Origin: Spirosoma oryzicola
GTDB taxonomy: Bacteria; Bacteroidota; Bacteroidia; Cytophagales; Spirosomataceae
NCBI RefSeq assembly: GCF_021233055.1
Contig: NZ_CP089541.1
Location: 124,001-188,000 of the forward strand
Reading direction: 5' to 3'
Length of the DNA: 64,000 bases
Below are positions 1 to 64,000 of this stretch, in pieces. The position numbers and the translations under genes were made by a program. Position 1 is the stretch's first letter, and every line of letters starts with the position of its first letter. The notes under the pieces were generated by a model that had not been told where the DNA came from, did not search any database, and saw only the letters and a program-made list of their open reading frames with translations.

Positions 1-60
1 CAGGGTTGTATCGGCTTAGCGAAGCTGGTGATCAACTCGTTGAATGACAACACCGATTAA
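1..60 (+). other. 3' end of an unidentified gene, frame ambiguous
   Basis: The left edge cuts a gene. Two frames are open here. One runs from base 3 to a TGA at 45-47 and ends LYRLSEAGDQLVE, which resembles the end of a winged-helix transcriptional regulator. The other runs from base 1 to a TAA at 58-60 and ends LVINSLNDNTD. The sequence to the left would decide. Bases 61-205 hold no gene that I can see. Confidence 0.3.
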
Positions 61-205
61 CTAGCCAACTGACGACCGACCGAACTTTCCTTTTTCATAT
101 TCTTTGCTGTGGTAACTGCTCACGACACAACGTGAGCGTTGCTTATACTCCGTTACTCATCCATGGTACCTTCTTACATCCTCTTTTTTCAAACTCCTCA
201 ATCGT

Positions 206-2179
206 ATGTTTCTAACGGGCGTCATAATTATTTCAGCCATCTTTATGGGCTGGCTTTTTACTGGATATGCCAACTTACGAGCGGGCAATGCCAGCCACCG
301 GGTTGGCGATCTGACAACCGGAACGGATGCCGCTGATGCAGCCCATGCCGAACACGAACCGCAAAGCAAACTTCAGAAATACATTTTTTCGGAAGATCAT
401 AAAACAATTGCCAAGCAATACCTGATCACAGGCATCTTTTGGGCCATAATTGGAATCAGCTTGTCGGTGATGTTTCGGCTTCAGTTAGGCTTCCCTGATA
501 TGAAAGTTGATTTTTTACGACCGTTACTGGGCGACTGGATAACCGAGTCGGGCAAGATCGATCAGGATTTTTATTTGGAGATGGTGACAATGCATGGAAC
601 CATAATGGTCTTTTTTGTGCTAACCGCCGGTTTAAGTGGTACCTTCTCCAACTTTCTGATACCTCTTCAGGTGGGTGCCCGCGACATGGCATCGGGGTTT
701 CTGAACATGCTTTCGTACTGGTTTTTCTTTATAGCCAGCTTGATCATGTTTTCGTCGCTGTTCGTCTACACAGGTCCGGCAGGTGGCGGCTGGGTGATTT
801 ATCCACCCCTGAGCGCTCTGCCACAGGCGCACAAGGGATCACAATTGGGCATGACGCTCTGGCTGATCAGTATGGCGTTTTTTATTGTGTCACAGTTGCT
901 GGGCGGAATCAATTACATTACTACAGTCATTAATTTACGCACACGGGGCATGTCCTTCAGCAAGTTACCTTTAACAGTCTGGGGATTTTTCTTAACGGCG
1001 GTTCTGGGCCTGATCTCGTTTCCAGTTCTGTTTTCGGCGGTACTGCTCCTTATCTTCGACCGGCATTTTGGTACAAGCTTTTACCTATCCGAAATCTACA
1101 TCAAAGGTGAAGCGCTTCCCAACGTAGGCGGTAGTCCGATTCTGTTTCAGCATTTATTCTGGTTTCTGGGGCACCCTGAAGTATACATTGTGATACTTCC
1201 TGCCTTTGGTATAACCTCCGAAATCATGGCTACCAATGCGCGTAAACCTATTTTCGGTTACCGGGCCATGATAGCCTCCATGATTGGTATTGCCTTCTTA
1301 TCCTTCATTGTCTGGGGGCATCATATGTTTGTGTCCGGCATGAATCCTTTTTTAGGATCGGTTTTTATGTTTTTGACGCTAATTATTGCCGTTCCATCGG
1401 CAGTTAAAGCCTTTAACTACGTTACGACTCTATGGCGCGGTAATATCCGGTTCACGTCGGCGATGCTGTTCGCCATCGGTTTTGTGTCCTTCTTTATTTC
1501 GGGCGGGGTAACGGGTATTATACTCGGCAACGCAACCCTGGACATTCCGCTGCACGATACGTACTTCGTCGTTGCTCATTTCCACTTGGTCATGGGAGCG
1601 GCTTCGGCCTTTGGACTTCTGGCCGGAACGTATCACTGGTTTCCCAAGATGTTTGGTCGAATGATGAATGAACGATTAGGCTACATTCATTTCTGGCTGA
1701 CCTTCGTGGGCATCTATCTCGTGTTTTTTCCCATGCATTACCTGGGCATTGCTGGTTTTCCGCGTCGTTATTATTCGTTTACGAGCTATGACTTCATGAA
1801 AGGTAAGTTCGCGGATATGAATAGCTTTATTACCATTGCCGCCATTATCACGTTTACGGCGCAATGGATTTTTATCTGGAATTTCTTTTACAGCATCTTC
1901 AAAGGACGCAAGTCTGTCCAGAACCCCTGGCGGTCAAACACCCTCGAATGGACGGCTCCGATCAATCCAGGACATGGCAACTGGCCGGGAGAGTTACCGG
2001 CGGTGTACCGCTGGTCGTATGATTACAGCAAACCGGGAGCAAAAGACGATTTTATCCCGCAAAACGTACCGTACTCGCTAACGCTGGAATCAAATCTACC
2101 TCACGAAAACGAACAGATTCCGCTGGAAAAAGCAATTGAAGCGCAGAAAATGAATGATCAGTTTGCGCACCCCCACTAA
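206..2179 (+). CDS. ctaD: Cytochrome c oxidase subunit I (heme-copper oxidase)
   Basis: This is the catalytic subunit of an aa3-type terminal oxidase, which reduces O2 to water at a heme-CuB centre and pumps protons across the inner membrane. The family ligands are present: H130 in MHGT (heme a), H323 and cross-linked Y327 in HPEVY, the H372-H373 pair, and H458/H460 in HFH. About twelve membrane helices follow one another. The 657 residues exceed the usual length because of an extra N-terminal helix (residues 1-22) and a hydrophilic linker to about residue 70, before the conserved IFSEDHKTIAKQYLITG. No earlier ATG exists: the frame is closed by a TAA at 113-115. Subunits II and III are not next to it, so this may be a second, orphan oxidase gene or the last gene of a cluster cut by the edge. 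A 99-residue ORF follows after 6 bases. Confidence 0.95.
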   Translation: MFLTGVIIISAIFMGWLFTGYANLRAGNASHRVGDLTTGTDAADAAHAEHEPQSKLQKYIFSEDHKTIAKQYLITGIFWAIIGISLSVMFRLQLGFPDMKVDFLRPLLGDWITESGKIDQDFYLEMVTMHGTIMVFFVLTAGLSGTFSNFLIPLQVGARDMASGFLNMLSYWFFFIASLIMFSSLFVYTGPAGGGWVIYPPLSALPQAHKGSQLGMTLWLISMAFFIVSQLLGGINYITTVINLRTRGMSFSKLPLTVWGFFLTAVLGLISFPVLFSAVLLLIFDRHFGTSFYLSEIYIKGEALPNVGGSPILFQHLFWFLGHPEVYIVILPAFGITSEIMATNARKPIFGYRAMIASMIGIAFLSFIVWGHHMFVSGMNPFLGSVFMFLTLIIAVPSAVKAFNYVTTLWRGNIRFTSAMLFAIGFVSFFISGGVTGIILGNATLDIPLHDTYFVVAHFHLVMGAASAFGLLAGTYHWFPKMFGRMMNERLGYIHFWLTFVGIYLVFFPMHYLGIAGFPRRYYSFTSYDFMKGKFADMNSFITIAAIITFTAQWIFIWNFFYSIFKGRKSVQNPWRSNTLEWTAPINPGHGNWPGELPAVYRWSYDYSKPGAKDDFIPQNVPYSLTLESNLPHENEQIPLEKAIEAQKMNDQFAHPH

Positions 2180-2185
2180 TCGACA

Positions 2186-2485
2186 ATGCCTTCGCATCAA
2201 ACTCCTATCACTATGAACAAAGAGCAAGAATCGACCGATAACGAGAACACCCCAACTAATGGTTCGCAGGAAGCCCCTCGCGAAGAAGGCACAACGGGTG
2301 AGACGGAAACCTATGTGGGTAGCCATGCCGATAATTATGATCCCGAAAACACACCAGACCCAGATGGCCCCCGGGATAAGCCTAGTGGCGAAAACACAAA
2401 GAACAACGGAGAACAGGGCGGAGGTCTATGGACGAGTGGTGGTCAGGTAACTACCGGCTCTGGCTACAACGAACCAGGTCCCTAG
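2186..2485 (+). CDS. Small acidic hydrophilic protein
   Basis: I do not recognise a family. The 99 residues are rich in Glu, Asn, Gly, Pro and Thr, with no hydrophobic stretch, signal peptide or cysteine, so the product is probably soluble and largely disordered. The frame opens 6 bases after the oxidase stop and ends before a very strong hairpin, so it is probably cotranscribed with the oxidase. A second in-frame ATG at 2213 (MNKEQES) could be the real start. Another overlapping frame (2259-2450) is less likely because it lacks this position relative to the oxidase and terminator. Confidence 0.55.
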   Translation: MPSHQTPITMNKEQESTDNENTPTNGSQEAPREEGTTGETETYVGSHADNYDPENTPDPDGPRDKPSGENTKNNGEQGGGLWTSGGQVTTGSGYNEPGP

Positions 2486-2498
2486 ACTACGCCCATCA

Positions 2499-2566
2499 AA
2501 ACTAGCCGTTGTGAGCAAACGCTGTATGTTTAGGTAAAAACAGCGTTTGCTCACAACGGCTAGTTT
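2499..2566. terminator. Perfect 27-bp hairpin terminator
   Basis: Arms 2499-2525 and 2540-2566 are exact reverse complements around a 14-base loop. The hairpin sits 13 bases after the small acidic ORF and closes the oxidase unit. The T tract is short (TTTG), so it may act by structure alone or as an mRNA-stabilising end. Confidence 0.8.
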
Positions 2567-2882
2567 GTGTTTAGTAGTTATCTACGATTGCCCTTCAATC
2601 TCCTTCTGCTCGTACTCCTGATCCGTCACAGCTTTTTGGTAACTCAGGATTCTTTACTTGCTCCTATTCGGGTCGATGTCGATAAATGCAATGGTACCAA
2701 TCAACCGATCAGAGTACATTTTCGACAAAGATCTATAGAGGATTTCGCAGACGATTAATCAGAAAAGAATTAGCTCTTTCACCCCAGCATTTGCCGGATT
2801 CATCACAAACCGGTTTCGTTAAGCAACATCTCCTTCAGCGGTTTCGTATTTCTGACAAACCAACTGACCTACGTTTGCTCCA
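2567..2882. other. Intergenic region without a supported gene
   Basis: Two short frames (2567-2758 and 2686-2916) overlap one another and show no family features. I see no RNA gene and no clear promoter. The region probably holds the promoter of the aminotransferase gene. Confidence 0.5.
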
Positions 2883-4124
2883 TTGGCTACTCAACATCAA
2901 TCCCAATTTATTATGACTCTTGTTGAATCCACCTCGGTAGTCAATCAGCCGGATATGAACCTATTCACGCATACGGTTCACAGCCCTTCGTACGCCAGTC
3001 TGACGGATAATTTTGAGCGTGTTGACAAACTGAAAGATTACTGCATACCCGTCAACTCGTACTTTCCGACGACCGCCATTATGGATGCGCTGTACGCAAA
3101 GATGCCTTACGCGCTCAAGTATTATCCGAGCAGCAATTCGGAACTCGCCGAACTGATTTGCCGGTTTGCCGATATTGCTGATCCGAATTCGGTGATTGCA
3201 GGGAATGGCTCAACGGAGCTGATTTCCTGGCTTAACACGCTGTACGTGAAAGACAACCTGCTGGTACCCGTGCCGTCATTCGGACGTTGGACAGATGAAC
3301 CAAAAGGGTTAGGACGACATGTACGCTACGCCTACTATTCCGATCTGAACAACCAGTGTCTGACAGCGGATGAGTTTGTAGATGCCGTTAAACGAACAGG
3401 TGTGAGAAACGCTGTGCTTTGTAATCCAAACAATCCTACCGGCTCCATTTTGCAGAAGGAAGATGTGATTTGGATTATGCAGGAGTTAGCATACCTCGAT
3501 ACCCTTATAATTGACGAATCGTTTATTGATTTTTCGCAGAGCGAGCCGCCTACCGTCAAAGATGTCGTTACGGAATTTCCGAATGCCTGGGTCTTAAAAA
3601 GTTTAGGCAAAAACCTGGGATTACATGGTTTGCGAATGGGCTACGCCATCAGTCATCCCAAAAACATTGACGCCCTCAAGAAACACGTGCCCTTCTGGAA
3701 CGTCAACGGGATTACTGAATTGTTGCTAAAGTTGGTGGTTGAGGGTAAAGCCGACTACGAACAAAGTCGGTTACAGGTTATTGCTGACCGCGAGTATCTG
3801 AGATCTGCTTTTCAGGAGATTCATGAATTTACCGTTTTTCCGTGTGCGGCCAACTTCATCTACGTCAAATTAACCGATACCATCAACGGTGATTTACTTA
3901 GAGATCGCTTGCTGCTTAATCAGCAATGCTTTGTGCGAAACTGCGGCAATAAAATCGGCTGTAGCAGTCAGTATTTTCGAGTAGCGGCCCGCCCCAAGGA
4001 AGATATTGATTACCTCATTGCGGCCATCAAACTGGAGCTAAAACAGTTGGCAACAATTGCCTTTATGAGGGACCTCAATAGCGCAGGCTGTTCGATCCAT
4101 CGAATCACCAAGCAGTCCTTGTAA
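2883..4124 (+). CDS. PLP-dependent aminotransferase, class I/II, HisC/CobD-like
   Basis: This is a fold-type I pyridoxal-phosphate enzyme of the histidinol-phosphate aminotransferase and threonine-phosphate decarboxylase group. Motifs in order are AGNGSTELI (phosphate-binding region), CNPNNPTGS (substrate and PLP contacts), IIDESFIDF (Asp to the pyridine nitrogen), and SLGKNLGLHGLRMGY, whose Lys (K243 from the first ATG) should form the Schiff base, followed by the Arg of the LRMGY motif. The length of 413 fits the fold but has about 20 extra C-terminal residues. An ATG at 2913 (MTLVEST) is an alternative start. No histidine or cobalamin biosynthesis genes are nearby, so the substrate is open; an amino acid or amino-alcohol phosphate is the family expectation. 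A hairpin follows 10 bases after the stop. Confidence 0.8.
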   Translation: MATQHQSQFIMTLVESTSVVNQPDMNLFTHTVHSPSYASLTDNFERVDKLKDYCIPVNSYFPTTAIMDALYAKMPYALKYYPSSNSELAELICRFADIADPNSVIAGNGSTELISWLNTLYVKDNLLVPVPSFGRWTDEPKGLGRHVRYAYYSDLNNQCLTADEFVDAVKRTGVRNAVLCNPNNPTGSILQKEDVIWIMQELAYLDTLIIDESFIDFSQSEPPTVKDVVTEFPNAWVLKSLGKNLGLHGLRMGYAISHPKNIDALKKHVPFWNVNGITELLLKLVVEGKADYEQSRLQVIADREYLRSAFQEIHEFTVFPCAANFIYVKLTDTINGDLLRDRLLLNQQCFVRNCGNKIGCSSQYFRVAARPKEDIDYLIAAIKLELKQLATIAFMRDLNSAGCSIHRITKQSL

Positions 4125-4134
4125 ATTGATTTTA

Positions 4135-4182
4135 TGACTCGGTTCGATAGCCGGATGGACAACCGATTATCGAACCGAGTCA
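4135..4182. terminator. 15-bp hairpin terminator
   Basis: Arms 4135-4149 and 4168-4182 are exact complements, and the loop can form a further short GC stem. It ends the aminotransferase gene. Confidence 0.7.
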
Positions 4183-4253
4183 GTTTAGCGTGTTGTTCAC
4201 CCCAAAAATTGGTCTTTCAACCACATTTATGTCTGCCGGGTAGGGTGTTATTG

Positions 4254-4261
4254 TACTTTTG
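4254..4261 (+). promoter_or_regulatory. Candidate Bacteroidota -7 element (TACTTTTG)
   Basis: The octamer matches the TAnnTTTG consensus of the main Bacteroidota sigma factor and ends 18 bases before the chosen ATG of the histidine kinase. A well-placed -33 TTG is not obvious. Its last bases form the TTG of the longer reading frame, which is one reason to prefer the ATG at 4280. Confidence 0.4.
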
Positions 4262-4279
4262 TACGCATCTTTCCGTGGA

Positions 4280-5485
4280 ATGGCAGCCTGGTTGAAGTCA
4301 CATAGCACGAATCTACTAATCGGAATTGCTCTGGTAATTCTACCACTGATTTATTCGGTCTACAGTGGTGTAAGCTGGTCTCCGTTAAGACCGCACGAGC
4401 ATCTGGTACAGAATGGACTAGCCTATACGCTGCTGGTCCTGTTTTCATACTTGAATCATACGGTATTAGTACCCCGCTGGTTTCTAACAAAACACTACTG
4501 GAAATACGCACTTATAGCGGTTAGCTGCGTCTTGGCCGCCGTTTATTTCCCGTATCGGATCGAGCAGTGGTTTTTCTTCAAACCCCCAAAAGAAAATACT
4601 CCGCTGGCTTGGGCTCGTCAACTCTTTGTGGAGGAGATGATGCTGACTGGCCCCTATACCCCACAATTTGAATCACATCACGACGAGAACAGACCTGTTT
4701 TTAAGCCATTTAATCGGCACCGGGGGCTACGTCAAGATGGCCCACCCCATCCGCCAGATGGTGAACGCCCGAACGACGCTCATGGACCGCCTTTTACGCT
4801 GCTCCTTCCGGTCAAGCTAGCCATCTTTTTCTTGTTAGGAAGTGTCAGTTCGCTTATCTCTATTTCCATCCAGACGGCTAGTCGGCTCCATCAGGTTGAA
4901 AATGACCAGTTGCAGGCTGAACTTCGCCAGCTTAAAGCGCAGATACAGCCGCATTTTCTCTTCAACACCCTCAACAGTATTTATGCGCTCGCCATTCGGC
5001 AGGATGAGCGAACAGCCGATACCATTGTCAAACTCTCGGAATTCATGCGCTATATCATTCGCGACGCGCACCGAGATAAAGTGGCTCTGGCTAAAGAGAT
5101 TAATTACATTGGTAACTATATTGATCTTCAAAAAGCTCGGCTACGTGATGCGGTTCAGGTGAACTACCGACTTGAAGGGGATGAGACGAACGGAGAAATC
5201 GCTCCTTTACTTTTGTTTTCGTTTATTGAGAACGCCTTTAAATACGGGGTAAGTCCGGACGAGGAATCGCGGATTGATATTCGAATCCGGCTTGAAGGTA
5301 GTAACCTGGATCTTTATGTCGCCAATAAAAAAGTTCAGGTCAGTTCTTTCGAAAATTCAACGGGTGTGGGTTTGCAAAATACCCGAGAGCGGTTGCGGCT
5401 TCTTTACCCTGATACGCACCAGTTAACCATTGACAATAACCCGACCGATTTCCAAGTCAGTCTTAATCTGACTTTATCCGAATGA
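4280..5485 (+). CDS. LytS-type sensor histidine kinase
   Basis: This is an inner-membrane sensor kinase of the His_kinase (LytS/YehU) family, partner of the LytTR regulator that follows. Three N-terminal membrane helices lie at about residues 10-110, then a Pro/His-rich extracytoplasmic loop, and a fourth helix near residue 185. A short coiled coil leads to the phosphoacceptor motif PHFLFNTLN with H225, and then the ATPase domain with the N-box ENAFKYG and a GVGLQN G-box. The start was set at the ATG at 4280 rather than the TTG at 4259, because the TTG overlaps a promoter-like octamer. The stop overlaps the next start by 4 bases (ATGA). The signal sensed cannot be read from the sequence. Confidence 0.9.
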   Translation: MAAWLKSHSTNLLIGIALVILPLIYSVYSGVSWSPLRPHEHLVQNGLAYTLLVLFSYLNHTVLVPRWFLTKHYWKYALIAVSCVLAAVYFPYRIEQWFFFKPPKENTPLAWARQLFVEEMMLTGPYTPQFESHHDENRPVFKPFNRHRGLRQDGPPHPPDGERPNDAHGPPFTLLLPVKLAIFFLLGSVSSLISISIQTASRLHQVENDQLQAELRQLKAQIQPHFLFNTLNSIYALAIRQDERTADTIVKLSEFMRYIIRDAHRDKVALAKEINYIGNYIDLQKARLRDAVQVNYRLEGDETNGEIAPLLLFSFIENAFKYGVSPDEESRIDIRIRLEGSNLDLYVANKKVQVSSFENSTGVGLQNTRERLRLLYPDTHQLTIDNNPTDFQVSLNLTLSE

Positions 5486-6186
5486 AAGCCATTGCCCTTG
5501 ACGACGAACGGCCGGCCCTCGATGTTATCGAAGCCTTTTGTAGCCGAATAGACACGGTAGATCTGGTCAAAACCTTTACCCGAACTGGCGAAGCTCGTTT
5601 GTATCTGGAAGCAAACCCCGTCGATCTGATCTTTCTGGACATCAACATGCCGAAGGAGTCGGGACTGGATTTTTTTAGATCCATCACCCAGCAAACCCTC
5701 GTTATTTTTACGACGGCATATAGCGAATATGCGCTGGAAAGTTACGAAGTGGAAGCCGTCGATTACCTTTTAAAACCGTACACGTACGATCGTTTCTCGA
5801 AAGCGACGCAGCGAGCCCAAGCGCGGTGGCGAACACTCCAGCAGAACCAGGACATGAACAATCAAGGCCCTGGGCAGGCGCACCTCTTTTTTCGGGCGGA
5901 TTACGGCCTGGTAAAAGTTACCGTTGCCGACATTGTTTTTGTCGAGGGATTGGATAATTACCTGAAAATTCATTTAAAGGAAGGCCATCCTTTAGTCTTG
6001 CGGCTTACGATGAAAGCCATGCTGGAAAAACTACCAGCCAATAAATTCATTCGCGTTCACCGGTCTTTCATTGTCGCAATTGACAAAATTCAGTCGATTC
6101 GTGGCCGTATGATACTGATTGGAGAGGAGGAAATTCCTGTCGGAAGTAGCTACGAAAAAGACTTTTTTAGTCTGTTCATGAAATAG
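5482..6186 (+). CDS. LytTR-family response regulator
   Basis: This cytoplasmic two-component regulator is the partner of the kinase in front. The receiver domain (1-115) has the acidic pair D7/D8, phosphoacceptor D53 in FLDINMP, the conserved Thr in FTTAYS and the Lys in YLLKPY. A short linker leads to a LytTR DNA-binding domain (about 135-234) with VEGLDNYLKIH and the FIRVHRSFIV segment. The length of 234 is normal. Translation is coupled to the kinase through an ATGA overlap. The target promoter is unknown; no direct-repeat LytTR site could be identified with confidence by eye. Confidence 0.92.
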   Translation: MKAIALDDERPALDVIEAFCSRIDTVDLVKTFTRTGEARLYLEANPVDLIFLDINMPKESGLDFFRSITQQTLVIFTTAYSEYALESYEVEAVDYLLKPYTYDRFSKATQRAQARWRTLQQNQDMNNQGPGQAHLFFRADYGLVKVTVADIVFVEGLDNYLKIHLKEGHPLVLRLTMKAMLEKLPANKFIRVHRSFIVAIDKIQSIRGRMILIGEEEIPVGSSYEKDFFSLFMK

Positions 6187-6298
6187 ATCAGCCCTAAACG
6201 CTTCCTCTGTTCAATAAAAAATTGGCTTGTTTGCCTCAACTTATTCTTGGGTTAGGACGCTAAATTACCCAGCACTAAAGTATGTCTGTAAGTTAGTT

Positions 6299-6616
6299 GG
6301 TACGCTAAGTTCAGACAAGCAGACGTTGGTATTGAACGCTATCAAGCTAATACGTAAACGGTTTAGAGCCTACAATGGCGGCTATTATTTAACTAAATAT
6401 ACGTCGGAGTTAGCGAGTACCTATATCCCCTATTCGGGTGCGACCTCCGTAGCCAGCCAGAATGACTACATCCGCATTGATGGACCGAGTCTATGGATTG
6501 AGTTCTCCTACCAAGGTGGGGTAATTATCCGAAATACCCCTCATTCCCACTCCGTCTGGCGTGATCATACCAGCGATTGTGGGGTAACTAATGTCGGTTT
6601 AGGTGCCTCGTTTTGA
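6299..6616 (+). pseudogene. Truncated, frameshifted copy of the DUF3500 gene
   Basis: This segment matches the last third of the intact DUF3500 gene at 6960-8093, from the SSDKQTLVLNAI motif to HSHSVWRDHTSD. The open frame has no ATG and only a TTG upstream. Compared with the intact copy it carries one extra base near 6350 and one missing base near 6388, so about 13 codons between them are read in the wrong frame; the shifted frame restores YVNGLEPTMAAII against YVNDLDASAAAAV. The final bases also drift (VGLGASF in place of GGN). The last 100 bases are about 94% identical to the intact copy by eye, and the part before is clearly more diverged. It is a dead duplicate. Confidence 0.85.
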
Positions 6617-6651
6617 AGCGCATCACATCCAATTTGGGCGCTGGTGCGCTT
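6616..6651 (+). terminator. Hairpin terminator
   Basis: A 7-bp stem (6616-6622 with 6645-6651) around a long loop is followed by TTCTTT. It starts at the last base of the truncated DUF3500 copy. Confidence 0.45.
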
Positions 6652-6959
6652 TTTCTTTGGTTCGATTTAACCCCGTAATTTTTATGATTCACCACAAATT
6701 CAAGGTAATTACCCCTAACCTGGCGGGGTTGACCACTACTTTTCCTATATCCGCTTAGTAAAGCCGATTTTTGATTTGGCAGCGAACCCCATTGTTTTTG
6801 GCACTAAGGTGAATTGAATAGTTTGTCGGTATGTGATTCGTTCACCACAACATTTCGACTCTTTACCCCAACACAGACGGTTTTTGCAACAGCGATCAAC
6901 GGTTTTAAGTACTCGTAAATAAGCAATCAAGCGCTGACAGAACGTATTCAGCAAACATT
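6652..6959. other. Intergenic region before the DUF3500 gene
   Basis: No credible gene is present on either strand. The region should hold the promoter of the DUF3500 gene, but I could not pick out a convincing -7/-33 pair. Confidence 0.5.
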
Positions 6960-8093
6960 ATGAAACGCAACAACGTAACTCTTTTCCTACTGATCCTACT
7001 GGGCTTTAGTACCAGCTTTGAATCTTGCAAATCAACGGATGTTGATGCGACCAGCACAACGGGGTCAACGACGGGGTCAACAACAAACGCTTCCAGTTCG
7101 ATTACAACCGCTCTGTCAGCTACAGCCACAACAACAACCTGTGGTTCGACGGGCGTCGCTCAAATCGTTTGCCTGGCCGAAGCCTTCAAAGCTACCTTGA
7201 GCAGTACGCAAGTATCGACGGTGCAATTGAGTTACTCGAAGGCCAACGCACAGAAATGGTCTAACTTACCAGCAGGAATGTCTGCACGCATAGGTATCAA
7301 CCTGGGTGCGCTCAGTGATACCCAACTGGCGGCTTTCCGCAACCTGATGGTGGCTGTACTGGCGTTAAATAATACGAACGAAGGGTATGATGAGATGCTG
7401 GGCAACCTAGTCGCCGATGATTACCTAAACACCATTGGTGGAGGATCTACGTACGGGGCTGGTAATTATTTCGTATCATTTTTAGGCACGCCTAGCACCA
7501 GTAGTTTATGGTCTATCTTGTTTACGGGCCACCATTATACCCAGCCCATCACGTTCAACGCGGGAGCGGTCACAGGTGTTACACCGGCTTTCCGAGGTAC
7601 CGAGCCGCAGGCAGCCGTCACCGCAGGGAATCGTACGTATCAGGCATTTGAGCAGGAACGTGTCGCTTTTGCTGCCTTGTTAACGGGTTTAAGCGCTACC
7701 GAACAAACCACGGCTAAACTGTCCGGCAGTTATAACGATTTGGTACTGGGGCCGGGACAGGATGGGAAGTTTCCAGCGACCAAATCAGGCTTACAGGTAG
7801 GCAGTCTGAGTAGCGATAAGCAGACACTGGTACTAAACGCCATTCGCCTTTACGTCAATGATCTGGATGCGTCTGCGGCAGCAGCCGTGTTAACCAAATA
7901 CACCTCAGAATTGGCAAATACGTATGTCTCGTATTCAGGCACGACAGCCATGAGTTCCCAGGGCGATTATGTGCGTATTGATGGACCAAGTGTATGGATC
8001 GAGTTCTCCTACCAAGGTGGAGTAATTATCCGAAACACCCCTCATTCCCACTCCGTCTGGCGTGATCATACCAGCGATTATGGCGGCAATTAG
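6960..8093 (+). CDS. DUF3500 domain lipoprotein/secreted protein
   Basis: The 377-residue protein starts with a signal peptide (residues 1-22) ending at FESC, which would serve as a loose Bacteroidota lipobox, then a Ser/Thr low-complexity linker (about 25-60) with repeated TTGST. The DUF3500 domain fills the rest, with FTGHHYTQPITF and the C-terminal signature IRNTPHSHSVWRDHTSDYG. The biochemical role of DUF3500 is not established; the His-rich motifs suggest metal binding, which is inference. The HupE-like membrane gene follows on the same strand, which fits a shared role in metal handling. A broken partial copy lies just upstream. Confidence 0.85.
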   Translation: MKRNNVTLFLLILLGFSTSFESCKSTDVDATSTTGSTTGSTTNASSSITTALSATATTTTCGSTGVAQIVCLAEAFKATLSSTQVSTVQLSYSKANAQKWSNLPAGMSARIGINLGALSDTQLAAFRNLMVAVLALNNTNEGYDEMLGNLVADDYLNTIGGGSTYGAGNYFVSFLGTPSTSSLWSILFTGHHYTQPITFNAGAVTGVTPAFRGTEPQAAVTAGNRTYQAFEQERVAFAALLTGLSATEQTTAKLSGSYNDLVLGPGQDGKFPATKSGLQVGSLSSDKQTLVLNAIRLYVNDLDASAAAAVLTKYTSELANTYVSYSGTTAMSSQGDYVRIDGPSVWIEFSYQGGVIIRNTPHSHSVWRDHTSDYGGN

Positions 8094-8174
8094 AATGTCA
8101 TTGCTGCCTTAACTCGTACGAGTACAACAGCGCGGATTGATTACCCTCGATTGGTGGCCAGCGATAAGCGAAAC

Positions 8175-9557
8175 ATGATGTTAACGCCTTTTCTAGTGAA
8201 TAAAGTAAGCTTTGTCAATAGTCGTCGATCCAGATGGCGATTGATTTTGACTATACTCGCACTGGCCATTGGCCGACCAGAGTTAGCGACTGCTCACCCC
8301 ATGCCGAACTCGGTGGTTCTGCTCAACGTTCATGCTAACCGCATCGACGCCGAGCTACAAATTCCACTCGTGGAGCTGCAATCGGCTTTGGGGCACGCCG
8401 TAAACGACTCGTCGGCAGGGCTGGTAGCACGGTTGGGTCCTCAACTTAGGGAATACCTCAAGACGCATATCCGTCCACAAAGTCCCGACGGGCGTTTCTG
8501 GAACGTAACGGTTGGCGAATTGACCGTCCACGAAAGTCAGAATCCAATCAACGGCGTTTATCGCGAACTCACGGCTCAGGTACAGATGCTTCCCCCGGTA
8601 CGACAATCTGGTCAGGGCGAAGACGTACGACAATTTACCTTTTACTACGACGTAGTATTGCACCAGGTAATGACCCATAAAATTCTGGTGTCGGTACGTC
8701 AAGACTGGGTACGCGGGCAACTAGCCGAATCCGAACCGGTTCAGGTAGGAGAAATTAGCCTGGATATTGTTAACAATCGCATTTTACCGCTGTCAGTTAA
8801 CCTGGCATCGGGTAGCTTCTGGACGGGTTTTACAGCGATGGTTAACCTGGGAATGCAGCACATTGCCGAAGGAACTGACCATTTGCTGTTTTTGCTTGTG
8901 TTGTTACTACCCGCTATGTTGCAGGTAACGGGCGGTCCAGGACAACGATTTGTCTGGGGCCGATTTGGCGGGGTTCGTTATAGCCTGAAGCGACTGTTGC
9001 TCATTGTTACGGCCTTTACGATAGGCCATTCAATTACATTGCTGGCGGGATCGCTAGGCTGGGTACGGCTTCCCTCGCAGCCGGTTGAAATTTTGATAGC
9101 CGTATCGATTCTCGTGTCTGCCATCCATGCCGTTCGCCCTATTTTTCCAGGTCGCGAAGCCTGGATAGCGGCTGGCTTCGGGCTAATTCATGGGCTTGCC
9201 TTTGCCAGTTCGCTGGCCAATCTGCAACTTGATGCGGGCCCCATGGCACTAAGTATTCTGGGTTTCAGTCTGGGTATTGAGTTGATGCAGCTATTTATTA
9301 TTTTGCTGACGATCCCCTGGTTGATGCTGTTGAGCCGCACACAAGCCTACGGACTTGTTCGGTTGACAGGTGCCTTGCTGGCAGCCATAGCGGCTATTGC
9401 GTGGGTGGTTGAACGGATCACGGGTCAACCGAATTCATTGACACAGGGAATCGAGTTAGTATCTCCTTACGCGCCTTATGGATTGGGCGTGTTGGCAATA
9501 CTAGCGTTACTACTCACCTGGCGTACGAATCGGCTGCGTCAACTTCCGGAATTCTAA
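8175..9557 (+). CDS. HupE/UreJ-like membrane protein
   Basis: An N-terminal signal segment ends near ATAHPMP; a periplasmic domain of about 200 residues follows, and then a membrane domain of about seven helices with the HupE/UreJ motif GMQHIAEGTDHLLFLL and later FTIGHSITLLAG and GFGLIHGLAFAS. These His/Asp/Glu residues inside helices are the family's proposed nickel or cobalt path. The ATG at 8175 replaces a TTG at 8151; a second ATG follows directly. The large extracytoplasmic domain distinguishes this form from short HupE proteins. The DUF3500 lipoprotein ends 81 bases upstream, so the two are probably one unit. Transport substrate is inferred, not shown. No hydrogenase or urease genes are in the window. 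Confidence 0.85.
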   Translation: MMLTPFLVNKVSFVNSRRSRWRLILTILALAIGRPELATAHPMPNSVVLLNVHANRIDAELQIPLVELQSALGHAVNDSSAGLVARLGPQLREYLKTHIRPQSPDGRFWNVTVGELTVHESQNPINGVYRELTAQVQMLPPVRQSGQGEDVRQFTFYYDVVLHQVMTHKILVSVRQDWVRGQLAESEPVQVGEISLDIVNNRILPLSVNLASGSFWTGFTAMVNLGMQHIAEGTDHLLFLLVLLLPAMLQVTGGPGQRFVWGRFGGVRYSLKRLLLIVTAFTIGHSITLLAGSLGWVRLPSQPVEILIAVSILVSAIHAVRPIFPGREAWIAAGFGLIHGLAFASSLANLQLDAGPMALSILGFSLGIELMQLFIILLTIPWLMLLSRTQAYGLVRLTGALLAAIAAIAWVVERITGQPNSLTQGIELVSPYAPYGLGVLAILALLLTWRTNRLRQLPEF

Positions 9558-9893
9558 AATCCGGTGGTTATATTCTTAGCAAAAAAGATTGGTCGTAGCC
9601 GACAAATTTGACAACAAGTGCCATTGGCTTCTTTTTGTCAAATAAACATGGTTAGCTGATGGTTTCATTAAGTTAATCAATACTCATCCAGTTACCAAAA
9701 GCTTATAGACAGATGTAGTCGGTTCAATATAAGCCAGACAGGGCTCGTTCTTCCGCGTTGTGAAGAATGAGCCCTGTTTATATAAAAAGCAACTTCTTAC
9801 TGCCTGGATGGGGGAGACCGCCAGCCACGTTTAATCAAGCAAGCACTTTGAATTTTGCTTGTAAATTACCGGGCATGATAAAGCGCTATTGGA
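9558..9893. other. Convergent intergenic region
   Basis: The region separates the HupE-like gene from the opposite-strand dehydrogenase. Apart from the hairpin at 9738-9777 I see nothing in it. Confidence 0.5.
9738..9777. terminator. 15-bp hairpin terminator
   Basis: Arms 9738-9752 and 9763-9777 pair with a single G:U and are followed by TTATATAAAAA. It can serve the HupE-like gene and, in the other direction, the dehydrogenase. Confidence 0.75.
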
Positions 9894-10679
9894 TTAAGCT
9901 TTTATGAGTGACTCCGCCCCATCGATCCAGATAGGCGTACCCGTAATGTGGCTGGCCCGGTCAGAAGCCAGGAATAAAGCTAGTTGAGCCACCTGTTCAG
10001 CGTTACCAGGCGCTCCATCGGTCAGGGGAGTCTTACCTTCGGGGAACACCACCGGCTCCTGTTCGCGTTCCAGATTGCGCTGTTGGGTGCTTTGATCAAT
10101 GTGGGTGTCAATCGCTCCGGGACAAATCACATTCACCCGAATGCGGTACTTAGCCAGTTCAAGCGCTGTCATTTTGGCAAAGGCTACCTGAGCAGCTTTA
10201 GAACAGGAATAAGCCGTTGCCCCCGTATTGCTAAAGGTTCGTGTGCCGTTTACCGAAGACGTTATTAGAATGGCGCCCCCTGCCACTTTCAACAGCGGAA
10301 GTGCATATTTGACAGTCAGGAACGTACCGCGCAGATTGATATTAATTGTTTGATCCCATTCCTCGGGCTCAATTTCGTCGATCGGTGCCCAAACCCCATT
10401 AATCCCTGCATTGGCAAAAACCACGTCGAGTCGGTCCCATTGCTGCTGAATCTGCTCAATAGCCTGTTGCATATCGCTAACCTGAGAGACATCAGCCACA
10501 ATACCCAGTGCCTGCCCACCCTTTTGGGTGATTTGCTCGACAGTCTGTTTAACGTTGTCATCGGAAAGGTCCAGTACGGCAACCCGAGCACCTTGCTGAG
10601 CGAAGCATAAAGCAGTGGCCTGACCAATTCCTGAGCCGGCCCCCGTAATCAGAGCAACTTTACCTTCTAATTCTTGCAT
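9894..10679 (-). CDS. Short-chain dehydrogenase/reductase (SDR)
   Basis: This is a classical SDR oxidoreductase using NAD(P)H, with cofactor motif TGAGSGIGQ near the N-terminus, the NAG motif in FANAGING, the catalytic Ser in ITSSVNG and the YSCSK Tyr/Lys pair. The C-terminus (SHITGTPIWIDGAES) is of the usual type. I chose the ATG at 10679, which gives 261 residues, the normal size; the longer frame to 10811 adds 44 residues with no SDR similarity. The gene stands alone, so the substrate cannot be deduced. Confidence 0.9.
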   Translation of the reverse strand: MQELEGKVALITGAGSGIGQATALCFAQQGARVAVLDLSDDNVKQTVEQITQKGGQALGIVADVSQVSDMQQAIEQIQQQWDRLDVVFANAGINGVWAPIDEIEPEEWDQTININLRGTFLTVKYALPLLKVAGGAILITSSVNGTRTFSNTGATAYSCSKAAQVAFAKMTALELAKYRIRVNVICPGAIDTHIDQSTQQRNLEREQEPVVFPEGKTPLTDGAPGNAEQVAQLALFLASDRASHITGTPIWIDGAESLIKA

Positions 10680-11003
10680 ACGCTGTGTCGTTGTTTGTGA
10701 ATGTATACTAAAGCCTGTTCTAGATAAAGTGTCGAGCGAGCGATTTGTTATGAATTTAAGGTCATGATCGTCAGAGTAAATTGTTTTCCGAGGGCTATTT
10801 GAGCGGCTCATCCCCGAACAATGGGTAAAGTTGATTCATCTCTATGAGTTGTGGCCATTGGCTCATTGATGCTACTTATTGCGTCACAGATTGAGCTACG
10901 CGCGTGGTTAACTGGTTAATTCAAGAATGCCAGCAGATGTAAAGTACGCTAGTTGCCTTCCTAATAGCTGTTGGCTAATTGGTATCCTCTAAAACTTGGT
11001 CCA
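10680..11003. other. Divergent promoter region
   Basis: This stretch lies between the dehydrogenase (minus) and a hypothetical gene (plus). The long-frame extension of the dehydrogenase (to 10811) lies in it and is probably not translated. No clear -7 element was found. Confidence 0.45.
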
Positions 11004-11624
11004 ATGAGCATCATTAAAAAAATAGTGGAGACGATCAAAGACGATGTAGAGGCTCTGCAAGGCAACCAGACCAAGGACAAACGCTATCAAAGTGAGGCTA
11101 CCTATCCTGACGAAACTACGGCTCGGCAAGCTTTCACCCAGGCTAGAGAAAAGCTTTTGGCTGTCAATAGCTGGTCGAACCTACCAGGAATATCGGCTAC
11201 TTTTACGGTCTACGATCAACGGGGAAATCGTATCGACAACAACGATTCGCTAGTCGTTGGTCACTTTATTCTCATTGAGCTACCGGGTCCTTTACCGCAT
11301 AACTGGGTCCGGGTCGTTGCGATAACTAATGACGATACAGCCGCTGAATTTACGGTAGTACCCAGCGAAAGCCCTCAGCATCATGAGGAGTCAACAGCCC
11401 CGATTGAACACTTTTTTACCGATGAAGCCAGCAGTACATTCCGGGTGGAGCGGCAGGGTACTCGACTGATAGCCTGCGAGATTGGTCAAAATGAACGGGT
11501 CAATAATGCGAAAGAGACCGCTGGAAAACGGTCGGTAGTCAACACCTTACTTGCAGCTGGTGGTTGGGCGATGTTTCAGGAAACACAGTGGAAAAAACTA
11601 ACCGATTATCTGGTAGAGCCGTAG
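11004..11624 (+). CDS. Hypothetical protein
   Basis: I do not recognise a family. The 206-residue product has no signal peptide or membrane helix. The first 60 residues are charged and probably helical; the middle (about 70-130) alternates in a beta-like way (ISATFTVYDQ, HFILIELPGP, WVRVVAIT); the last 40 residues are helical with a conserved-looking TLLAAGGWAMFQETQWKKL. The ATG at 11004 was preferred over a TTG at 10971. It is a free-standing, probably cytoplasmic, protein. Confidence 0.65.
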   Translation: MSIIKKIVETIKDDVEALQGNQTKDKRYQSEATYPDETTARQAFTQAREKLLAVNSWSNLPGISATFTVYDQRGNRIDNNDSLVVGHFILIELPGPLPHNWVRVVAITNDDTAAEFTVVPSESPQHHEESTAPIEHFFTDEASSTFRVERQGTRLIACEIGQNERVNNAKETAGKRSVVNTLLAAGGWAMFQETQWKKLTDYLVEP

Positions 11625-11831
11625 CCGTTGACCTACTCAGGCGACTGACTTATCCGAAACGGATCGGATTTAAACGAATGGATGTCCTGTTTTTTCCGTT
11701 TTCGGCGTGTCTGATGAATCTTACAAACCATGACCATTTGCTTACTTATTAATCTTTAAATGACAGGCCGACTACTTGTTTTAGTTAGTATTTTGATGAT
11801 TTACAGGTGTATCAAATAATGATCTCGACGT

Positions 11832-12170
11832 ATGAAAAAGACAATAATGGTAACAGCAGGGCTTGTGTTAGGCGTTTGGATGCATGGTCAAGCTCAAACG
11901 AAAACGGGAGGAGCACTAGAAGGCAATACCGGACAGCAGGGTTCCTCACCCCAGAATAACGCTCGTAAAGCAAACTCAAGCCAGAATCTAGGAAAAGGAG
12001 TTCCGTACAACAAAGAGGCTGAACAGCAAAGCAAGGCTGGGGCCACTAGGTCAAACATCCCAGTGAAAGGTTCATCACCGAACGCATCATCACAGACAGG
12101 GTCCAGACAAGGAGGGCAATCTACTAATAAGAAGGGAAGTAGCTCTTCTTCTAAATCCAATAACCAGTAG
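11832..12170 (+). CDS. Small secreted Ser/Asn/Gly-rich protein
   Basis: A clear signal peptide (residues 1-21, ending HGQAQ) is followed by 90 residues of low complexity rich in Ser, Asn, Gly, Gln and Lys with no hydrophobic core. The mature chain should be basic and disordered, exported to the periplasm or beyond. No family is recognised. A strong hairpin lies 41 bases after the stop, which supports a real transcript. Confidence 0.65.
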   Translation: MKKTIMVTAGLVLGVWMHGQAQTKTGGALEGNTGQQGSSPQNNARKANSSQNLGKGVPYNKEAEQQSKAGATRSNIPVKGSSPNASSQTGSRQGGQSTNKKGSSSSSKSNNQ

Positions 12171-12211
12171 GCTGACGAATAGGGTACGCACTCAGGACTA
12201 TCTTCACTTAA

Positions 12212-12242
12212 AAAAGCGGACTGATAAGATCAGTCCGCTTTT
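12212..12242. terminator. 14-bp hairpin terminator
   Basis: Arms 12212-12225 and 12229-12242 are exact complements around a 3-base loop, with A and T runs at the two ends, so it works in both directions. About 225 further bases to 12468 hold nothing recognisable. Confidence 0.85.
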
Positions 12243-12468
12243 GACATTTTCACACCCTATGAAGGTTACAAAACTTCACAAGACGAAGCAAATATAAACG
12301 ATCGACCAGAAGGAACAAATGAATGTATGTGATTACCGGCTACTTACAATTGCTTGAATTAACAGCCTTATTCAAATCGTCCATAGGAGAATAGTAACGA
12401 ACAAAAACCGTTGATCAGAAAGCTATTGCCGCAGCATATCGCACTACCCTGGACAGAGCAGAATGACG

Positions 12469-15309
12469 TTATAGATTAGTTGGAACAAGAAGCGGCAAGT
12501 ATACAATAAAGGTAGCTCCCTGACCCGTTTGACTACTGGCCGTTAGTATACCACCGTGATTGGTGACCACTTTCTGGCAAATTGCTAGCCCCACACCCGT
12601 ACCCGCAAACTCATTTTTTCCGTGTAATCGCTGAAACACCTGAAAGATGCGATCCAGGTATTTTTCATCAAAGCCAACACCATTATCGCTAACTGTAATT
12701 CGATGATAGCGCTGACTTGGGCGGCTTTGAATCAACTCAGTTGGCAAGCTAGCGCCAGTTACCGTTACCGCACTAATGCTGATTTGCGGTACTTCTCCTG
12801 GTTTATGAAATTTGAGCGCATTCGAAAGTAGGTTTGAAAACAACTGCCCTAATTGCATGACATCACCTTGTACGGTTGGTAAAGGATCAACGGTGATTAA
12901 AGCATCGGTTTCCTCAACAAGTAGACTCAAATTGTCTAAACTTTCCTGAACAATCTGGTTAAGCGCTACAGGTGACAAACGAACCTGTTCGGTTGCAATG
13001 CGCGAGAAAGTCAACAAGTCGCGAATCAGGATTGACATGCGAGAGCCCGCATTGGCGAGTCGTTGTAACAAATCCAATCCTGTCGGACCTAGTTCGGGGC
13101 CAAACTGCTGCTGTAGGAGCGAACTAAAGGATTGAATTTTTCTGAGGGGCTCTTGCAGATCGTGAGATGCAATGTAGGCAAACTGCTCCAGGTTCTGGTT
13201 TGAGCGTTTTAAATCGTTGACTAACGTTTGCAACTGGCTGTTCACTTCCGTCACGGCTTGGTTTGCCATCGCCAGTTCATCATTGGTACTGGCAAGCTCT
13301 TCGTTGGTAAGCGCTAACTCTTCGGTTCGTTGCTGAACCAGTTGCTCCAGGGCCAGTTGTAGTTCGTGCTGGCTGGTAATATCCCACACCAGACCATCGA
13401 CGTGGGTGGGTTGCCCTTCTAATCCCCTACGAACTTGACCTACCGTTTGCAGTATATGTTTTTGGTTTGTCTGGGCGTTAATAACGGTGTATTCCATCTG
13501 GTAGGAGCCATCCGAACTCGGCAGAAGAGCATCGGCAAAGAGCTGGCTCACCCGCTGCTGATCACTTTCCTGAATCATACTGATCGACGTGGCAACATCG
13601 GTGACTTCTGGCAGTCCGTACCAGCTGGCCACCCGCTGCGACTTAACCAGCTGATTGGTTTCCAGATTAATACTGTAGCTACCCATTTCCGCCATATTGA
13701 TCATCGATTGCAGAATGTTCTGATTTTCCTTCAGGGCTTGCCGGGCTTTCGCTTCACCCGTTACGTCAACGGCCAGATCGAGAATGGCGTACACATTTCC
13801 ATCCGAGTCAAAGAGAGGGCTATAGGAAATGTTGTAAATTTTATGGGTCATCACCCCATTTTGAACAATAGACACCTGCGAACCGTAACTTTGAAACATC
13901 TGACCCGTGGTGAACACATCGTCGAGTATTTGTAGAAAGGGCTGGTTCTCCGTAATCAATTCGGGCATAACCTCGCGCAAAGGCTTCCCCACAATATCGG
14001 GACCTTTCCCTACAATGTCGATAAATGTCTGGTTGGGCGATTCAATTACCAGATCGCGACCAATGAATAAGCCGATAGCAACCGGGGCCGTCGAGACAAT
14101 TGAGCGAAGTTTGGATTCGCTAGCTCGCAGGGCTTCTTCAGCCAGTTTCTGCTCGTGTACGTCAACTACGCTGCCAATCATACCTAGATATTGCCCATAG
14201 TTGTCAAAGCGAGGGCTGGCTTTATCGATTGCCCAGCGGTACGTTCCGTCGCACTGACGCAAACGGTAAAGCAGGTCAAACGATATATGCTTCTCATTTG
14301 CCTCAAGGAAACGCGTTGCGGATGACTCCCTATCATCCGGATGAATAGCATCGAGCCAACCAAATTTTTCGGCCTCAGCCTGGGTCTGTCCGGTATAATC
14401 GTACCACTGCCTGTTCAGATAACTGCAACTACCATCGGGCTCGGTCGTCCAGATAATAGCCGGAAGTGTGTCCATCAACGAGCGGTCAGCGTATTCATTT
14501 GACGGGTTTTTCGGGCGGGTCAGCACTTGCTCGGTAGCGTCAGAACAAACCACCAATACACCTGTTATATGGTCATCTTGCCAGAAAGGTTTGCAAATGA
14601 AGTTAATAGAAGTAGGCTCGGTTATTCCGTTTTGATTTAGGATGACGACTGATTCCTTGGCAATAGAGCGCTCACCACTGGTATAAATTTTCTGTAAAAG
14701 CTCGTCAATGCCCTGGCTAGTTACGTCGGGCATAGCCTCAAAAAAAGATTTGTTTATGACATCTTCACGCTGCTTACCCCAATACGCAAGCACGCGTTCA
14801 TTGGCCAGGGTAATCACAAACTGGGGGCCGCTAAGGAGCGCCATCGCCACGGGAACTTGCTCAACTAATTCCCGAAAATGGTCATGCTCTGTTTCCGCTT
14901 GTCGATTTACTGGTTGCTGATTAGATACTTGCTGAGCAATGCCTGTCACACGAATGACCTGTCCTGTTTCGCCAAGGAAACTACGCCCTTTGAGTTCAAT
15001 CCGACGAAGCAGCTTGTCGTCGCCAACAATCCGAAGGATTATCGAAAAACGATCGTCGGTAGCCTGTTGAAACAGTTCATCCAATCGAGCTATGTCGGCA
15101 GGGTAAATAAAATTTTTGAAATCGGCGTATGAAAGTTGGTGAGCCGCGTCAATGTGGAACAGTTGCAGGCACTGAGTATCCAGATTGAGCAGACCAGTAT
15201 CTGAATTCAAATCCCAGACACCAAGTCCAGCAGCGTCCAGGGCAACGTTACTATCAAGTTTTTGGTTGAGCTCGAGGGAGGATTTGGAGGACAGCCGATC
15301 GCCAGTCAT
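12469..15309 (-). CDS. Multi-PAS hybrid-free sensor histidine kinase
   Basis: The 946-residue soluble kinase has about five PAS/PAC modules in row (roughly 15-130, 145-265, 275-395, 400-520 and 530-650), each ending in a PAC-like strand set, then a coiled coil of about 60 residues (650-710) rich in Glu, Leu and Asn. The HisKA domain carries H716 in YIASHDLQEPLRKIQ, typical of Bacteroidota PAS kinases. The ATPase domain has the N-box LLSNALKFH, DNGVGFD and GTGVGLAIC. No membrane helix or receiver domain is present, so sensing is cytoplasmic and the response regulator is elsewhere. It is flanked by long non-coding stretches and stands alone. Confidence 0.92.
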   Translation of the reverse strand: MTGDRLSSKSSLELNQKLDSNVALDAAGLGVWDLNSDTGLLNLDTQCLQLFHIDAAHQLSYADFKNFIYPADIARLDELFQQATDDRFSIILRIVGDDKLLRRIELKGRSFLGETGQVIRVTGIAQQVSNQQPVNRQAETEHDHFRELVEQVPVAMALLSGPQFVITLANERVLAYWGKQREDVINKSFFEAMPDVTSQGIDELLQKIYTSGERSIAKESVVILNQNGITEPTSINFICKPFWQDDHITGVLVVCSDATEQVLTRPKNPSNEYADRSLMDTLPAIIWTTEPDGSCSYLNRQWYDYTGQTQAEAEKFGWLDAIHPDDRESSATRFLEANEKHISFDLLYRLRQCDGTYRWAIDKASPRFDNYGQYLGMIGSVVDVHEQKLAEEALRASESKLRSIVSTAPVAIGLFIGRDLVIESPNQTFIDIVGKGPDIVGKPLREVMPELITENQPFLQILDDVFTTGQMFQSYGSQVSIVQNGVMTHKIYNISYSPLFDSDGNVYAILDLAVDVTGEAKARQALKENQNILQSMINMAEMGSYSINLETNQLVKSQRVASWYGLPEVTDVATSISMIQESDQQRVSQLFADALLPSSDGSYQMEYTVINAQTNQKHILQTVGQVRRGLEGQPTHVDGLVWDITSQHELQLALEQLVQQRTEELALTNEELASTNDELAMANQAVTEVNSQLQTLVNDLKRSNQNLEQFAYIASHDLQEPLRKIQSFSSLLQQQFGPELGPTGLDLLQRLANAGSRMSILIRDLLTFSRIATEQVRLSPVALNQIVQESLDNLSLLVEETDALITVDPLPTVQGDVMQLGQLFSNLLSNALKFHKPGEVPQISISAVTVTGASLPTELIQSRPSQRYHRITVSDNGVGFDEKYLDRIFQVFQRLHGKNEFAGTGVGLAICQKVVTNHGGILTASSQTGQGATFIVYLPLLVPTNL

Positions 15310-15712
15310 TCGTAACGGTAAGTATTATGGGGGACAAGTTAACAGATTAGGTACATGGTATGTGATCCTCACGTCTACTAGCAACAAATAGTTCAACGGT
15401 CTTGTTTGTAGCCTACTTCGGATTATTCAATAGCCAGCTTACTAATTATAAAGTACAAGATAGCAGTTAATATTCTAAACAATCTGGTTACGTCGAACAG
15501 ACGATTGACAAAAACAGAACGATCTATGTTCAAGTCTGTAAGATGCGCACTTAAACAGCAATTGCAGAAGCAGTTGAATCAGAAGATTATGAGTCAGGCA
15601 GGGTACTTAAGTAGATTCAATATGTCTTTTATAAAGAATTTACGGCTTATAAAACAGATGATTAATTTTTCGTCACGGTACTTCGATCATGACCGGATCA
15701 GATCAGGAAACG
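15310..15712. other. Intergenic region without a supported gene
   Basis: A short frame (15505-15744, TTG start, Lys/Gln/Ser-rich) overlaps the end of the S41 gene and has no family features, so I do not call it. The region should include the kinase promoter. Confidence 0.5.
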
Positions 15713-17143
15713 TTAGTTTGTCCAGTGATTCAAAACAAAATTAATCCAGTCTTTTTCGGTTGAAGGAATAGGTACATCTGGTTTGTAGCCTATATTATCA
15801 ATCGGGTCTGTATCCACCCACGGCATTCTGGTCACCGGCAAATACATGTAGTAGTCATCACAAGTTAAGGAAAACGGATTGGCATTGCCATAATCCATAA
15901 AGCCACCCGTGTAGGTGCCGAAGCGCGTAATTTTCTGACTGTATTTGGCCATTGATAGAAAAAATTCCGAGGCACTGCCACAGCCTTTATCCATCAATAC
16001 CGCAATGCGTTTGGGAAAAGTCCGCACCGAATCGTAGCGAATAACGTACTCGGTTTTATCGGGAACAAACTCGCCACGGTGGGCTTTGAGCGAATCCAGG
16101 AACTCTATATTCATCTTTAATTCGGAGTCGTCGGCTTTTTTCTGCTTTCGCAGCCGTTCGACGTAAGCGGCCTGTTTATCAATCCACTCATCAGAAGCAC
16201 GGTTCAAGGCTCTTGCAATCGGGATTGGTTGGGTATAAAAAAGTTGCATAAATTCCTCCGAAGCCCACGCACCGCTGTCACCCCCGCCGTTGCCGCGCAT
16301 ATCAAAGATTAAAGACGGCGTACGGCCAATCATTGCTCGGTGAGTTTTTAACAAACTGTCTAGAATAGCCATTTGTGAACTGGTGAAATGCGGCAAGCGA
16401 ACATAAACGGCCTCTGGATTCAGTTGTTTGACAACCACGCTTTCGAGTGGCCGTTGAGCTGTTTCTTCCGCTTTTGGAACTATCCGTTGCCAACTGTCGC
16501 CCCAAATCTGGTAGTGGTTCCCGTTTGGCTGGATGCCCATTGGCCTACTTTTGAAATCCCCGAAAACGTAGTGCGCCTGTTCATACTCACCGGTTTTGCC
16601 AATGAATTGGGCTTGTACCATACCCGGCTTCCAATTAGGCAGTGTGGAGGAAAGAACTACTGAAATGTGGCGTCCAGGATAGTCAGGATCAGCCACTGTA
16701 GCAATTTTCATCTTCCCACTTGACAATTCCCAGATTCCTTCGAAGGGTTTGAGTGCTGATCGTTTAGCCAAATAGGCGCGAGCCTGCGATTCGGAGTAAG
16801 CGATAGTGCGAATAGTGGTAGGCGATAACTGTGGGGAGTAACCGGCACTGACGTGTAAATCCCGGAAAAAGCCAGCGTAGCGTTTCAGTAAATCGAAGCA
16901 GACAAATCCATCTGGCGCTTTAATTGCTTGTTTCTGTAGACTGTCGATCAGCGTGTTATAGCGAAGCTGACTTTTTGCGTTCACCTTGTCGGCGAAACCG
17001 GCGTACACGTTTGTGGTTTTGCGGATAGCTTGGTCAAGCACATCGGAACAGCGACAAGAAGCCGGCGATTGCGCCGTGACGAATTGATTAAGTAAGCAAA
17101 CCAACAAAATTGAAGTGGCAATATGGCGGGTAGTAACGGTCAT
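15713..17143 (-). CDS. S41-family peptidase, secreted
   Basis: A signal peptide (1-24, ending FVTAQ) leads to a helical N-terminal domain, a beta-rich middle, and the S41 tail-specific protease core. The core has the strand AVYVRLPHF, SLIFDMRGNGGGDSG (the substrate-binding G-rich loop), and the nucleophile S390 in GCGSASEFF. No PDZ domain is obvious, which fits the C-terminal-processing-like S41 proteins common in Bacteroidota. Length 476. The N-terminal mature part has a CRC motif. It should act in the periplasm on unknown peptides. It stands alone between two long intergenic regions. Confidence 0.88.
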   Translation of the reverse strand: MTVTTRHIATSILLVCLLNQFVTAQSPASCRCSDVLDQAIRKTTNVYAGFADKVNAKSQLRYNTLIDSLQKQAIKAPDGFVCFDLLKRYAGFFRDLHVSAGYSPQLSPTTIRTIAYSESQARAYLAKRSALKPFEGIWELSSGKMKIATVADPDYPGRHISVVLSSTLPNWKPGMVQAQFIGKTGEYEQAHYVFGDFKSRPMGIQPNGNHYQIWGDSWQRIVPKAEETAQRPLESVVVKQLNPEAVYVRLPHFTSSQMAILDSLLKTHRAMIGRTPSLIFDMRGNGGGDSGAWASEEFMQLFYTQPIPIARALNRASDEWIDKQAAYVERLRKQKKADDSELKMNIEFLDSLKAHRGEFVPDKTEYVIRYDSVRTFPKRIAVLMDKGCGSASEFFLSMAKYSQKITRFGTYTGGFMDYGNANPFSLTCDDYYMYLPVTRMPWVDTDPIDNIGYKPDVPIPSTEKDWINFVLNHWTN

Positions 17144-17854
17144 GCTAGTGTGGTCTCAGATGCAAACTATACGCAAAACTTTATGGTGTCGGTCATTATA
17201 ATGACCTCATCCCTCATCATTTATAAAGCGCTATTTTGGTTGGACTTACTATGTCAATTGATAGTTTCTATTCTTTCTATCATTTTAGCAGATAAGCATA
17301 TCACTCCCGCAAATTGGCCTGCCTCTCTGATACACGACTACACACTTTTTTTTAAGTCTGATAATTTACAGTTATCGAACTTAAAAAATTCTATCTTGAT
17401 TTTAGGAAGGGGATAACATAATGACGCTTTCTTTCCTAAATAATACCAGCAAGAAGCTAAAACTCAACTTTTATTTGTTGGGCCATTTCCTGAACTACTT
17501 TTTTTGATACGGGGCCGTTTAGATCTAAGTCGGATGGGCTGCTGTGAGAGAAAGGATAGAGTAGACTGATCAATCAAGTTTTGTTTTATTGACGTTAATA
17601 GAGCCTTTTGTAAGTCTATACAACGGGTAGTGCTGATGCTAAATTTTGAAAGTAGATCAACATTGAGCCTACACGTCCTGATGAGTTCTAAGAAGAGTTG
17701 TTTATTCAGACCATTCCAATTAGGAAAGAGTTCTGACAATTGCTAAACTCGACCGGTTGACTCATAATGTGGCATTTACTTTTACGCTGCGTGATTCGGG
17801 CGTAGAGTTTCTCTAGGCTGATATGCCTGCATCTAATACGCTTACAATAATATA
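17144..17854. other. Long stretch with only doubtful frames
   Basis: A frame on the minus strand (17464-17739, TTG start, 91 residues, Leu/Ser/Lys-rich) and one on the plus strand (17123-17416) are open but resemble no family and lack a good start. The stretch is AT-rich and leads into the recombinase remnant, so it is probably decayed accessory DNA. Confidence 0.45.
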
Positions 17855-18180
17855 ATGGCTTCCATTAGCCAGCACGAGCGGGAAGTCATTTACAATCGTA
17901 GCCGTAAAGATTAGCACAAAAAAAACGAGCAGGCAATATATTGGTTAGGCCAGAAAATCTCACTTTAGAGGCCAATTAAACGGGGTTAGCCATTCGACAG
18001 CAAAATGCTCGCGAACACGAGAAAAATCGTCGGAAAGCTGAATTTGCCATATCATTTCGTAATGCGGGCGAGAATTGGAACGGCATTGCTTCTACCTTGG
18101 ATGAGCATGGATTTCGCTCACGCAAGGGGCAGTAATTTCAAGCGGTGCAAGTACAACGCATCATAGCTCATTTCAAATAA
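17855..18180 (+). pseudogene. Decayed serine recombinase (resolvase/invertase), C-terminal half
   Basis: Reading the plus strand gives MASISQHEREVIYNRSRKD, the helix that follows the catalytic domain of serine resolvases, then a TAG stop. After a frameshift near 17940, the next frame gives LVRPENLTLEAN, a stop, TGLAIRQQNAREHEKN, then NWNGIASTLDEHGFRSRKG, a stop, and FQAVQVQRIIAHFK before a TAA at 18178-18180. The last part is the helix-turn-helix region of small resolvases. At least three in-frame stops and one frameshift are present, and the catalytic N-terminal domain is missing, so the gene is dead. Confidence 0.8.
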
Positions 18181-18633
18181 GCCGAGGGTATAACCAGGTT
18201 CTATAAAAGTGTAACCAACCAGGAACGACCGTTCACGTTCGTAGCAAGTATGAATGGCCTATTATGTATCCTCTTTACCCAAAATTTATGATGGCTATCG
18301 CTGATAATGAAGGCTTATAAAAGTACGGCTCCTATACTAACTAATTTTGCACCTTGCCTTTGAGCTGATACTGAATCGCCCTAACTAACCGTTAACTGCT
18401 TGAAACCATTTGGCATTACCAGGCACACCTTTCCTAATCAAACTGACCGGAGATCAATTCTGAAAACTGGCGAGAGAGATGACTTGATTGCGCGATTGGG
18501 TGATCACTGCGGAGCGGTCAGTGTTACTCAAACCTCCACCCCAAACTACTCAATGGCGTATCTATTAGGGCACAAGTGTTACGCGAATAGCTGACGACTG
18601 CATACTGGTTAGCTGTGACTGGGGGCGAAGCGA
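18181..18633. other. Intergenic region after the recombinase remnant
   Basis: One frame of 64 codons (18400-18594) is open but shows no family features. No tRNA, repeat or attachment site could be seen. Confidence 0.45.
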
Positions 18634-20538
18634 TTAAGGAGCAACCACTAGATCCCGTCGTTGCTCCGTCATAGTGTCCTTCTTTAAGGGGGCTACTTTT
18701 TTAAACGCTTTTAGTCCACCAATGGGGGGTAGATACCGGGCCGCCCGGAGCCGATTGGCTAACCACTTTGTCTCGGTGCGCCCCTTATTATACCGCTCAA
18801 TCACCAACGCAGCGATGGGTGCCGCCACATCGCCCCCCCAACCGGCGTTTTCCACAAAAACGGCTACAGCAATGGTTGGAGCGTTCATAGGAGCAAAGCC
18901 CACAAAGATGGAATGATCAAACTGGTGACCGTATTTCGTATTTTGCGACGTACCCGTTTTGCCACAAATGTCGAGCCCAGCCAAATTGGCCGACTTAGCG
19001 CTACCGCTCACAACAGTCCGGCGCATTCCATCGATGACCGGCAGGTAATAGCGATGGTCAACGCCGGTAGCATGGTGCTTTCGGTATTGTTCAGGCAGTT
19101 GCGCACCCATCGTTTCGAAGCCTTTGAAATAGTGAGGGGTTATATACCAACCCCGATTGGCAATAGTCGCGGCTAAGTTGGCCAGCTTCAGGGGCGTAAT
19201 CAGCAACTCCCCCTCGCCAATACTCAGCGAGGATATATACGAAAACTTCCAGCGATTTTTACCTTTGTAAAGCCGGTCATAATAAGGCACATCGGGTAAG
19301 TTACCCCGTCGCTCGCTGGGTAGGTCGACACCCAATTGTTGACCAATGCCAAATTGTTCGACCCGTTCGTGCCATTTGGCTAAACCAACGGCTGAGGCTT
19401 TAAACGTGTTCGTTTCATGGTTATTGTATAACATCCGCCGAAACACCTGATAGAAGTAAGGATTACAGGAATTGCCGATAGCACCCCGTAAATCGTTCCC
19501 CCCCCGACAGTGACACCGCATCGGCGATCCAGCGTGGCCGTACACTGTATGGGGTGTCAAGGTGCCCTCCTGCTGGGCCACTAGGGCCTGAATGAGCTTA
19601 AACGTGGAGCCAGGCCGGTAACTAGCCATAATTGGCCGGTTAATCAGTGGTTTGTAGCGATTTTTAAGCAAAGATCCGTACTGGTTACTAAAGTTGCTGG
19701 CCGATAGTAGGTTTGGATCGAAGGTTGGGGCTGATACCGACGCCAGAATCTCACCCGTAGCGGGCTCAATAGCGACAATAGCCCCCACTTTATTGATCAT
19801 CAGGCTGTCGGCGAAGCGCTGTAAATCGGAATCAATACTGATCAGAAGGTTTTTGCCTTTCACCGCTAGGGTATCGTAGGCGCCCCCTTTCCACGATCCT
19901 TTGTTAACCCCATGCACATCCTGCATCATGAATTTGACGCCCCGCCGGCCCCGTAAGTGTTCTTCATAATAACTTTCCAATCCACTCTGTCCGATGTAAT
20001 CGCCCGGCCGATAATAGGGGTAATCCTGTGCATCGAGCTTGTCGCGACTGATTTCGCTGACGTAGCCCAGCGTGTTGGCCAGCGTGTGGCCGGGATAGAT
20101 TCGAACCGAGTTGATCTGGGCATGAAACCCCCTATAGTCAACTAACGCATCCTGGATGCGGGCAAACTCTTGCTTCGATAGTCGCCGTTTGAAGAGTGAT
20201 GGTTTAACCATCGAATAAGACTTTGCCAATCCCATCAGGCTGTCAAAGTCTGCTTTAGACAGCTTCATCAAGGTACAGAAGGCGGTCGTATCCGCCATGA
20301 TGACTCTTTTAGGCGTAACGTACAGATCGTAAACGGGTGTATTATCGACGAGTAGTTTATGGTTTCGATCATAAATCTGTCCCCGATAGGGGGTCTCGAT
20401 GACCCGATTGATTGAGTTTTTGGAAGCCCCGAGTGAGTAGGTATCGTCGAGTACCTGTATGTAGAACAAACGGGCTAAATAAATCAGGGCAACGAGACAA
20501 AAAACACCAATAACAACCCACTTACGATTTTCCTCCAC
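18634..20538 (-). CDS. mrdA: Penicillin-binding protein 2 (peptidoglycan transpeptidase)
   Basis: This is a class B PBP that cross-links side-wall peptidoglycan in the periplasm. A single N-terminal membrane anchor (8-26) is followed by the non-catalytic dimerisation domain (TPYRGQIYDRN) and the transpeptidase domain with S311xxK in YRPGSTFK, the GNSCN motif for SxN, and GKTGTSQN. The length of 634 is typical. The chosen ATG is the start of the full frame and gives the normal cytoplasmic tail MEENRKW. In many Bacteroidota the main mrdA lies with mreC, mreD and rodA; those are not in the window, so this may be an additional copy or a relocated gene. Confidence 0.93.
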   Translation of the reverse strand: MEENRKWVVIGVFCLVALIYLARLFYIQVLDDTYSLGASKNSINRVIETPYRGQIYDRNHKLLVDNTPVYDLYVTPKRVIMADTTAFCTLMKLSKADFDSLMGLAKSYSMVKPSLFKRRLSKQEFARIQDALVDYRGFHAQINSVRIYPGHTLANTLGYVSEISRDKLDAQDYPYYRPGDYIGQSGLESYYEEHLRGRRGVKFMMQDVHGVNKGSWKGGAYDTLAVKGKNLLISIDSDLQRFADSLMINKVGAIVAIEPATGEILASVSAPTFDPNLLSASNFSNQYGSLLKNRYKPLINRPIMASYRPGSTFKLIQALVAQQEGTLTPHTVYGHAGSPMRCHCRGGNDLRGAIGNSCNPYFYQVFRRMLYNNHETNTFKASAVGLAKWHERVEQFGIGQQLGVDLPSERRGNLPDVPYYDRLYKGKNRWKFSYISSLSIGEGELLITPLKLANLAATIANRGWYITPHYFKGFETMGAQLPEQYRKHHATGVDHRYYLPVIDGMRRTVVSGSAKSANLAGLDICGKTGTSQNTKYGHQFDHSIFVGFAPMNAPTIAVAVFVENAGWGGDVAAPIAALVIERYNKGRTETKWLANRLRAARYLPPIGGLKAFKKVAPLKKDTMTEQRRDLVVAP

Positions 20539-20575
20539 GGCAATGCCTGCTTGCTTAGTTTATTGATTAACTCAA

Positions 20576-20583
20576 CAAAGTTA
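20576..20583 (-). promoter_or_regulatory. Candidate -7 element for PBP2
   Basis: On the minus strand the octamer TAACTTTG matches TAnnTTTG and lies 37 bases before the PBP2 start codon. A -33 TTG at the right spacing is not clear. Confidence 0.35.
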
Positions 20584-21167
20584 ATACAATAACCGTATGC
20601 TGCTGTTGCGATGGCTTTGATCCACAAATAGATGCCGGTCCTGGCGGATTTTACTTGCATTACCTAGTGGCCTTACTATGTATAACCAAGGTATTCGTTG
20701 GTCACCTAGGCAACAGCCTTTCTGCTATCGTTCATTTTTCGAGGCTATATAGAATCGGTAGATACTCTTTGGTTTGCCACTTAGAAGCACGTTTATTGGT
20801 TGGTGTTTAATCGGATGAGAGAAGGTCATATAAATTACTTGACGGGTAGTAAGGTTATTAATTGGCTGGTATTACCCCGACAAAACCACAGGTACACTCA
20901 CTATGTAGACCCGGGTACTACCGATCGTTGAACAGCGAATGAAGAGAGTAGTGTTAATGAGTAAGGGTAGAAACCGATCGGAATAGCTGAATCACTTGGG
21001 GTTTTTAAAACCGTATGCAACAGATTGAATCGGCTTGAAATTCAAACAACAGTCCACTTAGCGAAGGGTATTTATGGGACGCTAATAATACTCTCGGTAA
21101 GAAAAGCTGCCACCAGTTATCCGCTTTTTGTTCCATTGGTCCTTTTACAAAACTCAAGTCTGAAGGA
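20584..21167. other. Intergenic region, possible faint HTH remnant
   Basis: No ORF with a start is present. A start-less open frame on the plus strand from about 20960 to 21170 reads IGIAESLGVFKTVCNRL, which faintly recalls a LuxR-type helix-turn-helix; the match is too short to call a gene. Confidence 0.35.
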
Positions 21168-21470
21168 ATGACTAGTTTTAACTATCCATCAATCAACGTC
21201 ACAATGCCTATTTTCTCCTTATCACCCTGCCTAGTGGACCAACAGAGCTTAGATCAGCTATCCGATGAGCAGGTATTTGCCAAGCAAGCGAAAATCCAGC
21301 AGGTGGGTTACTGGCTGCTATTGCTACTCGTCTTGTTCGTTGGCATGGCTTTTATCGTCAACTCCTATTTGGTAGCCGCTAGCAGTTGGGCCCTAATCCC
21401 AGCTTTGGCTGATTATCGTAAGAAGTACAAGGCTATCAACGGGCAGCTTCAAAAACGGAACCTAGCCTGA
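21168..21470 (+). CDS. Small two-helix membrane protein
   Basis: The 100-residue product has an N-terminal polar part, then two membrane helices (about 46-65 and 66-84, VGYWLLLLLVLFVGMAFI and a second Ala/Trp-rich one), and a basic tail. No family is recognised. GAAGGA precedes the ATG closely. A 13-bp hairpin terminator lies 115 bases after the stop. It should sit in the inner membrane; no role can be deduced. Confidence 0.6.
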   Translation: MTSFNYPSINVTMPIFSLSPCLVDQQSLDQLSDEQVFAKQAKIQQVGYWLLLLLVLFVGMAFIVNSYLVAASSWALIPALADYRKKYKAINGQLQKRNLA

Positions 21471-21584
21471 TCGTAGTCTTGTTTAACAACAGGTAGCAGG
21501 AGTAGTGTTGATTTTTTATACTGATAATTAGTTGTTGAATTATCAGCGTGTTTGCTCAGCGTTACCAGATTTACATTATTAGAA

Positions 21585-21621
21585 AATCCCAAGTAAGATT
21601 CAATGAACCTTACTTGGGATT
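21585..21621. terminator. 13-bp hairpin between convergent genes
   Basis: Arms 21585-21597 and 21609-21621 are exact complements around an 11-base loop. It lies between the small membrane protein and the acetyltransferase, which point towards each other. Confidence 0.7.
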
Positions 21622-21682
21622 CAGAATTTACGGCAGATCAGAAGTTTTCCTGATTGCTTGATTATGCCTTATTCAACAGAAA

Positions 21683-22258
21683 TCACAAGTCCTTTACTAC
21701 TTTCGCTGGTACGCCGGCAACAACCGTATTCGGGGGAACATCCCGACTGACCAGCGCTCCAGCCGCTACAACCGCATTTTCGCCAATGGTGACTCCCGGC
21801 AGGATGGTTGCCCCCGCTCCAATCCAGGCGTTTCGTTTAATTACAATTGGTTTGGTGAGCAGCGTTTTGCGTTCGTCGGGATTTAACGGATGGTTTTCGG
21901 TGGTCAGATTAACCCGTGGCCCGATCTTCACATCGTCTTCAATGGTTATACCGCCAATGTCCAGACATGAACACGCGTGATTGATAAACACGCGCTTACC
22001 TAACCGGATGAATCGGCCAAAATTGGTGTAAAACGGGGGAAAGATCGTTGTTGACTCATCTATTACCGTCCCGATGATTTCTCCCAACCGCGAACGTAAC
22101 TGATTGACATCGGTTGCCGTAGCATTCATCTTAACACACAAGCGGATGGTGCGGGAGACCACTGCCTGAAACTGGGCTATCTCCGGATCGTCCGGGCGTA
22201 GTGGCTCACCCGCTTGTAGCCTGTCAAAAATACCGTTACCGCTTTGGTCGATGCTCAT
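21683..22258 (-). CDS. Hexapeptide-repeat (LbH) O-acetyltransferase
   Basis: The 191-residue protein belongs to the maltose/galactoside O-acetyltransferase group. An N-terminal helical part is followed by left-handed beta-helix repeats (IGGITIEDDVKIGPRVNL, VIKRNAWIGAGATILPGV, TIGENAVVAAGALV) and the C-terminal GVPAKVVKDL. The catalytic His of this family corresponds to H in TTENHPL. It should transfer acetyl from acetyl-CoA to a sugar or related acceptor in the cytoplasm. It starts 23 bases after the molybdenum hydroxylase large subunit on the same strand, so it is probably the last gene of that operon, although a functional link is not evident. Confidence 0.88.
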   Translation of the reverse strand: MSIDQSGNGIFDRLQAGEPLRPDDPEIAQFQAVVSRTIRLCVKMNATATDVNQLRSRLGEIIGTVIDESTTIFPPFYTNFGRFIRLGKRVFINHACSCLDIGGITIEDDVKIGPRVNLTTENHPLNPDERKTLLTKPIVIKRNAWIGAGATILPGVTIGENAVVAAGALVSRDVPPNTVVAGVPAKVVKDL

Positions 22259-22281
22259 TCTTCAAAGTGCCTTTTTAGTTT

Positions 22282-24543
22282 TTAACTCATCCGAAGCAGC
22301 TTGTCGGGTGTGATCGGCAGGTCGCGGACGCGTTTTCCCGTGGCATTAAAGACGGCATTCGCTACCGCCGGGGCAAAACCGATTAACGCAATTTCACCCA
22401 TTCCTTTTGCCCCCATTGGGTTAATATGCGGATCTGGCTTATCGATCATTATCGTTTCAATCGCCGGTACATCCGCGTGAACGGCTACGTGATAGTCACC
22501 CAGGTTATTATTGACAAATCGGCCAAACCGGTGATCAATGACGGCCTCTTCGGTCAACGCCATCCCGATACCGCCCGTAACCCCGCCAATCATCTGGCTA
22601 GCGGCTGTTTTAGGGCTAACAATCCGCCCTGAATCAGCCACGCTAACCGCGTTGGCTACGCGAACCACACCCGTTAGCGGATTGACGCGCACCTTGACAA
22701 AATGCACCGAAAACGAGTACATGGAGTACTTTTGTAAGTCTGGCCCACCTTTCGAATCGCCCTTTTTGTCAATCACGGTCAGGTTATTGCTTTTCATCAG
22801 GTCGGTAACAGCCACTTTTTTGCCCGGTTCTTTTTCGATAGATAGTATACCGTCGGACAATGTTAGCTCATCGGCATTTCGTCCGGCAAATGGCCCACCG
22901 TTCTTAATTGCCAGCTTGACCAATTCGTTTTTGATCAATGTGCAGACATCAAACACGGCTGATCCTACCGCCGAGACAATAGCGGAACCGCCTTGAGTAG
23001 GTGCTTTGGGCAATGACGTATCACCGTACTCGACCTTGATCCGATCAAGCGGCACGCCCAGAACATTATGCGCAATCACCGTTAGCGCAGTACCAGTACC
23101 GGGACCAATGTCCGTTACAGCGCTCTGCACCCTTAGCGATCCGTCGGCATTTAAGAGCACTCGGGCCGAAGCCTCCCACCGAAAGGCGTTAAATGTACCC
23201 GTACTCATGCCGTAGCCAGTTAGCCAGCCGTCCTCTTGCTGACTACCGGGCTGGTTTTGGCGATTGCCCCATCCAATGGCTTCAGCTCCGCGCTGGTAAG
23301 CCTCCCGGAGGTACTTGCTGGAATAAGGTCGGTTGTGTTCGGGGTCCGTTTCCGTATAATTGCGAAGACGGAATTCAATGGGGTCAATGCCTAGTTTGTG
23401 GGCCATCTCGTCCATCGCCGATTCGAGCGCAAATGCGCCCGTAGCTTCCCCAGGGCCACGCATCCAGATTGGTACGCCCCGGTCGAGTCTAACAATACGG
23501 TAACGAGTGCTCACATTCGGGCAGTCGTACAGGAACTTGGTCATGTTGACTGTTGCTTCGGTAAAGTCCTCGTATGAAGCCGTTTCGGCTGTGGCTGCGT
23601 GGGCAATACCGACCAGCTTGCCATTCGTGTCGGCTCCCATTTGTATAGTTTGTACCGTGCAGGGCCGATGACCCACCAACTGAAACATTTGACTGCGGGT
23701 AACCACCAACTTTACTGGACGATCTACTTTTTTGGCAATTGCCACAACCGCCGTCTCCTGCGGCCAGGTTCTAAGACCCATGCCAAACCCTCCACCCATA
23801 AATTCGGTATGCACGCGAATATTGTTAGGGTCTAGCTTAAACGCCTGAGCTATAGCCTGCTGAGTAGCGTTGACGCCCTGCGTTTTGGCATAAATCATCA
23901 GCGTATTGGCATCCGTCCAATGAGCCAGAATACCATGCAGTTCCATGGGATTGTGAACTTCTACGGGAATGGTGTAATTCGCTTCCAACGTAACCGGCGC
24001 TGTACGATACCCATCGGCTTTGCCGCGCATGTAGTCCTCAGATCGGTCAGGCGCAATGCCTTCGGCCAGGTGCTTATCCAGGTCAGTGCGTGCCGCCTGT
24101 TTTGTATAGGTCGCTTTTACGAGGGAGGCCGCATAGGTAGCCCGCTCGTAACTGTCGGCCACTACGATAGCGATAGGCTGCCCATCAAACAAGATTTTGG
24201 GACTGTTTAGAATCCTGTATTTTTCAAGCGTATCAGGCTTTGGCGGAGGTCCGTCCGCCTTGTCACCCACGGGGGCATCCCAACCCGGAATCGAAGGCAT
24301 ATTTTCGTGCGTGAATACGCCCAGAACGCCCGGTGCATTTCTGGCTTTCTTGGTATCCAGGCTGGTAATACTGCCCCGACCAATCTCGCTACCAACAATG
24401 ACACAATAGGCCATATTAGGCAATTCAAAATCGGCAAAATATTTAGCGCCACCCGTCACTTTCATGCGTCCATCGACCCGGTCAGGAGTGACCCGGTCAT
24501 TCCTGGCCGGGTCAACAGGCAAATTTGTTTTATTTTCGGTCAT
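22282..24543 (-). CDS. Xanthine dehydrogenase family, molybdenum-binding subunit
   Basis: This is the large, molybdopterin-cytosine-dinucleotide subunit of a heterotrimeric hydroxylase of the PaoC/YagR (periplasmic aldehyde oxidase) kind. The 753 residues have the N-terminal Ald_Xan_dh_C hammerhead domain (DRVDGRMKVTGGAKYFADF), the cofactor segments EFMGGGFGMGLRTWP and MRGPGEATGAFALESAMDE, and the catalytic Glu near the C-terminus in KGMGEIALIG. It takes part with the FAD and 2Fe-2S subunits encoded just upstream (2-base gap). Substrates of the family are aldehydes or N-heterocycles. Since the iron-sulfur partner carries a Tat signal, the whole complex is probably exported folded to the periplasm. 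Confidence 0.92.
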   Translation of the reverse strand: MTENKTNLPVDPARNDRVTPDRVDGRMKVTGGAKYFADFELPNMAYCVIVGSEIGRGSITSLDTKKARNAPGVLGVFTHENMPSIPGWDAPVGDKADGPPPKPDTLEKYRILNSPKILFDGQPIAIVVADSYERATYAASLVKATYTKQAARTDLDKHLAEGIAPDRSEDYMRGKADGYRTAPVTLEANYTIPVEVHNPMELHGILAHWTDANTLMIYAKTQGVNATQQAIAQAFKLDPNNIRVHTEFMGGGFGMGLRTWPQETAVVAIAKKVDRPVKLVVTRSQMFQLVGHRPCTVQTIQMGADTNGKLVGIAHAATAETASYEDFTEATVNMTKFLYDCPNVSTRYRIVRLDRGVPIWMRGPGEATGAFALESAMDEMAHKLGIDPIEFRLRNYTETDPEHNRPYSSKYLREAYQRGAEAIGWGNRQNQPGSQQEDGWLTGYGMSTGTFNAFRWEASARVLLNADGSLRVQSAVTDIGPGTGTALTVIAHNVLGVPLDRIKVEYGDTSLPKAPTQGGSAIVSAVGSAVFDVCTLIKNELVKLAIKNGGPFAGRNADELTLSDGILSIEKEPGKKVAVTDLMKSNNLTVIDKKGDSKGGPDLQKYSMYSFSVHFVKVRVNPLTGVVRVANAVSVADSGRIVSPKTAASQMIGGVTGGIGMALTEEAVIDHRFGRFVNNNLGDYHVAVHADVPAIETIMIDKPDPHINPMGAKGMGEIALIGFAPAVANAVFNATGKRVRDLPITPDKLLRMS

Positions 24544-24545
24544 GG

Positions 24546-25565
24546 TCAGGCGGTTTTAGTGGCAGATTTAAGCGCTTCGATAATGGAGTTGGGAGCTAAG
24601 GTCAGTTTGAAGTCATTCTCCCCGTAGCCTTTGGCATCCTTCATGGCTAGCGTTGCCGCCTGTTTAAAGGTATCCTCTGTTGCTGGTTTACTTTTCAGGA
24701 AGCTTTCAGCCGCAGTTAGTCGCCAGGGCTTGTGAGCCACTCCCCCCATAGCCAACCGAACGTCCTGAATCGTATTCCGCTTCATCTGAACTGCTACACC
24801 CACCGACACCAGAGCGAAAGCATAGGAAGCCCGGTCGCGCACTTTGAGGTAATACGAATGATCCGAAAAATCATTCGTCGGCAAATCCACCGACATGATC
24901 AACTCACCGGGCTGCAACGTGTTGTCCTGCTGGGGCTTATCGCCGGGTAGCCGATGAAACTCGCTGAACCGAATTTGGCGATCACCCTTTGGTCCGGATA
25001 CGTTCACCGTCGCATCCAGGGCGGCTAGCGCAATGCACATATCGCTGGGATGTACCGCGATACACGCTGAGGAGCCGCCAAAAATAGCGTGCATCCGGTT
25101 GACCCCTCCGATGGCTCCGCAGCCCGATGGGCCATTGGGCTGCCCTTTATCGGGTCCTGCCTGTACAGGGCTACGCTTGTTGCAGGGCATGGATGGATCG
25201 TAGAAATAAGCGCAACGGGTTCGCTGCATCATGTTTCCGCCTACCGTCGCCATGTTACGCAGTTGAGCCGATGCACCGGCGTTAAGTGCCATTGACAAGA
25301 GCGGAAAATGCTTTTTCACCAAATCATGCTCGGCTACGGCTGAGTTTTTAGCCATAGCTCCGATACGTAAACCGTTTGCTGTCTTCTCGATCGTTGACAG
25401 TGGCAACTTATTGATATCCACCAGCCGTTCGGGAATCACGACCTCCCGTTTCATCAAATCGATCAGATTGGTGCCGCCTGCCAGAAAGTAGGTGCCGTTG
25501 TCCTGAGTGTAGGCTGTTATAGCCGCTTTAGGGGTCGATACCCGCGTGTATTGAAACGGATTCAT
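24546..25565 (-). CDS. Xanthine dehydrogenase family, FAD-binding subunit
   Basis: The 339-residue middle subunit (PaoB/YagS type) carries FAD and probably an extra 4Fe-4S cluster, as in E. coli PaoB: Cys residues occur in the insert RTRCAYFYDPSMPCNKR and in SGCGAIGG. FAD motifs are FLAGGTNLIDLMK and TVGGNMMQ. The C-terminal CO_deh_flav_C domain follows. Its start overlaps the stop of the iron-sulfur subunit by 4 bases, and its stop lies 2 bases before the large subunit. It passes electrons between the 2Fe-2S centres and FAD. Confidence 0.92.
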   Translation of the reverse strand: MNPFQYTRVSTPKAAITAYTQDNGTYFLAGGTNLIDLMKREVVIPERLVDINKLPLSTIEKTANGLRIGAMAKNSAVAEHDLVKKHFPLLSMALNAGASAQLRNMATVGGNMMQRTRCAYFYDPSMPCNKRSPVQAGPDKGQPNGPSGCGAIGGVNRMHAIFGGSSACIAVHPSDMCIALAALDATVNVSGPKGDRQIRFSEFHRLPGDKPQQDNTLQPGELIMSVDLPTNDFSDHSYYLKVRDRASYAFALVSVGVAVQMKRNTIQDVRLAMGGVAHKPWRLTAAESFLKSKPATEDTFKQAATLAMKDAKGYGENDFKLTLAPNSIIEALKSATKTA

Positions 25566-26212
25566 ACTTTGGCTCCTCCCTGTTTGACGTCTATAATTGC
25601 ATTAACGATGTTGGTGTAAGCCCCGCATCGGCAGATATTTCCGCTCATGTATTCCCTAATTTCCTCCGGCGAATTGGCATGACCTTCCCGGATGCAAGCC
25701 ACTGCCGACATGATCTGACCGGGCGTACAATACCCACACTGAAAACCGTCGTGTTTGATGAACGCTTCCTGCATGGGATGGAGCCGGGCGGTTGCATCGT
25801 GTCCCCCTTCGGATAGCCCTTCGATTGTTGTCACTTTACAGCCTTCGGTCGTCATTGCCAATGTCAGGCATGCGTTAACCCTTGCGCCATCGACGTGTAC
25901 TGTGCAGGCTCCGCACTGTCCGTGGTCGCACCCTTTCTTGGTCCCGGTCAGGTGAAGTTGTTCACGCAACAGGTCCAGGAGCGTAACGCGTGGTTCAATG
26001 GATAGCTTGTGAACATTTCCGTTAATATCCACTTGAAGTGGCATTTGCTCGAAAGCAGCGGCTACTTTTTCATCGAGTCCATTCTCTACGGCTGTCAGCG
26101 CGGCTGGTGGCGTTATGGCCAAAGCTGCCAACGCAGACGATTGCTTTAGAAAGATGCGTCGGGATGCGTTTGAATTCTCCGACTCATCCTCAATGTGTTC
26201 ATGCTTAGCCAT
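25562..26212 (-). CDS. Xanthine dehydrogenase family, 2Fe-2S subunit with Tat signal
   Basis: The 216-residue small subunit (PaoA/YagT type) begins with a twin-arginine signal, ASRRIFLKQSSALAALA, about 20 residues in. The plant-type 2Fe-2S domain has GCDHGQCGACTVH, and the helical second cluster domain has CGYCTPGQIM and NICRCGAYTNI. I chose the ATG at 26212 over the frame start at 26287 because the 25 extra residues are not signal-like and place the RR motif too deep. It is the first gene of the operon, and hitch-hiking export of the other two subunits is inferred. Confidence 0.92.
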   Translation of the reverse strand: MAKHEHIEDESENSNASRRIFLKQSSALAALAITPPAALTAVENGLDEKVAAAFEQMPLQVDINGNVHKLSIEPRVTLLDLLREQLHLTGTKKGCDHGQCGACTVHVDGARVNACLTLAMTTEGCKVTTIEGLSEGGHDATARLHPMQEAFIKHDGFQCGYCTPGQIMSAVACIREGHANSPEEIREYMSGNICRCGAYTNIVNAIIDVKQGGAKV

Positions 26213-26400
26213 AACCCCTTTTTTAACGTTGAAAAAACTTGTATCTATAATTGCAGGTAATAATCTAAACTGTGCTGTTAATGTCAAAAAATCGACAGCA
26301 CAGCCAGATCCAGGAATACAGGGAAAGAGCTAATTACAGCTGTCAGCTCGGCCAGCATTTGCCCATACAATTCATCGTACTGAAAATGGAAGGTTATTGT

Positions 26401-27444
26401 TTACAGCGTAGCCATGTCGATGACAAACCGGTAACGTACATCGCCCTTTACCATCCGGTCGTACGCCTGATGAATATCCTTGATGTCAATCATTTCAATA
26501 TCCGACACGATGCCTTTGTCGGCGCAGAAATCCAACATCTCCTGCGTTTCAGCGATGCCGCCTATACTTGATCCTGCAATGCTTTTGCGACCAATTATAA
26601 GGCTAAATGCCTGAACAGCCGCAGGCGTTGGAGGAGCACCCACACAGATGTGTACACCATCTACTTTCAACAAAGAAAGGTATTGTCCGTAGTCGTGCTC
26701 GGCGGAAACGGTGTCCAGAATAAAATCGAAGTATCCGGTTACTTTTTCAAGCTGAGCCGGGTCGCTTGTCACCACAAAATTGTGCGCACCCAATTCTTTC
26801 GCATTGGCTTCTTTATTGGGTGATGTGCTCAGAACGGTTACTTCTGCACCTAACGCAACGCCGAATTTGACCCCCATGTGTCCCAGACCACCTAAGCCTA
26901 AGACTGCCAATTTGTGCCCCGGACCTACTTTCCAGTGACGCAACGGAGAGTAAGTAGTGATTCCAGCGCAGAGTAAGGGAGCGGCAGCCGCCAAGTCTAA
27001 ACGTTCCGGTACGTGCAGGACGAAATCTTCATTGACGACAATGGTATTCGAATAGCCTCCATAGGTCGGGGTTTTCTTGTCCTGCTCTAACCCGTTGTAA
27101 GTCTGACTATTGCCTTTTAAACAGTATTGCTCTAAACCATGTTGGCAGGACTCACACTCACGGCAGGAGTCAACCATACATCCTGTACCCGCCAGATCAC
27201 CCACGCTGAATTTGGAAACCTGAGAACCGACGGCAACAACCCGGCCTACTATCTCGTGGCCCGGAACCATCGGGAATAGACTACCGCCCCACTCATCTTT
27301 GATCTGGTGCAGGTCGGAATGGCACACTCCACAGTAAAGAATATCAAATTGAACATCGTGAGGGCCTACTTCCCGTCGGTCAAAATTCCAGGGTGCTAAG
27401 TCCGAGTCCTTAGTCTGGGCTGCATACGCTTTTGTTGCAATCAT
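26401..27444 (-). CDS. Zinc-dependent NAD(P) alcohol dehydrogenase, YahK/CAD type
   Basis: This is a medium-chain dehydrogenase that reduces aldehydes to alcohols with NADPH. The catalytic zinc site is CGVCHSDLH and GHEIVG; the structural zinc Cys set is CRECESCQHGLEQYC; the Rossmann motif is LGLGGLGHMGV. The length of 347 from the ATG at 27444 matches E. coli YahK; the longer frame to 27495 adds 17 residues overlapping an inverted repeat and is less likely. An AraC regulator on the same strand ends 94 bases upstream and is the likely controller. The gene next to an aldehyde-oxidising molybdenum enzyme suggests local aldehyde metabolism, which is inference. Confidence 0.93.
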   Translation of the reverse strand: MIATKAYAAQTKDSDLAPWNFDRREVGPHDVQFDILYCGVCHSDLHQIKDEWGGSLFPMVPGHEIVGRVVAVGSQVSKFSVGDLAGTGCMVDSCRECESCQHGLEQYCLKGNSQTYNGLEQDKKTPTYGGYSNTIVVNEDFVLHVPERLDLAAAAPLLCAGITTYSPLRHWKVGPGHKLAVLGLGGLGHMGVKFGVALGAEVTVLSTSPNKEANAKELGAHNFVVTSDPAQLEKVTGYFDFILDTVSAEHDYGQYLSLLKVDGVHICVGAPPTPAAVQAFSLIIGRKSIAGSSIGGIAETQEMLDFCADKGIVSDIEMIDIKDIHQAYDRMVKGDVRYRFVIDMATL

Positions 27445-27446
27445 AA

Positions 27447-27489
27447 CCTGTAACGTTTTGCCTTTATGTTGAAACGGTAAAGTTACAGG
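27447..27489. repeat. Inverted repeat at the dehydrogenase start
   Basis: CCTGTAAC at 27447-27454 is repeated inverted at 27482-27489, with a further CGTTT/AAACG match inside. It lies 3 bases upstream of the dehydrogenase ATG, so it may be an operator for the adjacent AraC protein or a leader hairpin that hides the start. Confidence 0.4.
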
Positions 27490-27537
27490 TGGCAAGGTCC
27501 GATAAGGTAAAACTTTTCAAACCAATACTTATAGATT

Positions 27538-28437
27538 TCAAACCTCCGCCAGACGAAAACTACGCGGATTGGTGCCGGTAAACTTTTTAAAGAAGTTGTT
27601 GAAGTAAGACGGGTACTCAAAGCCCAATGCGTAGGCAATATCAGCAATGTTCCAATCGGTATGCTGTAGTAAGGCTTTTGCTTCGCTAAGCACTCGTTCC
27701 GAAATATGAGCCGTGGTTGACCTACCTGTTATTTCGTTGACAGCCCGGTTCAGATAATTGACATGAACATTCAGGTTCGTGGCATAGTGCTTGGCTGTTG
27801 TCAGTTGCAAGGGCCGGTCGATAGTCTCGATGGGAAATTGCCGTTCCAGCAGTTCGAGAAAAACAGAGGTAATTCGGGAAGCCGCGTTCTTGTGATTATC
27901 AAAATTTTGGGATGGTTCCAGCTTTAACGCTTCGTGAATAATCAGCTGTATGTAATTGCGAATCAGCTCATCTTTATACGAATAAGTCGTTTGCTGTTCC
28001 TCAATCATTTTTTTAAAGATCGTGTTCAGAAACTCGCGTTGCTGCGGGCTGATTGTTAAGATCGGTGTGCCGCTTAATTTGAACAATGGAGAATTTTGCA
28101 AACTCTCTAATCGGTCGGAGAGCGTCAGAAAATCTTCTGAAAAAAGGCAGGTATAACCCACATACGTAGTTGAGATTGTTTCCCAGGAGTAAGGGACATG
28201 CGGATTACCGAAAAACAGAACTGTATCGTTGGCTTCAAAGCTTCTATCTGCATAATGGATTATACTTTTGCCGGTGGTGAGGCAAATTTTGTAGAAATCT
28301 TTCCGACTGTAGATGCGGGTAGCGTTGCTGTCGCTGTCTATCTGGAAAACATTGAAGCCTTTGAGCTTTAGCTCGGTATTAAACTCCGAAACCGAACGTA
28401 CTGGTTGATCTGCCACAGTCAAAGTTAAGGAATTCAA
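27538..28437 (-). CDS. AraC-family transcriptional regulator
   Basis: The 299-residue protein has an N-terminal cupin-like sensing domain (about 1-170) and a C-terminal double helix-turn-helix with WNIADIAYALGFEYPSYFNNFFKK and the closing GTNPRSFR. It lies directly upstream of the alcohol dehydrogenase on the same strand, as aldehyde-responsive AraC regulators often do. Whether it has its own promoter is not visible. Confidence 0.9.
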   Translation of the reverse strand: MNSLTLTVADQPVRSVSEFNTELKLKGFNVFQIDSDSNATRIYSRKDFYKICLTTGKSIIHYADRSFEANDTVLFFGNPHVPYSWETISTTYVGYTCLFSEDFLTLSDRLESLQNSPLFKLSGTPILTISPQQREFLNTIFKKMIEEQQTTYSYKDELIRNYIQLIIHEALKLEPSQNFDNHKNAASRITSVFLELLERQFPIETIDRPLQLTTAKHYATNLNVHVNYLNRAVNEITGRSTTAHISERVLSEAKALLQHTDWNIADIAYALGFEYPSYFNNFFKKFTGTNPRSFRLAEV

Positions 28438-28580
28438 ATTAGCTTTTGGTCTCGAATGTCCTTTAGAGTTATATACTTTCCCTGCGTGGATTCAACCAAA
28501 ATGCTAGCATGCAGGTTACGTATCCGTTGATTCTGCTTAATTGACAACACGTTTGTTATGTACACCCTGGCAAAAAAACC

Positions 28581-29042
28581 ATGAGCTTTTACCCGTTAGA
28601 ACGCGTAATTTCTGGTGGACAAACTGGCATTGATCAGTTGGGTTTGGAGGTAGCCCGGTCATTGGGTATTCCAACGGGTGGTACTGCCCCCAAAGGCTAT
28701 ATGACTGAGGACGGACCCAACCAACAGCTATGCGATTATGGTTTGATCGAACACAGTTCAGCTAAGTACCCACCTCGCACCCGTGCTAACGTGCAGCAGT
28801 CAGATGGAACCGTACTATTTGGAAACCTAATCGGTGGTACAAGACAAACCCTTGATTTTTGCGTCCAAGAAAGAAAGCCTTGCTGCGTAAATCCAAATGC
28901 GGATCAGTTGCGAGATTGGTTAGTTGAATATAAAATTCGTACACTCAACGTTGCTGGAAATCGTATGAGCGGCTTGTCTGGTGAACAGCTTCAGCAGTAC
29001 CGACACGTATTGACCAATGCGTTACAGCAATACGCCGGGTAA
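28581..29042 (+). CDS. Putative molybdenum-cofactor carrier protein
   Basis: The 153-residue protein has the N-terminal Rossmann-like motif VISGGQTGIDQLGLE and GTAPKGYMTEDGP, characteristic of the MoCo_carrier family (SLOG-related fold). The middle SDGTVLFGN and the C-terminal LNVAGNRMSG fit the same family. The family is named for similarity to a Chlamydomonas Moco-binding protein; binding to Moco in bacteria is not generally shown, and other SLOG members bind nucleotides. The presence of two Moco-dependent enzyme sets in the window makes the Moco reading attractive. Confidence 0.8.
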   Translation: MSFYPLERVISGGQTGIDQLGLEVARSLGIPTGGTAPKGYMTEDGPNQQLCDYGLIEHSSAKYPPRTRANVQQSDGTVLFGNLIGGTRQTLDFCVQERKPCCVNPNADQLRDWLVEYKIRTLNVAGNRMSGLSGEQLQQYRHVLTNALQQYAG

Positions 29043-29336
29043 GACAGATAAGGGTCCTTTCAGAGTAGTACAACAGAATGGTCAGAAAATTACACACTCA
29101 ATTGTCCAGACATCGCGTTAGCCTAGCGGGTGTTTTTTTCTGCCACTGAATTTGGAGGTGGCACAACTAATGGGCTTATAGAGGCTGCCCGTTGTACCGT
29201 TCATAACGCGTAACCCCGAAATGAAGCGACTATGGCAAGAGTAACTGTTGACTTTGACAGATCACTTCGATATTGACTTAATTTCTTGATAAACAACAAA
29301 TTACATCAGTACAGATTATAATCAATTGTCTAAAAC
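29043..29336. other. Intergenic region after the Moco-carrier gene
   Basis: A short 5-bp stem followed by a run of seven T at about 29116-29139 could end the carrier gene transcript. No gene is visible. Confidence 0.4.
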
Positions 29337-29380
29337 GCAACCGGGTTCAACTACTTTATGAAGTAGCTGGACCCGGTTGT
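29337..29380. terminator. Long hairpin terminator
   Basis: Arms 29337-29356 and 29361-29380 pair over about 20 bases with a few wobble or mismatched positions around a 4-base loop. It lies just after the stop of the minus-strand secreted protein and can also end readthrough from the left. Confidence 0.75.
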
Positions 29381-29396
29381 TTCGCATTTATTGAAA

Positions 29397-29795
29397 TTAG
29401 TTGATAGCTACTAAGCGATTAGGAGCACTTGGTTGCTGAGTACCCAGCGTGACCGTTTGTACAGATGTGTCTACTCCGTTTGAAATTTCCAACTGGTAAA
29501 CGCCGTCTGGCAACTGATCCATGTCAAGACTAAGGCGGGCTGCTTTTTCTTTCTTCGTCAGGTGTTGCGCAAACAAGACTTTACCGTTTGTGTTTTTGAG
29601 CTTTATATCAACCGCACCTGTTGTTTCTTTGTCCAGGGCAATGTTGAGCTTGCCCGCCATGTTGGTGTAGATACCAGTTTTGTAAGTGGCAACCGATGTC
29701 GCACGTTTGCCAGGATTCGCTTCGGCGAAAGAAGCGGAAACGGTAATCAGAGTAAAAGTGAAAGCAACGAGCAGCGAGTTAAGGAGCGTTTTCAT
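29397..29795 (-). CDS. Secreted protein resembling a T9SS sorting-type beta domain
   Basis: A signal peptide (1-25, ending SASFAEA) precedes a single beta-sandwich-like domain of about 90 residues with KLNIALDKETTGAVDIKLKN and PDGVYQLEISNGVDTSVQTV, the pattern of the por-secretion C-terminal domains and of small Spirosoma secreted proteins. The length of 132 means the domain stands alone rather than being the tail of a cargo. Location is periplasm or surface; the role is unknown. A terminator hairpin follows. Confidence 0.75.
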   Translation of the reverse strand: MKTLLNSLLVAFTFTLITVSASFAEANPGKRATSVATYKTGIYTNMAGKLNIALDKETTGAVDIKLKNTNGKVLFAQHLTKKEKAARLSLDMDQLPDGVYQLEISNGVDTSVQTVTLGTQQPSAPNRLVAIN

Positions 29796-30327
29796 GAGCT
29801 TTATTTATTAGGTTCTTGATTCAATTAGTAGCGGGTTATCCCCGATTGATGAATCAAAGGTATGGGCTATAGATGGTACTATGTATAACAAACTACCGGA
29901 ACGGCTAAGCTAACTGATAAGCGGTTAGCAGAAGTGATCACCGAGCGAGAGGCAAAACTACGAGACAAGTTATATCGTGTGTAAACGCTCGTTCTAATAT
30001 TGTGTACTCTACAAATAAGCCTAAAGTTATGGCTCCATACCTGACTGCGGGACATTGTAGCCCTTCCTATTTGTACCACTAAATCAGGGAGGACTAGATT
30101 TGTCGACGCTCTTTCTAACCCAAAGCCGTTGACCGCTATTGGCGTCATAAGCAACCATTTTGTTACCTGTTTGTAAGTAATTTCTCAAACTGGTAATGAA
30201 CTGATAGCATTGACAGAAACCAGATTATATAATCAAACACCATCCACATCCCGACTTCATTTAGCACAATTTTCTAGTTCTGATAAATCATGGCCTGTTG
30301 TTCACGTATAGCTGTGAAGCTAGTAAT
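29796..30327. other. Stretch without a supported gene
   Basis: A minus-strand frame (29879-30154) is open but Arg/Ser/Val-biased and unlike any family. No RNA gene is seen. The stretch borders the insertion-sequence remnant and may be decayed. Confidence 0.45.
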
Positions 30328-30566
30328 TTACTTATCTAAAATTAGGTCGGCTACAAGTTGCTTCAATTTCTGATTTTCTCCCTTCGACTGCTGAAGTTTT
30401 CGTAGTTCTAGGACCTCTAAACCGGCGTACTTCTACGTTCCGGCTCAAACTGTAGTAGGTGGCCTTGCTAACTCCCACTTCCGGCAACTTCTGATATGGA
30501 TATGCCAGTATCGGCCTGACGGAGGGCAAACATAATTTGTACCTCGGTGAAATTCGTCTCTTTCAT
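30328..30566 (-). pseudogene. Remnant of an IS3-type transposase orfA
   Basis: On the minus strand the ATG at 30566 opens MKETNFTEVQIMFALRQADT, the start of IS3-family OrfA (HTH_Tnp_1). The rest is split over three frames: ISISEV, then GVSKATYYSL in a second frame, then GLEVLELRKLQQSKGENQKL and LVADLILDK in a third, with a TAA at 30328-30330. The order and content match an intact OrfA of about 90 residues, so at least two frameshifts are present. No orfB or terminal inverted repeats were found next to it. Confidence 0.82.
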
Positions 30567-30764
30567 AAGCGATTTTGGATTGCTTGAGTTGTCAAAATCG
30601 CCCGAATTTCTTTACTTATTCACTGTCCAGTTTTTAGGGCAAAGGTCACTCAAAAACGCTCCACCAAATGAGACAGGGCATTATTAGTGATTAGCTGCCT
30701 AAATTGGCCTTTCTATAAACTAATCGGGCATCAATCAATTCCAGCCTCATTCAGCATACGGAAA

Positions 30765-31745
30765 ATGCTACCCTTATTGCTCACGTTGGTATGGGGCGCT
30801 ACACAGGCTCAATCCAAGCCGTATTTGGCCGACTTAGATACATTAAAATCGATCCGTTAAAAGATCCCATCCTTTAAAGCTCAGATCAGGGGTAGTCAGC
30901 TAAGCGCCTACGATTCGCTCTATCAACGCCTGACTCAAGACACCGTTAGCAATGCGATTAGTTTTCGCTACTTCGCTAATTTGGCGCAGCTTTTGTTTCC
31001 GATTCGAGACAATCATCTGGGCTTCATGCAGACTAACGATTATCGCCATTTCAGCAGTCAAGCCAGACTAGATAGCTCCGTTATCTCTAAGGAGTTTCTA
31101 GCTTATCCGGTCCATTCAATCAACCTGGATCACTCAAAGCCCAACTCGCACAAAGTCCTCTTGACTCGCCGGAGGGAATTTATCACTACGGTAGCCACTA
31201 TGCCGTCAGGGTATTTAGAAGCGGCCTCCGCCAGTACACGGGTGTGGTCAACGAGACTGACTCCAAACATTGGAGAAAGGGCCAGATTGCTCTGTATCTT
31301 CACGAGTTCGCTTTGGGCCGCTTCGATTCAACATGCATTGACCGCTCCCTACTTGATCGTTGACTTGAGAGACAACCAGGGCGGGGCTGAGCGAGAGGCT
31401 CGAAAATACCTCACTCTTCTAAAGAAGTATGAAAAGAAAGGGCATTTGTATTTACTGCTCAACCAGGACACCATCAGTCAGGCTGAACTCTTTGCGCTGC
31501 AATTGAAAGCAGGCAACAACGTGACCACGATCGGTCAGCCCACTAAAGGCATGCTCAACTACGGCAGTAACTATGGCACCTTGCAGACACTGACTGGGGG
31601 GACTACTTGTGTCCAACCAACTGATATGAAAAACGGGGCTAAGCTGTTGGCCTACGAGGATTATGGCATCAGCCCCGACATACTGCTGAGCAACGGCTCC
31701 AACTGACTCAATCAAATTTTGCAAACCATCGAAGCCCAGAAATAG
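30765..31745 (+). pseudogene. Decayed S41-family peptidase
   Basis: An ATG at 30765 opens a signal peptide (MLPLLLTLVWGATQAQ), then a TAA at 30858-30860 interrupts at codon 32; the frame continues with SAYDSLYQRLTQDT and FPIRDNHLGFMQTNDY. Near 31160 the coding sense moves to another frame, reading EGIYHYGSHYAV and YTGVVNETDSKHW and then GQIALYLHEFALGRFDS to about 31340. It then returns to the first frame with LIVDLRDNQGG, DTISQAELFALQLKAG (nucleophile region) and ISPDILL. A TGA at 31704-31706 is followed in frame by LNQILQTIEAQK and a TAG at 31743-31745. The middle, about 200 residues in intact relatives, is mostly missing. Several independent lesions show that it is dead. Confidence 0.85.
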
Positions 31746-31965
31746 TGTTCACTCGTATCACTTTTTGCTGTAAATAGGTCTTGCTGATCAACCCTAGCGA
31801 TCTTCTAATTGATATGGCTTTGGTCAGCGTTGACAGCCAAACCACTTTCTCATCTAATGTTTAGTTTAGCAACTGGCTGGGCGGTGTAGTCGTGGTCATA
31901 ACTTTTTAACCATAGGGTAATAAAACCGACTGAGTAGACCTAACAGGATTTTGCTAGACAACGTT

Positions 31966-32249
31966 ATGGAAGATCTCACCAGTGAAACTCGTCAGCTGGT
32001 CTGGTTAGCTCTATCAGACTTCTATGCAGATAATGAATTGCAAGCTTCTGGTTTGGCTTATATCCAGCGAATATTTGCCCAAAGCAGTTGCTCGCAAGCT
32101 GAGATTAAACGAATCAACTACGAAGAAGTGACCCCGTGTTGCTCAGAAACTTGGGGCGTGTAGCTGGCGTTTGGCAATGCTTTGATAAGGTGTGGCTCAT
32201 TGATCAGATCAATACCCGATTCAATCACCCTCATGACAATCAGTCCTAG
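31966..32249 (+). pseudogene. Frameshifted DUF7079-like gene
   Basis: From an ATG at 31966 the frame reads METDL-like residues then QLVWLALSDFYADNEL and INYEEVTP, the pattern of the small DUF7079 family. Near 32133 the coding sense shifts to another frame, giving VLLRNLGRVAGVWQCFDKVW and LIDQINTRFNHPHDN, ending at a TAG at 32247-32249. Together these restore a protein of about 95 residues. The uncorrected frame ends early at 32163. One indel in an otherwise intact gene suggests recent loss, or a sequencing error. DUF7079 has no established function. Confidence 0.7.
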
Positions 32250-32586
32250 TGACTTCGCTGGTGGTTATGATGTCGACAAGTAGACTGCCACACGAAGCCC
32301 TGTTTTGAGGTAATCTTTGGCTCAGAAGTCTGATTTGTTTCGATAAAGCAAAAAGCCAAGACCGATCATATTTACTGACAAGGGCGTGCTTTCAGATACA
32401 GTCTTGTAAGAAGTTGCCAAGTGGTGATGTAGGTTAAGGTACAACACTTTAGGCAAGCTACTTGCAAATTAGTTTCTGTCTCTTTATACCTTGATTTTAC
32501 TATCTGCCCAGTGATCCTGCTTCAAAATACCAACCATCGCAGCTCAATCAACGAATATAAACCCTTGCAAAAGCGTAGAAAACCAG
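32250..32586. other. Stretch without a supported gene
   Basis: Fragments such as RPIIFTDKG recall a transposase DDE segment, but the match is short and interrupted by stops. Nothing else is visible. Confidence 0.4.
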
Positions 32587-33159
32587 TCAAGGCAGCTTTG
32601 TTTTAAACGAGCCATTTTGAAAATGAACGGTTTCTGCTGCATCAGACGTAAGCTGCCTGCGAGTGTCTCGCAGTAACATAACCTCGAAAGTACCTTCCAT
32701 TTCACCACTTTGTGGGTCATATCTCGTAATCTTGATTGTGGCCGTCCTGGTTAAGTCTGGTTGATATTGATCTCGAATTATATCACCCCCGATCAAGGTC
32801 GTAAAGCTAACCCCTACTTGATTCGGACTCGCCGAACAAGGCTGGTGCGTTGAAAGAGCGTAGACGCCAACCGCTAGGGGGATTCTGGTGAAACTGAGGG
32901 ATTGATCCCCGCAATAGCCGGCACAGATAGCAGGCGCTCGCAAGCGGGCTTTGGGGTAAGCTAACTTGTTTTGAATCGTCAGATTGATGGTGTTTGTGCC
33001 ACACGAGTCACTCGGATTTTTCCAGGCCGTCGAAATACCACTCCAGCCTTGTCCATTCAGAGTCGCCTTGGTATCCTCACCAGCAACAGGATCTGGCGTA
33101 GATTTTGAACAGCCTAGTAGCCCAATCAAGGCAATCAAAAGCCACTGGATCGTCTTCAT
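32587..33159 (-). CDS. Hypothetical lipoprotein
   Basis: The 190-residue product starts with a lipoprotein signal ending LIGLLGC (acylated Cys 17) followed by SKSTPDP. The mature part is beta-rich, with NGQGWSGISTAW, a pair of Cys motifs (AICAGYCGD) and a closing GTFEVMLLRDT. This resembles the Bacteroidota lipoproteins that begin with an ATLNGQ-type strand, of unknown role. It is probably anchored in the outer membrane. The gene stands alone. Confidence 0.7.
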   Translation of the reverse strand: MKTIQWLLIALIGLLGCSKSTPDPVAGEDTKATLNGQGWSGISTAWKNPSDSCGTNTINLTIQNKLAYPKARLRAPAICAGYCGDQSLSFTRIPLAVGVYALSTHQPCSASPNQVGVSFTTLIGGDIIRDQYQPDLTRTATIKITRYDPQSGEMEGTFEVMLLRDTRRQLTSDAAETVHFQNGSFKTKLP

Positions 33160-33305
33160 AGAATTGTTTTTCTACTTAGACCTCGTTCGACTCAAAAGCG
33201 TTGGAAGGACTGTTATTTACGTATTTATAGGTTAGCTAAGCGCAATACGAATTTAATTGTCGAGGAAGTAAAACGCTGATCTCGGTATCGTAAAAGGATG
33301 CTGAA

Positions 33306-35459
33306 TTATTGGTTTTGTAGCCAACTGATTATTGCCTGTGAATAGCTTTCCGGTTTAACAGATTGCTGAAGACTTAAAGTCGTTTTTTCCTTTCTCAGCG
33401 CTGCGTTATAGATCTCACCTGCCGCTTGTGAGGTAATTTCTTCATTGACAGCGTTCCTCGGATTAATAATCAACACGTTTCGATTACCTAAAAAGTCAAC
33501 TAAGAGGGGAAGATCGTACGCCGGCAAAGCACCAGCCACGGCAGAAGGTATAAACTGAGTTTTATAGTTCTTTTCATCCATGATGGCCTGGTAAGCACTC
33601 AAAGCGTTTAGCAATACGATCTGATTAATTTTATTGCAAAACACCGCAGCATGAAGTAAGTCAGGGCCTAGCGTTCCTTGGGCTACTACCGCAAGCGGTT
33701 GGTTGGGACCAATTTGTTCGCTTGTAAGATTTACTAAAATTTCGATTTCCTCCGCTCGTACCGCAACAAGACTTTTATGCGTTAATACGCCTGTAAACCA
33801 TAAATTTATCGGGACTCCGTCGATTACTGAATCACCTCCTTTAATAAATCCTGGGCTTAGTTCGCCTGTCCCGCTTAGATCCGGAATAATTAGTTCATAC
33901 CCTTCTTTCGCTAGTTGATCTGCCCATTCACCGTTTTTGGCAGCAATTTCTTTGCCCCTGTCGTCCAGCAATATTAAGGTTTTGCTCGGTTTGCGCTTTG
34001 GCTTGATCCACAGTACCGGCAAAAAGTAACTGCCCGTACCTTTAACAAGGTATTTTTCAATCGAGTAGGAATCACGCTGTAACCGTCCAGAAAAAATCAG
34101 TTCTCCTTGTCCAGTTGGCTTTTCATAGCCCGTTATCGTTTCAACTGTTTTTTGTAGCGTAGAGATGGATTTACCTTGACGCACTTTATGGCTTGAAAGG
34201 TATTTTTGGGTCAACGAAAATAAGGATTCACTGGTTAATGAAGCTAAAGCCTGTCCGTTAGGAGTGACATACAAGTCCGCTTCTTTGAAAAGAGGAACGT
34301 TAAGATCCGTGGAACTGCCGGGGTTGTTCAGGTATTTTTGAAAAAAGGTGTAGCAAGCTTCTCTATTTTTAACCGTTGAGATGTGCTCTGCATCATCTTC
34401 CACCATCGCTAAATCAGTTCCTTTTCCGAAAGCGGTATAGGCTCTCTGCGCTTCATGAAACAGATCACGGGCTCCCTGAATACTGAATATATCCCGTGTG
34501 GTGCTGACAATTAACGTCGGTTTAGGTGCGCGGACCTCCAAATAATCAGCCAGATCAAGCCCATGTTCAAGCCCATAAAGCAAATTTTGTTCAGCATCCT
34601 GGGGGCCTCCCGAGCGCAGTAACTTATCGTACGTAGTCAAGTAACATTCCGGCGCAGCAGCTACGATCCGGTCGTCCATTGCGGCAATGTATGTGCATTG
34701 AGTGCCTCCTCCCGAACGACCCGTAATACCAATGCGGTTTGGGTCTACTTCTGGACGACTAACCAGATAATCGACCGCCCGGATTCCGTCCCAGATGAAA
34801 TAATTAGCCGGGGAAAGTCCAGCGATAAACGATTGAACTCCGGGATACGAATGCTCATTGACGGGTAACTGTTTAACGACTGAATCGTCGCCGTACTGTC
34901 TTCGTTCACCCTGACCGATGGGATCGAAAGCCAGTACGACAAAGCCTTTTTTGACATAATTGAGAATCACGCGCTGGTATGGCTCAGCCCTAAAACCGCT
35001 TAAGTTGTGACCGCTGCAATACACGATAGCCGGAAGCTTACCTGTCCGATTCTTGGGGATAAAAAGGCCTGCTGTAACAAAATAATTAGGTCTTGATTCG
35101 AAATAAAGCTTTTCTACGCTAAAATCGTCCCGTTGAATTCGGCCCGTGATCACTGGATTTAGCTGCGTTTTTTCGGGAAACGGACCGATTGCAATTGCGA
35201 GTTTTCTACGAATTTCTGCTTGCCGTTTTTGCCAGTCGGACTTCGATTTTATCTTTTCGATGGCAACTTGTCGCTGAGCAAGCTGGGTAAAGGCTCGCTG
35301 GCATAAATGCCGGTACAAACTGCTGGACGGTACGGCTGCTTCGTAATTCCAGTATGGTAAAACGGATAGCTCCTGCTGGGCTAGAATAGCATGGGAAACG
35401 AGTATAAATAAACCAATTAATCGACTTCGATTCAGCATAGCACGGAGACGGGCAGTCAT
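33306..35459 (-). CDS. Two-domain alpha/beta hydrolase, acetyl-xylan-esterase-like
   Basis: A signal peptide (about 1-28, ending AILAQ) leads to two alpha/beta-hydrolase domains. The first (about 90-380) has IVYCSGHNLSG for the oxyanion region, VLAFDPIGQGERR, the nucleophile elbow ITGRSGGGTQ and an EDDAEH acid/His region, like AXE1/DUF acetyl esterases. The second (about 440-717) has LILLDDRGKEIAA and LIIPDLSGTGE but no clear GxSxG elbow (VVAQGTLGPD), so it may be non-catalytic. The length of 717 suits the paired type seen in Bacteroidota carbohydrate degradation. It should act in the periplasm on acetylated sugars; this is inference. A second ATG at 35438 is possible. Confidence 0.82.
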   Translation of the reverse strand: MTARLRAMLNRSRLIGLFILVSHAILAQQELSVLPYWNYEAAVPSSSLYRHLCQRAFTQLAQRQVAIEKIKSKSDWQKRQAEIRRKLAIAIGPFPEKTQLNPVITGRIQRDDFSVEKLYFESRPNYFVTAGLFIPKNRTGKLPAIVYCSGHNLSGFRAEPYQRVILNYVKKGFVVLAFDPIGQGERRQYGDDSVVKQLPVNEHSYPGVQSFIAGLSPANYFIWDGIRAVDYLVSRPEVDPNRIGITGRSGGGTQCTYIAAMDDRIVAAAPECYLTTYDKLLRSGGPQDAEQNLLYGLEHGLDLADYLEVRAPKPTLIVSTTRDIFSIQGARDLFHEAQRAYTAFGKGTDLAMVEDDAEHISTVKNREACYTFFQKYLNNPGSSTDLNVPLFKEADLYVTPNGQALASLTSESLFSLTQKYLSSHKVRQGKSISTLQKTVETITGYEKPTGQGELIFSGRLQRDSYSIEKYLVKGTGSYFLPVLWIKPKRKPSKTLILLDDRGKEIAAKNGEWADQLAKEGYELIIPDLSGTGELSPGFIKGGDSVIDGVPINLWFTGVLTHKSLVAVRAEEIEILVNLTSEQIGPNQPLAVVAQGTLGPDLLHAAVFCNKINQIVLLNALSAYQAIMDEKNYKTQFIPSAVAGALPAYDLPLLVDFLGNRNVLIINPRNAVNEEITSQAAGEIYNAALRKEKTTLSLQQSVKPESYSQAIISWLQNQ

Positions 35460-35700
35460 AAATTTGCAGCGTTAGCAACCTGGATTTTACGCCATAGCTG
35501 GATTGCGCTCAATTTCAGATTGGGGAATAGAAACCAGCTAATTTCCTTCGTTAAAAGCCCATAACTGAAAACCTCTACCTACCAAGTTTTTGACCCGTAG
35601 CCAAACTTCGTAACCAAGTGTAACAATTGCTTACAAATCAGTTATAATGTATAGAAAGATTGGGTTAGTGAAGGTGTTTTGATGCGCGTTCATTACCAGT

Positions 35701-35745
35701 TAACGAGAAAGGGCCAAAACAGTCTGTTCTGGCCCTTTCTCGTTA
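35701..35745. terminator. 21-bp hairpin terminator
   Basis: Arms 35701-35721 and 35725-35745 pair with one G:U around a 3-base loop, and the stem can extend by another base pair. It follows the outer-membrane-type remnant on the minus strand and ends 11 bases before its stop codon. Confidence 0.8.
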
Positions 35746-35756
35746 ATTAAAATTGC

Positions 35757-35957
35757 TTACAGTCTACCGCCGTATACGGACATGGCAAGACCTCCATACG
35801 AGTGACCATCGTTTATATTTCCGTAAGCTGTTATACCAACACCAATCCATTTAAGGATTGCTACAAACCGTGCCCCAAGGGGTAAGCCGACGGCTGAATA
35901 GTTTGTTTTCTCGTATCTACTGATGGTAATAGCGGAGCAAGGCTGTGGGCGAATGAG
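35757..35957 (-). pseudogene. C-terminal remnant of an outer-membrane-type protein
   Basis: Between an in-frame TAG at 35958-35960 and a TAA at 35757-35759 the minus strand reads SAITISRYEKTNYSAVGLPL, then GARFVAILKWIGVGITAYGN and SYGGLAMSVYGGRL. The alternating hydrophobic residues and the end resemble the last strands of a small Bacteroidota beta-barrel or similar protein. No start codon exists, and the adjacent AraC gene occupies the space where the N-terminal part would be. The good terminator just after the stop is that of the former gene. Confidence 0.65.
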
Positions 35958-35978
35958 CTAGATTTTGGCAGACGGCGC

Positions 35979-36815
35979 CTATGGTAAAAGTAAATTTGTT
36001 GGCGCATGACTCAGCGCAGTGGGTGACATGCCGAACTTTTTCTTGAAGGCATACGAGAAGTGAGAAATCGTTTCAAACCCCAGTTCGAGGTAAATAGCTG
36101 AGGGTTTTTGCTGTTTAGTTTCGATAAGGTATTTGGCTTCGCTCAGCCGCCTGTCCTGTAGCCAGTGACGGGGCGGAACACCAAAGGTTTTACCGAAATC
36201 ACGTTTGAAAGCGGCCAGGCTGCGGCCAGTAAGCTGGGCGAACTTTTCAATGGGTACATTGAAATGAAAGTTACTAAGCATAAACTTCTCCAAATCAATT
36301 TTGTAAGGAGCAGAAAAATTGAACAGTAAGTCGCGAAGCTGGGGCAAAGCAAGCAAGAGTAATTTGACGCCCTCTTTCAACTTCAGAATACCCATCTCGT
36401 CGGTTAGGCTTGCTCCCGAGCTGCGAGCGTAGGGAACAATCGACTGAAAATAGCCTTGTAGGAATTCGTTGGTTGGGATTAAGGTATTGAGCAAACCAGT
36501 ATACTTCTGGTTTGCTTCGAGCTTTTCTTCTAACGCAATCTTACGCAGCAGCTCCTCCTGCAACGATATGACAATAGTTTCATAGTTACCTCCGGGTGGC
36601 GGAACTTTGGTAAGCGTACCCAATTGGTTTTTGCTGATCAGCAGCATGTCTCCGCCGGTCATCGAAACGGTTTGCCCGGAGGTTTCTAGGATAAACTCGC
36701 CTGAAACCTGTAAAATCAAGGTGTGATGGTTCCATACACATACTTTCTCCCTTCGCTCCGCAGAGTGGTACGAATAAAAGATCACACCGGGTAGGATTTC
36801 GGCTGGACTGGTCAT
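35979..36815 (-). CDS. AraC-family transcriptional regulator
   Basis: The 278-residue protein has an N-terminal beta-rich ligand domain (about 1-150) and a C-terminal AraC DNA-binding domain with GRSLAAFKRDFGKTFGVPPR and LELGFETISHFSYAFKKKFG. It starts directly after the stop of the aldo/keto reductase gene (0-base gap) on the same strand, so both are one operon. Regulation of the reductase promoter is the likely role. Confidence 0.9.
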   Translation of the reverse strand: MTSPAEILPGVIFYSYHSAERREKVCVWNHHTLILQVSGEFILETSGQTVSMTGGDMLLISKNQLGTLTKVPPPGGNYETIVISLQEELLRKIALEEKLEANQKYTGLLNTLIPTNEFLQGYFQSIVPYARSSGASLTDEMGILKLKEGVKLLLLALPQLRDLLFNFSAPYKIDLEKFMLSNFHFNVPIEKFAQLTGRSLAAFKRDFGKTFGVPPRHWLQDRRLSEAKYLIETKQQKPSAIYLELGFETISHFSYAFKKKFGMSPTALSHAPTNLLLP

Positions 36816-37787
36816 TTAGCGTTGTAAGTAAGTGCCGCCACGTATGGCACCGACAGCAAATGTAGCGTTTAACGTATTCATCTCTTCTGGGGTGAATTCA
36901 ATAGCCATCGCTTCCATATTCTGGGGCAAGCGCGACCGACGGCTCATACTTACTAACGGCATAATATGGTCGCCTTGTTCCTTTACCCAGGCAATTGCCA
37001 GCTGGGTTGGCGTACAGCCTTTGCTGTTGGCTAGTTGCTTTAAGATGTCGACTTTTTCCAGATTATAAATCAAATTGTCTCCCTGAAAACGAGAGAAATG
37101 GTTTCGATAATCGTCTTGGGGCAGCGGGGCATTCAACTCACCGGTCAACAAGCCTTCCGCCGTATTAGCGAAGGCCACGACAGCAATGCCTAATTCCTTA
37201 GCGGCAGGCAGCAGATCATTCTCTATTTGACGATCCGCCAGCGAATAGCCGATCTCCAGCGCACTAATGGGATGAATGCGGTTGGCTTGGCGAAGTTGGT
37301 CAGCCGTAATTTCCGAAACGCCAATGGTACGCACTTTTCCTTCTTTGATCAAATCGGCAACCGTCCCAATAATGTCTTCCAGCGGTACGCTGTTATCCAT
37401 TCGGCTAGGCTGGTAGAGATCAATGGTGTCAATTCCCAAGCGGGTCAGGGAATAGTTGATAAAGTTCTTGATCGCGACGGGGCGTAGATCCATCCCCAAC
37501 CATTGACCGTTGTGAAAAATAGCCCCAAATTTTACGCTGATGAAGGCATCGTCGCGTCTTCCTTTGATGGCTTTGCCGATCAGCAGTTCGTTATGACCAG
37601 CTCCGTAGAAGTCGCCGGTGTTTAAAAAATTAATACCTCTGTCCAAGGCTTCATGGATGGTGGCAATGCTTTCGGTTTGGTCAGGAGTAGCCCCGCCCCA
37701 GATCGAAGACATCCGCATACAGCCTAAACCAAGTTTGGAAACGAGTGGTCCGTTTTGACCCAGTTGAATTTTTGCGATAGTTTTCAT
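36816..37787 (-). CDS. Aldo/keto reductase
   Basis: This is a TIM-barrel NADPH-dependent reductase of 323 residues. The catalytic tetrad residues occur in FLNTGDFYGAGHNE (Asp and Tyr), SVKFGA (Lys) and the following Trp/His region. The N-terminus LVSKLGLGCMRMSSIWGG and the C-terminal cofactor-binding PLVSMSRRSRL are typical of AKR11/13-like bacterial proteins such as YajO or PLP-type reductases. The substrate is unknown. It is the first gene of a two-gene unit with an AraC regulator. A 6-bp palindrome (AAAGAT/ATCTTT) lies 5 bases before its ATG. Confidence 0.92.
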   Translation of the reverse strand: MKTIAKIQLGQNGPLVSKLGLGCMRMSSIWGGATPDQTESIATIHEALDRGINFLNTGDFYGAGHNELLIGKAIKGRRDDAFISVKFGAIFHNGQWLGMDLRPVAIKNFINYSLTRLGIDTIDLYQPSRMDNSVPLEDIIGTVADLIKEGKVRTIGVSEITADQLRQANRIHPISALEIGYSLADRQIENDLLPAAKELGIAVVAFANTAEGLLTGELNAPLPQDDYRNHFSRFQGDNLIYNLEKVDILKQLANSKGCTPTQLAIAWVKEQGDHIMPLVSMSRRSRLPQNMEAMAIEFTPEEMNTLNATFAVGAIRGGTYLQR

Positions 37788-38086
37788 GCCACAAAGATCA
37801 ATCTTTACAAAACGTGCTAGTTTCTTCTACGGCTCAGCTATTTTGCTTGTACGGCTCATCGAAGCTAGGGCAAGACCAGTGTTTGTGGGCAAATGAGATT
37901 GGTACAGACCAACTGTTATCTACATCGGAGCAGCGAATCAGCTGTCTTCGTCTTCGCCCTTTTTATTCTACACGGACTTTCTAACAAAGTGACTGCTAGA
38001 GCACAGTGGAAGGTTTGTTGAGGTCCGCAACTAAAACCATAGTCGATAAAACTAAAAAATAAAACGACATCGGTTATATTTAAGCA
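37788..38086. other. Divergent promoter region
   Basis: The region holds the start sites of the reductase (minus) and TenI-like gene (plus). The sequence TATATTTA at about 38074-38081 is one base off a -7 element. No gene is visible. Confidence 0.4.
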
Positions 38087-38692
38087 ATGACTACTTTTCA
38101 GCTTATTGGAATCGCTGACGAAAACCGACAACGTCCATCTGAAAGCACGCTATTGGCTTTGCTATCTGGTGGACTCGACTATTTTTATGATCGCTCGGCT
38201 GCGGCTGAAACCTCACTGAAAAGCAGCACGAACGCTCGGTCACGTACGTTGCTAGCCGCTCCAAACCCTGGTGAAGTTCGCGCTCCGTTCCGCTGGCACC
38301 TGAAAGAAGCCGACCGAATGCGTTTGTTTGGCAACGAAGAGCCCCTTTCCGAAAAACCGTTTTCGACCAGTATTCATCAACTAAACGACTGGCCAACTCT
38401 AGCCGGTCAGGTTGAACTGGTTTTTTACAGTCCGATATTCCCAAGCATTAGCAAGCCCGGCTATGGTCCTTCGGTTCAGCTAGACAGGCTGGCCCAGCAG
38501 ATTAAGCTCATCCGCGAACAGCACGGACATCGGGCTTTACCTCGCCTGATTGGCTTAGGTGGCATTAGCGCCAATAACGTACGGCTGGTCCATCAAGCGG
38601 GTTTCGACGGGGCTGCTCTGATGGGAGCGCTTTGGCAAAGCCCTAACCCCGTGGCTGCTCTCCAACAAATCAGGGCGTCAATCTACACCTAG
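38087..38692 (+). CDS. TenI/thiamine-phosphate-synthase-like protein
   Basis: The 201-residue TIM-barrel protein has a thiamine-phosphate synthase fold signature near the C-terminus: GLGGISANNVRLVHQAGFDG and the FYSPIFPSISKPGYG loop. The N-terminal phosphate- and pyrimidine-binding residues of true ThiE are poorly kept, so it is probably TenI-like, an aminothiazole tautomerase that helps the thiazole branch of thiamine synthesis. It lies opposite to the thi operon with a 15-base tail-to-tail overlap with thiF. Such placement gives it a separate promoter, outside the TPP riboswitch. Confidence 0.78.
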   Translation: MTTFQLIGIADENRQRPSESTLLALLSGGLDYFYDRSAAAETSLKSSTNARSRTLLAAPNPGEVRAPFRWHLKEADRMRLFGNEEPLSEKPFSTSIHQLNDWPTLAGQVELVFYSPIFPSISKPGYGPSVQLDRLAQQIKLIREQHGHRALPRLIGLGGISANNVRLVHQAGFDGAALMGALWQSPNPVAALQQIRASIYT

Positions 38693-39757
38693 CCGCCGAA
38701 CAGCGTTCAGTCCACCCGCCAGATTCAGCACATTAGCGTAACCATGTTTTCTTAGAAACTGTACCGCCTGACGACTTCGTCCACCCAACTGACAATGGAT
38801 TACAACCGGTCGGTCCGCCGGAACGCGTTCCGGGTGCTGATGTAAAGTTACCAAAGGAATCAGGGTACCGCCCAGGTTATCCCGCCTATATTCGTCAGCC
38901 TCGCGAACATCGATCAATAACGGAGCATCAGGACGGGCCATCCAGTCGAGGAGAGTTGCCGCGTCCAGTTCAGGAACGGAATCGACCACTTCGACCGGGC
39001 TGCAGACAGGCTGCTGATCGGGTAGCGACTGAATAATTTTGTTGTTGGGGTCGGCAGTCAATGAGAACGTATTGAACGAGCACGTCAGAGCGTTGAATGT
39101 CAGTAAGGTTCCGCTTAGCACGTCACCGATACTCGTGATGAGTTTGATGGCTTCAGCCGCCATCAGGCAGCCGGTAATGCCGGGTAATACCCCCAGCACC
39201 CCCACTTCTCCGCAGGCTTCCAGTTCACTTGGGTCCGGGTACAGGCAGCGGTAAGTGGGACCATCTCCATAATTGAAAACGCTAACCTGTCCTTCAAATT
39301 GGTAGATTGAGCCGAACACCAGCGGTTTATTCAGCAGCACGCAGGCGTCGTTGACTAGATAGCGGGTCGCAAAATTGTCGGAACCGTCGATCACCAAATC
39401 ATACGCACCTAATGTTTTGAGGATATTAGTCTTATCCAGAAAAAAAGGGTATGCCACAACCTGAACGTGCGGATTCTGGCGATTCAGTAGCAGAGCGGCT
39501 ACCTCAGCTTTGTTCTGCCCGACATGTTCCGGCGAAAAGAGAATCTGCCGTTGCAGGTTACTTTCGGCCACGCTGTCGCCGTCGATAACACCCAGCGTAC
39601 CAACGCCAACAGCCGTCAGGTACTGCGCCACTGGGCATCCCAGCCCACCGGCCCCCACTAAGGCTACCCGCGAACGCTTGAGTTGCTGCTGACCGGTCAG
39701 GCCAACCTGGGGCAGTCGAATGTGTCGGTCGTACCGATTCAGTTCGGCTTCTGTCAT
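38678..39757 (-). CDS. thiF: ThiF/MoeB-type adenylyltransferase with C-terminal rhodanese
   Basis: The N-terminal E1-like domain (about 1-245) activates the ThiS C-terminal Gly by adenylation, with AGGLGCPVAQYL (ATP site), the R-finger region and the Cys pair in YRCLYPDP and ACGEVGVLG. A rhodanese domain (about 265-359) with LIDVREADEY and the active Cys in HCQLGGRS can supply the sulfur, so one protein combines activation and sulfur transfer. The start overlaps the stop of thiH by 4 bases. It is the last gene of the operon. Confidence 0.93.
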   Translation of the reverse strand: MTEAELNRYDRHIRLPQVGLTGQQQLKRSRVALVGAGGLGCPVAQYLTAVGVGTLGVIDGDSVAESNLQRQILFSPEHVGQNKAEVAALLLNRQNPHVQVVAYPFFLDKTNILKTLGAYDLVIDGSDNFATRYLVNDACVLLNKPLVFGSIYQFEGQVSVFNYGDGPTYRCLYPDPSELEACGEVGVLGVLPGITGCLMAAEAIKLITSIGDVLSGTLLTFNALTCSFNTFSLTADPNNKIIQSLPDQQPVCSPVEVVDSVPELDAATLLDWMARPDAPLLIDVREADEYRRDNLGGTLIPLVTLHQHPERVPADRPVVIHCQLGGRSRQAVQFLRKHGYANVLNLAGGLNAVRRLGVD

Positions 39758-40893
39758 AGCTGTACCAGTGTTTTATCCCAATCTTTCCAAACCGGCTCGT
39801 AGCCCTGCCGTCGGATCACCTCGGCCATCTCAGCGGGACTGCGTTCGTCGGAAATGGCGAACTGTTCGAGCGATTGCGGTTCTACCACGTAGCCCCCCGG
39901 ATTGGTTTTTGATCCGGCGCTTAAGCTGGTAATTCCCAATTTCAGTACGTGATCGCGGAAGCGGGGCGTTTCGCGGGTGGAAAGCGATAACTCAACTTCT
40001 TCGTTGAACAGACGATAGGCACATATGAGCTGAACCAGATCACGGTCGCTCATGCACCGCTCGAAGGTTTTAGCCGTAATCATATCGTTTTCCAGCAGAT
40101 CGATGGGACGCAGACGGGGGAAGGAAACGCTGTAGCGAGTTTGCCAATAAGTCCGTTCCAGGTGTTGCAGATGAGCCGCCGTAAAAAAGCTATCCGTACG
40201 CCAGTCTTCCAGCCCTAACAAAGCCCCCAGCCCGATGCGATGGATTCCCGCCCGGCCCAGTCGATCCGGTGTTTCAATCCGATACAAAAAATTTGATTTC
40301 TTACCCTTCGGATGGTGATTCCGGTACGTAGCCTGGTGGTACGTTTCCTGGTAGACCAGTACCGTGTTCAAACCTTCGCTGATTAGTTCCTCGTACTCTG
40401 GCTGGTCGAGTGGCTGTACTTCCATCGACACCTGAGCGAAATACTCACGTAGCAGCCGAATGGCGTTTTTCAAATACGGTACGCCGACGGTCTGGTTGGC
40501 TTCCCCCGTCACCAGCAGGATATGTTCGTAGCCCAACTGCTGTACAGCCTCAGCTTCTCGCCGGATTTCGTCGTCGGTTAGCGTCCGGCGCCGGATTTTG
40601 TTGTCCAGACTGAAAGCGCAGTAGGTACAAATATTCTGACACTCGTTCGAAAGGTACAGGGGAGCGTAAAGCTGGACAGTCCGGCCGAAACGTTGCTGGG
40701 TCAATTGATGACTAAGCTGCGCCATCGGTTCCAGGTACGCCTGAGCCGCCGGAGAAATCAGCGCCTTGAAATCGTCGAGTGTACGCCGGGACCGCGCCAG
40801 TGCCTGTTCAACCTGTTGGGGCGTGGTTGCGTAAATGTCGCGCAGAACGGTATTCCAGTCGTACCGATCGAACCAATTATTTTCGTTCCTCAT
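39754..40893 (-). CDS. thiH: 2-iminoacetate synthase (radical SAM tyrosine lyase)
   Basis: ThiH cleaves tyrosine by radical chemistry to give dehydroglycine for the thiazole ring. The radical-SAM Cys motif CQNICTYC (CxxxCxxC) lies near residue 95 and a BATS-like C-terminal domain is present. The length of 379 is normal. The use of ThiH rather than the oxygen-dependent ThiO shows the anaerobic-type route. The gene overlaps thiG and thiF by 4 bases each. Confidence 0.95.
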
Positions 40894-41661
40894 TCGTCCA
40901 GGAAAGCGGTTAGTGGACTACTCGCCTGTGCGTAATCAATAGGTTGAGCAAGCCGGGCTTCGTACGCCAGTCGCCCGGCTTCAACGGCGAGCCGGAAGGC
41001 CGTGGCCATCCGAACCGGATTACCCGATACCGCCAGCGCCGTATTGACCAGAACGGCATCGGCTCCCAGTTCCATCGCTGCGGCTGCGTGCGACGGAGCG
41101 CCCAGCCCCGCATCAACAATCACCGGTACCCGGCTCTGCTCAATGATGATTTCCAGAAAATCCAACGTGCGCAACCCTTTATTAGAACCGATGGGTGCAC
41201 CTAGGGGCATAACCGCAGTCACGCCCACATCTTCCAATCGTTTACAAAGCACAGGATCGGCGTGGACATAGGGAAGAATTACGAAACCCAATTTAACGAG
41301 TTCTTCGGCGGCTTTCAGCGTTTCGACGGGGTCGGGCAGCAGGTACTTCGGGTCGGGATGAATTTCTAGTTTCAGCCAGTTCGTTTCCAGCGCTTCACGG
41401 GCCATCTGTGCTGCAAAGACGGCTTCACGAGCCGTCCGAACTCCGGATGTATTGGGCAATAGCTGAATTGACGGGTGTGCCAGATGCGTTAGAAGATCGT
41501 CCTGGTGGTCGTGCGCGTCGATGCGTTTGAGCGCAACGGTAACGAGCTGGGTTCCTGACGCTAATAAGGTAGCCTCCATCTGCTCCGACGAGCTGAATTT
41601 GCCGGTTCCGGTAAACAGCCGGGACGTGAATGTCCGGTCCGCCAGCACCAGCGGTTGGGTT

Positions 41662-41675
<14 letters not shown>
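40890..41675 (-). CDS. thiG: Thiazole synthase
   Basis: ThiG joins 1-deoxyxylulose 5-phosphate, dehydroglycine and ThiS-thiocarboxylate sulfur to make thiazole phosphate. The TIM barrel has [12 protein letters not shown], the catalytic Lys in VTVALKRID, and phosphate-binding [12 protein letters not shown] and [10 protein letters not shown]. The ATG at 41675 gives the usual 261 residues; the longer frame to 41837 is not thiG-like in its first 54 residues. It overlaps the end of thiE by 14 bases and the start of thiH by 4. Confidence 0.95.
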
Positions 41676-44401
<2,726 letters not shown>

Positions 44402-44595
44402 AGTCGTACGTTTGAGGCTAAACGCAACGCCAGGGGCAACCGGAATCAGAAAGTAAGCGTAGAAATGAGTGCGAAAACCGAAGTGTGTCAGAAGCAACCA
44501 CTGATGCGGCTTGCTTTAGGGACAAGTGCCGTGTTACACAAACACAGATGCCAATTGACAGACTAATGAAACGAGTCTAACCCGGTTTTATTCGC

Positions 44596-44670
44596 GCTTT
44601 TCCCTCCGCAGGTATTATCCTGTTCAGGTTCAAAGGGTGATCTCTCAGCCCGTCCGGGCACCCCTAAAGC
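44596..44670 (-). promoter_or_regulatory. TPP riboswitch (THI element)
   Basis: The minus strand has the conserved cores in order: GGGGTGC, then a short GCCCGGACGGGC hairpin (P3), GGGCTGAGAGATCACCC, GAACCTGAACAGGATAATACC and GCGGAGGGAA. A closing stem is formed by GCTTT at the two ends. The P3 arm is very short. It lies about 195 bases before the thiS start and should turn off the thi operon when thiamine pyrophosphate is plentiful. A clear intrinsic terminator after it is not visible, so control may be at translation. Confidence 0.95.
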
Positions 44671-44687
44671 TTCGCTGTTAAGCGGGG

Positions 44688-44695
44688 CAAATATA
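44688..44695 (-). promoter_or_regulatory. -7 element of the thi operon promoter
   Basis: TATATTTG on the minus strand is an exact TAnnTTTG match, 18 bases before the riboswitch, so the transcript would start just upstream of the aptamer. Confidence 0.6.
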
Positions 44696-44957
44696 TAAGA
44701 TTTATATAATGTGAATCGCTATTCGGTTCTTTTTTTTTGAACAAAGACTATTTTGTATGACGTGGTTCCCTAACTATTTGGTATTATCATCAAGCTACGG
44801 CTTTTGTACAGGACGATACAGGAGATCCCGAAACTAACCTCGATTAGATCGGCCTATTGGCTTGGCTGGGGTAGTAGGAACAATAGGTTTGAAACGAAGA
44901 AGCTAACCCAAGAAATCCGTTTCTATGCGTACTATTTTCAATAAATAGCTTACCGCT

Positions 44958-45560
44958 TTACGCATGCGTGTGCTCGGGACAGTCTAACCGGAGCAGGTCT
45001 GCCTCCAAGGGAATTTTAAGTAAGCCACAGTAATGAATCTGTCCATCGTACTGGTAGTGTACACACGTTTTGCACATTCGCTGGACAGCAATCAGGCCGT
45101 GCTGGTGCAGCCCGTAAATAAGTGTAAACAAGCTTTCATAAAGCACCGTCTTCTGCCCCCCATCCATTTTACCAATCAACTGGCTAAGTCCATTGGCAAA
45201 ACTACCCGTCTGTTCGACAATTTCCTGACCGGCGGTAGTTAACTGCAAACTATGGCTACGGCTGTCGAAAGGATCCACAACGCGTACCAATAATTCTTTT
45301 TGAACCAGCACCTTCACCGCATCACTGATGGTCGGTTTTGTCAAGTTAAACTCCTCTGCCAGATACCCTATGCGACACTTGGCTGGTTCGTGAAAGGCAA
45401 GAAACAGCAACACTTGTATTTGAATTGGACTTAGGCCGGTCATGCGGCTTTGCTGCCAGAGCAATGTCCGAAACACCTCGCCAATCCGCTCTAGCCCCGC
45501 CACAATTTTGGCATCAACCGAGCTATTTTGTTGGTTTACGTTAAATATGGAGTCACTCAT
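44958..45560 (-). CDS. MarR-family regulator with Cys-rich tail
   Basis: The 200-residue protein has a winged-helix domain (about 25-150) with MTGLSPIQIQVLLFL, LAEEFNLTKPTISDAVKVL and RVVDPFDSRSHSLQLT, and a C-terminal extension with CKTCVHYQ, HYCGLL and LDCPEH. The four Cys and nearby His may bind zinc or another metal or sense redox; this extension is not in classical MarR. It is the last gene of the unit and probably represses it through the palindrome at 47197-47221. Start and upstream stop are directly adjacent. Confidence 0.88.
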   Translation of the reverse strand: MSDSIFNVNQQNSSVDAKIVAGLERIGEVFRTLLWQQSRMTGLSPIQIQVLLFLAFHEPAKCRIGYLAEEFNLTKPTISDAVKVLVQKELLVRVVDPFDSRSHSLQLTTAGQEIVEQTGSFANGLSQLIGKMDGGQKTVLYESLFTLIYGLHQHGLIAVQRMCKTCVHYQYDGQIHYCGLLKIPLEADLLRLDCPEHTHA

Positions 45561-45827
45561 TCAACTATCACAAGTTTCACAATAAGGCGCGTAGCCTTCA
45601 AAATTTGGCGCAAATTGTCCTCCGGCGCTGACCAGCTTAGATAAAGGAATTTGCTCTCCTGAAGAAAGACCAACCATCTGATTGGTTCCCTTCCCGCCAA
45701 CATGCACAATAAGCGCATTCAACGTAATCAGTTCGTGAAACTCGGTAAAATATTGGACTTTTACATACTGCCGATGTTCAACAAGAGCGGTCAGATAGTC
45801 ACTAAAAGATAACAAAGATGTTTCCAT
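45561..45827 (-). CDS. Rof-like (Rho-binding antiterminator-like) small protein
   Basis: The 88-residue product has an SH3-like beta pattern, HRQYVKVQYFTEFHELITL and EQIPLSKLVSAGG, resembling Rof/Rho-binding antiterminators, then a tail with CETC. The Cys pair echoes the tail of the MarR regulator that begins directly after its stop. The assignment is weak, because Rof resemblance was judged by eye. It belongs to the DUF2024-MarR unit. Confidence 0.6.
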   Translation of the reverse strand: METSLLSFSDYLTALVEHRQYVKVQYFTEFHELITLNALIVHVGGKGTNQMVGLSSGEQIPLSKLVSAGGQFAPNFEGYAPYCETCDS

Positions 45828-45929
45828 ACAAATTAAGCTAAGTCAGTAAGCTGTTATTAAATCTACCCTATCCAAAAAAACGATGCGAATGGGGTCAATA
45901 ACCAACAACCCCATTCGGCATTGATCGTT

Positions 45930-46697
45930 CTAGTTTCTTTCTACGGTATACGGTAACGACAAACTGCCTGATAACACTCCATATACAGCGTAAACTCCCA
46001 GCATAGGCTTATCAGCCGTTTCATGATGAGCCCCTGCTTCGCCGTGCGCGGGATGATGCATCTGCAAATAGCACGTAACAGCGTCAAAGCGGAAATCTGA
46101 GCGGTGATTGATCCGGTACGCTGGAATAGCCACCCGAATGGTTTGATCGGCAGTGACGACACCGTAACCCGGCGAATCGAAATAGAGTGGTACGCCCGGC
46201 GCTGTTTTGGGCAGCACTACCGCTTTGTCATCTCGGCGAAAAGCTTTTACACTCAATCCTCCAGGCACCCGCTTGTCTTCCTGCAAGACTACCCAGTGAG
46301 GATGCCAAACAATCCCGTCGTTGTCAAAGTTGCCGTCGTTATTTTCGTCCCAAAGTGGGGTATCATCCATGTCCGGATGCGAGGTAAGAGCCAGCGCTAC
46401 AATGCCCTCGGTGGGTGAGAAACCGACATCCTGCGCTTTGAGTGTTGTTGGGAACACATAGGCCAGTACCGGAGCCCCTTGGGTACCCCCCACGGGCTTC
46501 GGTGTCGTACGACCAGCCTGACCGCTTACCTGCATACTCATAACGACCATATCCAGATCAGACTGGTAAACAGCCTTCGCCGACGTCAGCTTAAAGTCGG
46601 CATTATTATAAGAAGCTCCCGGCTGTTGTGTTTGGGCCAGCGTTGTACCTGACCAGGCGATCAGCATTAGTAGCAGTACTATTTGTGAATGGTTCAT
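45930..46697 (-). CDS. Secreted protein with His-rich segment
   Basis: A signal peptide (1-21, ending TTLAQ) leads to a mature protein of about 234 residues, with PVLAYVFPTTLKAQDVGF, a WDENNDGNFDNDG segment that resembles a calcium-binding loop, IVWHPHWVVL, and MHHPAHGEAGAHHE near the C-terminus. The His clusters suggest metal binding, possibly calcium or copper, which is inference. The family is not recognised. It is encoded between the DUF2024 and Rof-like genes on the same strand (44-base and 102-base gaps). Confidence 0.7.
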   Translation of the reverse strand: MNHSQIVLLLMLIAWSGTTLAQTQQPGASYNNADFKLTSAKAVYQSDLDMVVMSMQVSGQAGRTTPKPVGGTQGAPVLAYVFPTTLKAQDVGFSPTEGIVALALTSHPDMDDTPLWDENNDGNFDNDGIVWHPHWVVLQEDKRVPGGLSVKAFRRDDKAVVLPKTAPGVPLYFDSPGYGVVTADQTIRVAIPAYRINHRSDFRFDAVTCYLQMHHPAHGEAGAHHETADKPMLGVYAVYGVLSGSLSLPYTVERN

Positions 46698-46741
46698 AAC
46701 TTTTGTGCATTGGTTAATGGATAAAAAGGGATCTAGTCGGG

Positions 46742-47002
46742 TTAGCAGCCCTGCATTTCAATGATGTGAAAGCCCTGCTGGGCAATGCTGGTCTGCACCA
46801 TCTCGTCGGCTTCTTCTATGTGACAGAAGCGGCATTCTTTAGCAGCCAGGGGTTGCCCGGCTTGTCCTTTCGTCGCCAAGTAGGTCTGCCCATACTCATG
46901 AATCGTTGCTTCACTCGTCAACGTAGATGGCACCAGAATGTCGAAGTGCATAATTGACCCGTCTGTACGGGTAACGTAAGTATCAAAAACGGAAACTTGC
47001 AT
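46742..47002 (-). CDS. DUF2024 family protein
   Basis: The 86-residue protein matches DUF2024: MQVSVFDTYVTRTDGSIMHFD at the start and KECRFCHIEEAD near the end, closing with a Gly-Cys (MQGC). The CRFCH motif and terminal Cys suggest a metal or redox centre. No function is established for the family. It is the first gene of the operon, with an untranslated leader of about 185 bases after the promoter at 47194. Confidence 0.88.
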   Translation of the reverse strand: MQVSVFDTYVTRTDGSIMHFDILVPSTLTSEATIHEYGQTYLATKGQAGQPLAAKECRFCHIEEADEMVQTSIAQQGFHIIEMQGC

Positions 47003-47193
47003 GATTGGTAGGAATTAGCGTTGATTTATAATCTTCGTGATTGGTGTGAGAGCAGCTTCGGTTAGTGCTGCCCTATCCAGATCAGCCAGTGCTTTACTAG
47101 CTGGTCGTACTGGTGCGGTGATTGGACTTCTATTCGGGTAAGCTTTTACGGGCTGTGTTTTCTTGTCATCGTCAGATCGTTACATGTTCGACA

Positions 47194-47221
47194 CAAATAT
47201 AATTAGGAATCCTAACTATAT
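47194..47221 (-). promoter_or_regulatory. Promoter with overlapping MarR-type operator
   Basis: The minus strand carries TATATTTG (47194-47201), an exact -7 element. Bases 47197-47221 form a 25-nt palindrome with only two non-matching pairs and a perfect 13-base core TTAGGAATCCTAA. The operator covers the -7 element and the spacer, where a bound dimer would block RNA polymerase. The MarR gene at the end of the unit is the natural candidate. Confidence 0.7.
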
Positions 47222-47782
47222 TGAAAATGACTATATCTTCTTTTTCAATGCATGATTGATAAAATCTATTTATCAGGAAAGCTCGGCAGAAAAATGGCTA
47301 GAAGAGGCAACTGTTTTTTACCATTTGATTTGAAACAAGAAGATGCACTAAGATCTGTAACTACGGATTCGACCGCAATCTACTGATCATCACTATAACT
47401 ACTCTAAAGCTTATTAGCCAATCCCTTTTGAGCTATTAAAAACTAAATTGATTTATTTCAATGATACTCCCGGTTCTCTATAGACTTTAACATAACTATC
47501 TGATTATCATTTTTATAGCATTTATTTGCAAAACTAAATTTACGTGTTCACCTTTGCCTATTCATCAACGCGGTTGCTTTGACAATGCTGCTAATAATCA
47601 CAGATTGATTGCCAGCTAATCATCAGTCATCAGCACACTAACTCCCTTAACTCATGAACACAGTGCACTAAAGATAAGGTTTTCAAGTAGTGATTTTTAA
47701 ACTACATAATCAATAGATCTTATAAAGTAATAAACCCTTATTTTTTAGCGGATCTACGTTCAAGCAAACCTAATTACAGACA
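47222..47782. other. AT-rich intergenic region
   Basis: About 560 bases hold no gene with a start on either strand. The sequence is more AT-rich than the flanking genes, especially 47430-47580. It should contain the ACT gene promoter. Confidence 0.5.
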
Positions 47783-48034
47783 ATGATACAAGTGACTTAT
47801 CATATCTCTGGCTTCGACCGGCTCAATTTTGTCAGCGACATTACCAATAGCGTTCCGCAGGATGAGTCCGTCTTTATCCGAACGCTCAACTTCGAGGCAG
47901 ACGGCGTTTTAGCGAATGGTATCCTCACGATTCAAGTGCAGCAGAAAACGCAGCCCATCAGCAACCTGGCTCAACGTTTTTATGCGGTTCCGGGCGTCAT
48001 TAGTCTGAGCGAGTCCACAGAACAAGTGCAATAA
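47783..48034 (+). CDS. ACT-domain protein, RelA/SpoT tail-like
   Basis: The 83-residue protein is a single ACT domain: VTYHISGFDRLNFVSDITN, then IRTLNFEADGVLANGILTI and VPGVISLSES. This pattern is close to the C-terminal regulatory ACT domain of RelA/SpoT, here without the synthetase. ACT domains bind amino acids or partners. An in-frame TAA precedes the ATG, so it is not simply the tail of a larger frame. It may be a free-standing sensor or a relic. A hairpin follows 11 bases after the stop. Confidence 0.75.
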   Translation: MIQVTYHISGFDRLNFVSDITNSVPQDESVFIRTLNFEADGVLANGILTIQVQQKTQPISNLAQRFYAVPGVISLSESTEQVQ

Positions 48035-48045
48035 CAACATAGATA

Positions 48046-48151
48046 GACCTACGGCAATAGGTCTTCTAGACGTGAACCCAGAACAGCGGCAACTGTTCCG
48101 GTCAACTTCATACGGCTCTGGTAAACGAAGCGTCGGACCGGCCTCTTTTTT
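48046..48151 (+). ncRNA. Candidate structured leader with two CGGCAA-loop hairpins and a terminator
   Basis: Two 6-bp hairpins, GACCTA/TAGGTC (48046-48063) and GAACAG/CTGTTC (48081-48098), have exactly the same loop, CGGCAA, although their stems differ. A third stem follows at once, CCGGTC at 48098-48103 with GACCGG at 48136-48141, and then CCTCTTTTTT. The third stem shares its first base with the second. This is either the end of the ACT transcript or an attenuator before the SusC gene. It is not a known riboswitch class that I recognise. Confidence 0.45.
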
Positions 48152-48606
48152 CACATAACCAAACAATACAATGCAAAAACGTTTATTGGCAGACGTACTT
48201 TTTCTGCCTTTCCCCCAGAATTTACCGCTCCAGTTAATGGTATCTGGCAATCGAGATACCACTGATCATCGCGTCACCGATCCGCCTAGTCTGCCCGTGA
48301 AATCAACCTGTATTGGATAAGGTCCGCTTTGGCTGGAGTGAAACCCAGGGACTATTCCCGTGTGGCGACAAATTTTTAGCGCCAGACATTTTAAATAATC
48401 CCGACTCGCGGGTCTGACCAAACTCCACCGCCTTCGTTCGCAACTTTCTGGTACGCTGGAATTGCTGCGTCTATACGCCCCGAAGATCGCCATTGTAGTC
48501 GTCGATAAAGTTGATAAAAATTCATCGCAAGAGAGGGCATGCTGGCTAGTGACCAATGAATGCTGCGGTTCGCTGTAGCGCTTCTCGTGCATATACCCAT
48601 CATCAC
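48152..48606. other. Long leader region before susC
   Basis: A 49-codon frame (48171-48320, starting MQKRLLADVLF) is open but unlike any family. At its end the susC frame extends upstream to an ATG at 48556 (MNAAVRCSASRAYTHHH), which precedes the signal peptide. The region has no clear -7 element that I could find. Confidence 0.4.
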
Positions 48607-51600
48607 ATGAATAAATCTACTCCACAAGTTTTATCTACATTCATCGTCCACATCGCTTTATTGCTGATACTCTTTTCCACGCAGGTAATAGCCCAGAATC
48701 GGCTCCTCACCGGATCAGTTTCCAGCAAAGATGATAGTAAACCGCTTCCTGGTGCAAACATCATTGTTCAGGGAAGCAACATTGGTGCGCAAACCGATGC
48801 AGACGGAAAATTTTCGCTTCAAATACCACTGAACGCGACAAAACTGGTGGTTTCGTCCATCGGCTTTCTTAATCAGGAAATTTCTATTACCAACGCGGCT
48901 ACGCTGGCAATCACGCTGTCGGCAGATACCCGTCAACTGAGCGAAGTGATCGTTACGGGCTACTCCAGCGAGAGTCGAAAAGCGTTTACGGGCTCAGCAG
49001 CTAAAATCAACGCGACTCAATTAGAAAATCGACCCGCCCAAAGTCTTGATCAGTTGCTGGGCGGACAGGCGGCAGGGGTCAATATTGTCCAGCCGAGCAG
49101 CGCCCTCAACAACACGCCTGTTTTCCGAATTCGAGGCATAAATTCCATTACGTCCTCGGTGTATCCACTTTTTATCGTTGATGGCGTTACGGTTTTTACT
49201 GGCTCCGCAGGCGGTTCGGTAGGAAATAATCCCTTGTCGGACATAAATCCGTCGGATATCGAAACGATTGATATTCTCAAAGATGCTTCTGCCACGGCGA
49301 TTTACGGCTCACGAGCAGCCAATGGAGTCGTTGTAATCACGACGAAAAAAGGAAAAAAAGGGCGTACCAAAGTAAGCTATGATGGGTGGGTGAGTTTTAG
49401 CAAGCCTTTCAATCTACCAAAATTGTTAGCACCAGCGGACTACGTTGCGATAAAAAACGAAGCGCGGGTAAACGCCGGCCTATCTCCTGGTTTTGTGTTG
49501 GGTAAAAATGCCGACGGTAGTGAAATCGGGACTAACTGGTATGATGTAGCGTATCAGACGGGTGTTTCTCAAAATCACACCATCAGCATTTCGGGTGCCA
49601 ATGACGCGACCAGTTATTTTCTGTCGCTTAATCATTCCGATCAGAACGGTATTCTCCGCACGAACACGTTCAAGCGCGATGCCGCCCGTGTCAACCTAGA
49701 ACATACACTGACAAAAGGGATTCGAATCGGTACGAATCTTACATACAGTAAGTCCAGCAACGCGGGTCCTAACTCGGGAGCGATTGGGCCTAACTCCATT
49801 GCGTCATCGTCGGGGAATAGTGTCAATACGCAGTACATTGGTTTACAGCCACTTGCCCGAATGACGTATATTCTTCCGCCCAATGTCCCTGTCTACAATG
49901 TCAACGGTACGTACAATATCAACACGGCGAATGGTAATATCGGATACGGCCCGAACAGCTCGGCACTCGGTGTTTTTAACGCGTATAACCTGCAAACCAT
50001 TTTAGATCTGGACAAAAATACATCCGACAACAATACGCTGATCGGCAGCGTGTTTGCAGAAATTGAACTACTAAAGGATCTGAAACTAAAGACCGTTTAC
50101 GGCCTCGACAACTATGTGGTCGAAAACAAGGAATTCAGAAATCCGTACAGTGGAGATGGCTTCTCGACGAATGGTGTAGCGTCCAATTCCAACACGACTT
50201 ATTACCGCTCTAACTGGACAAACACGCTTTCCTACGGCACAACCTTTCGGGAAGACCATAATTTGCGAGTACTGATTGGGCATGAAGAAATTTACCGCAA
50301 AGTGGATGGATGGGGGGCTACACGAACCGGTCTGGCCGATCCGTTCTACACCAATTATCAGGGCGGTTTCACGACGATTACGCCAGCCGCAACTGTCTAC
50401 GCTGAAAATGGAATACGTTCTTTTTTCAGCAACGTGAACTACGATTACAAGCGCAAATACCTGTTTAGTTTCAACTTCCGTCGGGATGGGCTGTCCGCGT
50501 TGGCAGCGGGCAATAAATGGGGGAATTTTGGCGGAGGTTCCGTGGGCTGGAACCTGTCGGAAGAATTCTTTTACAAGCAAGCATCTCTGTCTCGGATACT
50601 GAACGATGTCAAAATCCGGGCCAGCTACGGTATTGTCGGCAACAGCAGCCTAAACGATTACGCAGCGCTGTCGCAGTTTAGCTCCGGCACCTACGCGGGG
50701 GTAGCCAGCCTGTTTTTCGGGCAAGCGGGTAACCCGGAGTTGCAGTGGGAAACAAGCAAAAAAATAGACATTGGCTTAAACCTGGGGCTTTGGAATAACC
50801 GCGTTACGCTGGAAGCGGATTACTACAAAAATACCATCGACGGGTTGATCCTAAACGCTCCTCAACCCTCTTCCAAAGGGATTCCTGGTAACTCGATTGC
50901 CGCCAACGTGGGATCGCTGTACAATCAGGGAATCGAGCTGGGGATCTCCGCTACCCTGCTTAACAAAGGAAAACTTGGTTGGAACGCCAATGTCAACATT
51001 GCCACTCTCGAAAACAAGGTTACTTCCTTGGGTACCGGGGGCGACATCTACCCGACGAACCTGAGCACATTTGGTATTCAGAACATTACGCGGGTTGGCT
51101 ATTCTGTTGGCTCAATTTTCGCCGTACCGACTGCGGGGATCAACCCTACCAACGGCAACAAGCTGTATATCAACCGAAACAACGAGACGGTTCAGTACAA
51201 TGCTGTTACCAAAAGCTTCTCGTATCTAGACGGTGGCCCCGCGCCGGTCATTGACAACTACGCAGACGGACGGATTCAAGGTCCATCCTTACCGACGTAT
51301 TACGGGGGCTTCAATAACAACCTGACGTACGGTCCGTTCGATTTGACCATTGGCCTTATTTTCTCAGGCGGCAACAAACTATACAACGGGACCCGGGCTA
51401 CGCTATCTGATCAGCGGTATTTCAACAACGGCACCTTTATCCTGGATCGCTGGACTACGCCCGGCCAGGTAACCGACATTCCGAAACTGGTTTGGGGGGA
51501 CAGCTTCACGGGCGGCTTCTCATCGGCCAACGCTACAAACGTTGAAGATGGCTCGTTTATCAAGCTCAAAAATGTTGCGCTGGGCTACCGTGTTCCCGTC

Positions 51601-51795
51601 GAACGCCTTGGTATTAATAAAGTCATTTCGTCGGCGCGGGCTTACGTTCAGGCGGCCAACGTGTTCACCATGACAAAATACACCGGCTCCGATCCCGAAG
51701 TATCCATCAACGGTAACTCGATCAATTCGGGCAAAGACCAGAATGTTCCGGTCAACGCATCTGTCTACACTATTGGCGTAAACATTGGCTTCTAA
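48607..51795 (+). CDS. SusC/RagA-type TonB-dependent receptor
   Basis: This outer-membrane importer (1062 residues) works with the SusD lid that follows. A signal peptide (ending QVIAQN) is followed by a carboxypeptidase-like CarboxypepD_reg domain (LTGSVSSKDDSKPLPGANI), a plug with ITGSAAKINATQLENRP-like residues and IRGINSITSS, VDGVTVFTGS and ATAIYGSRAANGVV, and a 22-strand barrel ending in GVNIGF. The ATG at 48607 gives a standard signal peptide; the upstream ATG at 48556 adds 17 residues and is discussed as a possible leader. The genes that follow point to a sulfonate or an amino-acid-like sulfur compound as ligand, not a glycan; no glycosidase is present. Confidence 0.93.
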   Translation: MNKSTPQVLSTFIVHIALLLILFSTQVIAQNRLLTGSVSSKDDSKPLPGANIIVQGSNIGAQTDADGKFSLQIPLNATKLVVSSIGFLNQEISITNAATLAITLSADTRQLSEVIVTGYSSESRKAFTGSAAKINATQLENRPAQSLDQLLGGQAAGVNIVQPSSALNNTPVFRIRGINSITSSVYPLFIVDGVTVFTGSAGGSVGNNPLSDINPSDIETIDILKDASATAIYGSRAANGVVVITTKKGKKGRTKVSYDGWVSFSKPFNLPKLLAPADYVAIKNEARVNAGLSPGFVLGKNADGSEIGTNWYDVAYQTGVSQNHTISISGANDATSYFLSLNHSDQNGILRTNTFKRDAARVNLEHTLTKGIRIGTNLTYSKSSNAGPNSGAIGPNSIASSSGNSVNTQYIGLQPLARMTYILPPNVPVYNVNGTYNINTANGNIGYGPNSSALGVFNAYNLQTILDLDKNTSDNNTLIGSVFAEIELLKDLKLKTVYGLDNYVVENKEFRNPYSGDGFSTNGVASNSNTTYYRSNWTNTLSYGTTFREDHNLRVLIGHEEIYRKVDGWGATRTGLADPFYTNYQGGFTTITPAATVYAENGIRSFFSNVNYDYKRKYLFSFNFRRDGLSALAAGNKWGNFGGGSVGWNLSEEFFYKQASLSRILNDVKIRASYGIVGNSSLNDYAALSQFSSGTYAGVASLFFGQAGNPELQWETSKKIDIGLNLGLWNNRVTLEADYYKNTIDGLILNAPQPSSKGIPGNSIAANVGSLYNQGIELGISATLLNKGKLGWNANVNIATLENKVTSLGTGGDIYPTNLSTFGIQNITRVGYSVGSIFAVPTAGINPTNGNKLYINRNNETVQYNAVTKSFSYLDGGPAPVIDNYADGRIQGPSLPTYYGGFNNNLTYGPFDLTIGLIFSGGNKLYNGTRATLSDQRYFNNGTFILDRWTTPGQVTDIPKLVWGDSFTGGFSSANATNVEDGSFIKLKNVALGYRVPVERLGINKVISSARAYVQAANVFTMTKYTGSDPEVSINGNSINSGKDQNVPVNASVYTIGVNIGF

Positions 51796-51816
51796 ATCCG
51801 TAACACACTTATTGTC

Positions 51817-53286
51817 ATGCTACTCCACAAAAAATTTACCCGCATTTTCAGTCAGTCCTTAACCGTATCGGCTCTTTCGGTATTGCTGTTTTCTGCCTGC
51901 CGCAAAGACATTCTGGATGCGGTTCCCGTGACCAGCATATCCAACGAATCGGCCTACAGTACGCCCGCTAAAATTCTAGCCCAGGTCAACGGCATCTATG
52001 CCCAGTTCGGCAGCGCATCGTATTACGGAGGACGGTTCATTGTTTTCAACGAACAGCGCGGCAATGAATTCAGCCAGAACGACGGAAATAACTCCACGGG
52101 AGCCAACGTCTGGAATCAGTCCATCTCAGCTTCAGGGGATTTTGTTAATGCGGTCTGGACCGCTGCGTACCGGACCATCAACTCTTCGAATCTGCTGATT
52201 GAAACGTTAGCTACGTCAACCGTTGTCCCAGACTCAGTCCGCAAAGGGTACATTGCCGAAGCCAAATTTTTACGGGCTTTCAGTTATCTGAGCCTAGTAC
52301 AAACCTACGCTAAACCGTTTGCGCAGAATAGCACCAGTCCGGCCTTACCGCTACGGTTAAAAGCCGAAACCTCAAGCAATAACAATGACTTGGCGTTCAG
52401 TAGTGTAGCGGACATCTACGGACAAATTATCAAAGACTTGAACGAGGCCGAAGCCGATTTGCCAACCGCGTATTCAACGGCGATTTTAAACGCGTCCAGG
52501 GCACACAAAGCGTCAGCTATTGCACTAAAAACCCGAGCCTACTTGATCAAAGGCGATTATGCAGGTGTCGTGACGGAAGCAGCTAAATTAGTGTCTGCGT
52601 CAACTCCGTTTCAATATTCCGCTGGAACGGTGACGCATCGGTTAGAGACTAATGTAGCAACGGTATTTGGCGGCTCTTATCTGGGTAACGAAGCAATCTT
52701 TTCCATTCCGTTTGTCAATCCAGCGGAAGCGCCTGACCTACAAAGCGCACTGGCGGCCAACTACCTGACGCCGGTTATTTATCTGAATCCAACGGGTATT
52801 GTGTCTGACCCGGTTTTTTCGTCAGCTACGTCGGCAGATGCCCGAAAAAACTTGCTTGCTACAAACGCAACGGGGCAAAAGCTACTGAAAAAGTTTTCTA
52901 AAAATTCCGCGCCCTATACGGACTTTATTCCTGTGATCCGCTACGCCGAAGTACTGCTCAACTACGCGGAGGCCGCAGCGCAAACGGGCGATCTGAACAA
53001 GGCAACCGCCCTGCTTAGAGCCGTTCGTAATCGATCCGACGCAGGTTTTACGTTTACAACGGGGATCGGATCGAAAGACGAGTTGGTCAGCACCGTACTG
53101 AACGAACGCCGGATCGAATTACTGGGAGAAGGCTTCCGAACCTCCGATCTGCTCCGACGTGTACAACCGCTTCCTGCCAAGACGGGCAATGCTGGTACAG
53201 CTCCGGAAGTAGCGCCAACGGCTGGCAATTACGTATGGGCGATCCCCAGTGGTGAACTCGCTTACAACACATTAGCGCCCCGCTGA
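51817..53286 (+). CDS. SusD/RagB-type surface lipoprotein
   Basis: The 489-residue ligand-binding lipoprotein caps the SusC barrel. The signal ends FSACRKD, with the Cys as the acylation site. TPR-like helices (about 100-200) with AEAKFLRAFSYLSLVQTY and the C-terminal RagB domain with IRYAEVLLNYAEAA, NKATALLRAVRNRSD, and NERRIELLGEGFRTSDLLRR are typical. The gene starts 21 bases after susC, so both are translated from one mRNA. Confidence 0.95.
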   Translation: MLLHKKFTRIFSQSLTVSALSVLLFSACRKDILDAVPVTSISNESAYSTPAKILAQVNGIYAQFGSASYYGGRFIVFNEQRGNEFSQNDGNNSTGANVWNQSISASGDFVNAVWTAAYRTINSSNLLIETLATSTVVPDSVRKGYIAEAKFLRAFSYLSLVQTYAKPFAQNSTSPALPLRLKAETSSNNNDLAFSSVADIYGQIIKDLNEAEADLPTAYSTAILNASRAHKASAIALKTRAYLIKGDYAGVVTEAAKLVSASTPFQYSAGTVTHRLETNVATVFGGSYLGNEAIFSIPFVNPAEAPDLQSALAANYLTPVIYLNPTGIVSDPVFSSATSADARKNLLATNATGQKLLKKFSKNSAPYTDFIPVIRYAEVLLNYAEAAAQTGDLNKATALLRAVRNRSDAGFTFTTGIGSKDELVSTVLNERRIELLGEGFRTSDLLRRVQPLPAKTGNAGTAPEVAPTAGNYVWAIPSGELAYNTLAPR

Positions 53287-53369
53287 TCAGACGCAAACAT
53301 TACGCCGATTTTTTATCATCTGCCTGGCTGCACCGGCCAGTGGCCTGACCAAATACTCCATTCAATCCT

Positions 53370-55097
53370 ATGAAACGTACAACGTTTATTCCACTTTTCC
53401 TTGCTCTTCCTTTGCTGACGTTAGGCAAAGGTCCCGGCGATGGATCAAAACCCGCCAAAGAAAGCGCGGATAAGATTTTTGTCAATGGTACCATCATTAC
53501 CGTTGATGCAAAAAATTCGACGGCGCAGGCGGTAGCTGTAAAAGCCGGAAAAGTCCTGGCGGTTGGTTCCATTCGTGATATCAACAAACTCAGAGATGCG
53601 GGTACAGTCGTCGTTGACCTCGGCGGTAAAACCGTTATTCCGGGCTTTATCGATGGTCACAGTCATTTCATGAGTCTTGAATGGACACAAACAGCCAATG
53701 TAGCAGCCCCACCTGTGGGTACGGTTAAAACCATCGCCGATATTGTTAGCGAGCTAAAAAAATACAAAGCCGAAAAAAACATCCCCGACGGGGCCTGGAT
53801 TCGGGGATTTGGCTATGATGTGGACCAACTAGCCGAGAAACGTCACCCAATCAAAGAAGATTTAGACGGAGCTTTTCCCAACAACCCGGTTGTCATTACG
53901 CACGTGTCCGGGCATATGTCGGTCGCCAATTCGGCTGCGTTGAAAGCGTCGGGTATAGATAGCACCACCAAAGATCCTGCCGGGGGAATTATTGTTCGGA
54001 AAGACGGCTCCAATGAACCGGCGGGCTTGCTCCAGGAGAAGGCGCAGTACAGCGTCCGGCTGAAAAACGCCAACGCAACGCCTTCGTTGGATGATCAGTT
54101 AAAGGTTCTTCACGATCAGCAGCTTTACTACGCCAGTCAGGGAATTACGACTGCACAGGATGGCAGCACAAGTTTCGAATCGCTGCAACTGCTCAAGCAA
54201 GCTGCGAATAAAGGGAAGTTGTTTATCGATATTGAAACGTTACCCTCCTACGGTATTATCGATAAAGTGTTAGGCAACCCTGATTTCACGTACGGCACGT
54301 TGACCAATCACTTAAAACTTAACGGCTTCAAGTTTATGTCCGATGGGTCGCCCCAGGGCAAAACAGCCTTTTTTGGCCAACCGTATTTAACCAAAGTACC
54401 GGGCTGTGACGCGGAAGTCTGTCGGGGCTTTCCCGTAACGTCGCAGGAGCAGTTTAACGAAGCCGTGCTAAAGGGTTTTAAAAACAACATTCAAACGTAC
54501 GTCCACTGCAACGGTGATGCCGCCATCGACATGTACATCGAAGCGGTTGAAAACGCTAACCGGGTGTTAGGAACTACCAGCACCAACCGTCGCCCTGTAG
54601 TAATTCATTCGCAGTTTGTTCGGCCCGACCAGCTCGATAAGTACAAGCAGTTGGGCATGTTGCCCGCCTGCTTCACCAACCACACGTTTTTCTGGGGCGA
54701 TGTTCACGTACAGAATCTGGGCGAAAAACGCGCTTTCTTTTCGAGTCCACTGAAAACGGCGCTTAAAAAAGGGATCATTGCGACGAACCATACCGATTTC
54801 CCCGTAACGCCGGTCAACCAACTGTTTTTGTTGTGGTCATCTGTCAACCGGCAATCGCGCTTGGGACGAACGATTGGCCCCGACGAGCGATTGACGCCCA
54901 TCGAAGGCTTACGAGCCGTAACGATCAACGGAGCGTATGAATATTTCGAAGAAAAAACCAAAGGCTCGATTGAACCCGGCAAGCTGGCCGATCTCGTGGT
55001 TCTTTCCGATAATCCGCTAACCATCGACCCGCTGAAAATCAAAGACATTGTGGTGTTGGAGACAATCAAGGAAGGAAGCACGATTTACAAGCGATAA
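53370..55097 (+). CDS. Amidohydrolase family protein, YtcJ-like, exported
   Basis: A signal peptide (about 1-19) is followed by a metal-dependent amidohydrolase_3 fold of 556 residues. Motifs are DGHSHF (metal HxH), the ITHVSGHMSVANS region, HCNGDAAID, HSQFVRPDQ and NHTDFPVTP (metal Asp), with the closing GSIEPGKLADLVVL. The family cleaves amide or N-acyl bonds, and the signal peptide puts it in the periplasm. In this locus it could deacylate or hydrolyse an N-substituted sulfonate after uptake by SusCD; that is inference. It starts 83 bases after susD. Confidence 0.88.
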   Translation: MKRTTFIPLFLALPLLTLGKGPGDGSKPAKESADKIFVNGTIITVDAKNSTAQAVAVKAGKVLAVGSIRDINKLRDAGTVVVDLGGKTVIPGFIDGHSHFMSLEWTQTANVAAPPVGTVKTIADIVSELKKYKAEKNIPDGAWIRGFGYDVDQLAEKRHPIKEDLDGAFPNNPVVITHVSGHMSVANSAALKASGIDSTTKDPAGGIIVRKDGSNEPAGLLQEKAQYSVRLKNANATPSLDDQLKVLHDQQLYYASQGITTAQDGSTSFESLQLLKQAANKGKLFIDIETLPSYGIIDKVLGNPDFTYGTLTNHLKLNGFKFMSDGSPQGKTAFFGQPYLTKVPGCDAEVCRGFPVTSQEQFNEAVLKGFKNNIQTYVHCNGDAAIDMYIEAVENANRVLGTTSTNRRPVVIHSQFVRPDQLDKYKQLGMLPACFTNHTFFWGDVHVQNLGEKRAFFSSPLKTALKKGIIATNHTDFPVTPVNQLFLLWSSVNRQSRLGRTIGPDERLTPIEGLRAVTINGAYEYFEEKTKGSIEPGKLADLVVLSDNPLTIDPLKIKDIVVLETIKEGSTIYKR

Positions 55098-55148
55098 CTC
55101 CGGCGATACGCGTCGCTTATTCATGACTTTGTTAACCTGCAAGTAAAA

Positions 55149-56315
55149 ATGACCTTAGCAAAAATTACCACCGTACCTATTCGTACTACGCAACGTGTGG
55201 CGGAAGTAGCCTGGTTTGACGATATCATTGGGGGAGATACTGAGTATCTGGGTGTGCTGGACAACACCCGCCGAAGCAGCTTTGCCCATTGCAAAGACAT
55301 CGCGCTGGGAGCCGAGAAGCTAGGCTTCAGTACCATTTTATTTCCGACTGCCTACACCGTCGGGCAAGATCCGCTAACTTTTGCCGCCGGTATTGCTCCG
55401 CTGACCAGTGCTATAAATTTATTGGTAGCCATCCGTACCGGCGAGTTTCATCCACCCATGCTGGCTCGGGCACTGGCTTCGCTTGACCACATGCTCAACG
55501 GACGATTGATCTTAAATATTATCAATTCCGACCTTCCCGGCTTGCGCGAAGATCCGGTTCTTCGGTACCAGCGGTGCGCCGAAACCATCGAAATCCTGAA
55601 ACAGGCCTGGACAAAGGATCGGATCAACCATCGGGGTAAATTATACCAGTTCGATTTACCCGCTGATCCCGTAAAACCTTACCAGCAGAACGGTGGACCA
55701 CTGCTTTATTTTGGTGGCACCTCCGATGGCTCACGCGATGTGTGCGCGCGGTATTGCGATGTTTTTCTGACCTGGCCCGAGTCGGAAGAAAGTATGTACG
55801 CAACGCTTCAGGACATGACAGCACGGGCAGCACGCTACGGTCGAAAAATTGATTTCGGTTTACGTATTCACGTCATCGTTCGGGAAACAGAAGCCGAAGC
55901 GCGGGCGTATGCCCGACGCCTGATGTCAAAATTTGACGAACAGCGAGGAGCCGAAATCCGGGCGCGGGGCGAAGATTCCCGGTCACTGGGCGTACTCCGA
56001 CAGGATCAGTTGCGCGAAACCGCCAACATTGACGGTTACGTTGAAGACATTCTCTGGACCCACATCGGAAAGGTGTTTTCGGGTTGCGGGGGCGGTTTGG
56101 TTGGGAGTGCCGATCAGGTCGTTGCCAAGCTTAACCGGTACATCGATATGGGGTTTCGCTCGTTTATTTTCTCGGGTTTTCCGCTTCTTGAGGAGGCAAA
56201 CTACTTCGCCAAACTGGTCCTCCCCCGCCTGCCGAATGTATCGATGCCTGCCTTACAGGGCCGCATTGCAGCAGACGCCCCTGTTACCCCACTGACAACG
56301 GCTGAACTGGTATGA
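55149..56315 (+). CDS. LLM-class flavin monooxygenase, alkanesulfonate monooxygenase-like
   Basis: The 388-residue TIM-barrel enzyme resembles SsuD: SFAHCKDIALGAEKLGFSTILF at the N-terminus, then VAIRTGEFHPPMLARALASLDHMLNGRLILNIINSD (FMN and Arg-rich site), FGGTSDGSRDVCARYCD and the C-terminal FIFSGFPLLEEANYFAK, which is a good SsuD signature. SsuD uses FMNH2 and O2 to cleave alkanesulfonates into an aldehyde and sulfite in the cytoplasm. The reductase partner (SsuE) is not adjacent. The stop overlaps the permease start by 4 bases. A related function on other sulfur compounds is possible. Confidence 0.88.
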   Translation: MTLAKITTVPIRTTQRVAEVAWFDDIIGGDTEYLGVLDNTRRSSFAHCKDIALGAEKLGFSTILFPTAYTVGQDPLTFAAGIAPLTSAINLLVAIRTGEFHPPMLARALASLDHMLNGRLILNIINSDLPGLREDPVLRYQRCAETIEILKQAWTKDRINHRGKLYQFDLPADPVKPYQQNGGPLLYFGGTSDGSRDVCARYCDVFLTWPESEESMYATLQDMTARAARYGRKIDFGLRIHVIVRETEAEARAYARRLMSKFDEQRGAEIRARGEDSRSLGVLRQDQLRETANIDGYVEDILWTHIGKVFSGCGGGLVGSADQVVAKLNRYIDMGFRSFIFSGFPLLEEANYFAKLVLPRLPNVSMPALQGRIAADAPVTPLTTAELV

Positions 56316-57760
56316 CAACAACGACCCTTGAAAAAGAGCCTGTGGTGATGAAACGGGAAATCGGTCTGCTCGACGCGACGCTACTCGCAGCAGGCGGCAT
56401 GATCGGTTCCGGAATCTTTATCGTCAGTGCCGATGTCATACGGAACGTTGGTTCGGCGGGATGGCTTATTGCCGTATGGATCATTGGGGGTTTCATGACC
56501 CTCATAGCAGCCGTTAGCTACGGCGAACTTAGCGGTATGTATCCCAAGGCAGGAGGCCAGTACGTATACCTCAAAGAAGCGTATAATCCGCTGATTGCTT
56601 TCCTGTACGGCTGGAGCTTATTTGCTGTTATTCAGACGGGAACCATTGCTGCGGTAGGCGTTTCGTTTTTTAAGTTCCTGGCTTATTTTGTACCCGCTGT
56701 TAGTGAAGACGTTGTTTTGTTTTCGCTCGGACAATTTCATATTTCGCCCGCCCAGCTTCTGGCGATTGGGGTAATTTTTTTGCTGACCTATATCAATACC
56801 AAAGGTGTAAAAGGTGGAAAAATCATCCAGACAACATTTACCGCCACCAAAGTACTGAGCATTATTGGTTTAATTGGATTTGGGCTGTTCTACCTAAAAC
56901 CAGATGTCTGGGCAAGCAACTGGACCAATGCCTGGCACTTACAACGGCTCGGGCGTGATGGCTCGGTTGATATGTATCTGGGTATCCCAGCCCTTGGTGG
57001 CGCTATCGCGGCTGCCCTGACCGGTACCGTGGTTAGTTATGATGCCTGGAACAATGTGACGTTCGTAGCGGGTGAAATCAAAAATCCACGCCGAAATATT
57101 GGCCTGAGTTTACTGCTGGGCACATTGTTGGTCACTGTACTGTACGTATCGCTCAACGTCATGTTTACGGCTGTGTTACCACTGTCCGACATTGCCGGTG
57201 CCGAAAAAGACCGGGTGGGTATTACGGCGGCCCAGGCGATTTTTGGTCAGGCCGGTACCGCTGTCATCGCTATCACCATCCTGATTGCTACGTTTGGCTG
57301 TAACAATGGCCTGATTCTGGCCGGAGCAAGGGTCTATTACAGCATGGCTAAAGACGGTTTATTCTTTCAGAAAACGGCTCACCTGAACAAACACGCCGTT
57401 CCCGAATTCGCCTTGTGGATTCAGGCTGTTGTCGCTTCGTTATTGTGTTTAAGTGGTCGCTACGGCGATTTGCTGGATATGATCTCGTTTGTTGTCGTCT
57501 TGTTCTACATTCTGACGATCTGGGGAATATTTATACTGCGCCGGAAACAACCCCACATCGAACGGTCGTACAAGGCGTTTGGCTACCCGGTTTTGCCGGC
57601 GTTATACATTCTGATGGGTAGCTTATTCTGTGGCCTACTGATCATTTACAAACCAACCTATACCTGGCCGGGGCTTCTCATTGCGCTTCTTGGTGTGCCA
57701 ATCTATTATTGGTTGGTCAGGCAAAATCACGTAGAAATTAATGAACGTACACCCTTATAG
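56312..57760 (+). CDS. APC-family amino acid permease
   Basis: The 482-residue inner-membrane transporter has about twelve helices with the family opening LLDATLLAAGGMIGSGIFIVS, the KGVKGGKIIQTTFTATK loop and VVSYDAWNNVTFVAGEIKNP. APC permeases carry amino acids or amines by proton symport or exchange. In this locus a zwitterionic amino-sulfonate such as taurine or cysteate would fit, as inference. Its start overlaps the monooxygenase stop by 4 bases, and its end overlaps the cytochrome gene by 20. Confidence 0.9.
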   Translation: MTTTTLEKEPVVMKREIGLLDATLLAAGGMIGSGIFIVSADVIRNVGSAGWLIAVWIIGGFMTLIAAVSYGELSGMYPKAGGQYVYLKEAYNPLIAFLYGWSLFAVIQTGTIAAVGVSFFKFLAYFVPAVSEDVVLFSLGQFHISPAQLLAIGVIFLLTYINTKGVKGGKIIQTTFTATKVLSIIGLIGFGLFYLKPDVWASNWTNAWHLQRLGRDGSVDMYLGIPALGGAIAAALTGTVVSYDAWNNVTFVAGEIKNPRRNIGLSLLLGTLLVTVLYVSLNVMFTAVLPLSDIAGAEKDRVGITAAQAIFGQAGTAVIAITILIATFGCNNGLILAGARVYYSMAKDGLFFQKTAHLNKHAVPEFALWIQAVVASLLCLSGRYGDLLDMISFVVVLFYILTIWGIFILRRKQPHIERSYKAFGYPVLPALYILMGSLFCGLLIIYKPTYTWPGLLIALLGVPIYYWLVRQNHVEINERTPL

Positions 57761-58337
57761 TGTCTGGCTGGCAGGCGTCTTCGCGCTGCTGACTTTAGAC
57801 AGTTGTTTTCAGGCAAACGGGCAAGACCACCTCTCCCATCCGGTCGTCATTACTGATACACTACCGACTCGCTTTGGCATCGGGCGACTAGCCACAGCAG
57901 CCGAAATTGCACGGCTTGATATCGATGTGCGTCCTAACGGAAAAGGCTTACCCGCCGGACAAGGGAATTCCGCCACGGGCAAACAAATTTTCGCCACCAA
58001 ATGCGCAGCCTGTCACGGAACCGGGGGCGTAGGGGGTCCAAATGGCTCACTGGTCACGTCGACCAATCCGGACCGGAAACGACCCGAGAAAACCATCGGA
58101 AATTATTGGCCGTATGCCACAACCGTATTTGATTACATCCGTAGGGCGATGCCATTTAGCCAGCCGGGTTCGCTCACCAACGAAGAGGTTTACCACCTGA
58201 CAGCCTATTTGCTACAGGCGAATGGCATTATCGACGAAAAAGCCGTCATCAACGCGCAAACGCTTCCTCGTGTGGTCATGCCCGCTCAGAAGCTGTTCGT
58301 CCCCGACAACCGCAAAGGTGGGCCAGAAATAAAGTAA
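57741..58337 (+). CDS. Exported c-type cytochrome (sulfite dehydrogenase partner)
   Basis: A signal peptide (about 1-28) leads to a mature 170-residue monoheme cytochrome c with C88-A-A-C91-H92 in KCAACHGTGG and a distal Met in the AMPFSQPG stretch. It resembles SorB/SoxD-type electron acceptors. The gene starts within the end of the permease and ends 1 base before the sulfite dehydrogenase, so it very probably accepts electrons from that enzyme and passes them to the respiratory chain. Confidence 0.88.
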   Translation: MNVHPYSVWLAGVFALLTLDSCFQANGQDHLSHPVVITDTLPTRFGIGRLATAAEIARLDIDVRPNGKGLPAGQGNSATGKQIFATKCAACHGTGGVGGPNGSLVTSTNPDRKRPEKTIGNYWPYATTVFDYIRRAMPFSQPGSLTNEEVYHLTAYLLQANGIIDEKAVINAQTLPRVVMPAQKLFVPDNRKGGPEIK

Positions 58338-58338
58338 A

Positions 58339-59580
58339 ATGAAGAAAAGCACAAGTCAACTGGAACAGCTTACGGGCCGCCTGTCACGGCGGGCTATGCT
58401 TGGCGGGGCGGCTACGGCAGCGGTAGCCCTCGTTCAAACAGCATCCGGCAAAACACTTCAGCAAGGCATTGCCGTAAGCGAGCTACTCCCCGACGATCCG
58501 ACAAAACAAATCGGCACGCTGGCCGGAGAAGTAGGCACACGGTCTACATTTGAAAAAGTCGTTAAGAAGCCGTCGGATATTTCTTCCCGGTCGCCGTTAC
58601 AAGATTTCTACGGCATTATCACGCCATCGGATCTGCATTTTGAGCGGCACCACGCGGGAGTTCCGGTAATCGACCCGGCCAAACACGAACTTCTGATTCA
58701 CGGGTTGGTCGATAAGCCATTGGTATTTACCGTTGGCGACCTCAAACGTTTCCCCTCCGTTTCCCGCATCGCCTTTCTGGAATGCTCGGGAAATTTTCGT
58801 TCGGGTAAAGAAACGCTGAGTCCACAGGATATTTGCGGATTGACCAGCCAGAGCGAATGGACAGGCGTAAAACTTTCGACATTGTTTCGGGAAGTCGGGG
58901 TAAAACCAAATGCCAGCTGGTTTCTGGCCGAAGGGTCCGATGCGGCCATTATGACCCGGAGTATTCCCGTAAAAAAAGGCTGGGACGATGCGATTGTGGC
59001 TTACGCGCAGAATGGTGAAGCGCTGCGCCCCGAACAGGGGTATCCCGTCCGGTTATTTTTACCCGGCTGGGAAGGGAATACATCCGTCAAATGGTTGCGT
59101 CGAATCGAGTTGTCCGACCAGCCGTTTATGACCCGCGAAGAAACCTCGAAGTACACGGAGCCAATCAAAGAAGGCAAGTACAGACAGTTTAGTTTTGACA
59201 TCGACGCCCGCTCAATCATCACGTTTCCTGCTTATCCAAAAACAATTGAAAAAGGCTGGATCGAGATTCGGGGGATTGCGTGGAGCGGTCGCGGGAAGGT
59301 AGCACGGGTAGAGGTAAGTACGGATGCGGGTAAGTCGTGGCAACCGGCTGTACTTCAGGAACCAATACTGGACAAAGCCCATACGGCGTTTCGGTACGTT
59401 TGGCATTGGAACGGGACCGAAACAGAAATCCTTAGCCGCGTCACTGATGAAACAGGCTACGTACAGCCTACCCTGAAACAACTAATCGAAGCACGCGGAA
59501 ACGCGATTGGCTACCATTTTAACCCGATTACGGCCTGGCGAATTAAGCCGGACGGCACCGTGCTATTTAAACCAGAGTAA
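58339..59580 (+). CDS. Sulfite dehydrogenase, molybdenum subunit (SorA/SoxC-like)
   Basis: A Tat signal with SRRAMLGGAATAAVA precedes a sulfite-oxidase-type molybdopterin domain: HERHHAGVPVI-like opening (ERHHAGVPV), then FLECSGNFRSG with the Mo-ligand C149, and WTGVKLSTLFREVG, RPEQGYPVRLFLPGWEG and WLRRIELSD, followed by the Mo-co dimerisation domain with GIAWSGRGKVARVEVSTD. Length 413. It oxidises sulfite to sulfate in the periplasm. This is the terminal detoxifying step for sulfite made by the SsuD-like enzyme. It is the last gene of the locus, closed by a strong hairpin. Confidence 0.93.
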   Translation: MKKSTSQLEQLTGRLSRRAMLGGAATAAVALVQTASGKTLQQGIAVSELLPDDPTKQIGTLAGEVGTRSTFEKVVKKPSDISSRSPLQDFYGIITPSDLHFERHHAGVPVIDPAKHELLIHGLVDKPLVFTVGDLKRFPSVSRIAFLECSGNFRSGKETLSPQDICGLTSQSEWTGVKLSTLFREVGVKPNASWFLAEGSDAAIMTRSIPVKKGWDDAIVAYAQNGEALRPEQGYPVRLFLPGWEGNTSVKWLRRIELSDQPFMTREETSKYTEPIKEGKYRQFSFDIDARSIITFPAYPKTIEKGWIEIRGIAWSGRGKVARVEVSTDAGKSWQPAVLQEPILDKAHTAFRYVWHWNGTETEILSRVTDETGYVQPTLKQLIEARGNAIGYHFNPITAWRIKPDGTVLFKPE

Positions 59581-59659
59581 AATAGTTACGAGCTAATTCA
59601 CATTCACCGATCACGAAAACACTCCGGTTGTAAGCATTATCTGACTGATCTTGGCGAAT

Positions 59660-59712
59660 GCGTTAAAAAGCCGAAGCCCATACACAAGGTACGGGCTTCG
59701 GCTTTTTAACGC
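59660..59712. terminator. 20-bp bidirectional hairpin terminator
   Basis: Arms 59660-59679 and 59693-59712 are exact complements with A and T runs at the base. It separates the convergent sulfite dehydrogenase and the large secreted protein and can end both transcripts. Confidence 0.9.
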
Positions 59713-59728
59713 TTATTTACTCCATTGG

Positions 59729-62700
59729 CTAGAACTTGATGAGCTTGACCTGTTTGTGTTGCGTTGGGGTACTTACTTCCAAGAGTAATACACCTTGACC
59801 ATTGCTTACTGGTAGGCTAACCTTTTCCTTCGCTTTCACCGATTCAATAGCAACCTCATGCAGCGATTTACCCTGAAGATCGAACAACGTCAACCGGACC
59901 GGCTGACCTTCGGCACCACTTATCTCGATCTGTGCTTCGTTGCTTACAACAGGGTTGCCCAGCACGTTAACCTCCAGCTCGGCAATCGCTTCCTGAGCGG
60001 CCATACGAGAACTTACTGGTGGCTCCTGCCCGTAGACCAATTCGCCGTTTAAGTAAGCCGTGATACGAGCGTTCGGCGCGTAGTCGCGGTTGAGCATGTA
60101 CGAGTAATCGTCACCCTGGTTAAAGCCGGAGTAGTCAGCCTTGTTTATGCTGCTCTGAATCTCCCCTGAGCTGCTGCGTGGTGCCAGGTTGCCAGCCCCC
60201 GCCGTAAAGCGATATTCGAGGTAGCCCGTTGCACCCTGACGAGGACTGCTTAGCGGCACATAGCGTACCTGAACGTTACCCGAACCCAGCTGCACATAGT
60301 TGTACTGGATGTTGAGCGGAGACGAATTTTCTACTGTCAACCAGTATCGTAATGTCAGCTGCTCGTAGGGAATGGTTCCATCGCCTTCGTTGCGCACTTG
60401 CACAAAAGGCTTGATGGTGTTGGTGTTCAACTGACCATTGTCGGGATCGCGTTGCAGAACAACAAGCTGGGTGTTGCTGGCAACCGGAGCCGGACTCACC
60501 GAGATATTGAAGCTGGTCGTCGACGAAAGATTACCCGGATCAGTAGCCGTAATGGTTACCCCAACAACACCGCTCGTACTTGGCGTGCCCGACAGGATGC
60601 GACTAGCCGCGTCGAAGCTCAGCCCATTCGCTGGATTCAGGCTAGCTGTGTACGTTAGCTGGTTTGGCGTTTCTACATCCGTAAACGCATTCACCGTATA
60701 CGAGAAGAAACGACCGACAATAGCTCCCTGATCGGTATTGTTACCCGGACTTGGCGCTGTGTTGGCCGGCGCTTGCATCACCGTTACGCTTACTGTTTTA
60801 GCGACGCTTTGAGCCGGTGAGGCAGCGTCAGTGACGGTAACGGTAAACGTTTGTACACCCGCCGTCAATCCTGAAACAGTAGCCGTACTGCCGTTAACCT
60901 GAATCGTTCCTGGTCCCTGGAAGCTGTAGCTGTAGGGCGCATTGCCACCCGAAGCGTTGGCGGACAGAGTTGTCGAACCAGACGTCAGCAAGCTTGTCGG
61001 GTTGGCCGAAGCCTCCAGACTAAGCAGAGTGGGAACAACAGGTCCCTGCCCTTGTGGTTCTTCTCCCCAGACGAGTGATCCATTCAGATAAGCCGTAATG
61101 CGACTGTTTGGTGTGTAATCACGGTTGAGTGCATACGAGTAGTCATCCCCCTGGAAGAAAGAGCTGTAGTCGGCTTTATTGATATTAGTCTGGATGTCAC
61201 CCGAATTGCTGCGTGGAGCGAGACTACCCGCAGCGGCATCAAAGCGGTATTCCAGATAACCGGTAGCGCCCTGGCGGGGCTGACTCAAAGCGACATAGCG
61301 TACGTGAACGTTGTTAGCACCGAGTTGAACGTAGCTAAATTGAGCGTTGACCGGCGACGGGTTCTCCAAAGTCAACCAGTAACGCAAGGTAAGCTGGCTG
61401 TAGGCAATGGCGTTATCACCGTCGTTTCGAAGTTGCAGATACGGCTTAATGGTGTTGGTATTAAGCTGCCCGTTGTCAGGATCGCGCTGTAAGACTGCCA
61501 GTTGCACGGTAGGTAGCACATCGGCAGGGCTCACCGTGATGGTAAAGCTAGTACCTACGGTCAGACTTCCTGGATCAGTAGCGGTTACCGTAACCGAATT
61601 GACGCCACTAACAGAAGGCGTGCCGCTGATGGTAGCCGGAGCCGTAAAGCTTAGTCCAGCAGGTAAGCCGCTTACTGACAGCGTCAGTTGATCTGGCGTC
61701 TCGGTATCGGTGAATACGCCCGTCAGCGAAAGGGTGTAGTTCTGGCCAACGGTTGCACTTTGCGGGGCAATTGCCTTAGCTACGGTTGGTGCGGTGTTGG
61801 GAGCCGTACCTAACGGGACAATGTCCGAACGGAACTTTTTGAAGTTGTTCTGCGCGAGGTCTTTCGCAATCGTACCGTTGTTGTAAAACACGGCGTCACC
61901 GTTATCGACCAGTAATTGAATCTGGCTCGTACTGGTCAACGGGCTGGGCACCTCGACAATCGACTCAAAACTACCGTTTGCATTCAACGACGATAAGTCA
62001 GCGGAACGTAATAAAGGCGCATCGGCAGGGTTTCCCGTCCAGGTGTACAACCGGAAATCGTTGGGAGCCGCTCCGGCATCACCAGCAGGTCCGGCAACAA
62101 TAACGTATTCGTTGTTGCTGTTTTTACGAATTTCCCGAATACCCCGGCCCCCCAGATCAACTTCTAGCGGAGCGCCAAAAGTAGCGCTACCCTGTGTGCC
62201 TCCGTTACCCGTTGGCAGCGTCATGAAGTTAGTAACAGCTACGATCAGCGCTTTTTTCCGATCCGTCGGCGGCACCTGAGGAGCCCGGAACGAAACATAA
62301 GCCGTTGCGTTATCAGGAGCCAGTTCGACACCTTCGATGTTAAAACCAGTTGGCTGTTTCGACCCGACACCTGCGGTTGCGCTGGCCGCTAGTCCGTAAT
62401 AGTTAGCCCCTTTACCGTGTCCGTTATTGACATCCCAGGCAATGATATCATTACGCAGGTAATCGTACCGACCTACGTAGCTTAGCGTTGTTGCCGCACC
62501 ACTGCCAGTTACATCCGTAGCAAATACCCGATTTCGGTTAGGCCGGTTGTCTCCACCATCGGCGTTACTTTCTGAACCCATCCAGAAAATGCGGTTACCC
62601 AGACGAGTAGACGCTTCCAGATCGACTTCACGCGGTACACCACCACCCGATACATCCGTAAGCCCCAGCGACGACGTAAAGTCAAACCCAGCAATGGGTA

Positions 62701-64000
62701 ATCCTGAATTCTGCCGGTTGTAAAGCCGAAGCACCTGATTCTCATCATCAGCAACCAGCATTGTATTGGCATCCACCAAAATTGCCGTCGACGCGTCACT
62801 CGTTCCGGTATGGAAACGGGTCGTAGCTGGCGTTACCGAAGCAGCAGAAGCGGCATAATTAATGACGTACGAAGCGTTATTAGTACCGTCACTGACAGTT
62901 ACCGTTACTACAGCAATGCCAACTCCGGTTGGTACCAGTTTCAGATTACGGGCGGCATTTGAACCAGTAAAGGTGAGCGTTGACACCACAGAAGGATTGT
63001 TACTGCTGGCGGTCACAGTCAGATTGGCAACGGGTGTATCCGTATCGGCCAGCGTGAAATCAACACCGAGCGTAGCTGCCGGATCGGTTGGGTCATTGAT
63101 GACACCGCTAACGTAACCCGGACCCGCAGCGGGCAGATTCAGATACGGTGTTGTCGAAGCCGCTACCCGAATTGTCGGAACCGCCGTTGTCGGATTGTCA
63201 TTGTCGGTAATGGTTACGCTAACCGGATTGGTAGCTATGCCATTGTAAGCTGGATCGGTGCTGCTTGTGCTGTGCAGGATCTGAGCCGTGTGCGTACCTT
63301 CCACCTGATTATCGTCAACCGCTGTTACCGTCACAGTCTGGATCACGCTATAAGAAGCAGGAGTAAACGTAAGCGTAGTCGGATTAAACGTCAGTTGAGT
63401 CCCCGGATTGATCGTCACCATAACGTCGCTAGTCGGCTGACTGTTGAGCACAATGGTATACGTGTCCGTTGCTCCACCTTCTGCTACCGACGTCGTTCCC
63501 GAAGATTCGACAACGAGCACTCGGTTGAGAGGGATATAATACCCACCTGGATTGCCCAGGTTACCCGTAGTTGCTACGTATGAGTTCTGCGCGTCGCCCA
63601 CTACAGAAAGTTTGTAAGCAGCAGCGCGGTTCAGTCCCAGATTGGCCCGATCTACCCAGCCACTTACATCAGCAGTCCGAACCGAACCAGTGATCGTCTG
63701 ATCATTAAACATAAGTCGATCAATCAACGCACCGGTTGCATCGTAGATGTTTATTTCATCACTACGACCCAGGTTCTGGTTGCTGCCCCCAATCACCTTT
63801 ACCGAAGCGGGTAAATACCAGGCTGTGCGGAAAATGGCTTGGTCTGCTTCGGTGAAAACAACAGACTCCCCCGGTTGCACCACTCCGAATCCACTCAGCG
63901 AGAACGATCCCGCCGTGCGCGAGTTATCGTCGTAGCTCCAGCCAGTCATGTCAACAGCCTTGTTTCCAACGTTGGTCAACTCAACGTATTCGCCCGGCGT
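59729..64000 (-). CDS. Giant T9SS-exported multidomain protein, 5' end outside the window
   Basis: The open frame continues to the right edge (it reads TPGEYVELTNVG there), so the N-terminus with its signal peptide is missing. Over 1420 residues are seen: a lamin-tail-like LTD domain (to about 100), a Calx-beta-like domain (155-265), a cadherin/Ig-like domain (275-385), a DUF3616 domain (about 395-710, with MLVADDENQVLRLYN), a putative-Ig repeat (745-830), a CBM3-like domain (about 825-975), a PKD-like and another Ig domain (995-1165), a second CBM3-like domain (1170-1320), and a type IX secretion sorting tail ending VKLIKF. It is probably secreted or surface-bound, binding polysaccharide. 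Confidence 0.88.
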   Translation of the reverse strand, partial: TPGEYVELTNVGNKAVDMTGWSYDDNSRTAGSFSLSGFGVVQPGESVVFTEADQAIFRTAWYLPASVKVIGGSNQNLGRSDEINIYDATGALIDRLMFNDQTITGSVRTADVSGWVDRANLGLNRAAAYKLSVVGDAQNSYVATTGNLGNPGGYYIPLNRVLVVESSGTTSVAEGGATDTYTIVLNSQPTSDVMVTINPGTQLTFNPTTLTFTPASYSVIQTVTVTAVDDNQVEGTHTAQILHSTSSTDPAYNGIATNPVSVTITDNDNPTTAVPTIRVAASTTPYLNLPAAGPGYVSGVINDPTDPAATLGVDFTLADTDTPVANLTVTASSNNPSVVSTLTFTGSNAARNLKLVPTGVGIAVVTVTVSDGTNNASYVINYAASAASVTPATTRFHTGTSDASTAILVDANTMLVADDENQVLRLYNRQNSGLPIAGFDFTSSLGLTDVSGGGVPREVDLEASTRLGNRIFWMGSESNADGGDNRPNRNRVFATDVTGSGAATTLSYVGRYDYLRNDIIAWDVNNGHGKGANYYGLAASATAGVGSKQPTGFNIEGVELAPDNATAYVSFRAPQVPPTDRKKALIVAVTNFMTLPTGNGGTQGSATFGAPLEVDLGGRGIREIRKNSNNEYVIVAGPAGDAGAAPNDFRLYTWTGNPADAPLLRSADLSSLNANGSFESIVEVPSPLTSTSQIQLLVDNGDAVFYNNGTIAKDLAQNNFKKFRSDIVPLGTAPNTAPTVAKAIAPQSATVGQNYTLSLTGVFTDTETPDQLTLSVSGLPAGLSFTAPATISGTPSVSGVNSVTVTATDPGSLTVGTSFTITVSPADVLPTVQLAVLQRDPDNGQLNTNTIKPYLQLRNDGDNAIAYSQLTLRYWLTLENPSPVNAQFSYVQLGANNVHVRYVALSQPRQGATGYLEYRFDAAAGSLAPRSNSGDIQTNINKADYSSFFQGDDYSYALNRDYTPNSRITAYLNGSLVWGEEPQGQGPVVPTLLSLEASANPTSLLTSGSTTLSANASGGNAPYSYSFQGPGTIQVNGSTATVSGLTAGVQTFTVTVTDAASPAQSVAKTVSVTVMQAPANTAPSPGNNTDQGAIVGRFFSYTVNAFTDVETPNQLTYTASLNPANGLSFDAASRILSGTPSTSGVVGVTITATDPGNLSSTTSFNISVSPAPVASNTQLVVLQRDPDNGQLNTNTIKPFVQVRNEGDGTIPYEQLTLRYWLTVENSSPLNIQYNYVQLGSGNVQVRYVPLSSPRQGATGYLEYRFTAGAGNLAPRSSSGEIQSSINKADYSGFNQGDDYSYMLNRDYAPNARITAYLNGELVYGQEPPVSSRMAAQEAIAELEVNVLGNPVVSNEAQIEISGAEGQPVRLTLFDLQGKSLHEVAIESVKAKEKVSLPVSNGQGVLLLEVSTPTQHKQVKLIKF
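60018..60471 (-). repeat. CBM3-like repeat, copy 2 (C-terminal)
   Basis: About 450 bases encode VLQRDPDNGQLNTNTIKP to ITAYLNGELVYGQEP. The same domain occurs 1038 bases away at 61056-61506. The two copies are very similar in protein and DNA by eye, a likely internal duplication. Confidence 0.8.
61056..61506 (-). repeat. CBM3-like repeat, copy 1
   Basis: About 450 bases encode VLQRDPDNGQLNTNTIKP to ITAYLNGSLVWGEEP, the partner of the copy at 60018-60471. Both should bind cellulose-like glycans. Confidence 0.8.

Follow-up and report, generated by a model that had tools for sequence, protein, structure and literature searches.

In the window, the whole 64,000-nt stretch of Spirosoma oryzicola contig NZ_CP089541.1 that was analyzed, seven genes occupy positions 48607 to 59580, all on the plus strand (Table 1). 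They form a five-gene core, comprising susC, susD, and the genes for an amidohydrolase, an LLM flavin monooxygenase and an APC permease, and a two-gene tail encoding a cytochrome c and SoxC. Successive genes are separated by 21, 83, 51, -4, -20, and 1 bases, with the permease gene overlapping the LLM gene by 4 bases. These distances, and profile matches that agree for all seven products, confirm the first-pass annotation, which had described genes of these families on one strand with gaps of at most 83 bases or overlaps.

Table 1. Genes and key codons of the locus, with coordinates in the window
Feature	Place in locus	Coordinates	Strand	Match
SusC/RagA-type TonB-dependent outer-membrane receptor	core gene 1	48607..51795	+	TIGR04056, 731.2 bits (cut-off 368.25)
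SusD-type surface lipoprotein	core gene 2	51817..53286	+	PF07980, PF14322, above cut-offs
Amidohydro_3 amidohydrolase	core gene 3	53370..55097	+	PF07969, 2.8e-98
LLM (bacterial-luciferase-like) flavin monooxygenase, SmoC/SsuD group	core gene 4	55149..56315	+	PF00296 (Bac_luciferase), 5.5e-52
APC-superfamily amino acid permease, LAT-like	core gene 5	56312..57760	+	PF13520, 2e-54
Exported monoheme cytochrome c, SoxD-like	tail gene 1	57741..58337	+	PF00034/PF13442
SoxC-type molybdenum sulfite dehydrogenase	tail gene 2	58339..59580	+	TIGR04555, 491.1 bits (cut-off 420)
F310 codon, aligning with the sulfonate-binding Arg (R296 in MsuD)		56076..56078	+	
F344 codon, aligning with the Tyr (Y330 in MsuD)		56178..56180	+	

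The susC open reading frame opens at 48556, upstream of the assigned start, and its TIGR04056 product is followed by a SusD-family protein, as in a SusC/SusD uptake pair. Profile searches identified no glycosidase family among the seven genes, as had been claimed earlier, and within these genes the locus is not a polysaccharide utilization locus, which would carry carbohydrate-active enzymes beside SusCD. The N terminus of the amidohydrolase was judged by eye to be signal-peptide-like, and H97, H99, H379, H413, and D476 were invariant in an alignment of 15 sequences; such residues bind metal in this superfamily. No signal peptide was seen by eye on the LLM protein, while SoxC starts with a twin-arginine-like motif (SRRAMLG). 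The permease scored 203.6 bits against TIGR00911, below the cut-off of that model.

To place the core among its relatives, it was compared with 24 further loci that encode a close LLM, from Spirosoma's family, Flavobacterium, and Chitinophagales. The order and strand of the five core genes were kept in 23 of these 24, providing the conserved synteny in other Bacteroidota that the first-pass annotation had proposed as a check. Distances between core genes were mostly below 250 bases, the exceptions (1618, 1453, and 624 bases) lying in L034 and L035, which contain additional inserted genes. An amidohydrolase orthologue (E values up to 1e-150) and the core LLM clade co-occurred in 12 of 222 family genomes, neither being found without the other, and the association of the core genes exceeds chance. 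Peptidase-like accessory genes (S51, M19) recur. The tail is variable, sharing the gene run of the core in six of the 24 other loci.

The best named model for the LLM protein was TIGR03565 (alkanesulfonate monooxygenase), at 246.6 bits under a cut-off of 518.2. Its best PDB matches were 7oh2, 7olf, 7jv3, and 1nqk; the first two, named alkanesulfonate monooxygenase and methanesulfonate sulfonatase in the PDB and taken here to be the sulfoquinovose monooxygenase SmoC/SquD, matched over nearly the full length with 428.7 and 424.4 bits, respectively. The protein is nearest to the SmoC/SsuD/MsuD group, and the core LLM clade was monophyletic in the tree (local support of 0.919). A position outside the sulfonate monooxygenases had been named in advance as evidence against an SsuD-like step; the protein falls beside SmoC/SsuD.

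Alignments and the published MsuD structure were used to examine the pocket. The LLM protein shares its family and flavin site with SsuD/MsuD, and its W209 and R239, invariant in 17 aligned relatives, correspond to W195 and R225 of MsuD, the Trp and Arg of the barrel that bind the sulfonate; H241 is kept alongside R239. However, MsuD R296 and Y330 are both replaced by Phe. F310 sits in the loop VFSGC, where the consensus around MsuD R296 is RGGA. Phe occupied each of these places in 115 of the best 120 homologues, the F344 motif SGFPL also being found in 115 of the best 120, whereas all 30 LLM paralogues read in Spirosoma's family kept both the loop Arg and the Tyr. In the published MsuD study, Y330 is the Tyr next to the loop Arg, the R296A variant yielded no measurable sulfite, and SsuD with Ala or Cys at the equivalent place lost function (PMC8234197). 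The SsuD-like step is not supported in its proposed form: the clade has lost the Arg that MsuD and SsuD require for activity on a sulfonate. As the sulfonate pocket is remodeled (Arg to Phe, Tyr to Phe), the substrate is probably no simple alkanesulfonate, and the name "alkanesulfonate monooxygenase," given automatically by some sources to many proteins of the clade, may be wrong.

Similarities to described systems were partial. SmoC/SquD (7oh2, 7olf) share the Trp, core Arg, and His with the window LLM but keep the loop Arg, Tyr, and His (GRARSGCG, SGYPH), where the window protein has GKVFSGCG and SGFPL. The sulfo-SMO/ASMO cluster contains a sugar-releasing glycosidase. It also includes a 6-dehydroglucose reductase (PMC9594981). 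Neither enzyme was found among the seven genes searched, and the window operon likewise differs from the SmoC pathway in the absence of a glycosidase or sugar dehydrogenase. A sulfoquinovose substrate, suggested by the best PDB relatives, was dropped for the core clade on two grounds: the residues at the loop Arg, Tyr, and His positions are not those of SmoC, and the seven genes hold no sugar enzymes. In the usual ssu layout an ABC transporter and SsuE/MsuE are present, where the window operon has SusCD, the amidohydrolase, and the APC permease. The N-acetyltaurine cluster of Cupriavidus (naa genes) resembles the core in that an amidohydrolase acts ahead of desulfonation, but it is not known to have SusCD. 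No description of the present locus was found in the titles and abstract openings of the open-licence papers listed by the literature searches, a scope that leaves its unpublished status unproven.

Both tail proteins had their best PDB matches in 2xts, which we take to be Paracoccus SoxCD (cytochrome c to chain B, 2.6e-33; SoxC to chain A, 3.6e-87). In addition to passing the SoxC equivalog model TIGR04555, the window SoxC carries FLECSGN aligned to FCECAAN of 2xts in the molybdenum-site Cys region. Paracoccus SoxD is a dihaem cytochrome, whereas the tail cytochrome has one CxxCH motif and so is not a SoxD of the diheme type. The operon also differs from SoxCD systems in having no SoxYZ gene and in placing the tail after an uptake/desulfurization core; a search for the SoxYZ carrier (PF08770) gave no match in the same genome, although it also matched none of 14 control genomes.

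SoxC was present in all 12 core genomes, compared with 60 of 210 others (Fisher P = 7e-7, uncorrected for kinship). It lay within 12 kb of the LLM gene in 7 of the 12 core genomes versus 1 of 12 genomes with SoxC and only a second-group LLM (P = 0.014), a count that rose to 2 of 12 second-group-only genomes when the distance was extended to 20 kb (P = 0.045). A SusC or SusD gene was in view in all 20 SoxC loci read, which were hand-picked from 72 genomes and included 18 without an LLM gene; since six genomes gave 37 to 96 SusC matches each, finding SoxC close to a SusC gene carries little weight.

A different sulfur neighborhood was identified in Flavobacterium. BLAST with the proteins of one locus (L080) showed that all 10 Flavobacterium loci carry encapsulin and cysteine desulfurase next to the core; eight have an acetyltransferase, five CysK, and nine an upstream sulfatase. 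As these loci represent one lineage, they count as about one event. Holders of the core in this genus include F. hibernum and F. frigidimaris. In L080 itself, the core is followed by a family 2A encapsulin (526.8 bits, cut-off 380), its cysteine desulfurase cargo (901 bits, cut-off 800), CysK (405 bits, cut-off 351), and a serine acetyltransferase. The encapsulin and desulfurase adjoin the same core but are absent from the window locus. This encapsulin type rises in a cyanobacterium under sulfate starvation (PMC8049743). In 7 of the 24 other loci (L033, L038, L040, L091, L092, L093, and L097), the neighbors of which were partly profile-scanned, no recognized sulfur gene was found on the operon strand. 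The four Chitinophagales loci compared likewise showed no sulfur neighbor. Taken with the SoxC distribution, the Flavobacterium neighborhoods make a sulfur role of the core, as first proposed, well supported. The earlier description of the locus as ending in sulfite oxidation holds for part of Spirosoma's family but not for the Flavobacterium loci with assimilation-type genes or the seven loci just listed; this ending is lineage-specific.

No sulfur riboswitch was detected by an Rfam scan of positions 44000-60500, which returned a minus-strand TPP riboswitch (44584-44675) and one leader match below the gathering score; scanning the whole window and L080, L034, L037, and L040 gave the same TPP site and nothing else. 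The Bacteroidota promoter motif consists of TTG and TAnnTTTG. No such motif was found upstream of the window susC, and among 10 relatives the full motif was present in L034 alone and the -7 part in L034, L036, and L092. No decayed copy of the relatives' upstream genes was found in 46600-48700 with six proteins (best tblastn E value, 0.41). Neither a flavin reductase nor a sulfite exporter is encoded at the locus; two FMN_red proteins over the cut-off are encoded on other contigs of the genome. The LLM protein looks cytoplasmic and SoxC exported, with the sulfite exporter gene missing from the locus.

SsuD enzymes release sulfite from sulfonates, and SorA/SoxC enzymes oxidize sulfite and pass electrons to cytochrome c. 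The operon probably serves to take up an organic molecule containing sulfur, trim it, remove the sulfur, and oxidize the sulfite set free. We infer the individual reactions, the direction of transport, the substrate, and the route of sulfite to the periplasm as follows. SusCD would pass an organosulfur compound through the outer membrane; an amide or similar C-N bond would be cut in the periplasm by the exported amidohydrolase, and the APC permease would move the amino-acid-like product into the cytoplasm. There the LLM enzyme, supplied with reduced FMN by a reductase whose gene lies outside the locus, would cut the C-S bond to yield sulfite. In Spirosoma's family, sulfite reaching the periplasm would be oxidized by SoxC, with electrons passing to the cytochrome c, while in Flavobacterium the same core may supply sulfur assimilation.

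That the locus is a cassette extracting sulfur from an imported organosulfur compound is, on balance, slightly favored. Weighing against it are the seven loci in which no recognized sulfur gene was found, the loss of the loop Arg from the LLM protein, and the absence of flavin reductase and sulfite exporter genes from the locus. The competing view that the core acts on a sulfur-free compound, such as a cyclic amide or amine, the sulfur genes nearby being either coincidental or under common starvation control, would accommodate the seven loci without a recognized sulfur neighbor, the partial loss of the sulfonate site, the recurring S51 and M19 genes, and the many substrates that LLM enzymes oxidize; it appears improbable given that two lineages show distinct sulfur contexts (SoxC in one, the cysteine/encapsulin island in the other) and that all 12 core genomes have SoxC. 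Compatible with other readings of the core is the unlikely case that the cytochrome c and SoxC form an independent module for oxidizing sulfite or thiosulfate, one that attaches to many SusCD operons and is uninformative about the present substrate. The 20 hand-picked SoxC loci with SusC or SusD in view, 18 without LLM, are what such a module would produce, but SoxC lies near the core LLM more often than near the second-group LLM and the Flavobacterium sulfur context is independent of SoxC.

For the LLM enzyme, the best reading of the alignments is a derived C-S cleaving monooxygenase whose remodeled anion site would suit an amide-bearing or amino organosulfur compound. It could instead be an ordinary SmoC- or SsuD-like sulfonate monooxygenase for an N-acyl or amino sulfonate, in which another arrangement compensates for the lost Arg and Tyr. 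Its nearest solved relatives are sulfonate monooxygenases, W209, R239, and H241 are retained, the core lies in sulfur neighborhoods, and an N-acyl aminosulfonate fits an exported amidohydrolase with an amino acid permease. This is nevertheless rather doubtful, as the TIGR03565 score is less than half of the cut-off, the sole basic residue that the core clade offers among 10 clade-specific positions is a like-for-like change of K271 to R, and substitutions at the loop Arg abolished measurable sulfite in MsuD (R296A) and function in SsuD (Ala or Cys), as reported in the MsuD study (PMC8234197). A bolder reading, plausible but less likely than not, is that the derived clade forms a novel class of flavin monooxygenases that cleave C-S bonds and occur across several Bacteroidota orders, with a pocket that may take an organosulfur group other than a free sulfonate (e.g., a sulfone, sulfonamide, thioether, or amide-masked sulfur amino acid), dedicated SusCD/amidohydrolase/APC delivery, and products directed to assimilation in Flavobacterium and to sulfite oxidation in Spirosoma relatives.

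Because the residue swap is so clear-cut, a single purified enzyme and a set of sulfur compounds would be enough to address the substrate question. Glycan uptake is the role for which SusCD pairs are mostly known. A conserved SusCD cassette in two separate sulfur settings would show that Bacteroidota also apply this outer-membrane machinery to organosulfur compounds, and it would point to a sulfur source of Bacteroidota so far unrecognized.

The coordinates and strand of the seven-gene run were confirmed. Profile scans of the genes returned SusC, SusD, Amidohydro_3, a bacterial-luciferase-like (LLM) monooxygenase, an APC permease, cytochrome c, and SoxC, agreeing with the gene names of the first-pass annotation. 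Intergenic distances across the run are 21, 83, 51, -4, -20, and 1 bases. The nearest named proteins to the LLM in the protein search were from Spirosoma (98 and 87%); the genome carrying the window is 7.3 Mb. The region directly 5' of susC lacks open reading frames of at least 120 aa, and six upstream or neighboring proteins of relatives gave no match to it. A TPP riboswitch in the adjoining minus-strand region is unrelated to the seven-gene finding.

Positions of the features in the window
Feature	Position	Strand	Length
TPP riboswitch	44584-44675	minus	
Region directly 5' of susC	46700-48550		~1.85 kb
Seven-gene run, susC to soxC	48607-59580	single strand	

An LLM match at E values up to 1e-60 was found in 53 of the 222 genomes of the family. 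A close group sharing 75 to 100% identity was present in 12 of these (one as a fragment at a contig end), and the remaining matches (59 to 68%) form a second group that includes a second copy in the genome carrying the window. Searching with the amidohydrolase (E up to 1e-150), independently of the LLM, recovered exactly the same 12 genomes. The cassette is rare, as the close LLM group occurred only in this genome and one other in a phylum-wide draw of 395. Contexts were read for 10 close family relatives (loci L032 to L041) and 19 loci of named genomes; five of the latter were left out, being from genomes already read (L081, L096, and L098) or of the second group (L094 and L095), leaving ten family, ten Flavobacterium, and four Chitinophagales loci. 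The order susC-susD-amidohydrolase-LLM-APC was kept on a single strand in 23 of these 24, bearing out the conserved gene order that was to be looked for in other Bacteroidota. The sole exception, L091, has a shortened amidohydrolase without recognized susCD adjoining. Amidohydrolase and APC genes adjoin the core LLM at all 24 loci. Directly upstream of susC in L034, L035, L037, and L041 is a LigB-family protein, the L034 copy of which passes a 4,5-DOPA-dioxygenase model, and an M19 dipeptidase precedes it in L037 and L041; these genes are a possible hint at an aromatic or peptide-like substrate.

The cytc-soxC pair lies outside this core. It is 3' of the APC gene in the same run in the window, L032, L034, L035, and L036; the L037 and L041 genomes also carry it in the run, but 5' of susC and co-oriented with it (loci L100 and L099). 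SoxC was identified in 72 of the 222 family genomes: all 12 core genomes have it, compared with 60 of the remaining 210 (p = 7e-7 by Fisher test, uncorrected for kinship). Seven core genomes have it no farther than 12 kb from the core LLM; of the other five, two have it 31 and 84 kb away on the LLM contig and three on a different contig. Among 12 SoxC-carrying genomes with only a second-group LLM, SoxC was within 12 kb of the LLM in one and within 20 kb in two (core versus second group, p = 0.014 and 0.045, respectively). The sulfite-oxidizing end is optional, a variable tail beside the core. SusC or SusD was in view at all 20 hand-picked SoxC loci, which is only mild evidence because six genomes had 37 to 96 SusC matches each. 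In 20-kb SoxC loci of family genomes (L101 to L118), cytochrome c-SoxC is mostly in a different, LLM-free cluster that also has SusCD, two membrane proteins related to each other (15 of 20 SoxC loci), and a CrtO-like FAD oxidoreductase (16 of 20), sometimes with a cyanophycinase-like S51 protein and PF03601. Four of the membrane proteins were scanned and gave no Pfam match; they are DoxX-like by eye. This cluster may be an undescribed sulfur-oxidation locus.

The best solved relatives of the window LLM were 7oh2 (428.7 bits) and 7olf (424.4 bits), which we take to be the sulfoquinovose monooxygenase SmoC, followed by 7jv3 and 1nqk, presumably MsuD and SsuD, respectively. In the alignment, W195 and R225 of MsuD correspond to W209 and R239 of the window LLM, whereas R296 and Y330 correspond to F310 and F344. 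The MsuD study (PMC8234197) assigns the sulfonate site to W195, R225, R296, and residue 299, reports that sulfite was not measurable with R296A, R225A, or W195A and that SsuD with Ala or Cys at the R296-equivalent Arg lost function, and places the C-terminal E368 for interaction with Y330 and R296. Both Phe residues were found in all 11 core LLMs of the family alignment, Arg and Tyr in all 30 second-group LLMs, and Phe at each of the two places in 115 of the best 120 of 7,141 matches. The 44 Phe-type LLMs formed a monophyletic group in a 78-sequence tree (local support, 0.919). Judged from sequence, the fixed Phe pair indicates that the core-clade pocket is remodeled relative to enzymes keeping more of the sulfonate site. 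In all 41 family proteins, core and second group alike, Leu replaces the His that comes after this Tyr in SsuD. Clustering at the second-group loci (L042 to L071) put an SSF symporter in view at 18 of 30 and a GH13-type enzyme at 11 of 30, one member of each cluster being named by Pfam; these loci, with Arg and Tyr kept, are candidates for a Bacteroidota sulfosugar pathway.

Each of the ten Flavobacterium loci has a family 2A encapsulin shell gene and its cysteine desulfurase cargo gene downstream of the core, either immediately or with serine acetyltransferase (eight loci) and cysteine synthase (five loci) in between. A sulfatase is upstream of the core in nine; in the tenth, L083, the contig edge is just upstream of susC. 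Genes were named by profile in the reference locus L080 and by BLAST to L080 in the other nine. This encapsulin type has been shown to increase in Synechococcus when sulfate is limiting (PMC8049743). Among 199 Flavobacterium genomes sampled, 27 carried encapsulin and three carried the amidohydrolase at 66 to 67%, approximately 5 to 7 kb from encapsulin; these three are already among the ten loci and are not independent. Seven more amidohydrolase matches (46 to 52%) were not counted as core, and the one such locus read (L152) had no LLM in view. In 16 of the 24 genomes with encapsulin and no core, loci were read by BLAST, identifying sulfatase-like genes at 16, SusC or SusD at 13, and a relative of the L036 PF03601 permease at 15. 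The core therefore looks like one extra cassette within a Flavobacterium sulfur-acquisition island. With shared ancestry, the ten loci represent about one independent case. The encapsulin loci (L133 to L148) contain SusCD, several sulfatases, a fatty-acid-hydroxylase-family protein, a rhodanese-thioredoxin protein, a PF03601 permease, cysteine genes, encapsulin, and cysteine desulfurase.

Speaking against sulfur, 7 of the 24 loci, with neighbors partly profile-scanned, had no recognized sulfur gene on the operon strand: the family loci L033, L038, and L040 and the Chitinophagales loci L091, L092, L093, and L097. L033 carries, on the opposite strand, a remote relative (32%) of sodium:sulfate symporters; L039 has a sulfatase four genes downstream, beyond another SusC. 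With SoxC exported, sulfite formed in the cytoplasm would have to be brought to it; bearing on this, a PF03601 permease in L036 and a sodium:sulfate-type symporter in L034 and L035 lie a few genes downstream of SoxC, whereas the window has neither at that place.

From the genes and residues observed, we infer each reaction step through family knowledge: SusCD would import the compound, an amide would be cleaved in the periplasm, and the product would enter through the APC permease; the LLM would then cleave the C-S bond in the cytoplasm to give sulfite, its FMNH2 coming from a reductase outside the locus. This genome encodes two FMN_red proteins above the cut-off, both on other contigs. The organosulfonate reading of the first-pass annotation is half right: a sulfonate as the substrate class is uncertain, given Phe at the R296 and Y330 places of the core clade, but the cassette likely serves sulfur use.
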